Of a stretch of 26,741 nucleotides of DNA, positions 1 to 26,741 are shown piece by piece (within the stretch, counting starts at the first letter, position 1; each line of letters begins with the position of its first letter). The translations under genes and the position numbers were made by a program. Below the pieces are notes generated by a model. That model was not told the origin of the DNA. It saw only the letters and a program-made list of their open reading frames with translations, and ran no database searches. The DNA is from a virus. Location of the stretch: positions 1 through 26,741 of IMG/VR virus record IMGVR_UViG_3300030329_004073. One strand, 5' to 3'.

Positions 1-76
1 TCTTCATAGATTCCTTTTTAGCAGCAGCTTGACCCTCTGCATCATATGTATATTCTTTATCCCCTACTTTTGGCAT
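1..76 (-). CDS. Start of a small virion-type protein, cut by the left edge
   Basis: Reading from the ATG at 76 toward base 1 gives 25 codons with no stop, beginning MPKVGDKEYTYDAEGQAAAK. Short phage proteins that open with MP.V..K.Y.Y...G...AK and then run into a lysine/alanine-rich helix are common beside portal, neck or tail genes. No function is established for them. The start lies inside the last 20 bases of the upstream gene (57-461), as expected for a translationally coupled last or next gene in the head operon. Only the N-terminus is present, so family assignment rests on a short pattern. Confidence 0.6.
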   Translation of the reverse strand, partial: MPKVGDKEYTYDAEGQAAAKKESMK

Positions 77-461
77 TCTTCTTTCTCCTTTTTCTAGCAT
101 CTACTGTTGGTAATTTACCAGTTTTATTCATGTAATCCAAGTTATCATATCCAATTTTTTGTGCTGACTCTGCTGTTATAACATATTCATTTTCAGTCAA
201 CAATGCTGGGATATCATCAACAGCTTTACCGCCTTTATTATACTTCTTTCTTTTGGAGCCTTTCAAACGACTCTTCTCCTTTTTACCTTTATTTTTACTA
301 GATTCGACAAATCCAGTAATCTTGCCTTTACTATGCGAGGCATCCTTTCCATCTCCATTGCCATACGTGCCTTGCTTTCGGTTAAATTTATTTAACTTAG
401 CACGATATTTAGACTTATGTTTCTGAAACTTTTTATATTCGTCTTTATAGTCTCTAGACAT
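57..461 (-). CDS. Basic structural protein with a DDIPALLTENEYVI motif
   Basis: A 134-residue, very lysine/arginine-rich protein. Residues 1-75 look disordered and basic (K, R, G, S). Residues about 76-115 hold the recognisable block GGKAVDDIPALLTENEYVI followed by a helix with KIGYDNLDYMNKTGKLP. The motif G.-VDD.PA.LT..E.V... recurs in many phage virion proteins (tape-measure, internal and neck-associated proteins), usually near a terminus, and is thought to be a docking or assembly element. It is not enzymatic. The gene follows 464-670 after a 2-base gap and overlaps the next gene by 20 bases. The basic N-terminus could contact packaged DNA; that is inference. Confidence 0.7.
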   Translation of the reverse strand: MSRDYKDEYKKFQKHKSKYRAKLNKFNRKQGTYGNGDGKDASHSKGKITGFVESSKNKGKKEKSRLKGSKRKKYNKGGKAVDDIPALLTENEYVITAESAQKIGYDNLDYMNKTGKLPTVDARKRRKKNAKSRG

Positions 462-463
462 TA

Positions 464-670
464 TTAAGTTTCTGCTATAACTACAACAAATACTCTGTCA
501 CCATTTAATGAGCAAGAACCAACTGTCACTTTTGCAGATACTGCAGAACTAGAAGTTAGCCAATCTTCAATTCTTTTAGAAAGGCTATCATTACCTCTTC
601 CATCTACTTGACCATCGGCATTCGTTGCTTCATGAGCATCTTGTATAAATGTTTTACTTATAAAAGCCAT
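464..670 (-). CDS. Small unknown protein of the head operon
   Basis: A 68-residue protein beginning MAFISKTFIQDAHEATNADGQ and ending in a hydrophobic beta-like stretch (DRVFVVVIAE). I do not recognise a family. A Shine-Dalgarno-like AUGGAGAGAU lies just before the ATG at 670, and the gene sits between the putative decoration protein and the DDIPALLTE protein, so a minor head or head-completion role is plausible. There are no cysteines in zinc-binding spacing apart from a lone one, no signal peptide and no membrane helix. The call as a real gene rests on the ribosome site, the tight spacing and the operon position. Confidence 0.65.
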   Translation of the reverse strand: MAFISKTFIQDAHEATNADGQVDGRGNDSLSKRIEDWLTSSSAVSAKVTVGSCSLNGDRVFVVVIAET

Positions 671-709
671 TTATCTCTCCATGTTAATTATTAAAATTTT
701 AGTAGATTC

Positions 710-776
710 GGGAGCTGCCCTTTATACGACAACTCCCATAGTTCTACAAAACTATTAATCCTTACTTATTCGGATT
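710..776 (-). other. Two stem-loops after the decoration gene
   Basis: Directly after the stop of 777-1244 the minus-strand RNA can form AATCC/GGATT (772-776 with 757-761, 10-nt loop), then GGGAG/CTCCC (733-737 with 710-714), which extends by two more pairs across a mismatch. Neither is followed by a good U-run, so they look more like processing or mRNA-stabilising hairpins than a strong terminator. A weak attenuator that lowers expression of the minor genes downstream of capsid and decoration would fit. Confidence 0.35.
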
Positions 777-1244
777 TTATGAAGCAGCAGCTGTATGGAA
801 CAATGTGTCAGAACCTAGAGCAGCAGCAATGCCTCTTACATACCAACGATTTCCATCGGTAAATATTTGAACATTATCTCCTGGACTAGCAGCAGCAGTA
901 AAATTGATATAATCATCATTATTTACGGCAGTATCACCAGCTGCGTCTGCAACTGATGCTATATGTCCTACAACATCTACGCCAGAGCCAAAATCGATAT
1001 TAACAATTTGACCCATTCCACCATCAGAACCATCTGTATCTTCAGTTACCCATACTTCGCAATTCCAACCTGGAGGAAGGTCTGCCACAGTTGGCAAATC
1101 TAACTCAGTTGTTGCAGTTGGGTGTACTAAAAATATAGTTCCGCTATCCGCTTCAGTCACTGTGTAGTTCTCAGTAATCTTTTTAACTTTCTTTACATAA
1201 GTACCAGTCAGTGAACTATTTTCATTAAGATAATCACTTCTCAT
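777..1244 (-). CDS. Probable capsid decoration (cement) protein
   Basis: A 155-residue protein immediately downstream of the major capsid gene (14-base gap), the usual place for a head decoration protein. It is rich in T, D, G, V and A and looks all-beta. Residues about 27-70 read like a beta-sandwich module (YTVTEADSGTIFLVHP ... TELDLPT ... WNCEVWVTEDTDG), and residues 117-141 give a closing beta stretch ending in NRWYVRGIA. The phrase 'V...dsG..f.......i.LP' also occurs in beta modules of phage tail and fibre proteins, so a fibre-like module is the alternative. No catalytic motif is seen. Its ribosome site (AGGAGGUUAUGAAUA before the start) is one of the best in the operon, fitting a high-copy product. 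Confidence 0.5.
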   Translation of the reverse strand: MRSDYLNENSSLTGTYVKKVKKITENYTVTEADSGTIFLVHPTATTELDLPTVADLPPGWNCEVWVTEDTDGSDGGMGQIVNIDFGSGVDVVGHIASVADAAGDTAVNNDDYINFTAAASPGDNVQIFTDGNRWYVRGIAAALGSDTLFHTAAAS

Positions 1245-1258
1245 TATTCATAACCTCC

Positions 1259-2674
1259 TTAATTCAAGTCTGTAAATGAATACAGCATGTGAGTTTCGGG
1301 GATGGTGATTTCAAGACCTGCTTCTGTTAGAATCATGTCTTTTCTTAAATCCTCATCAGCCTGTTGAACATTAGTAATAATGTGTGTATCTCTATTTAAT
1401 CCGTTTCCAACAAGTGGTCGATAAGCAAGTTGACCCATATCAGCCATAAGCAGCATACCAGCTGAAAGTCCTCTAAATAGAGGCTCTCTTATAATGTTCA
1501 AGTCTCCATGAACAGTATTTAGCATCATTACTTGATGACCGAATGAACCTTCTCGTTGAGACCAATTCATTCTATGCGGAGATTGATTTGTATTCGCAGC
1601 TGCATTATCTATTCCGTCAGAATGCTGACTAAAAGCTAATGAATTAGTTACAAATGAACCATCTCCAACTTTGTTGAAAAATGAAATCACAGGTAGACCT
1701 GCTAAAGCAAGTTTAGAACTTCCTCCACCCCTTGCAGGGTCAAAGAATACTTCGAAGTCGCTAAGGATAGTATCATACGTTACAGCTGTTGAAGCTGCTG
1801 CACCAAAGTATGGGTTTCCTGCACTATATGAGCAAGAACCAATTGCTTCAGCTTGTCTTCGTACGATAATATCACCTAAAAGACCTGCTGAAGTTTGAAC
1901 TCCATTTTGTCTTCCTTTTTGACCGAAAAGCATTGCTCTTTCGATATCTACTTTGTGTTCTCTTAGTTTTAAATTCCAGATTCTATTCCATTCGTTTGCA
2001 TATCCTCTGTAATTAGTAGCAATAGCTGTATTTGTCATCTCAGCTGCTGTTTTAAAGATTTGTGTATAACCAAAATCATCATCTAGAGATTTAGACCATA
2101 CGTCAGGAGACCCTGAGCCTTCTTCAAACGCAGTACCTATAACTTGAGCTTTATCACCATCTGCAATTGCATCATAGCCAGATTCACTTGAATTACCAAC
2201 ACTTAAACATGTAACTTGACATGTACTTTGTGTTGTTTCATTTGAAATACTGTCTATTCTAACAATCGCATGTGATTTGCCGTCAACAACTTCCACTGCA
2301 AGTACCATACCTTTTAGAAGCCAATCAACAGCTGCGCCTGCTCCGTCATCAAATGCTACGGAACCACTAACGCCTGCTGCTAATGAACCTAATGCTGAAT
2401 CAGCATATACACTTCTATTTGTCCAGTCAATTTTAGACCTATTTTCTAGGAATCTAAAGACTGGGTCTGTGGTTGCTACTTTACTAACCTTATTTAGATA
2501 TACAAAAAATGGAGATTCATCTGGTGCTAGCTCTGCTACTCTATCGCTCCAGTCGTATAAACGTCTTTGGTCGCCCGCAACACCATGAGCGGCTGCGTGA
2601 GCATTAGCAATAGTAGTGGCAGCATCCGCACTGGTAATAGAACCAGCTCGAATTGTATTTGCTGCTGTTGCCAT
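1259..2674 (-). CDS. Major capsid protein (HK97 fold, SU10/DUF5309-like)
   Basis: A 471-residue protein that forms the icosahedral shell. The N-terminal block (residues about 36-75: DQRRLYDWSDRVAELAPDESPFF then VYLNKVSKV) matches the opening of the SU10-type/DUF5309 capsid family ('...D.sd.i..l.pdetPf...l.k'). The central block around residues 205-255 (YTQIFKTAAEMTNTAIA ... EWNRIWNLKLREHKVDIERA then MLFGQKG) is that family's most conserved helix, the HK97 spine region. The domain between is alanine/glycine/aspartate-rich. The position after portal and scaffold and before a decoration gene supports the call. The start has GGAG 9 nt upstream. No protease domain is seen here, so maturation cleavage, if any, would need another gene. 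Confidence 0.88.
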   Translation of the reverse strand: MATAANTIRAGSITSADAATTIANAHAAAHGVAGDQRRLYDWSDRVAELAPDESPFFVYLNKVSKVATTDPVFRFLENRSKIDWTNRSVYADSALGSLAAGVSGSVAFDDGAGAAVDWLLKGMVLAVEVVDGKSHAIVRIDSISNETTQSTCQVTCLSVGNSSESGYDAIADGDKAQVIGTAFEEGSGSPDVWSKSLDDDFGYTQIFKTAAEMTNTAIATNYRGYANEWNRIWNLKLREHKVDIERAMLFGQKGRQNGVQTSAGLLGDIIVRRQAEAIGSCSYSAGNPYFGAAASTAVTYDTILSDFEVFFDPARGGGSSKLALAGLPVISFFNKVGDGSFVTNSLAFSQHSDGIDNAAANTNQSPHRMNWSQREGSFGHQVMMLNTVHGDLNIIREPLFRGLSAGMLLMADMGQLAYRPLVGNGLNRDTHIITNVQQADEDLRKDMILTEAGLEITIPETHMLYSFTDLN

Positions 2675-2692
2675 GATTTATTTCTCCAATTT

Positions 2693-2733
2693 AACCCTCA
2701 ATCAACTGCGTATAAACGCCTTCAGGTAGGGTT
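2693..2733 (-). promoter_or_regulatory. Structured leader upstream of the capsid gene
   Basis: The 64-nt gap between scaffold and capsid can fold as an outer stem AACCCT/AGGGTT (2728-2733 with 2693-2698) enclosing a small GCGU/ACGC hairpin (2716-2719 with 2708-2711, loop UUAU on the minus strand). There is no U-run, so it is not an intrinsic terminator. A stem placed just upstream of the capsid ribosome site could be an mRNA processing or stability element that helps capsid expression exceed that of scaffold and portal. Confidence 0.35.
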
Positions 2734-2738
2734 TGTTA

Positions 2739-3467
2739 TTAAGGTAATCGATTTGAACTTCTACTAGCAGCTATGACTTGCTTGAATATCTCATCATCAT
2801 CATTTCTCACTTGTGGAGCTTGACCATCAAGTATTCCACCAGGAGTTGGTTGACTTTGAGTATTCCTAACATTGTCTAGTCCGCTAGGAGGAATCACATT
2901 AGTATCTCCTCCTGCAACAGTATTATACATTTGAATCACAGTATCCAATCCATAATCAGCAGGATTACGGCTTGTAAACTCCATAAATCCTTTTATCTGT
3001 TCATCATTAAATCCACGACCTTTCAATTCATTAGTTAAATTAACCATGCCTTGTTTAACATTCATTTCTCTAGACTGTTCTCCTACAGCATTATTAACCG
3101 CAGTATTGATTGTATTTTCTAATTCCTGTTGTCGGAATTGATACGACTTAGATGATGGGTCATTATAGGCTTCCCATGGGTCGAATTCTTCTGCGCTTAA
3201 TTCTAGTTTTGGTTGTGTTGGTTGACCTCCCTTTGCAGCGTTGTCGATAATTTCAACAACATCAGGTCGAGATTCCAAAAATCTTCCGATTTCTTCAAAA
3301 CCTTTAAGCCTTGAGTTTTCCGCAGCTAGTTTATCCTTCTCACTTTGGAAGTACTTTGCTTGTTCTTCCCAGTTCGTAGAACTCTGTTGCGTTTCACCAT
3401 TTACATCTTGCCCTACATTTTCAGTGTTGTCACCTTGTAGATGTTCACTTTCATATGCGTTTGTCAT
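2739..3467 (-). CDS. Head scaffolding protein
   Basis: A 242-residue, acidic and glutamine/asparagine-rich protein between portal and capsid, the classical scaffold position. Residues 1-35 are disordered; residues 32-65 form a likely coiled coil (WEEQAKYFQSEKDKLAAENS then RLKGFEEIG). Then comes a helical region with REQ/ELEN heptads (about 115-150) and a polar tail. A capsid-binding basic C-terminus as in P22 is weak here (ends ASRSSNRLP). Internal copies inside the prohead that guide capsid assembly are the inferred role. The family is assigned on composition, size and position, not on a sequence motif. The spacing of 15 bases after the portal gene shows operon coupling. Confidence 0.7.
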   Translation of the reverse strand: MTNAYESEHLQGDNTENVGQDVNGETQQSSTNWEEQAKYFQSEKDKLAAENSRLKGFEEIGRFLESRPDVVEIIDNAAKGGQPTQPKLELSAEEFDPWEAYNDPSSKSYQFRQQELENTINTAVNNAVGEQSREMNVKQGMVNLTNELKGRGFNDEQIKGFMEFTSRNPADYGLDTVIQMYNTVAGGDTNVIPPSGLDNVRNTQSQPTPGGILDGQAPQVRNDDDEIFKQVIAASRSSNRLP

Positions 3468-3482
3468 TTTAACCTCCCTTGG

Positions 3483-5513
3483 TTACGATTTCTCGTCTTT
3501 TTGAGCTTGACTACGTTTTTCAGAATCATTCTGTAGACGTAATTTCTCCGATTCGAGTTTGACCGCATCTCGGAGTCTTCCAAGTGTGAGTTTAGTACCA
3601 GCTTTTTGTTCAAGCTCGTTCTCTTTCAACCCACTCTTAAATTTCTCGACTTCAGTTCGTTTTCTTGCAGAGATTGATTCTCTATGAGCTGTTTGTAAAT
3701 CTCCTTGAGTATTCTTCAACTGCTCTTCTAACTGTTGTACATAACTTTGTAATTTATTAATTTCATCAGTTCTTTGCAAGACACCTTCTTTATCAAATAT
3801 TTCTGTTTTCTTCAATGCTTCATTCCTGTCAATTAAACCAGCTTGATATGCTTCCATGTATATTTGCCATTCACCCCACTTATTAGATGGCATTGTAGAG
3901 TTTCCAATTACTCTTATATCAAATTGACCTAATCCAACTTCATTTTCAATCCCCATAATAGATTGTGTTTTATCATCATACATTCTTTTATTAATCATAA
4001 ACTCGGTAATATCATTATTTGGCTGAACAATTCTAACCTTCTTTTGAAATGTATAATGACTTTTTGCTAAATTATAAACAACCTTACCACATCTTTTAAG
4101 TGAACCTTCAATATCTCTTAATTTAGATTTAGAACGTCTTTGTCCAAAATCCTCCATCATCATTGTAGCTGATGATGTTCTTGGTGCTGCTTCCGTATTT
4201 CCTTGCATCATTTCAAAAATACCCATATTTAAATCAATATATCTTTCGATTAATTGTGGTAATTGCATAATTGAATTTGCTAATGGTTGTGGAGCAGGAA
4301 AATGAGGTTCCCCAAAAGATGGGTCGTATTCGATAGTAGCATTCGGATTTGCCCAATCTTTCTCTAACTCTTCGACATCATGGACACTTCCTTGAGGGAT
4401 GAGTAGTTTTAACCCTGAGCTTGCTTGTGCGTGCGAGGTGATAAGTGACACCACCTTATTGAGAAACCTTTGAAATGGTTTATTTTTTCTAACATCACTC
4501 ATTGGATATGGAGTGTTTGTCCATATATTTGGCACTGGAACTATAGGATATATATCAGTATCTAATATATGCTCATATAAAACTATCTGACCAACTATAC
4601 ATGTTAATTTAATTCTTGTTTGAAGAACTTCTACAAAATCAAGTTCATTTCTTTCTCGTGCTTCAATTACCTCTTGTTGCTCCATAAATAATGCAAATTC
4701 TTCTTGAGATAATACTTGTTCTTGCTCAGTTCTTAAGTCCATCACTCTATAGTAAGGAACTTTAATTTTTGAATATGATTCAATTAGTCTATATTTTTCT
4801 ACTTGAAATTCATCTCTATCTTTAATATTGTCAGGAGTAAAAGAATCAATTGTAGTTTTATTTGTTGATGTAGGATAATCTTCGTCATCCGAATCATTCT
4901 CAATCATGTCAATTAATACTTTATCACTACCTTCTTCAACTGGCTCCATTAATTGTGGATATAAATCAACTAATTGACTTCTAGTAAAAATAGTAGAAAC
5001 CATCATACCTGTGGCATCATCAAAATATCTTTTTCTAGCATTAGGGTCCACTACAACTCTAAAAGGATTAATGCTTGTAAACTTAACTTCTCCTCTTCCA
5101 AAATCAGCTTCTTTGTCTAGGTATACATAAAAATATCCTAATCCAGTAATAGTATAATCATGAACAGCTTGCTTGAACGCTTCGTCACCATCAGATATAT
5201 CCCATATATACTCTAATAAAGTTTTCCATACATTTGCCATTTTGTTATCAGAGTCTTCTCTTCCAACAACAGAAAACTTTGGAGGCTTAGATGTTATAAT
5301 TGCTTTGAATTGTTCTATAGCTGAATATAATCTGTCCATAGGAACAGATGATTGATTTCTTGATTGCAGCTCTTCTACTTCACTTCCAGTGAAATGATTT
5401 CCTAAATAAAAGTCAATATCTTCTCTCGCTGCTGTATCCCAATCACTTCGTGCATCATCCCAACGCCTGTACAGGTCCTTTATCTCTTTTGCCCTAATAT
5501 CTTCCTTTATCAT
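3483..5513 (-). CDS. Portal protein, P22-like
   Basis: A 676-residue portal, the dodecameric channel at one capsid vertex through which DNA enters and leaves. The N-terminal half has the typical P22-portal pattern: RRWDDARSDWDTAAREDIDF, then FYLGNHF, VPMDRLYSAIEQ and a beta domain with GLGYFYVYLD and INPFRVVVDPNAR. Residues about 330-450 (YPIVPVPNIWTNTPYPMSD and following; LNMGIFEMMQGN; RTSSATMMMEDFGQRR) correspond to the stem and crown region where a 'sG' and 'T..m..e..~r' signature is common. The last 100 residues are a Q/E/K-rich coiled coil ending SEKRSQAQKDEKS, similar to the helical barrel of long P22-type portals. It lies directly after the large terminase, with which it docks. Length is normal for the family. 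Confidence 0.88.
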   Translation of the reverse strand: MIKEDIRAKEIKDLYRRWDDARSDWDTAAREDIDFYLGNHFTGSEVEELQSRNQSSVPMDRLYSAIEQFKAIITSKPPKFSVVGREDSDNKMANVWKTLLEYIWDISDGDEAFKQAVHDYTITGLGYFYVYLDKEADFGRGEVKFTSINPFRVVVDPNARKRYFDDATGMMVSTIFTRSQLVDLYPQLMEPVEEGSDKVLIDMIENDSDDEDYPTSTNKTTIDSFTPDNIKDRDEFQVEKYRLIESYSKIKVPYYRVMDLRTEQEQVLSQEEFALFMEQQEVIEARERNELDFVEVLQTRIKLTCIVGQIVLYEHILDTDIYPIVPVPNIWTNTPYPMSDVRKNKPFQRFLNKVVSLITSHAQASSGLKLLIPQGSVHDVEELEKDWANPNATIEYDPSFGEPHFPAPQPLANSIMQLPQLIERYIDLNMGIFEMMQGNTEAAPRTSSATMMMEDFGQRRSKSKLRDIEGSLKRCGKVVYNLAKSHYTFQKKVRIVQPNNDITEFMINKRMYDDKTQSIMGIENEVGLGQFDIRVIGNSTMPSNKWGEWQIYMEAYQAGLIDRNEALKKTEIFDKEGVLQRTDEINKLQSYVQQLEEQLKNTQGDLQTAHRESISARKRTEVEKFKSGLKENELEQKAGTKLTLGRLRDAVKLESEKLRLQNDSEKRSQAQKDEKS

Positions 5514-5550
5514 ATGCTGTAATATAAATCAGTTTTATATATAATAACAA

Positions 5551-7122
5551 TCATTTTATTCTTGCTCCTGTCATCCAATCGTATAATTTTTTTGGTTTAT
5601 ACCATTTTCCATGCTTATCCTTCTCTTTAACCTTCACTTTTCCAGCCTTGGGATTTCCTCTTGCAAATTGAGTTGCAAGCCAAAAAGCATCAATAGTATC
5701 ATCATGTGAACCTTTAGGAAAGTCTATCAATTCACCTATAAAGTCATGCATATCCTTTTTTAAATGAACAGCACCAGCTTTAAACATAGGTTGCAATCCC
5801 TCAAATAATCTATCCTTCTTTTTTTGATTTCCATAATTTTTAATACCTTGCTCAATGCCAGGTAAGAATAAGCCTTCTCTTTTACTCTTTTTCATTACAT
5901 AATCACGCAACATCTCTTGATATGCAATTGTTTCTATATTTATTCTCCGTATCGGTGAGTATCGTTTAGCCATTTCAAATATCTTGTCGGCACACTCCAT
6001 CGGTAAAACTCTTTGCCTCCAATATTCAATAACATAATAATCATAGTCTGAAGTAACGCCAATAACCATAATAACAGAATAGTCACTGTGAGTAGTGGTA
6101 GTCGAAGCAGGGTCAACACCCATGTAAATATTGATATATTCTTTATCTTCGCCATCCCTGTGAATATACCACGAATTGTACCCTTCATCGAATCTAACAT
6201 TCCCTTTATATAATCCATCATTTATATCCTCCTCGCTAAATATTTGGTCCTCAGGCGACTTTGCCTGATTCATATATTCTTGATAAAATTTTGCTGGGGT
6301 ACCAGAATCAATATAAAATTGCTTTCTTTCCTCCAATTTCTTCATACTCCATCTGCTTGGCCAGATTGGAAAGCCGTCCTCTATAGCCTTCCTTGTAAAC
6401 ACTTCCCATGCAAATTGTTCCCCAGTTTTTTCACATTCTCGATTTTTTACCACCAAGCCATTCAAAAATGAATCGTAATGGACTATCGTCCCATTGCACC
6501 AGAGAAAGCCGTTTTTGTCAAAATCTATAGCTGGATATACTGCTGCGGTCACCCATTCCTTGATTTGCCTTCTTGACTCTGGTGTCTTGGTGTTTAACTC
6601 TGATTCGAAGTCATCAAGAATAATACCTGTGTATCTTGTCGATAGTTGTTTTTTTCCTCTTAATCTTTGTGAAGTACCCTTGCCAATCATTCGGCATCCG
6701 TTTTTTAAGGTAAATTCGTCCTTTGTCCACTTATCTCCCTCCAAATCACCAAAATAGTAATGTATAGCTGGATTTTCAAATATATGATTTTGAATCCATG
6801 CTAAATTATCACGTGCTTGGTCCTGTGCTTCACCTATCCATGCAATAAACTCAGGTTTCTCTTTAGTAGCAAAAAGGAACCTGTGAAGAACAGCTGTAGC
6901 TGCTAGGGTAGATTTTGCATGGTCTCTAGGTAAAACGAGTGCTAATTGTTGAATATCTTTACTTAATAGATATTTTCCAACATCATAATGAAATTTAGGT
7001 GACTCACTTGCAAGGAAATCGGCAGGACTAAACAATTTTCCAAATGTTATTAAATCTTTATAGGCAAGCTCTAATACTTCTTCATTCTTAGAAACATTAC
7101 CATTGAGGTTGAGATTAGCCAT
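5551..7122 (-). CDS. terL: Terminase large subunit (packaging ATPase and nuclease)
   Basis: A 523-residue motor that cuts concatemeric DNA and pumps it into the prohead. The ATPase domain shows a non-standard Walker A at residues 65-72 (PRDHAKST, typical of phage terminases) and Walker B at 167-171 (GIILDD, with the catalytic Glu at 173). A coupling region GTIVHYD lies at 211-217. The RNase H-like nuclease domain carries its metal-binding acidic residues at D337 (YMGVDPA), E397 (INIETIAYQ) and D474/D475 (GSHDDTIDAFWLA). All key residues are intact and the length is normal. The start ATG overlaps the stop of 7122-9152. The 7-9 kb gene sits between this subunit and the small subunit, an unusual order. 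Confidence 0.95.
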   Translation of the reverse strand: MANLNLNGNVSKNEEVLELAYKDLITFGKLFSPADFLASESPKFHYDVGKYLLSKDIQQLALVLPRDHAKSTLAATAVLHRFLFATKEKPEFIAWIGEAQDQARDNLAWIQNHIFENPAIHYYFGDLEGDKWTKDEFTLKNGCRMIGKGTSQRLRGKKQLSTRYTGIILDDFESELNTKTPESRRQIKEWVTAAVYPAIDFDKNGFLWCNGTIVHYDSFLNGLVVKNRECEKTGEQFAWEVFTRKAIEDGFPIWPSRWSMKKLEERKQFYIDSGTPAKFYQEYMNQAKSPEDQIFSEEDINDGLYKGNVRFDEGYNSWYIHRDGEDKEYINIYMGVDPASTTTTHSDYSVIMVIGVTSDYDYYVIEYWRQRVLPMECADKIFEMAKRYSPIRRINIETIAYQEMLRDYVMKKSKREGLFLPGIEQGIKNYGNQKKKDRLFEGLQPMFKAGAVHLKKDMHDFIGELIDFPKGSHDDTIDAFWLATQFARGNPKAGKVKVKEKDKHGKWYKPKKLYDWMTGARIK

Positions 7123-9152
7123 TATTCATCAATTAAATTATTAATAATTGATTCGCCTCCCATAGCAACTGGGGCTGCGCCATATTTTTTCATTAATTCT
7201 TCTCTAAATGAAGGTCTATACATATATTCTAATTGTTCTTGCGCGTACCGCTGTTTTTTACCCTTGCCAATAAAAGGGTTATTTTCTCCATACTGCATTT
7301 GAGTTCTACGTGCAATAGTTTCCCACCAACTACTCAAATACTCTTCATACATATCACCATCAATATCTCTTCTTCCTGTTTTGTCTCTAAGTTTTTTATA
7401 AGGAAGTTTATTTATATTTATTCTTAATAAAGTTTTAAAACTATCTAAATCCCAAGCATTAGATATTTCACGCCTTATATGTGGCATATCATAATATGAA
7501 GCTATTTTTGCATCAAGTCGTCTTCCTTGATAAGATGCTATTCCACTTTTACGAAAATTAGTCATTCTATCACTAATACGATTAAGGAATTTTTGATGAA
7601 TAGGCTGTCGCGAAAATAATGTTTTAGCGTTTAAAGCTATACCAGCTGTATGGTCTGCCATATTAATTATATGGTCAGCCTCATGAACCATTACCGATGG
7701 ACTGGGCATAGGTTTAACAACAATATCATTCTTTCCATAATCAGCATAGCCTCCAACTCTATCAAATCGTTTAGAATCTTTGTAAGGAAACCGCCTATTT
7801 GCCATTGTATAATCATATTTTTTCGCAGGAAAAGCTATATTTATACTAGTGTTGCTTGTAATTTGCTCAACATTTTTAACATAATGACTATATAAATCAG
7901 CATCATTTAACAAAACTTTTTTAAATTCATCAACACTAGGTGTTAAGTCTTTATATTTTTTCTCTTTAAGCTGCCCAGTCTTTGTATCAAATTCTATTCT
8001 CCAGTCATCTCTCCCCTTGAGCTTTGCACGAACCCCAAGTTCTTTCTTTACAGCAGCTACAGTTGCATCATCCACCCCTGAAGGCAATCTTTTTAATATT
8101 CCTTGAGTCTCGTCACCTACTACCATATTAACTTTTTTACCTTTATATGGTTGACTTCTCATCAATTTTATATCACTAGTTGGAAACATTCTATTTATCA
8201 TACGACTATAAGCATCTTTACTCTTTGATTCATTTGCCATCCAATTATAGGGTCTCGTATATAATGGCTGTAACCACTTTGGTAATTCATTAACATTAAT
8301 AGATACAATATTACCCATCGGACCAGATGCTTTGTTTCCATATCCTTTGCTATGTAAATATTTACCTACTCTAAATTGAAGGTTATGCATTGAACTATCT
8401 AATACATACCCCGTATACGACTTCACTGCGTTGATATCAAATTTCATTGTTGATACTGCGCCGCCAACTTTAAATGCTCCATACATCAATGCCCCGAGAT
8501 TCGTTTTCCCTTCAGAAGAAACTCCTGCTACATCCCATAAATGCTTTAATCCTTGCTCAAAAACGTCACCATGCTTTTCTCTGTAATCTTGTAAAAATTC
8601 ACTTTTCTTTGCAACTAAACTTAAATAATCATTACCAGAATCATTATCAGCGAAACGATATGGACTTGCTCCAACAAGCATCGATTGAAAAGATAAATCT
8701 AATCCTTTACCTATAATGCCTGCTGTTTTGTCACCAACCTTATGAACAAGGTGCCCATAAGGTATTTTCCAATTTTGACCAAAAATCGTTTCAAATACTT
8801 GAGCGGTTGATTTTGCAGCATTAGTATTAAAAACATCTCCATATTCATTAATATGATTTTGTATAACTTCTTGTTTTTTATCTTGCCCACCATATCTTAA
8901 TGAACTACTACTATAATGCAATAATTGCTCTAATCCTTTTAAAATTCCTGGTGTTTTAGGGGCGTCTGGGTCTTCAATGTCTACAAATGTAGATGTGGGC
9001 ACTTCTTCGTTTCTTAATAAATCTGATGCACCACCATAGCCAAAAGAAGTTACTTTATAATTATTATCAATAAGACCATCTATGATTGAATCATCTTCAA
9101 TTGATAATCCTAATTCTGGATATTTTACCCCTATATTATCTTTGTTAGCCAT
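7122..9152 (-). CDS. Virion-associated protein with an HExxH zinc-protease motif
   Basis: A 676-residue protein with no family I can name. Residues 488-500 read VMVHEADHIINMA; H490-E491-x-x-H494 is the zinc and catalytic signature of gluzincin-type metallopeptidases. A plausible third ligand is E611 in SWWETIARRTQ, a pattern (E..AR) often seen after HExxH in phage virion proteins. Residues about 100-230 have two similar phrases (EYGDVFNT and KHGDVFEQ) that suggest a duplicated helical unit, plus a glycine-rich stretch (GAFKVGGAVS). No signal peptide is seen. It lies inside the packaging operon, coupled to TerL by a one-base overlap and to 9152-9517 the same way. Likely an injected or internal protein that could cleave a phage or host protein; catalysis is inferred from the motif only. 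Confidence 0.55.
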   Translation of the reverse strand: MANKDNIGVKYPELGLSIEDDSIIDGLIDNNYKVTSFGYGGASDLLRNEEVPTSTFVDIEDPDAPKTPGILKGLEQLLHYSSSSLRYGGQDKKQEVIQNHINEYGDVFNTNAAKSTAQVFETIFGQNWKIPYGHLVHKVGDKTAGIIGKGLDLSFQSMLVGASPYRFADNDSGNDYLSLVAKKSEFLQDYREKHGDVFEQGLKHLWDVAGVSSEGKTNLGALMYGAFKVGGAVSTMKFDINAVKSYTGYVLDSSMHNLQFRVGKYLHSKGYGNKASGPMGNIVSINVNELPKWLQPLYTRPYNWMANESKSKDAYSRMINRMFPTSDIKLMRSQPYKGKKVNMVVGDETQGILKRLPSGVDDATVAAVKKELGVRAKLKGRDDWRIEFDTKTGQLKEKKYKDLTPSVDEFKKVLLNDADLYSHYVKNVEQITSNTSINIAFPAKKYDYTMANRRFPYKDSKRFDRVGGYADYGKNDIVVKPMPSPSVMVHEADHIINMADHTAGIALNAKTLFSRQPIHQKFLNRISDRMTNFRKSGIASYQGRRLDAKIASYYDMPHIRREISNAWDLDSFKTLLRININKLPYKKLRDKTGRRDIDGDMYEEYLSSWWETIARRTQMQYGENNPFIGKGKKQRYAQEQLEYMYRPSFREELMKKYGAAPVAMGGESIINNLIDE

Positions 9153-9517
9153 TATTTAGTATTAAACCATGGCTCGTCAGTATCTTGAATCCCTTTTTTA
9201 AAATAAGAAAAATCTTCTATAAGTCTATCTATCATAGAATGCCCTGTTTCCTGACCATACAATAGTTCATGCGAACCTTTCATCCCTACCTCAGAATTAT
9301 CTAATAACCATTTTGCCAATGCATTAACAGCAGTCTCTGCGCCAGAATGCATTGATTCTCCAACGCTTGAAGCATTATCGACCGCCATTTGCTGCAATTT
9401 ACTTAAAACAATCGGCGTCTCCCTTACAAAGTAATCAGATAAATCCTCTACGTTTGGATTTTCTAATACCTCTTGGTCAACTGTGGGTTGGTTAAAATGT
9501 CCATATTGATTCTTCAT
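9152..9517 (-). CDS. Unknown small acidic protein
   Basis: A 121-residue, mostly helical protein starting MKNQYGHFNQPTVDQEVLEN. The middle (VNALAKWLLDNSEVGMKGSH) looks amphipathic. There are no cysteines and no membrane helix. I do not recognise the family. It is coupled to both neighbours: the stop of the endolysin gene is one base from its start region and its stop overlaps the start of the HEADH protein. Co-translation with the HEADH protein suggests the two may work together, for example as a chaperone or a structural partner, but nothing in the sequence proves this. A holin is unlikely because no hydrophobic segment of sufficient length is present. Confidence 0.6.
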   Translation of the reverse strand: MKNQYGHFNQPTVDQEVLENPNVEDLSDYFVRETPIVLSKLQQMAVDNASSVGESMHSGAETAVNALAKWLLDNSEVGMKGSHELLYGQETGHSMIDRLIEDFSYFKKGIQDTDEPWFNTK

Positions 9518-9916
9518 TTAAAACTCCTTAATTAACTCAAAGTGGGGAAAATCATCGAAATTGTTATCATCAACCTCGAAATTCTTATTCCAGTCTCCTC
9601 CCCAACGTATATTTATTTCCATTGATTGTGCTATTCCAAGAACAAAGCCTGCAAACAGATGGAAACGTTCTCTATCATCCCAGTCAATGGGATAAGGGAC
9701 CACATCAACAGCACGACTAGGATTAGCGTTGTGACGACCATTTGGGAACTTAACCTTTGTTTTTCCTTCTTCATATAGCTTATTCTGCCTTTCTCCAGAC
9801 CTATGTCCTTCAAGCACACTACAATCTACATATTTTATTACTTCATTGAATAAATCTTGCAAATCCTCATGGCATGTTGCAAGTCTACTTCTTGATGTTC
9901 TTCCAAATTTTGGCAT
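9518..9916 (-). CDS. Endolysin: M15-type L-alanyl-D-glutamate/D-Ala peptidase
   Basis: A 132-residue single-domain peptidoglycan peptidase of the VanY/T5-endolysin type. The conserved order is present: EGHRSGERQNKLYEEGKT (residues 36-53), then NGRHNANPSRAVDVVPYP with zinc ligands H62 and D71, WGGDW at 105-109, and DDFPHFEL with catalytic D122 and zinc ligand H125. It cuts peptide cross-links in the cell wall to release phage, or acts in the virion during entry. There is no signal peptide, so it needs a holin or works inside the particle. The length equals the bare catalytic domain. It sits between small and large terminase genes, coupled on both sides; this is unusual for a lysis gene and leaves a virion role open. 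Confidence 0.9.
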   Translation of the reverse strand: MPKFGRTSRSRLATCHEDLQDLFNEVIKYVDCSVLEGHRSGERQNKLYEEGKTKVKFPNGRHNANPSRAVDVVPYPIDWDDRERFHLFAGFVLGIAQSMEINIRWGGDWNKNFEVDDNNFDDFPHFELIKEF

Positions 9917-10611
9917 TATTCAATCCCCCATTCCCACGGCTCATCTTTTTTACTTCTCATATAATCACGATATCCTAATTTAGACCCTATAAATGTATTA
10001 ATGTTACCCCTGACTCCAGATTCAGTAAACACAGTACCCTTTAGTCCAGTATTTACTAACTTCATCTTTTCCTTTGCGTCCATAGCTTTAAAGGTTTTTT
10101 GTATACGAGCAATATTATCAAGCATACGTGACAACTCCTCATCCGATACTCCAAAGAAATTACTAACTGCTTTATTATTTTTTACGAATTTTAATAAATC
10201 ATATTTTGAGCCAGTAAAATTTCTAATATCATCTCTTAGTGACGACTCGTAACCTTTGATATTACTTTTAAAATGCTCCTTTGCATCATAATAATCACCA
10301 AATTCATCCCCATAACCTTCATTTTCCATGTATTCACCTAAAGTTAAACCTGTCATTGGGTCTTTAATATTATCTTTTGCCCATTCTATTCTATCTTTCC
10401 CTTTTATATCTTGTGGAGCATCATCTGCATCAATAGATTTATGTTGAGAAAGAATATTCGCCCTATTCTCTATATCACTAATAACTGGTTTATTAGTAAT
10501 ATAATTATCAATAAGTCCTTGAATAACACTTGAAGATATTGAACTAACATTTGGATTTTGTTCAATATATGCATTAATCAATGAATCTCTTATACTTTCT
10601 TTATTAAGCAT
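9916..10611 (-). CDS. Unknown helical protein of the packaging operon
   Basis: A 231-residue polar protein, probably mostly alpha-helical. Recognisable pieces are a glycine-bearing middle (MTGLTLGEYMENEGYGDEFG, about residues 87-106) and helices such as YDAKEHFKSNIKGYESSLRD and RMLDNIARIQKTFKAMDAKE. It ends EPWEWGIE. No enzyme motif, zinc site or membrane segment is visible. It overlaps its neighbours by a single base on both sides (zinc ribbon upstream, endolysin downstream), so it belongs to one polycistronic unit. A minor virion or injected protein is the most natural guess given the neighbours; confidence in function is low. Confidence 0.6.
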   Translation of the reverse strand: MLNKESIRDSLINAYIEQNPNVSSISSSVIQGLIDNYITNKPVISDIENRANILSQHKSIDADDAPQDIKGKDRIEWAKDNIKDPMTGLTLGEYMENEGYGDEFGDYYDAKEHFKSNIKGYESSLRDDIRNFTGSKYDLLKFVKNNKAVSNFFGVSDEELSRMLDNIARIQKTFKAMDAKEKMKLVNTGLKGTVFTESGVRGNINTFIGSKLGYRDYMRSKKDEPWEWGIE

Positions 10612-10862
10612 TATGCTTTCCCTTCTATACCATCATATTCAACTTTTAATGTAATCAGTTCATTTTTCTGATTAAACTCTGAACCACAGTGAGGACACAT
10701 CCAGCCTAGAATATCACAATTTTCATCTACTAAGCCTATTCGCCTACTGTATTCAGCGTTATAATATAAGTTTCTGTCGCAAACCATGCAAGGGTCTTTT
10801 TCTTCACCCTTTTTATTTTTTTTCGCTTTCAGCGTGACCGACAAGCTTGATTTCTTGCTCAT
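10611..10862 (-). CDS. Zinc-ribbon protein overlapping the small terminase gene
   Basis: An 83-residue protein with a basic N-terminus (about residues 1-22: S, K-rich) and a two-knuckle zinc ribbon: C25-x2-C28 (PCMVCDR) and C56-x2-C59 (WMCPHCGSEF). Such ribbons bind nucleic acid or protein partners; there is no catalytic motif. The first 50 bases of the gene lie inside the end of 10813-11556 in another frame. The start at 10862 has GGAG 10 nt upstream, within the terminase coding sequence. The position next to the small terminase suggests help in DNA recognition or packaging control, by inference only. Confidence 0.75.
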   Translation of the reverse strand: MSKKSSLSVTLKAKKNKKGEEKDPCMVCDRNLYYNAEYSRRIGLVDENCDILGWMCPHCGSEFNQKNELITLKVEYDGIEGKA

Positions 10863-11556
10863 TCTTAATTTTCTCCAATTGTTCGGGGGTAAAACCTTGC
10901 CAAACTGTTAATTGTTCTGATTTCTTTTCTGTGTCGAATAACCCAGCTATTTTAGCTAATGAGTCCAATGAACGCAATCTATCGCTATCTCGTTCACCAA
11001 TATCGGCAATATCCTTATATCTACCAATAATATACTCTGGAGTTACTCCTTCTTCTTCAAGAATGGCTTTTATTTCTTCAGTTACCATATTTTGTACATT
11101 CTCCTGTTTCATTAATTTCTGTGCTGCGGTCTTAATGTAGTTTTCGCTCTCAGCCTTTGGATACGTCATACTATATGCCTGCGTCACACCAATACCCGCA
11201 GCTACATATCTTGCAAAAATTCTTTCGTTAGGTAGCTTATTATTGCGGTTTTTACCACTAAATCTATAAATGTTCTCTGCAACACCATTAGCTCCAATCA
11301 TTTTGGTGTTTTTTCTTGAACAGACAAACGAACCACAGACAGTTCTTACCACTTTTTGCCTCTTTTCGCCCGAAATGTCTTTAAGGTAGTAAATTTTCAG
11401 TATTTGGCAAATATTCATGTCATCAGTAAATACCCATTCACCCTCTCTTCCCTCTCTCCAGTTACGCTCAGGCGTGATATCAGGGTGTTTTGCCTTAAAC
11501 TCCTTTAAATTGTCATAAAGGTAGTGAAATTTGCCCTTGATTTCTTTGTAATCCAT
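10813..11556 (-). CDS. terS: Terminase small subunit, two-part
   Basis: A 247-residue protein. The C-terminal part, residues about 108-210, has the small-terminase pattern: PNERIFARYVAAGIGVTQAY (helix-turn-helix-like), then YPKAESENYIKTAAQKLMKQ and VTPEYIIGRYKDIAD..., RLRSLDSLAKIAGLFD. This domain would recognise the packaging site and stimulate the TerL ATPase. Residues 1-105 form an extra domain (EWVFTDDMNICQILKIYYL ... VVRTVCGSFVC...MIGANGVAENIYRFS) that I know only as a pattern in some phage proteins. It is the first gene of the leftward operon. No good Shine-Dalgarno precedes ATG 11556 (the leader reads UUGUAUAUUAUUUU), unlike its neighbours, so a leaderless or weakly translated mRNA is possible. 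Confidence 0.72.
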   Translation of the reverse strand: MDYKEIKGKFHYLYDNLKEFKAKHPDITPERNWREGREGEWVFTDDMNICQILKIYYLKDISGEKRQKVVRTVCGSFVCSRKNTKMIGANGVAENIYRFSGKNRNNKLPNERIFARYVAAGIGVTQAYSMTYPKAESENYIKTAAQKLMKQENVQNMVTEEIKAILEEEGVTPEYIIGRYKDIADIGERDSDRLRSLDSLAKIAGLFDTEKKSEQLTVWQGFTPEQLEKIKNEQEIKLVGHAESEKK

Positions 11557-11585
11557 AAAATAATATACAAAAGAAGAAATAACAG

Positions 11586-11614
11586 TTGCACTATAAATTT
11601 TATTTTACTATAAT
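11586..11614 (+). promoter_or_regulatory. Sigma-70-type promoter, near consensus
   Basis: TTGCAC at 11586-11591, a 17-base A/T-rich spacer and TATAAT at 11609-11614. The -10 box is perfect and the spacing is ideal, so host RNA polymerase should start near 11621. The promoter points rightward into the structured segment 11620-11832 and the ORF at 11851, away from the leftward packaging operon. It starts only 30 bases from the small-terminase start, so use of the two directions may interfere. Confidence 0.75.
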
Positions 11615-11619
11615 ACTAA

Positions 11620-11832
11620 GCGGTATATGGGTTGGCTAAACGCTTTTTGCGTATATCGAAGTAAATGGCTACAAAAAGGGGATTTGTAACACAGCCACAA
11701 GCAAGTCGAAGACAATTGAGCTAGTTACCGAAAAGATTGTCCTACAAAATTAACGGCTCCGAAGGAACTAAATGGTAGAGGCTAATCTTCTTTCTTTATG
11801 TTAGGGGATTAGATGGTCTCTACCCAAAACTC
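11620..11832 (+). ncRNA. Predicted structured RNA from the 11586 promoter
   Basis: About 210 bases with no ORF, G/C-richer than the surroundings, directly downstream of the promoter. Foldable elements in order: ACGC-UUUUU-GCGU (11640-11652); a long hairpin UGGCUACAAA (11666-11675) with UUUGU (11683-11687) and AGCCA (11693-11697), with a 5-nt bulge and loop AAGGGGA; GACAAU (11711-11716) with AUUGUC (11736-11741); GGUAGAG (11774-11780) with CUCUACC (11818-11824) enclosing CUAAUC (11782-11787) with GAUUAG (11807-11812). GUAAC 11686-11690 and GUUAC 11724-11728 could form an alternative or pseudoknot pairing. No known RNA family fits. It may be a stand-alone regulatory RNA, a packaging RNA or the 5' leader of the 86-aa gene. 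Confidence 0.5.
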
Positions 11833-11850
11833 ACCAAAGGAACTACACTT

Positions 11851-12111
11851 ATGTTAATTATATTCTATACAATCATCATATTCTCCATAACATTAGATGA
11901 AGTATGGAATATCTATAATCCTAGAATTAATCCAATTAAACAATATTCAGCATTAGAATGGGAAAAAGATGATTTTTATTCCAAAAAAATATATGGACAA
12001 TGGATATTGAAGAAATCTAGAAAATCTGATAACGAAACAAAAAAATATGTTAGACATGTATATTGGATTCAAATGGTAGAAAAATATCCTAAATTAAAAA
12101 AATTGCCTTAG
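11851..12111 (+). CDS. Small protein with a hydrophobic N-terminus, unknown
   Basis: An 86-residue ORF starting at ATG 11851 with AAAGGA 9 nt upstream. Residues 1-15 (MLIIFYTIIIFSITL) are hydrophobic enough for a signal anchor or short membrane helix; the rest is rich in K, Y, W, I and E and has several tryptophans (VWNIYNP, YGQWILKK, HVYWIQ). I do not recognise it. It is the only ORF on the transcript from the 11586 promoter, downstream of the structured RNA, and is followed by the bidirectional-looking stem at 12247-12273. Codon use is A/T-heavy like its neighbours. A membrane-acting early or establishment protein is possible. It could also be chance, but the ribosome site and promoter argue for a gene. 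Confidence 0.55.
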   Translation: MLIIFYTIIIFSITLDEVWNIYNPRINPIKQYSALEWEKDDFYSKKIYGQWILKKSRKSDNETKKYVRHVYWIQMVEKYPKLKKLP

Positions 12112-12135
12112 AATGCGTCTCTCTCTTTATATAAC

Positions 12136-12173
12136 GCACCACCACCCCCATGATTGCCCCTACCCCCTCGCCT
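12136..12173. other. C-rich/G-rich strand-asymmetric tract
   Basis: Thirty-eight bases, of which most are C on the plus strand, with runs of five, four and five C separated by short A/T spacers. The minus strand is correspondingly G-rich (GGGGG-TA-GGGG-CAATCAT-GGGGG-TGGTGG), able in principle to form a G-quadruplex of two or three tiers. Nothing similar occurs elsewhere in this A/T-rich window. It lies in the non-coding control region near the small terminase gene, where packaging or replication-origin signals are often found. Confidence 0.4.
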
Positions 12174-12236
12174 CTTGGGTTGAAAATTTGGTTTAAATTA
12201 GAATTTATAAAGTATAACTAGAAAATCAACAAATTA

Positions 12237-12273
12237 TAGAAAAAGAGAAAGCCACCTATAATAAGTGGCTTTC
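12237..12273 (-). terminator. Stem-loop terminator for the two minus-strand genes
   Basis: A perfect 9-bp stem, GAAAGCCAC (12247-12255) with GTGGCTTTC (12265-12273), 9-nt loop. Read leftward it is followed by the pyrimidine run TCTTTTTCT, giving a usable intrinsic terminator 34 bases after the stop of 12307-12480. Read rightward only UUUC follows, so it would be weaker for the transcript from 11586. Confidence 0.65.
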
Positions 12274-12306
12274 ATGTGGTGGGATGTTTGGTAGGTTGTA
12301 CGGATG

Positions 12307-12480
12307 TTATTCTTTATTACATGCATCAATGAATCGTAGTTCATCGAAGTTATTATTAATTATACTTAAGTAGTCGCTTAACTCTTCAACTAATGCATCC
12401 TTGTCTATTAATGTATTATCATTATGAAATGTATTTCTATTTATTATCTTTGCTAATGCTATGAAGTGTTTACGTGTCAT
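12307..12480 (-). CDS. Small MTRKHF-type phage protein
   Basis: A 57-residue protein, too short for common ORF cut-offs. It begins MTRKHFIALAKIINRNT and ends FDELRFIDACNKE. The pattern MTRKHF..LA..I ... F...D.....N..FD..RF..AC is a frequent small protein of unknown function in phages and some prophages, so this is very likely a real gene. Its start ATG (12480) has GAGGAG about 10 nt upstream. It is the second gene of a two-gene minus-strand unit and is followed by the stem-loop at 12247-12273. All other genes between 11851 and 24618 run the other way. Function unknown; early-gene association is typical. Confidence 0.85.
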   Translation of the reverse strand: MTRKHFIALAKIINRNTFHNDNTLIDKDALVEELSDYLSIINNNFDELRFIDACNKE

Positions 12481-12484
12481 TATA

Positions 12485-12646
12485 TTATAACTCCTCTTTT
12501 GGTGTGCCGTTATTATTATTTATCTTACATTCTAAACTATTATATATATGTTCGTAGTTTATAAATCCACTTTCTACGACCTTCTTACCGTTATATAGTG
12601 TAATTTCTTTATAATATCTAATATACTTTATGTTATTATTATTCAT
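12485..12646 (-). CDS. Small unknown protein, first of a two-gene unit
   Basis: A 53-residue protein starting at ATG 12646 with GGGAG about 9 nt upstream. It is rich in N, Y, I and K (MNNNNIKYIRYYKEITLYNG at the start). The middle reads KKVVESGFINYEHIYNS, resembling a short beta-hairpin plus helix. I do not recognise a family. Its stop lies 4 bases before the start of 12307-12480 and its last codons (KEEL) contain that gene's ribosome site, so the two are translationally coupled. Because the start and spacing are clean, I take it as real in spite of its length. Confidence 0.65.
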   Translation of the reverse strand: MNNNNIKYIRYYKEITLYNGKKVVESGFINYEHIYNSLECKINNNNGTPKEEL

Positions 12647-12659
12647 GTCTTAAACTCCC

Positions 12660-12741
12660 TTTTTTTAATGATGTACAAATATAATACATTTTATTATTTA
12701 TATACTAATTATTTATTATATATATTTATTTTATTTATTAC
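12660..12741. other. Almost pure A/T tract in the control region
   Basis: About 80 bases with only a handful of G or C. The tract lies between the divergent small genes and the early promoter. On the minus strand it offers a promoter-like TTAGTA-16-TATTAT for the two minus genes (low confidence). Easily melted DNA of this kind is also found at replication origins; no iterons or DnaA boxes were found to prove that use here. Confidence 0.4.
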
Positions 12742-12770
12742 TTGCAATATATATATTATCGTTGTATTAT
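12742..12770 (+). promoter_or_regulatory. Early-operon promoter
   Basis: TTGCAA at 12742-12747, 17-base spacer, TATTAT at 12765-12770. Expected start near 12777, 50 bases before the first gene of the rightward early operon (12827). The TTGCA- start of the -35 box is shared with the 11586 promoter, suggesting the same host sigma factor. The stretch TTGACA at 12781-12786 lies downstream and lacks a -10 partner. Confidence 0.65.
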
Positions 12771-12826
12771 TATACGTTCTTTGACATAATAACTAATGCG
12801 ACTAAGTGTTGCGAAAGGTGGTCTAT

Positions 12827-13237
12827 ATGGCTAATAGTAATGTAAAAGATTTTCTAGGTGTTAAGAAAATCAGTAAACCAAAGACAAAGACAAACAACAC
12901 TAATAAATCACTAAAAGCATTAATAAGTGATAGAGTAAACCAAGTAATACATGAAACTCTATTAAATGAATTTAGTGATTACTACAAGTGCATTGAAGCG
13001 ACTAGCTTTGCTAAGACTAAAAATGATGATGAACGAGAAATTGTTAATCATAATGGATGGAAGCTAATGATTCCAACAACATACACAAATGATAAAGGCG
13101 AAACATTTGAAGGTGATGTATGGAGTGTAGGCGAACCAACATTATATATCAAAGGTCTAAAAGCAACAAATGAAAGCAATTTCATTTTTGATTATAAAGA
13201 AACACAAAAGGCTACAATCACTAAAGAAACAAAGTAA
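12827..13237 (+). CDS. First early-operon protein, unknown
   Basis: A 136-residue protein. I place the start at ATG 12827 (MANSNVKDFLGVKK), with AAAGGTGG 6 nt upstream, not at the GTG 21 bases earlier that lies inside that ribosome site. Residues 1-30 are basic and threonine-rich; residues 30-60 form helices (SLKALISDRVNQVIHETLLN); the C-terminal half looks beta-rich (NGWKLMIPTTYTNDKGETFEG, DVWSVGEPTLYIKGL). No motif is recognised. It stands alone on a transcript ended by the strong terminator at 13261-13295, so it is probably expressed first and at a high level, as for host-takeover proteins. That role is inferred from position. Confidence 0.75.
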   Translation: MANSNVKDFLGVKKISKPKTKTNNTNKSLKALISDRVNQVIHETLLNEFSDYYKCIEATSFAKTKNDDEREIVNHNGWKLMIPTTYTNDKGETFEGDVWSVGEPTLYIKGLKATNESNFIFDYKETQKATITKETK

Positions 13238-13260
13238 GTAACACAAAACAAAAAACAATT

Positions 13261-13295
13261 AAGCACAATCATTTAATTATGGTTGTGCTTTTTTG
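13261..13295 (+). terminator. Strong intrinsic terminator
   Basis: AAGCACAATC (13261-13270) pairs with GGTTGTGCTT (13281-13290), 10 bp with one G-U, 10-nt A/T loop, followed by TTTTG. It ends or attenuates transcription from the 12742 promoter 24 bases after the first early gene. The genes beyond need read-through, antitermination or other start sites. Confidence 0.85.
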
Positions 13296-13321
13296 TTTAT
13301 AGCAATAAAGGAAAAACATTA

Positions 13322-13585
13322 ATGACAAGTACAACAATAAATGATTATTTAAAACAATATGCAAAGGGTAGCGAAAGCGACCACGAAATAGAATGTACAA
13401 GAAATCAGTACGGTGTAGTAAGAATAATAGTAAGAGCGAAAGTAATACCTTGTAGCTGTTGCAAGGCACCAACCAAAAGAAATAAATTAATAGATAAGAG
13501 ATGGACTGATGGACAAGGACTGAGGCGAGAAGCCAAGATGTGCCCAACATGTTCTGCTGTCTCAAAAGATTTGTATGGTATCTAA
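13322..13585 (+). CDS. Small zinc-knuckle protein
   Basis: An 87-residue protein starting at ATG 13322 (MTSTTINDYLKQY) with AAGGA upstream; an in-frame ATG 39 bases earlier lies in the terminator loop region and is not used. Residues 41-75 contain C-S-C-C (VIPCSCCKAPTKRNK) and C-P-T-C (EAKMCPTCSAVSK), a probable zinc ribbon with a basic linker. Nucleic-acid or protein binding is the normal use of such a fold. It is the first gene after the terminator and precedes the hairpin and TCACTATCACA site at 13602-13631. No named family is recognised. Confidence 0.75.
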   Translation: MTSTTINDYLKQYAKGSESDHEIECTRNQYGVVRIIVRAKVIPCSCCKAPTKRNKLIDKRWTDGQGLRREAKMCPTCSAVSKDLYGI

Positions 13586-13620
13586 AAACGATAGCTGGAG
13601 ATTTGTGCATCGCCACAAAA

Positions 13621-13631
13621 TCACTATCACA
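13621..13631 (+). repeat. TCACTATCACA site 1
   Basis: First of five exact copies of this 11-mer. It ends 18 nt before the start of 13649-13846, just upstream of the ribosome site, and follows a 6-bp hairpin (TTTGTG 13602-13607 with CACAAA 13614-13619). Confidence 0.7.
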
Positions 13632-13648
13632 AAAGGAAAGGGTTAGGC

Positions 13649-13846
13649 ATGACTGATAATAAAAAGGAAACAGATAGAAAAAAGCCAACAAGCATATTTG
13701 CTGCATTCAGAAACGCAGAGCATGCAAAATGGGCATTTGATAACATTTATAACAAACTAAAGAAAGATGAGGCATTTGAATTGGTGCTGTATGTCGGACA
13801 GCTTGAAACAACAATGAGAGAGGGGTATTCTGATGACAATGAATAG
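13649..13846 (+). CDS. Small unknown early protein
   Basis: A 65-residue soluble protein beginning MTDNKKETDRKKPTSIFAAF, helical in the middle (RNAEHAKWAFDNIYNKLKKD), with an acidic tail. GGAAAGG is placed before the ATG, and a TCACTATCACA site lies just upstream of that. Its last 14 bases overlap the next gene. I do not recognise a family and see no motif. The tight overlap and ribosome site make it a real gene of the early operon. Confidence 0.7.
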   Translation: MTDNKKETDRKKPTSIFAAFRNAEHAKWAFDNIYNKLKKDEAFELVLYVGQLETTMREGYSDDNE

Positions 13847-14105
13847 CGTATCAATAGTAAATTATTTAACTGATATGGTAGGTGATGGCAAGCAAATAGA
13901 AGATGTTCCAAAACAGATAAGGGTAGGTGCTTGTAATTATGCATTTGTAAGAGGCGATATTGGTCTTGAGCTGTGGGTATGGGCTGAAGACCAGTGGTGT
14001 CAGGTATCTGATTTAACTTGCATGAGAGTATGGCAATACCAAGAAATAAAATCATATGCTGTGGCTGTTGGTATGGTAGAAGAAGATGAAGATTTATTTA
14101 TTTAA
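13833..14105 (+). CDS. Small unknown early protein
   Basis: A 90-residue protein (MTMNSVSIVNYLTDMVGDG ...) with a tryptophan-rich middle (ELWVWAEDQWCQVSDLTCMR) and an acidic C-terminus (EEDEDLFI). The ATG at 13833 has GAGGGG 7 nt upstream inside the previous gene, so the two are coupled. The pattern suggests a compact alpha/beta fold. No family or catalytic motif is recognised. It is followed by the structured non-coding segment 14112-14197. Confidence 0.7.
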   Translation: MTMNSVSIVNYLTDMVGDGKQIEDVPKQIRVGACNYAFVRGDIGLELWVWAEDQWCQVSDLTCMRVWQYQEIKSYAVAVGMVEEDEDLFI

Positions 14106-14111
14106 ATAATA

Positions 14112-14197
14112 ACTGGGGATATTGACAGGCGAGTATACCAGGTACAGAGGCGTAAAAACCAGAAGTCGCTGTGTGCTAACGAGGGTCAAGCCCCAGT
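14112..14197 (+). ncRNA. Structured RNA element closed by a 12-bp helix
   Basis: The 112-base gap between 14105 and 14218 is G/C-richer than its neighbours. Its ends pair: ACTGGGG (14112-14118) and TTGAC (14122-14126) with GTCAA (14185-14189) and CCCCAGT (14191-14197), separated only by a 3-nt/1-nt internal loop. Inside, GCGA (14129-14132) can pair with TCGC (14166-14169). The length (86 nt) recalls a tRNA but no cloverleaf or T-loop fits. It ends 20 bases before the start of the next gene, so it may control that gene or be processed from the early mRNA. No known family is recognised. Confidence 0.5.
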
Positions 14198-14217
14198 AAA
14201 ACTAATAGGAGAAACTG

Positions 14218-14448
14218 ATGAGATACGGAGTAAACATTAACGCACTGGCATATTATTTATATAATGCTGACTTTGAACTGTTCAAAGAGGATATATTTGA
14301 AGATGATAACTTTACAGATGAGTATGTGCAAGATAAATTCAGAGAGTTTCAAGATAACTTCTCACACTTTCTGTATAGCTTGTCAAACAATCACAGAGCA
14401 AAGTTAGCTGAAGCCAGCATGAAACTTTATTTAATGCATAACAGATAA
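14218..14448 (+). CDS. Small acidic helical protein
   Basis: A 76-residue, D/E/F-rich protein (MRYGVNINALAYYLYNADFE ... FREFQDNFSHFLYSLSNNHR ... LYLMHNR). AGGAG lies 7 nt before the ATG. It looks entirely helical, with aromatic positions spaced as in a small helical bundle. There are no cysteines and no membrane segment. I do not recognise a family. It follows the structured RNA at 14112-14197 and precedes the second TCACTATCACA site. Confidence 0.7.
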   Translation: MRYGVNINALAYYLYNADFELFKEDIFEDDNFTDEYVQDKFREFQDNFSHFLYSLSNNHRAKLAEASMKLYLMHNR

Positions 14449-14450
14449 AA

Positions 14451-14461
14451 TCACTATCACA
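14451..14461 (+). repeat. TCACTATCACA site 2
   Basis: Exact copy in the gap between 14448 and 14480. It begins two bases after the stop of the preceding gene and ends 19 nt before the next start, leaving just room for the AAGGAGG ribosome site. Confidence 0.7.
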
Positions 14462-14479
14462 AACACAAGGAGGCAACAC

Positions 14480-14824
14480 ATGGAACTAGACAGAGATTAT
14501 TTATACCACTGCGGAGGCTGTGGTGAGGCTGACAAAAACTACCCTGATAAAAAGACAGAGTGTGAGCATTGTCATGGCACTGGTCAAGGTAATGATATCT
14601 TCCAAGATGAACCAGAGGAATGCGGTGGCTGTAACGGATATGGTGCCTATCTTGACAGAGTGTCACCAATAGAATATCATGAATGGGCAAGAGCAGATGC
14701 TTATGGGATATATACTGGGCTGTATTGTGATAAATGTTATGACAACCCAGAGAAATATACATATCGTAAAGACAGATATCACGATGAAGGATATGCTGGA
14801 GAACGAATGGAAGGGGATTATTAA
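14480..14824 (+). CDS. DnaJ-type zinc-finger protein
   Basis: A 114-residue cysteine-rich protein. Four CxxC pairs are present, three of them with the CxxCxGxG-like form of the DnaJ cysteine-rich domain: CGGCGEA (11-17), CEHCHGTG (28-35), CGGCNGYG (48-55) and CDKCYDNP (about 83-90). DnaJ domains bind two zinc ions and unfolded peptides; stand-alone versions are common in phages and have no established function. There is no J-domain HPD motif, so it is not a co-chaperone by itself. AAGGAGG lies 8 nt before the ATG. The tail is charged (KDRYHDEGYAGERMEGDY). Confidence 0.8.
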   Translation: MELDRDYLYHCGGCGEADKNYPDKKTECEHCHGTGQGNDIFQDEPEECGGCNGYGAYLDRVSPIEYHEWARADAYGIYTGLYCDKCYDNPEKYTYRKDRYHDEGYAGERMEGDY

Positions 14825-14825
14825 G

Positions 14826-14987
14826 ATGGCTAGAAAATACATTGACTACTTAAAAGAACAGATATATTACTGGAAAAAGAAAGCTAAGGAATCAACAGGC
14901 TCTATTGTAGGGCATGCTGAATATATGTACGAAGGATTCAGAGAACAGTTAGAAAAATACAAAAACAAGCAAAGGAGCAACAAATGA
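14826..14987 (+). CDS. Small basic coiled-coil protein
   Basis: A 53-residue protein starting at ATG 14826 (MARKYIDYLKEQIYYWKKKA), one base after the stop of the previous gene, with AAGGGG upstream. A longer in-frame extension exists upstream but overlaps the DnaJ-like gene in another frame and has no ribosome site. The sequence is an amphipathic basic helix with aromatic a/d positions. Function unknown; its last bases (CAAATGA) overlap the next start. Confidence 0.65.
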   Translation: MARKYIDYLKEQIYYWKKKAKESTGSIVGHAEYMYEGFREQLEKYKNKQRSNK

Positions 14988-15355
14988 GTACAATAATAGA
15001 ACAGATAGTAAAAGAGCATGAAAGAACAGAGAGATTGAATAAGATGATTAAGGACATCAGAGATATCTTTGACTTTACTGGTCATGAACTGGATATAATC
15101 AATCACTTAAAAGAATGGAAGAAAGCACAGCCAATAACAACTATGCAAGTCAAGAATATTATAGGCGAAGTTAGGGATTTAATTGATGATGCACGACGGC
15201 AGGCAAGAGATATAATAAATGAAGTTGAGTCTGCTAGAAGTTGTTTGGATGAGGCAGAGTACTATAGTCCTAATGATTATCTTGATGACGCAGAGCAGAA
15301 ATTAGATGATATCTTAAGTGACATTGAGTCAACAGAAGAAGTGAAGGAGGCTTAA
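14984..15355 (+). CDS. Coiled-coil early protein
   Basis: A 123-residue, almost wholly helical protein with long charged heptads (IVKEHERTERLNKMIKDIRD, VRDLIDDARRQARDIINEVE, YLDDAEQKLDDILSDIESTE). One internal cysteine, no zinc motif, no enzyme motif. The ATG overlaps the preceding stop (ATGA) and AAAGGAG lies upstream. Such proteins are common fillers of phage early operons and may act as inhibitors or adaptors. No family is recognised. Confidence 0.7.
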   Translation: MSTIIEQIVKEHERTERLNKMIKDIRDIFDFTGHELDIINHLKEWKKAQPITTMQVKNIIGEVRDLIDDARRQARDIINEVESARSCLDEAEYYSPNDYLDDAEQKLDDILSDIESTEEVKEA

Positions 15356-15417
15356 TGGAAATAGTAGCACTTATAGTCATAGCTTTACTGATTTACGAAA
15401 TGTTCATAAGAATATAA
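15355..15417 (+). CDS. 20-residue membrane microprotein
   Basis: A tiny ORF starting at ATG 15355, which overlaps the stop of 14984-15355 (TAATG), with GGAGG placed 5 nt upstream. The product is nearly all one hydrophobic helix (VALIVIALLIYEMFI), long enough to cross the membrane once, with one Glu near each end. Strong ribosome site, coupling and stop 14 bases before the next gene argue that it is translated. Small holin-like or inhibitor-like membrane peptides are known in phages; function here is not determined. Confidence 0.55.
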   Translation: MEIVALIVIALLIYEMFIRI

Positions 15418-15431
15418 CAAGGAGGTAACAG

Positions 15432-15626
15432 ATGAAAAAATACTACATTGCACTCTCTTTCTATGTGGAGGAGAGTGCTGATATGTTGGAGACAGCAAAG
15501 TTCAAGGCATTATCCAAAGTAAGATACAAGGGTGGTCCAATGAAAGAGCTTGCTGCTGTTGGAATACACGCTGATGATGAATGGCGTGAAATCACTATCA
15601 CAGAGGAGGGCAAAGAAAATGGATAG
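15432..15626 (+). CDS. Small alpha/beta early protein
   Basis: A 64-residue protein (MKKYYIALSFYVEESADMLE ... KFKALSKVRYKGG ... DDEWREITITEEGKENG). It looks like a beta-alpha-beta unit: YYIALSFYV strand, helix, then EITITEE strand. AAGGAGG lies 6 nt before the ATG. The last coding bases contain the third TCACTATCACA copy (as codons for ITIT) and the ribosome site of the next gene, with which it overlaps by 8 bases. No family is recognised. Confidence 0.7.
   Translation: MKKYYIALSFYVEESADMLETAKFKALSKVRYKGGPMKELAAVGIHADDEWREITITEEGKENG
15592..15602 (+). repeat. TCACTATCACA site 3
   Basis: Exact copy inside the 3' end of 15432-15626, ending 17 nt before the start of 15619-15990. Retention of the exact DNA word inside a coding sequence suggests it is selected. 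Confidence 0.7.
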
Positions 15627-15990
15627 CTTATACACTGATGCAGAAGAGTTATTGTATGATTTTATTTTCCATGAGATAGCTGAAGAGCAAGACTACAAAA
15701 CAATCAAAGAGCAAGTAATGGAGCTTGACTGCTATGATGAGATACATTCAATAGCAGATAGCTTGACACCTATATATCATGGTGAATTACTAGAACTTGC
15801 TTGTGATAATAATGAGTTAGCCATCACTGAGCCAGAGTTGGGACCAGCATTTGGTGGAGAGCCGACACCTATAAATATAATTGCAGCAAATGTATATGAA
15901 TTTATATGTAATTATATGTATAAGAACGAAGAATCAATCAAAAAACAGGTACTCAAAGAGTATCATCAACAAATGAAGGGAGAAAAGTAA
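15619..15990 (+). CDS. Acidic unknown early protein
   Basis: A 123-residue protein. I choose ATG 15619 (MDSLYTDAEELLYDFIFHEI), with GAGGAGGG 8 nt upstream, over an in-frame ATG 69 bases earlier that lies within the preceding gene and has no ribosome site. It is strongly acidic (many D/E) and helical, with two or three cysteines not in zinc spacing. The C-terminus turns basic (KKQVLKEYHQQMKGEK). Acidic DNA-mimic behaviour would be one possibility but no known family is recognised. Confidence 0.7.
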   Translation: MDSLYTDAEELLYDFIFHEIAEEQDYKTIKEQVMELDCYDEIHSIADSLTPIYHGELLELACDNNELAITEPELGPAFGGEPTPINIIAANVYEFICNYMYKNEESIKKQVLKEYHQQMKGEK

Positions 15991-16259
15991 TGACTAACAC
16001 AAATGTAATAACAATAGAGAAGGGCATACCAGTACCAGAGGTGATTGGTCGTGGTAGTAAAATTAAATATGACTTTATAAAAACAATGGAAGTGGGCGAC
16101 AGTTTCTATATAAATGGAAACACCCCAGACTTCAACCCTACTACTGTAAAGCAACATATTTATAAGCAAAATGCTACTACACCATATAGATACACAGTAA
16201 GAACCTTGTCTGGAAGCTCAAAAAACCCTAAATCTATCAGAGTTTGGAGGATAGCATGA
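15990..16259 (+). CDS. Small conserved-type phage protein (VEVGDSF pattern)
   Basis: An 89-residue protein whose pattern is familiar from many phage early regions: VITIEKGIPVPEV, a basic linker, then KYDFIKTMEVGDSFYING and, near the end, YRYTVRTL ... SIRVWRIA. These small proteins share 'I..giPvP......yPf..M.vGDSF.v' and end with 'RVWRI', and have no known function; a DNA-binding or AbrB-like small beta fold has been suggested by eye only. The ATG overlaps the previous stop (TAATGA). Most likely real and conserved across phages, but without a biochemical role to name. Confidence 0.75.
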   Translation: MTNTNVITIEKGIPVPEVIGRGSKIKYDFIKTMEVGDSFYINGNTPDFNPTTVKQHIYKQNATTPYRYTVRTLSGSSKNPKSIRVWRIA

Positions 16260-16525
16260 TGGATAAAGAGACAGCAAGACAGTTTCAACTTATTGTAGAT
16301 AAACTAGACTCAGATGATATTAGTGTTGCATTTTCTATGTTAAAAGACAGAAGACAGTCTTTAGGTAGACAAATAAAATACAGCTTGAAAGTAGGAGATA
16401 CAATCACTGTAGATAGTTTGGGCGAAGGAACTATAACAAAAATAAACAGAACAAGATGTGTTGCTAGTTTTGAAAGAGGTAGCTACAATGTTCCGTTTTC
16501 ACTAATAAGTCAAGGAGGTCAGTAA
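16256..16525 (+). CDS. Small protein with an SH3-like C-terminal half
   Basis: An 89-residue protein. Start taken as ATG 16256 (ATGATGGAT), 5 nt after GGAGG and overlapping the stop of the previous gene; the second ATG is equally possible. Residues 1-45 are helical (ARQFQLIVDKLDSDDISVAF); residues 45-85 read KVGDTITVDSLGEGTITKIN then CVASFERGSYNVPFSLIS, the alternating pattern of a KOW/SH3-like barrel (GD.V......G.I.kin...~V......~.vp..li). This form, helix plus barrel, recurs in phage small proteins of unknown role. Nucleic-acid contact is plausible. Confidence 0.65.
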   Translation: MMDKETARQFQLIVDKLDSDDISVAFSMLKDRRQSLGRQIKYSLKVGDTITVDSLGEGTITKINRTRCVASFERGSYNVPFSLISQGGQ

Positions 16526-17082
16526 TGGGATACGATGTATATGGATTAAATCCAGCAATGAGAGAGATAGATGAAAATAAATACAAAACATACAACAAGT
16601 ACAAGGATATGGAGTATGTAGAAAGACAAAAGCTGTTTGATGGAGAGCAAGACTTGCAACGCACATATTATGATGAATGTTGGGCGAGAGAAGCAGAGAA
16701 TCCTGGTGTATACTTCAGAAATAATGTGTGGTGGTGGCGACCTCTATGGAACTATGTCTGTTGTGAGTGTGATGACTTTCTGGACGGAGAGGACATGAGA
16801 GGTGGAGATTCAAATGACGGACATGTTATAACAGAGGATAAGGCTTGTGCTATCGCTAAAAGACTTTTTCAGTTAATTGATGACGGAGAAGTTAAGGGTT
16901 ATGAGGATTTTCACAAGCAAAGAGCATCTGAAGCTAATGCAGATAATGAGAGGCTCCTTGAAGATGGTGGAGAGAAGTATGGCAAGGGCTGGAACTGGGC
17001 TGAATCATATCCATTCAATGTGGAGAATGTTCGTGAGTTTGCTACATTTTGCAGTGAAAGTGGTGGATTCGAGATATGTTAA
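16525..17082 (+). CDS. Conserved phage protein of the MGYDVYGLNP / FRNNVWWWRPLW type
   Basis: A 185-residue protein of a form I know from many phages: it opens MGYDVYGLNP and has the block GVYFRNNVWWWRPLWNYVC at residues 61-79, followed by a helix-rich region (ITEDKACAIAKRLFQLIDDG). No function is established. Two cysteines occur side by side (YVCCEC) and three more near the C-terminus, so metal binding is possible but not clear. GGAGG lies 6 nt before the ATG, and the start overlaps the previous stop by one base (TAATG). The gene overlaps the next by 7 bases. Confidence 0.8.
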   Translation: MGYDVYGLNPAMREIDENKYKTYNKYKDMEYVERQKLFDGEQDLQRTYYDECWAREAENPGVYFRNNVWWWRPLWNYVCCECDDFLDGEDMRGGDSNDGHVITEDKACAIAKRLFQLIDDGEVKGYEDFHKQRASEANADNERLLEDGGEKYGKGWNWAESYPFNVENVREFATFCSESGGFEIC

Positions 17083-17372
17083 AAGATGAAACATGGGTAT
17101 GCAAGTCATGTTGTGCCAGTAATGTACAGGAACAAGTATGGGTTGAGCTTAACTCATATCAAGGGCATAAAGCTACAGTTGTAGATGAGTGTGGCGACCT
17201 TTTCTTTTGCCCAGAGTGTGGCTTAAATGTAGAAGTCGTACAGTATTGTGACTTTGCTGTCGAAGATGACACCGAACAAGCAGAAAACAATCGTCTGTCT
17301 CAGATTATGTCTGAGGCAGATGTTGCAATGAATAGAAATATAAAAAGACAAACAGAAAGGAGAGATAAGTAA
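17076..17372 (+). CDS. Zinc-ribbon early protein
   Basis: A 98-residue protein whose first 55 residues form a ribbon: WVCKSCCASNVQEQVWVELN and FFCPECGLNV give two CxxC knuckles about 37 residues apart. The arrangement 'vC..C.s..v....Wv..N.....fwC..C' is typical of small phage zinc-ribbon proteins found next to the FRNNVWWWRPLW protein. The C-terminal third is helical and charged (NRLSQIMSEADVAMNRNIKR). No known activity; DNA, RNA or protein binding is the usual function of such folds. Confidence 0.8.
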   Translation: MLKDETWVCKSCCASNVQEQVWVELNSYQGHKATVVDECGDLFFCPECGLNVEVVQYCDFAVEDDTEQAENNRLSQIMSEADVAMNRNIKRQTERRDK

Positions 17373-17373
17373 T

Positions 17374-17511
17374 ATGACAACAGAAATGTATGATTTATTA
17401 TACTTAATAGATAGTCTTATCACTATCACATTAAAGGGTGGCTTGATACTTCTTATGCTAAGCTATTGCATTAGAGGATTAACAGTAAGAGTAAAGGAGA
17501 AGATAAAATGA
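17374..17511 (+). CDS. 45-residue membrane microprotein
   Basis: ATG 17374 (MTTEMYDLLYLIDSLITITL), just after the stop of the zinc-ribbon gene, with GGAGAG upstream. Residues 7-34 form one long hydrophobic helix (LLYLIDSLITITLKGGLILL), then a basic tail RGLTVRVKEKIK, giving an N-out/C-in arrangement by the positive-inside rule. The fourth TCACTATCACA copy lies in its middle, so a shorter product from TTG 17443 or ATG 17455 is also possible. Its stop overlaps the next ATG (ATGA). Function unknown; holin or pinholin-like is one reading. Confidence 0.6.
   Translation: MTTEMYDLLYLIDSLITITLKGGLILLMLSYCIRGLTVRVKEKIK
17420..17430 (+). repeat. TCACTATCACA site 4
   Basis: Exact copy inside 17374-17511. 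It is followed by AAAGGGTGG and, 13 and 25 nt downstream, by in-frame TTG 17443 and ATG 17455, so it may mark an internal start like the other sites mark gene starts. Confidence 0.6.
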
Positions 17512-17612
17512 TTATACTTGCAATCATAATAACAGTAGCAATTATTAGTTATTTAGCAGCACCTAGGCTGTTATTTAGAGATGATAAAACATGGAGGATA
17601 GACGATGAGTAA
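17508..17612 (+). CDS. 34-residue membrane microprotein
   Basis: ATG 17508 overlaps the previous stop; GGAG lies 9 nt upstream (GTAAAGGAGAAGATAAA). Residues 1-20 (MIILAIIITVAIISYLAAPR) are one membrane helix followed by a charged tail (LLFRDDKTWRIDDE). The stop overlaps the ATG of the next gene (17605). This is the second of two consecutive membrane microproteins, a layout seen in some phage holin/antiholin pairs, though it lies far from the endolysin gene. No family is recognised. Confidence 0.6.
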   Translation: MIILAIIITVAIISYLAAPRLLFRDDKTWRIDDE

Positions 17613-17754
17613 ATCAGCAGACTTTATACTAGAGTTCTTAGAAATAGTAGGCAATTCAAGTGAATACAATAAATATAATTGGGATTGGAACAACCTACCA
17701 AGTTTTGAGAAAATGTGGGAAATTGTGAATAATAATAGACGAGAAAAGGAATAA
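17605..17754 (+). CDS. 49-residue unknown protein
   Basis: ATG 17605 overlaps the end of 17508-17612 (GATGAGTAA), with GGAGG upstream. The product (MSKSADFILEFLEIVGNSSE ... WDWNNLPSFEKMWEIVNNNR) is a short polar helical protein with three tryptophans. It is the last gene of the first early unit; after its stop an A/T-rich spacer carries the promoter at 17779-17807. No family or motif is recognised; kept because start, overlap and stop are all clean. Confidence 0.55.
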   Translation: MSKSADFILEFLEIVGNSSEYNKYNWDWNNLPSFEKMWEIVNNNRREKE

Positions 17755-17778
17755 ATATATAAATAATATAAATATTTC

Positions 17779-17807
17779 TTGTATGTTACATTTATTTAAA
17801 GTAATAT
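17779..17807 (+). promoter_or_regulatory. Promoter for the replication-recombination cassette
   Basis: TTGTAT (17779-17784), 17-base spacer, TAATAT (17802-17807), in the 79-base spacer between 17754 and 17834. The start would fall near 17814, 20 bases before the ribbon-helix-helix gene. A/T-rich flanks on both sides fit a real promoter. The first gene product could repress its own promoter. Confidence 0.55.
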
Positions 17808-17833
17808 AAATAACTAAAATTGAGGTGAAAATA

Positions 17834-17980
17834 ATGGGAAAAAAAGAAACTAACTCATATGTTCTGAATGATATTAATCCAGAACTATGGAAACAGTTCA
17901 GACATAAACTGCTTGATGATGATTTAAATATCAAGGAAGGTCTGATACTTTTAATTGAAAGATATGTGGACGGCAACTAG
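17834..17980 (+). CDS. Ribbon-helix-helix-like small DNA-binding protein
   Basis: A 48-residue protein with GAGGTG 7 nt before ATG 17834. Layout: short N-terminal strand (ETNSYVLNDI), then 'INPELWKQFRHKLLDDDLNI' and 'KEGLILLIERYVDGN'. This is the strand-helix-turn-helix spacing of Arc/CopG-type ribbon-helix-helix repressors ('v.l.i.pel...f...a...g.s....i..li..yl'). RHH proteins dimerise and insert the strand in the major groove. It is the first gene after the promoter at 17779, so autoregulation of the cassette is a reasonable inference. Its TAG overlaps the GTG start of the next gene. Confidence 0.65.
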   Translation: MGKKETNSYVLNDINPELWKQFRHKLLDDDLNIKEGLILLIERYVDGN

Positions 17981-18768
17981 TGAAAAATCCAACCGATAAA
18001 ATAAAGACAATATATTCCAAATACATTGACTATGAGAACGAGCAGAATCGCATCAATAGGTACGAAGGAAATGAGCATTTTTACCATGCATCTGGAGCAG
18101 GTATGTGTTCAAGGAAATTGTACTACCAAAGTGTTGAAAAGATTGAGCCAACAAACCTACCAAACGAAACAAGTAACAGATTGTTAAGACTTGGTACAGT
18201 GGTTCATGATGATATTCAAAAATCGCTCGAACTATATAATAATGATATATATAATACCCTTATATATAATAATATATATAATACTAAAGAAAAAGAAAAC
18301 TATCGTAAAGAAAAAGAAACAACCAAGTTTCACATTGAACAAGAAATTCAACTTGAGCAGTATGGTGTTCGTGGTTTTTATGACTGCGTTATGGAGGATA
18401 GTCAAGTCACACTTATAGACTTCAAGACCGCAAACTCGTACTCGTTCAAGCTAAAGTTCGGCAGAATCCCTAAGCCAAATGTTATGACGCATCAAGAGAT
18501 GCAACTAGGGACTTATGGACTAGCAGTTCAAGAGAAGTTTGGTCGGTTAGATGGTATGTACTTGATGTATTACAATAAAGATACATCAGTTGTCAAAGAA
18601 ACGAAAGTTCCGTTGACTTTCCTAAAGAAGGCAGAGTCATTTTGGAGCAATATAAACAGAGAACACGAGCGAGGTCTTCCCATGTTTAAGGAAGGTGTTT
18701 CACCTGTACAAGATTGGGAGTGTAAGTACTGCCAATTCTATGACCATTGCCGACCACCATTTAGATAA
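17980..18768 (+). CDS. Cas4/RecB-like PD-(D/E)XK exonuclease with Fe-S cysteines
   Basis: A 262-residue nuclease with a GTG start (TAGTG overlap). Catalytic residues of the RecB/Cas4 nuclease fold are in place: H76 (GTVVHDDIQ), D135 (GFYDCVMED), D147 and K149 (LIDFKTA), and Q172/Y179 (HQEMQLGTYGL). Four cysteines, C43 (GMCSRKLYY) and C248, C251, C257 (ECKYCQFYDHC), match the 4Fe-4S cluster of Cas4 and AddB-type nucleases. In phages these enzymes resect DNA ends for the annealing protein encoded next. Residues 86-103 are a low-complexity insert (YNNDIYNT, then YNNIYNT) from an A/T repeat at 18226-18286, placed between the helix carrying H76 and the core sheet. The enzyme otherwise looks complete. 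No CRISPR genes are present, so a spacer-acquisition role is not indicated. Confidence 0.85.
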   Translation: MKNPTDKIKTIYSKYIDYENEQNRINRYEGNEHFYHASGAGMCSRKLYYQSVEKIEPTNLPNETSNRLLRLGTVVHDDIQKSLELYNNDIYNTLIYNNIYNTKEKENYRKEKETTKFHIEQEIQLEQYGVRGFYDCVMEDSQVTLIDFKTANSYSFKLKFGRIPKPNVMTHQEMQLGTYGLAVQEKFGRLDGMYLMYYNKDTSVVKETKVPLTFLKKAESFWSNINREHERGLPMFKEGVSPVQDWECKYCQFYDHCRPPFR

Positions 18769-18781
18769 AAGAGAGGTGAAA

Positions 18782-19366
18782 ATGAGTAGTGAAAAAAATG
18801 TATTTAATACATTGAATAAAGTGGATGTATCAGAATACACAAAAAAGAAGGGAAAGTTCAGCTATCTTAGTTGGTGCTTTGCCGTCCAAGAGTTGCTGAG
18901 GGTTTGCCCTTCTGCGACTTGGGAAGTACATTTGTTTGAGGGTGAGCATAGAACTCAACAACCATACATGGTAACAGATGCTGGATACTTTGTCCAAGTT
19001 ACTGTTGATGTTGATGGTGTAAAGAGGACTCAAGTGCACCCAGTCCTAGACAATAGGAATCAATCAATAGACGAACCTAATTCTTTTCAGATTAACACAT
19101 CAATACAGAGATGTTTGGCTAAAGCTATTGCATTGCATGGCTTAGGATTATATATCTTTGCAGGTGAAGATTTACCCGAACCTGATGAGTTAACACAATC
19201 AGAGATTGATGAGATAACCAAGTTAGTAAAGGGTGTGACTGACAAAGAAATGGGAGATGATATCCTTAAGGCTGTTGCTAATGGTCAAGTCAATAGCAAT
19301 AACTATAAGGCATCAATACAACATATAAATAAAATAATAAAAGAACAGAAAGAGGAGAAAAAATGA
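18782..19366 (+). CDS. Single-strand annealing protein, Sak3/DUF1071 family
   Basis: A 194-residue recombinase of the Rad52-like annealing group. The start is ATG 18782 (MSSEKNVFNTLNKVDVSEYT) behind GAGGTGAA; longer in-frame reading overlaps the nuclease gene. The family pattern is clear: GKFSYLSWCFAVQELLRVCP (residues 24-43), GYFVQVTVDVDGV, HPVLDNRNQSI and NTSIQRCLAKAIALHGLGLY then IFAGEDLPEP (residues about 105-137). These proteins anneal complementary strands and form rings on ssDNA. The C-terminal 60 residues are a helical, lysine-rich tail. Together with the exonuclease before and the SSB after, it forms a standard phage recombination set. The stop overlaps the SSB start by 4 bases (ATGA). 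Confidence 0.88.
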   Translation: MSSEKNVFNTLNKVDVSEYTKKKGKFSYLSWCFAVQELLRVCPSATWEVHLFEGEHRTQQPYMVTDAGYFVQVTVDVDGVKRTQVHPVLDNRNQSIDEPNSFQINTSIQRCLAKAIALHGLGLYIFAGEDLPEPDELTQSEIDEITKLVKGVTDKEMGDDILKAVANGQVNSNNYKASIQHINKIIKEQKEEKK

Positions 19367-19977
19367 GTGACATAAATGATGTATTCGATAAAGCAGTATC
19401 CTCACCAAGTTTCTTTAATCCTGGGGCATCTGATGCAACCAAGAAGAAGAACGTAGCTAACGTTACTGGTGAGTTTTATGGGCATATGGAGCAAGCAGAG
19501 CAAAGAGATGTTGAGTTTACTAGAGATGGTAAAACATTTAAAGCTGTGGTGTTCAACTACAAGTTTACTGTAGATAAACAAAATGAAAAACAAAGCTATG
19601 AAGGTGGTCAAAAGGGAGCAGACTACATAGGTAGGACATATAATGCTAATGGTATTTTTAGATTCATAGAGCCAAGTGAAGATGATGACTTTGATTCTAA
19701 TCAAGGTGGCAACAAAGGATACTTTATGTTCTGCTCAACACTTGGTATTGAGTGTCCCACGAAGAAAGTAACAATAGAGGGTAAAGAGGTAGAGGTTAAT
19801 GAACTACCACACCTATCTTGTGATGATATAAATGGTCGTGCAGTTATAGCATTTATAGATAAAGGTAAACCATACAATGACAAGAAGACTGGTGAGAAGA
19901 GAGTGCCTCACGTTGTCAAGTTTGTTAAAGAGTGGGAAGGTGGAAAGAATAAGGATACAGATGATATCCCTTTCTAA
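19363..19977 (+). CDS. ssb: Single-stranded DNA-binding protein with an acidic tip
   Basis: A 204-residue protein that ends in DTDDIPF, the acidic-hydrophobic tip by which SSBs recruit partner proteins. The body (residues about 35-190) is a beta-rich OB-like domain (GKTFKAVVFNYKFTV, NGIFRFIEPSED, GYFMFCSTLGIE, GRAVIAFIDKGKPYN) with several aromatic residues able to stack on bases. It resembles phage SSBs of the DUF669-like kind more than the short bacterial ssb. Position after the annealing protein and the 4-base overlap support a role in recombination and replication. The tip coding sequence also holds the start of the next gene at 19961. Confidence 0.75.
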   Translation: MSDINDVFDKAVSSPSFFNPGASDATKKKNVANVTGEFYGHMEQAEQRDVEFTRDGKTFKAVVFNYKFTVDKQNEKQSYEGGQKGADYIGRTYNANGIFRFIEPSEDDDFDSNQGGNKGYFMFCSTLGIECPTKKVTIEGKEVEVNELPHLSCDDINGRAVIAFIDKGKPYNDKKTGEKRVPHVVKFVKEWEGGKNKDTDDIPF

Positions 19978-20113
19978 AGATAAGAGGAGAAAAGTAGGGT
20001 TGTGGAAGCAAATGAAAATACATTTCTACAGAACATTAGGCATGTCTGGTTTAGACATTGCGAAAAAGGTAGGTGTATCAAAGTCAACTGTTTACCGCCA
20101 TATAGATAGTTGA
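19961..20113 (+). CDS. Small helix-turn-helix protein
   Basis: A 50-residue protein. The best start is ATG 19961, with AAGGA 5 nt upstream inside the end of the SSB gene; the longer in-frame reading would lie wholly over the SSB gene with no ribosome site. Residues 20-48 (RTLGMSGLDIAKKVGVSKST then VYRHI) form a textbook helix-turn-helix of the resolvase/Hin type ('g.s..eIAk..gvs.stvyr.i'). The N-terminus is basic. No catalytic domain is attached, so it is a DNA-binding module only, likely a regulator. It precedes the structured non-coding segment at 20120. Confidence 0.75.
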   Translation: MISLSKDKRRKVGLWKQMKIHFYRTLGMSGLDIAKKVGVSKSTVYRHIDS

Positions 20114-20119
20114 TGTATA

Positions 20120-20243
20120 GGCAGGCATGTCACAATCATCCACACGTTCCACAACTACTCCCTGTGGTGTGTCTGCCGAAGTTTTAGGTAATGCCAAGGT
20201 GGTGTTACTCGTCGAAAGAGAACTGGGGGTCTTCGGACTCCCA
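20120..20243 (+). ncRNA. GC-rich structured RNA segment with a UUCG hairpin
   Basis: The 155-base gap 20114-20268 is richer in G and C than its neighbours and foldable. GGCAG (20120-20124) pairs with CTGCC (20173-20177), enclosing ACAC (20142-20145)/GTGT (20169-20172) and CCACA (20149-20153)/TGTGG (20163-20167). GGTAA and TTACT can pair between them and the last element. This last is an 8-bp stem, TGGGGGTC (20224-20231) with GACTCCCA (20236-20243), closed by C(UUCG)G, an exceptionally stable tetraloop. No U-run follows, so it is not an intrinsic terminator. Three bases later comes the fifth TCACTATCACA. No RNA family is recognised. Confidence 0.5.
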
Positions 20244-20246
20244 CTC

Positions 20247-20257
20247 TCACTATCACA
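20247..20257 (+). repeat. TCACTATCACA site 5
   Basis: Exact copy, directly after the UUCG hairpin and 12 nt before ATG 20269; it runs into the AAGGAGAGG ribosome site. Confidence 0.7.
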
Positions 20258-20268
20258 AAGGAGAGGTG

Positions 20269-20409
20269 ATGTTTATAAGAAAAAAAGGTAAAAAGGTAAG
20301 CGAATGGAGACACTTTAGAGAACTGAGTTATCTTGAGCAGGCAATATTATTACTTGGACCATGTCTTTTAATATACATATTGTTGATGATTGTGAGCTGT
20401 CATGCATAA
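20269..20409 (+). CDS. 46-residue single-pass membrane protein
   Basis: Start ATG 20269 (MFIRKKGKKVSEWRHFRELS), with AAGGAGAGGTG immediately upstream; an in-frame ATG 78 bases earlier lies in the structured RNA and lacks a ribosome site. A strongly basic N-terminal 20 residues precede one membrane helix (LLLGPCLLIYILLMIV), ending SCHA. The orientation would be N-in, C-out. The last 8 bases overlap the next gene. A holin, an exclusion protein or a membrane anchor are all possible; no family is recognised. Confidence 0.65.
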   Translation: MFIRKKGKKVSEWRHFRELSYLEQAILLLGPCLLIYILLMIVSCHA

Positions 20410-20536
20410 AAGTATGTGGGATAAGATAAGGAAGTGGAGACAGAAGTATAACAGTACACCTAATGGTTGGGTGGTTGCTCAGATGATTGGCTCTGAGTAC
20501 AATGAAAATGACCCTAGGAGAAAGAAACGTGCATAG
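20402..20536 (+). CDS. 44-residue basic protein
   Basis: ATG 20402 lies inside the end of the membrane protein gene. The product (MHKSMWDKIRKWRQKYNSTP ... VVAQMIGSEYNENDP ... RRKKRA) is basic at both ends, with a helix at residues 3-16. No family or motif is recognised. It overlaps the next gene's GTG start by 8 bases, consistent with the coupled style of this operon. The ribosome site for this gene is weak (GATTGTGAGCTG), so expression may rely on coupling. Confidence 0.5.
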   Translation: MHKSMWDKIRKWRQKYNSTPNGWVVAQMIGSEYNENDPRRKKRA

Positions 20537-20867
20537 AAATGAAATGAATATAATAATGAAAAGAATCTTTAATATTGTTTCTGATACGAGAGATGCTGGT
20601 CAAAAGGAGTACGCAAGAGATTCAGATAATGTGTTTGCAAACTTTGAGAGAGTAGCATCGTTCACAAATACTTCAAGAGAGAAAGCTCTTCTTACATATA
20701 TGATTAAGCATATCGATGGATTGTGTGCATATGCTGATGGTCATCGCTCTCAAAGAGAGAATGTAAGAGGTAGGCTTACTGATATTATAGTATATTGTGC
20801 GTTGTTTTGGGGAATGGTAGAAGATAACGAAAACACTATAGCAGAAAAGGAGAGTTTAAATGGGTAG
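20529..20867 (+). CDS. Helical protein, possibly nucleotide-modification associated (DUF1599-like)
   Basis: I place the start at GTG 20529 with AGGAG 8 nt upstream, giving 112 residues (MHRNEMNIIMKRIFNIVSDT). ATGs at 20544 or 20502 are alternatives without as good a site. The body reads KEYARDSDNVFANFERVASF ... ALLTYMIKHIDGLCAYADGH ... RENVRGRLTDIIVYCALFWG. This 'K.k.Ya....~~.nF........~......~KH..~i...........~.~.DliNY..L' layout is that of small all-helical phage proteins related by pattern to DUF1599, which accompany nucleotide-modifying enzymes. The acid residues expected for pyrophosphohydrolase activity (D in GRLTDII, the KH pair) are partly present. Function is tentative. Confidence 0.55.
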   Translation: MHRNEMNIIMKRIFNIVSDTRDAGQKEYARDSDNVFANFERVASFTNTSREKALLTYMIKHIDGLCAYADGHRSQRENVRGRLTDIIVYCALFWGMVEDNENTIAEKESLNG

Positions 20868-21063
20868 AGCAATAAAGATGGAAAATGAACTTGATAGTTT
20901 AAAAATGAGAGTTAAAAATATTGAATCAGCATTATCTAAGGTAATAGATGTAGTAGATGCTATGGAAGAAAAAGCTGTGACAACAAAACCAGTCAAAAAG
21001 GAGAAGAAGAATGCCAAAAAAGAAAAAGCCAACGATAAAGGAAATGGAGATAGTAACGAGTAA
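20860..21063 (+). CDS. Coiled-coil protein with a lysine-rich tail
   Basis: A 67-residue protein with AAGGAG 7 nt before ATG 20860. Residues 7-37 form a clear coiled coil (ENELDSLKMRVKNIESALSK then VIDVVDAMEEK); residues 42-67 are a K/E/N-rich disordered tail. It is likely an oligomerising or adaptor peptide. It overlaps the previous gene by 8 bases and the next, in another frame, by 53 bases. Confidence 0.65.
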   Translation: MGRAIKMENELDSLKMRVKNIESALSKVIDVVDAMEEKAVTTKPVKKEKKNAKKEKANDKGNGDSNE

Positions 21064-21268
21064 CATTATCCATGACCTTCAACTTATAAATCAGAAAGCC
21101 GATGCAGCATTCTGGGGACTGAGGAATCTAGTAGAGTTTTTAGGGAAGACAGAAGAGTTTGATAAATGGTTGCAAAAAATAAAAGAAAAAGCTGAAAAGG
21201 AGCATAATGAAAGATTTGAGTCTGATAAAGCCTCTGGTGAAGCAGATAGTATCAAGAGCGATAAATGA
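21011..21268 (+). CDS. Small helical protein, overlapping start
   Basis: An 85-residue protein beginning MPKKKKPTIKEMEIVTSNII, with AAGGAG 6 nt before ATG 21011, inside the end of the coiled-coil gene. The middle holds LQLINQKADAAFWGLRNLVE then FLGKTEEFDKWL, an amphipathic helical hairpin; the tail is charged (KEKAEKEHNERFESDKASGE). No family recognised. The strong ribosome site and the readable fold make it credible despite the large overlaps at both ends (53 and 62 bases). Confidence 0.65.
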   Translation: MPKKKKPTIKEMEIVTSNIIHDLQLINQKADAAFWGLRNLVEFLGKTEEFDKWLQKIKEKAEKEHNERFESDKASGEADSIKSDK

Positions 21269-21407
21269 TAATAATTGGGGATTATATCTAAAATCTGACC
21301 CTTTAACGAAAGTTCCAATACAAGAGGGGACTTCAATGTTTAAAATTACAGATGTAGATATGGAAGAATTATTAAATGCTATTGAGAATACTGAACTAGA
21401 GGATTAA
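21207..21407 (+). CDS. Small unknown protein, start uncertain
   Basis: A 66-residue reading from ATG 21207 (MKDLSLIKPLVKQIVSRAIN ...) with AAGGAG 5 nt upstream, overlapping the previous gene by 62 bases. A second start, ATG 21336 (MFKITDVDMEELLNAIENTE), has GAGGGG 7 nt upstream and would give a 23-residue acidic peptide. The ending (ENTELED) is acidic. No family recognised. The gene is followed directly by the methyltransferase start at 21409, to which it is coupled. Confidence 0.5.
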   Translation: MKDLSLIKPLVKQIVSRAINDNNWGLYLKSDPLTKVPIQEGTSMFKITDVDMEELLNAIENTELED

Positions 21408-21408
21408 T

Positions 21409-22218
21409 ATGATATATGAAGGGAATGTGTTGGACATACTTCCGACACTTGAAAAGGAGACAGTTCAATCTGTGGTAACATCTCCACCATATTGGGGTCT
21501 CCGAGATTATGACAATGATGGGCAACTTGGACAGGAGGAGTTACCAGAAGAGTTCATTGAGAAACTTGTAAATATTTTCTCCTTAGTAGGTGATGTCCTA
21601 AAACAGGACGGAACCCTTTGGATTAATCTTGGAGACACATATTATGGACCAAAAGGTGGACACTATGATAAGAATAGTATTACCAATGATGATACTGGCA
21701 CCAAATACAGAGAGAAAAGAAAAGCTCCACCCAAGCATGATTATATTAAAACAGGAGACTTAGTAGGAGTTCCTTGGAAATTTGCTATTGAGATGCAGAA
21801 GAAAGGATGGTATCTAAGAAATGATATCATATGGCACAAACCCAACCCTATGCCAGAGGCGGTTAATAATAGGTTGTGTAAATCTCATGAACATATATTC
21901 CTATTTACAAAAATAAAAAGTGGGTACTATTTTAATGCAGATGCCATACGCAAGAATGATGTTCGCAAGACTGATGTTTGGTCGATGAACACCTCCTCCT
22001 TTGCAGGTGCCCACTTTGCAGTATTCCCAAAAGAATTACCTGCTATATGCATTTTAGCTGGAACAAAAGAAGGAGATGTAGTACTAGACCCATTTATGGG
22101 TAGCGGAACCACTGCTTATGTGGCACAAGAATTGAGTAGAAAGTGGATTGGAGTAGAACTAAATCCCGATTACATAAAGATAATCAAAGAAAGAACACAA
22201 CAACAAACACTGTTTTAG
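21409..22218 (+). CDS. DNA methyltransferase (N4-cytosine/N6-adenine, beta class)
   Basis: A 269-residue AdoMet-dependent DNA methyltransferase that protects phage DNA. The catalytic motif comes first: VVTSPPYWGLRDY at residues 22-34 (SPPY is usual for N4-cytosine and some N6-adenine enzymes). The AdoMet-binding motif is near the C-terminus: VVLDPFMGSGTTAYVAQELS at 224-243, with ELNPDY at 250-255. That order, catalytic then binding motif, is the beta class. Middle region motifs WYLRNDIIWHKPNPMPE (134-150) and HIFLFTK (162-168) also fit. No restriction enzyme is next to it, so it is an orphan enzyme. The recognition sequence cannot be read from the protein. Start ATG 21409 with GAGGA upstream. 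Confidence 0.9.
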   Translation: MIYEGNVLDILPTLEKETVQSVVTSPPYWGLRDYDNDGQLGQEELPEEFIEKLVNIFSLVGDVLKQDGTLWINLGDTYYGPKGGHYDKNSITNDDTGTKYREKRKAPPKHDYIKTGDLVGVPWKFAIEMQKKGWYLRNDIIWHKPNPMPEAVNNRLCKSHEHIFLFTKIKSGYYFNADAIRKNDVRKTDVWSMNTSSFAGAHFAVFPKELPAICILAGTKEGDVVLDPFMGSGTTAYVAQELSRKWIGVELNPDYIKIIKERTQQQTLF

Positions 22219-22226
22219 GGGGTTAA

Positions 22227-23585
22227 ATGGAACATATACCTATTGACAATAGGACGGAGAACTCTGTCCTAGGGGGACTTATTACTTATCCAAAATATTA
22301 TGATAAGGTTGTCCCATACATAGCAACAGATGAAGTCTTTGTACAAACAAGAGCTAGGCGATTGTGGAAAAAGATTTCTAAAATGATTCGAGATAATAAA
22401 CAGATAGATATGGTAACAATGTGTCAAAGCATAGCAGATGGAGATAGGGGTCAAGGATTAACTCAATCTTATATCGTTGATTGCACATCAGACATTCCTT
22501 TGCAAGACATGATTGAAGTTTATGCTAAGACTCTATATGAAAAGTATCTCATACGAATAGTAGTATCAACAACTGATAAGATAAAAGAAGAAGCTCTTAA
22601 GAATGGTGATGATGTGTATGGATTATTAACAGAAACACATACAACTATTGGAGAGTTAATATCCATCAATCCATCAGAAGAGTACGATATAGATAACTTG
22701 CTTGGAGATACTATTGATAGTTTAAAGAACAAGGAAACCAAGCTAGTTAAAACTGGACTCAAGAAAATAGATTCCTTTGCAGGTGGATTAACTAGGGGTG
22801 AGATAACTATTGTAGGTGGAAGACCAGGTCATGGTAAAACTACATTTCTGATTAACTTAGTAAGCAAAATGAGAGGTGAAGGGCATAGATGTATGCTATT
22901 TAATAGGGAGTTACCTAATAGTGAGGTGATTAAAAAGCTCATATGTAGGGAATCTAGGCATCTTTCTTATACTATGGTACGTAAGGGTATCTTTTCGGAT
23001 TTCGAGTTAAATGAGCTTGAAAAAACTAAGAAAGTTATATGTGAAAAATATAATGCTAATGATTTTAAGATGTATGATAACATAAAGAACTTTGCAAAGA
23101 CAGCAGCAGAGGTAAAGAAATTTAAACCAGATGTCGTATTTGATGACTATATTCAGTTGATTGATGGAGCGGCGATTAGTAAGGATGACAACAGGAGATT
23201 GCAATTAGAAAGATTGGTAAATGATTATAAATGGTTAGCTAAAGAAAATGGTTGCGCAGTAATATTAGCATCTCAGCTTAATAGATATTTGGAGGCTAGG
23301 GGTAAAGGTGCAAGACCACAATTATCGGACCTTGCTGAGAGTGGAGCGATAGAACAAGTAGCAGAGAATGTATTCTTTGTATACTATGGATATAAAGCAT
23401 ATCCTGATAAGTTTGATGCGACAGAGTTAACAATGGTTGCAAGCAAAGTAAGGTATGGGGAGACTGGAGACTCCGTACTATATTTTGATGGAGACAAGTG
23501 TTTAATTGATGACGATAGAATAACAACAGAGGTTACAAATGAGAGCAAGCAAGAAAAGAAAAGTCCCGAGGAACTCCCATTCTAA
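22227..23585 (+). CDS. dnaB: Replicative DNA helicase, DnaB family
   Basis: A 452-residue hexameric helicase that unwinds the fork. N-terminal domain: IDNRTENSVLGGLITYPKYY (residues 6-25), as in DnaB. RecA-like core: Walker A 198-205 (GRPGHGKT), Walker B with D306/D307 (VVFDDYIQLID), sensor glutamine Q350 (ILASQLNR), and RPQLSDLAESGAIEQVAENV (363-382), the arginine/glutamate signature of DnaB C-terminal domains. It ends SPEELPF, an acidic tip like that of the window's SSB (DDIPF). The start has GGGGG 4 nt upstream. A helicase loader is not recognised nearby. The end overlaps the resolvase gene by 47 bases. Confidence 0.93.
   Translation: MEHIPIDNRTENSVLGGLITYPKYYDKVVPYIATDEVFVQTRARRLWKKISKMIRDNKQIDMVTMCQSIADGDRGQGLTQSYIVDCTSDIPLQDMIEVYAKTLYEKYLIRIVVSTTDKIKEEALKNGDDVYGLLTETHTTIGELISINPSEEYDIDNLLGDTIDSLKNKETKLVKTGLKKIDSFAGGLTRGEITIVGGRPGHGKTTFLINLVSKMRGEGHRCMLFNRELPNSEVIKKLICRESRHLSYTMVRKGIFSDFELNELEKTKKVICEKYNANDFKMYDNIKNFAKTAAEVKKFKPDVVFDDYIQLIDGAAISKDDNRRLQLERLVNDYKWLAKENGCAVILASQLNRYLEARGKGARPQLSDLAESGAIEQVAENVFFVYYGYKAYPDKFDATELTMVASKVRYGETGDSVLYFDGDKCLIDDDRITTEVTNESKQEKKSPEELPF
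22239..22271 (+). repeat. Two overlapping palindromes at the helicase start
   Basis: CCTATTG-A-CAATAGG (22239-22253) is a perfect 7-bp inverted repeat with a 1-base centre. It shares its last bases with TAGGACGGA/TCTGTCCTA (22250-22258 with 22263-22271), 9 bp with one G-T. As RNA the two hairpins exclude each other. A short GTCC/GGAC pair follows. Located at codons 5-15 of the helicase. May be a binding site, origin part or attenuator. Confidence 0.45.
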
Positions 23586-24030
23586 ATTATATATTGGAAT
23601 AGACCCAGGGAAATCTGGTGCCATAGCATCTTTAAATTCCCATATGAAAGCATGGAAGTGCCCAGACAATGCAAATGATATGCATAGATTGTTTGAGTTG
23701 ATTACATATGGAGTATCAGGTGCCGAGATTAAGGTTGTAATGGAAAAGGTTTGGGCGAGACCTAACAACGCATCACGAGCAGCATTCAATTACGGAGTTA
23801 ATTATGGGCAATGGTTGGGTGTTATGGCTGGTTTTGAAATTGAACCAGAGTTAATGCTTCCTGCTAATTGGATGAAGTTTTATGGGATGAAAAAGGGTAT
23901 GGAATATAAAGACAGAAAGAAATGGTTAAAGGCTAAGGCTCAAGAGCTTTATCCTAAATTAAAAGTAACACTTACAAATGCTGATGCTATCTTAATAGCA
24001 CATTACTTGAAGGAGAGGGATGTTCACTAA
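23539..24030 (+). CDS. RuvC-like Holliday-junction resolvase
   Basis: A 163-residue RNase H-fold nuclease. Three acidic metal ligands are in place: D22 (IGIDPGKSGAIA, residues 19-30), E69 (VVMEKVW) and D149 (NADAILIAHYL, 147-157). This layout is that of phage RuvC/RusA-replacing resolvases, which cut branched DNA formed in recombination and clear it before packaging. The basic N-terminus (MRASKKRKVPRNSHSK) overlaps the helicase tail in another frame. The start ATG 23539 has GAGG 6 nt upstream. Length normal for the family. Confidence 0.85.
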   Translation: MRASKKRKVPRNSHSKLYIGIDPGKSGAIASLNSHMKAWKCPDNANDMHRLFELITYGVSGAEIKVVMEKVWARPNNASRAAFNYGVNYGQWLGVMAGFEIEPELMLPANWMKFYGMKKGMEYKDRKKWLKAKAQELYPKLKVTLTNADAILIAHYLKERDVH

Positions 24031-24160
24031 AAAGTTTAAAGATTCAAGAAGTCCTGGTAAATGCAAGTATTGTGGAAAAGGAAAACTTCATTGGTCTTAC
24101 ACTCAATGGGGGTGGTTACTTTTTAATAAAAAGACTGGCAAGCGACATAAGTGCCGATAA
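24020..24160 (+). CDS. 46-residue zinc-finger protein
   Basis: ATG 24020, overlapping the resolvase end by 11 bases, with GGAGAGG immediately upstream. The product starts MFTKKFKDSRSPGKCKYCGK; CKYC at 15-18 and H43/C45 at the C-terminus (RHKCR) could hold one zinc ion. It has a short aromatic middle (LHWSYTQWGWLLF). It is strongly basic. Small zinc proteins of this sort occur between nuclease genes of phages; no function known. The end overlaps the GTG start of the next gene. Confidence 0.7.
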   Translation: MFTKKFKDSRSPGKCKYCGKGKLHWSYTQWGWLLFNKKTGKRHKCR

Positions 24161-24618
24161 AATTAACAGATATCTACGATGCTTTTGGTGAGCTTTCAGT
24201 TGTAGATATGAAAGGGAGAATTGTTTCTGTGGATTATGAAGAATTAAAGAAGTTTGACTTGGATTTAGAATTTGGCAAAATTGGAGAGGATTTTACTCAA
24301 TCCTTGTTTACTGATAACACAATGGTAGAAGTTAAGACAGAACGTGATATATGGAAGAATACAGGTAACATTGCAATTGAAATCAGATGCAATGGAAAAC
24401 CATCTGGAATATCAACCACTGGTTCGGAGAATTGGGTGCATTTACTTAGTTATGATGGGGAGATAGTAGGTGGATTTATATTCAAGAGAGATTTACTTAG
24501 ACAGAAAATAAAAGATTTATTAGAACAAAAGAAAGCGAGAATCGTTATGGGTGGTGATTTCGATGCTAGTCAGATGGTTTTGATACCGATAAAGGAATTA
24601 TTTTCTAATGGTGGATAG
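24151..24618 (+). CDS. PD-(D/E)XK endonuclease-like protein
   Basis: A 155-residue protein starting at GTG 24151 by overlap with the previous gene (an internal ATG at codon 20 is the alternative; no clear ribosome site for either). Core motif: GEDFTQSLF (45-53, with E46), TMVEVKTERDIWKNTGNIAI (57-76, with E60 and K62), then GKPSGISTTGSENWVHL. The pattern 'E...D..vEvKtd...~tGn..iE...~g.psGi..t.ae.wv' is a known phage nuclease-like form of the PD-(D/E)XK fold. Target and role unknown; a DNA-processing enzyme fits next to the resolvase. Its last 21 bases overlap the convergent minus-strand gene. Confidence 0.7.
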   Translation: MPIKLTDIYDAFGELSVVDMKGRIVSVDYEELKKFDLDLEFGKIGEDFTQSLFTDNTMVEVKTERDIWKNTGNIAIEIRCNGKPSGISTTGSENWVHLLSYDGEIVGGFIFKRDLLRQKIKDLLEQKKARIVMGGDFDASQMVLIPIKELFSNGG

Positions 24619-26736
24619 GTTGGGGAAGTTAGAGTATTTCTTTCTTAGGCTAGAATCGTTCAGCATTCTTTTTATTTGTCTTGCTTGATATTGGACATGT
24701 TTATCTAGAGTTATTGCATCTTGTTCGTACCCTTTTCCGCCTTGTTTTAGGTATCTCAAAAACTCATCTCTTTTAGAAACAGCTCTATTTGATTTTAAAT
24801 CTTGGACAGATAGATTGTTTAAAGGACTTGTCCATTTTGAAGATGATACTATTTGATTTACTATCTGACGATGTAACTTAGCTAAGAATACTGGCACACC
24901 AGATGTTGTATTCCCACTAACAGCTTCATCCATTAAGAAATCATAAGTTACAAATGCCTCTCTCATCACATCTTCTTTGTTGCCAAAATAAATAGCATTT
25001 TTTAGATTTCTATAATAAGGAGCTTTCTCACTTGCTTGCTGGCTTCCATTTAATCTAGAGTATCCTTTATCATTCATAAATGAACTTCTAAGTGTTTTAA
25101 TTCTTTTATCCATAGAATAATGTGGGGACTGTTTATTTATATACTTCTGAAATTGCCCAGCTACAACTACAGACCTAGTAAGCCAATCTTCAAGTGCTTG
25201 GTCCCAAGACTTTGTCTTATCAATCCATGCCCATGCATTTTCTCTTGCATTCTGTAAATTCCTAAGTATAATAGGCTCCATTATAGGGATAAAGGACACT
25301 TCTCTATCAGATTGCCCAACCCCTAAAGGAGCTGTAAATAATCCACCATATGGACTTATAACTTCACCCACAACTCCAGCAAATTCTCCTCTCCATAAAT
25401 ACTGCATTGCTATATCTAGGTCCGTACTGTGAGAATGTGGAGGTTCAACATCAAAGAAATAATCGTACATATTATATAATGCGTACCCAGAGAGACCATG
25501 CCCAATCGCCGCCTTTACAAGTGGCATAATATTACCTTCCATTGCTGGTCTATAAATATTTTTATAACTATCAACAGTTGTTACGTAAGCCATTCTCATA
25601 AATAAAGTTGCAGCTCTACCTTCAGGGGATGTTCCCCATAATGGCAATAGTCCTGTCGAAGTACCGCCAGCCGACTTAACATGAGAATAATGCTCTGCTT
25701 GGGATAATAGTTCATCAAACCTTGCTCTATCTTTTGCTGTTTTTAGTTTTGTTGTCTCTAGGAATCGAATATCACTATCACTCATTTCAAGTGTCTCATG
25801 TAAATATCTTCTTATTCTCTTTTTATTTGCGGATATTTTAAACATTCCATGCTCACCACGAAGTTTTCCTAATAGATTTTGATAATGAAGTTTCCCAGCA
25901 TGTGATACAACCATTCTATTTACTTGCTCTGTTATACCCATGAGATTCCATTTAAATAAATGCCTAGAGGCAGTTTTCATTACAGAATAACTTTCTCCAG
26001 CCTCACGAGCTAATTGCTTTGTTCCATATTCTAGTTGTCCTTTTTCTCGTGCCTCTGCGAACGATTTTATTGGAGATGACAGCACTTTCGCAATCCCAGC
26101 CATAGTATTCATTGTCCCATACACAGCTACTGAACGTGGAATTTGAATTAGAACATTCTTTACTCCAGACAATGGAGATGAAAGTCCAGCCATAGCATTT
26201 ACATTAGTAATAGCTCCAACTGTTTTATAAAAATCTTTTTTAAGTCTATCTCTAGCAGTTCCTTCGAGTCCAAGTTCTCTTTCGATAGTCGCCTTAGCGT
26301 ACCAAGCCATATCCTTGTCACCGCTCTTTATTAGGTCAAGCTTAGATGCAGCAGTCTCACCTATACCAAATTTTCTTCCTACACTGGTATATTCTGGCAT
26401 AAATCTTAATACAGCTAGATACTTAGACATGCTGTTAACATACTCTTCTATTGTGTTTTCAAACTTAGTTTCCATTACTCTTATTTTTCGACCATCAGAA
26501 GTTTCTTTATATTCAGGAAGAATAACTCCTCTTTCTTTTAAGTAGTTATTAGACATATACATTCTTGACTGTTGAAGAGATTGCCAAATACTATCTTTAA
26601 CTTCTGCTATAAATTTTGGGTCATTCACATACTCATTTACCTTCTGGTCAAATTTACCCTCACCTCTCTTAAAACCATTTTTAATCGCTTTAGCTTCTGC
26701 TGTGGTTTTAATGTTAGCCTCAACCAACTCATTCAT
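24598..26736 (-). CDS. Large virion-associated/polyvalent-type protein, possibly N-truncated by the edge
   Basis: At least 712 residues, minus strand. The ATG at 26736 is only 5 bases from the window edge and no stop lies beyond it, so the true start may be outside. The protein is long, basic and mostly helical. Stretches such as GLSSPLSGVKNVLIQIPRSV, LMGITEQVNRMVVSHAGKLH and AAIGHGLSGYALYNMYDYFF recall C-terminal parts of the very large 'polyvalent' or internal virion proteins that phages inject with DNA. No catalytic motif is seen; a hydrophobic helix around residue 410-425 could contact membrane. It is the first evidence of a second leftward unit, convergent with the early operon. No terminator stem is visible between the two. 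Confidence 0.55.
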   Translation of the reverse strand: MNELVEANIKTTAEAKAIKNGFKRGEGKFDQKVNEYVNDPKFIAEVKDSIWQSLQQSRMYMSNNYLKERGVILPEYKETSDGRKIRVMETKFENTIEEYVNSMSKYLAVLRFMPEYTSVGRKFGIGETAASKLDLIKSGDKDMAWYAKATIERELGLEGTARDRLKKDFYKTVGAITNVNAMAGLSSPLSGVKNVLIQIPRSVAVYGTMNTMAGIAKVLSSPIKSFAEAREKGQLEYGTKQLAREAGESYSVMKTASRHLFKWNLMGITEQVNRMVVSHAGKLHYQNLLGKLRGEHGMFKISANKKRIRRYLHETLEMSDSDIRFLETTKLKTAKDRARFDELLSQAEHYSHVKSAGGTSTGLLPLWGTSPEGRAATLFMRMAYVTTVDSYKNIYRPAMEGNIMPLVKAAIGHGLSGYALYNMYDYFFDVEPPHSHSTDLDIAMQYLWRGEFAGVVGEVISPYGGLFTAPLGVGQSDREVSFIPIMEPIILRNLQNARENAWAWIDKTKSWDQALEDWLTRSVVVAGQFQKYINKQSPHYSMDKRIKTLRSSFMNDKGYSRLNGSQQASEKAPYYRNLKNAIYFGNKEDVMREAFVTYDFLMDEAVSGNTTSGVPVFLAKLHRQIVNQIVSSSKWTSPLNNLSVQDLKSNRAVSKRDEFLRYLKQGGKGYEQDAITLDKHVQYQARQIKRMLNDSSLRKKYSNFPNLSTIRK

Positions 26737-26741
26737 AATAT

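Follow-up and report, generated by a model that had tools for sequence, protein, structure and literature searches.

Stoperators are short sites to which the phage repressor binds, and a T7-type promoter is a consensus of about 17–20 bp around the transcription start, in phages that encode a single-subunit RNA polymerase. Repeats associated with start codons are, to our knowledge, known well only from mycobacteriophages. The start-associated sequence (SAS) of cluster K mycobacteriophages has a 13-bp consensus, GGGATAGGAGCCC, which includes the AGGAG of the Shine-Dalgarno sequence; it is present in 11–19 copies, located 3–7 bp from the start, and is common to several subclusters, often with orthologous genes (PMC3203893). 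Its function was left open, with a role in translation suspected (PMC3203893). The stoperators of the L5-like (cluster A) mycobacteriophages are also 13 bp long and act in the regulation of transcription (PMC3203893). The omega/ParB-type ribbon-helix-helix (RHH) operators of pSM19035 are made up of contiguous WATCACW heptads, which gives them a period of 7 bp (PMC9499535).

The window analysed here is the first 26.7 kb (26,741 nucleotides) of the 50,871-bp virus record IMGVR_UViG_3300030329_004073, from an uncultured phage. The structural genes run leftward and include those for the portal (3483–5513) and the terminase large subunit (5551–7122). The early genes occupy about 12.8 to 24.6 kb and point rightward; besides many small open reading frames (ORFs), they include genes for a PD-(D/E)XK nuclease, a Sak annealing protein, a DNA methylase and a DnaB-type helicase. 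Of this 11.8-kb early region, 600 bases (5%) are noncoding. A word of eleven bases, TCACTATCACA, is repeated in it, and we infer that the word is a cis element of start sites, of recent origin and specific to its lineage, with a putative function.

Copies of the word and their placement

Five exact copies of TCACTATCACA are present, at the positions reported in an earlier, sequence-only reading (Table 1). All are on the plus strand, between 13.6 and 20.3 kb, and no further exact copy is present on either strand of the 50,871-bp record; the reversed control word has no copy in the same record. Four of the five are linked to a start, at 11–18 nt from the codon (the earlier figure of 12–19 nt is right if counted to the first base of the codon), and in these four the word is located 0–5 nt upstream of the Shine-Dalgarno sequence of a small early gene. 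The remaining copy, at 17420, had been thought to precede an internal TTG or ATG, but it is located inside an ordinary ORF and the proposed start is not credible. The same reading had noted one copy in a coding end that nevertheless keeps the exact word; this holds for the copy at 15592, which is fully coding and encodes Ile-Thr-Ile-Thr, but the copy at 17420 turns out to be coding too.

Table 1. Positions in the window of the word, of the gene behind its third copy and of candidate binders
Feature	Position	Strand	Gap to start codon (nt)	Context
Copy 1	13621–13631	+	17	Noncoding; before ATG 13649 (65-aa ORF); A-rich Shine-Dalgarno sequence directly after
Copy 2	14451–14461	+	18	Noncoding; before ATG 14480 (114-aa CxxC protein)
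Copy 3	15592–15602	+	16	Coding end of ORF 15432–15626 (WREITIT); before ATG 15619
ORF behind copy 3	15619–15990	+		Weak match to ocr-like anti-restriction proteins (PHROG 2568, E 1.3e-4)
Copy 4	17420–17430	+	78	Inside 45-aa ORF 17374–17511; DSLITIT of a small hydrophobic protein; not start-associated
Copy 5	20247–20257	+	11	Noncoding; before ATG 20269 (47-aa putative membrane protein); after a UUCG hairpin
One-mismatch copy, TCACTATCACT	25772–25782	+		Antisense to a long minus-strand gene (Ser-Asp-Ser-Asp codons)
Candidate binder, putative RHH protein (48 aa)	17834–17980	+		Proposed from homology and fold
Candidate binder, small HTH protein	ends 20113			

Copies 1 and 2 have 17 nt in common, AAAATCACTATCACAAA, and the flanks common to the noncoding copies amount to 14–17 nt at most. 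Because the noncoding copies have no common flank beyond this, it is the word itself that is kept. A common RNA hairpin was considered and rejected, as the folds differ between copies and no structure is common to all of them. In the window, no match to a known RNA family of Rfam was obtained.

The five-copy repetition is beyond chance in number and in placement, and the word is repeated exactly, on a single strand, before starts and in excess over other words in related phages. In Markov simulations of the window at orders 2, 3 and 4, with 200 simulations per order, comparable 11-mers (not low-complexity, at least four G+C) never exceeded three copies. When synonymous codons were shuffled with all proteins kept fixed, a mean of 0.007 copies of TCACTATCACA was obtained, in agreement with the earlier estimate that such an 11-mer is expected far less than once, and 11-mers of any kind never exceeded four copies; the small genes at 17509 and 17606 were framed one base off in this null, with an effect too small to matter. 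As for placement, four of the five copies are located in the band 11–20 nt before a start, which covers 3.4% of positions, although this band was picked after the data had been seen, so that exact odds should not be pressed. Three of the five are in the noncoding 5% of the early region. We also scanned 8,932 stretches before putative starts, from the window and 156 related-phage loci, for 10-mers that are not low-complexity, are not Shine-Dalgarno sequences and contain at least four G+C. The word was found before four starts, while all others were found before at most two starts per locus, so the start association proposed earlier stands, unmatched in the 157 loci.

Seven bases of the word, TCACTAT, are identical to the core of the T7 promoter consensus, from which a link to T7-type promoters had been suggested. 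That the copies are promoters of a T7-type single-subunit RNA polymerase is, nevertheless, extremely improbable: the bases upstream of the core differ between copies, the common stretch is just 11–17 nt and two copies are inside genes. A search for the polymerase (PF00940) gave no match in the 50.9-kb record, which is possibly incomplete, while the control, phage T7, was recognised with an E-value of 9.9e-110. We rejected the link because the polymerase was not found while the control works.

We tentatively favour, at a little short of even chances, a reading of TCACTATCACA as a lineage-specific, start-associated cis element, most likely a functional element of the mRNA leader. A factor of the phage or of its host would read the word in cis, most likely in the leader, and so set the translation of the start-linked genes. 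A leader element fits because the word is free of G, is fixed in strand and keeps a tight spacing to the Shine-Dalgarno sequence.

Nearest relative and wider phage group

The nearest relative, L011 (IMGVR_UViG_3300030329_003616), has a helicase 75% identical to that of the window. It retains the two coding copies and the near copy of 25772, but none of the three noncoding ones. The copy at 15592 is kept exactly at the homologous place, within an identical run of 21 nt, and is the only start-linked copy in L011. At the place homologous to 17420, ATCACTATCAC is present, followed by G, and the counterpart of the near copy of 25772, TCACTATCAC, is located at 13413. Where copies 13621 and 20247 are in the window, L011 carries different genes, and the genes behind these copies are absent from it (an ortholog of the one behind 13621 was searched for in L011 and not found). 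At the place of 14451 it has a truncated ortholog, with other upstream sequence. Between the window and L011, 6.5% of homologous 11-mers survive; ATC, a rare isoleucine codon here (15%), survives at nine of 20 conserved isoleucine positions. The retention of both coding words is mildly surprising, and could be driven by the proteins. The copy at 15592, being common to L011, is probably the oldest, and the three noncoding copies would have been gained later, before accessory genes or altered starts. The copy at 17420 probably arose by coincidence, from coding for Ile-Thr-Ile-Thr.

In around 150 further relatives the word is absent in front of the same genes, and conservation across the phage family is not supported; their scattered copies are mostly coding and chiefly in the Sak recombinase gene. 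The word is missing upstream of the orthologs of gene 13649 in L012 and L058, of those of gene 14480 in L014, L045 and others, and of those of gene 15619 in about 20 loci, with L011 as the only exception. Distant homologs of the small protein at 17420 differ in residues and codons. Relatives with the same genes and without the motif had been named beforehand as the finding that would speak against the motif; the wider group consists of such relatives, while the nearest one keeps two coding copies. The orthologs without the word upstream indicate that the element is young or local. Since the word is almost confined to one phage, it probably serves to control expression in this lineage and is not part of a widely shared system. 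Searches for closer relatives with three early proteins revealed none close in the viral collection, and searches with the helicase revealed none in genome contigs.

The relatives also bear on whether the word has any function. It could be a coding-prone word with a period of 6 bp (codons for ITIT, VIV, SLS and SDSD), of which leader copies were spread on a small scale during gene shuffling. We regard this as unlikely, although two of the five copies, and most of those in relatives, are coding; among the coding copies in relatives are those for SLSQ in Sak, for VIVN in the helicase and for VIVK in a further gene. The non-redundant relatives, 1.53 Mb in all, contain TCACTATCAC/GTGATAGTGA 30 times, in about 16 separate contexts, where 2.0 occurrences would be expected, and the word, being in excess in coding DNA throughout the group, is to some extent coding-prone. 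Words of 6-bp period are generally about twofold over expectation in the group, which makes the word the tail of a broad distribution and not a separate class. The 17 nt common to copies 1 and 2 and the absence from L011 of the genes behind copies 1 and 5 would be consistent with copying, as would the phage's own Sak annealing protein and PD-(D/E)XK nuclease. Copied leaders would, however, be expected to have common flanks longer than those observed, and four copies at a matched distance before starts, unmatched in the stretches scanned, are hard to obtain neutrally.

Several wider patterns were encountered in the searches. GTGATAGTGA is the most over-represented low-expectation 10-mer of the group (L011–L086 and L173–L252), and its copies are mostly coding. 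A motif conserved throughout the group was rejected: in many relatives the copy encodes SLSQ of Sak, and the Sak gene of the window differs in its codons. A global association with ribosome sites was rejected as well. In IMG/VR, the pattern TCACTATCACA-N2-8-GGAGG is matched 86 times and its counterpart with the reversed word 34 times; this was not taken as evidence, because many of the matches come from a single phage sequence that recurs, or from coding runs in apparent tail genes. An unrelated, GC-rich phage, G003, contains three exact same-strand copies of CTCACTATCACA, at 717, 4359 and 39959 (L261–L263), one of them directly after a terminator-like hairpin. This case (G003/L138) was rejected as a parallel, since at least one copy is among genes of the opposite strand and a T7-type polymerase was not found. 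In the literature, no phage paper was among the matches listed for the word.

Candidate binders and neighbouring noncoding elements

In L049, the helicase of which is 49% identical, the reverse complement of the word, TGTGATAGTGA, is located directly before the Shine-Dalgarno sequences of two small genes, at 115 and 2866 (plus strand), and L206 has one noncoding reverse-complement copy ahead of a gene. The copies before the two L049 starts are more readily explained by a DNA site than by an RNA leader, and the opposite orientation in these two phages hints at a DNA site that is indifferent to orientation. The word may then be a double-stranded DNA operator or roadblock in the early operon, comparable to a stoperator, where a repressor would bind ATCAC-T-ATCAC and damp transcription downstream. 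We consider this possible but doubtful. ATCAC is present twice, with one base between, in all copies but 20247, and pairs of ATCAC at spacings of 0–6 occur in the record only as ATCAC-T-ATCAC, on one strand. In this phage, however, the orientation of the word is fixed, and the divergent promoter region, at about 12.65–12.83 kb, is without a copy.

The phage encodes small putative DNA-binding proteins. WATCACW heptads are known to be recognised by the omega repressor, which belongs to the RHH proteins (PMC9499535), albeit with a spacing of 7 bp instead of the 6 bp found here. The 48-aa protein of Table 1 resembles an RHH protein and is a candidate binder of the word. Members of its family have weak Arc-like matches, its model contains two helices (pLDDT 71), and the best-ranked PDB folds, none of them a significant match, are mostly those of CopG and MatP, so the RHH assignment is weak. 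It is 77% identical in L011 and has distant relatives in several contigs, but an RHH-like protein was not found in L049. Relatives of the small HTH protein, in turn, are found in L011, L049, L206 and L059. No canonical repressor was recognised in those proteins of the window that were scanned. Both orientations could be accommodated, though this is quite improbable, if TCACTATCACA/TGTGATAGTGA were an orientation-independent site spreading among the start regions of small early genes. In this group of uncultured phages, the site would come and go together with accessory genes and would define a phage-specific regulon, with a small phage DNA-binding protein as its reader.

Two structured noncoding elements are located near the copies. 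The gap between copies 1 and 2 contains a structured RNA candidate (14106–14217, plus strand), in which a closing stem is followed by GACAGGCGAG ... CTAACGAGGGTCAA, with a variable insert. These cores are invariant in nine other contigs (L011, L012, L080, L212, L216, L218, L221, L229 and L236), while the closing stem varies yet still pairs, as judged by eye (CTGGGG/CCCCAG versus AGGGCTG/CAGCCCT). The element has no Rfam match; its conservation appears to exceed that of TCACTATCACA, and it is perhaps of greater interest. The second element is a strongly folding noncoding stretch (20114–20246, plus strand), which has its counterpart at 7700–8178 in L011. Its sequence CTCGTCGAAAGAGAACTGGGG is identical in L011 and partly common to L012 and L034.

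Comparison with described systems

Like stoperators, the copies of TCACTATCACA are short asymmetric sites that point in one direction and are spread through an operon. Unlike stoperators, they are located tightly before Shine-Dalgarno sequences, and their binders are candidates only. With the omega operators of pSM19035, the word has in common a direct repeat of an ATCAC core and a nearby gene for an RHH-like protein. It differs from them in having two units, and partition genes are not seen; as the only ATCAC pairs of the record have a 6-bp period, this is a resemblance and not an assignment to the omega type.

Read as a leader element, the word appears to act most like the cluster K SAS, of which it is not a member; the parallel with mycobacteriophage start-associated sequences that had been drawn from the sequence is a fair analogy in this sense, and does not extend to membership. 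Both are short and asymmetric, have one orientation, and are found outside the structural region, just before the starts of diverse small genes. The word is unrelated in sequence to GGGATAGGAGCCC and is located upstream of the Shine-Dalgarno sequence instead of including it, with four start-linked copies at 11–18 nt from the start, compared with 3–7 bp for the SAS. Where the SAS is conserved across phages, only the 15592 site is common here, with a single relative. If the word is an independent case, phages would repeatedly evolve short common leaders for accessory early genes, and the comparison shows that coding-prone words are able to mimic a start-associated motif.
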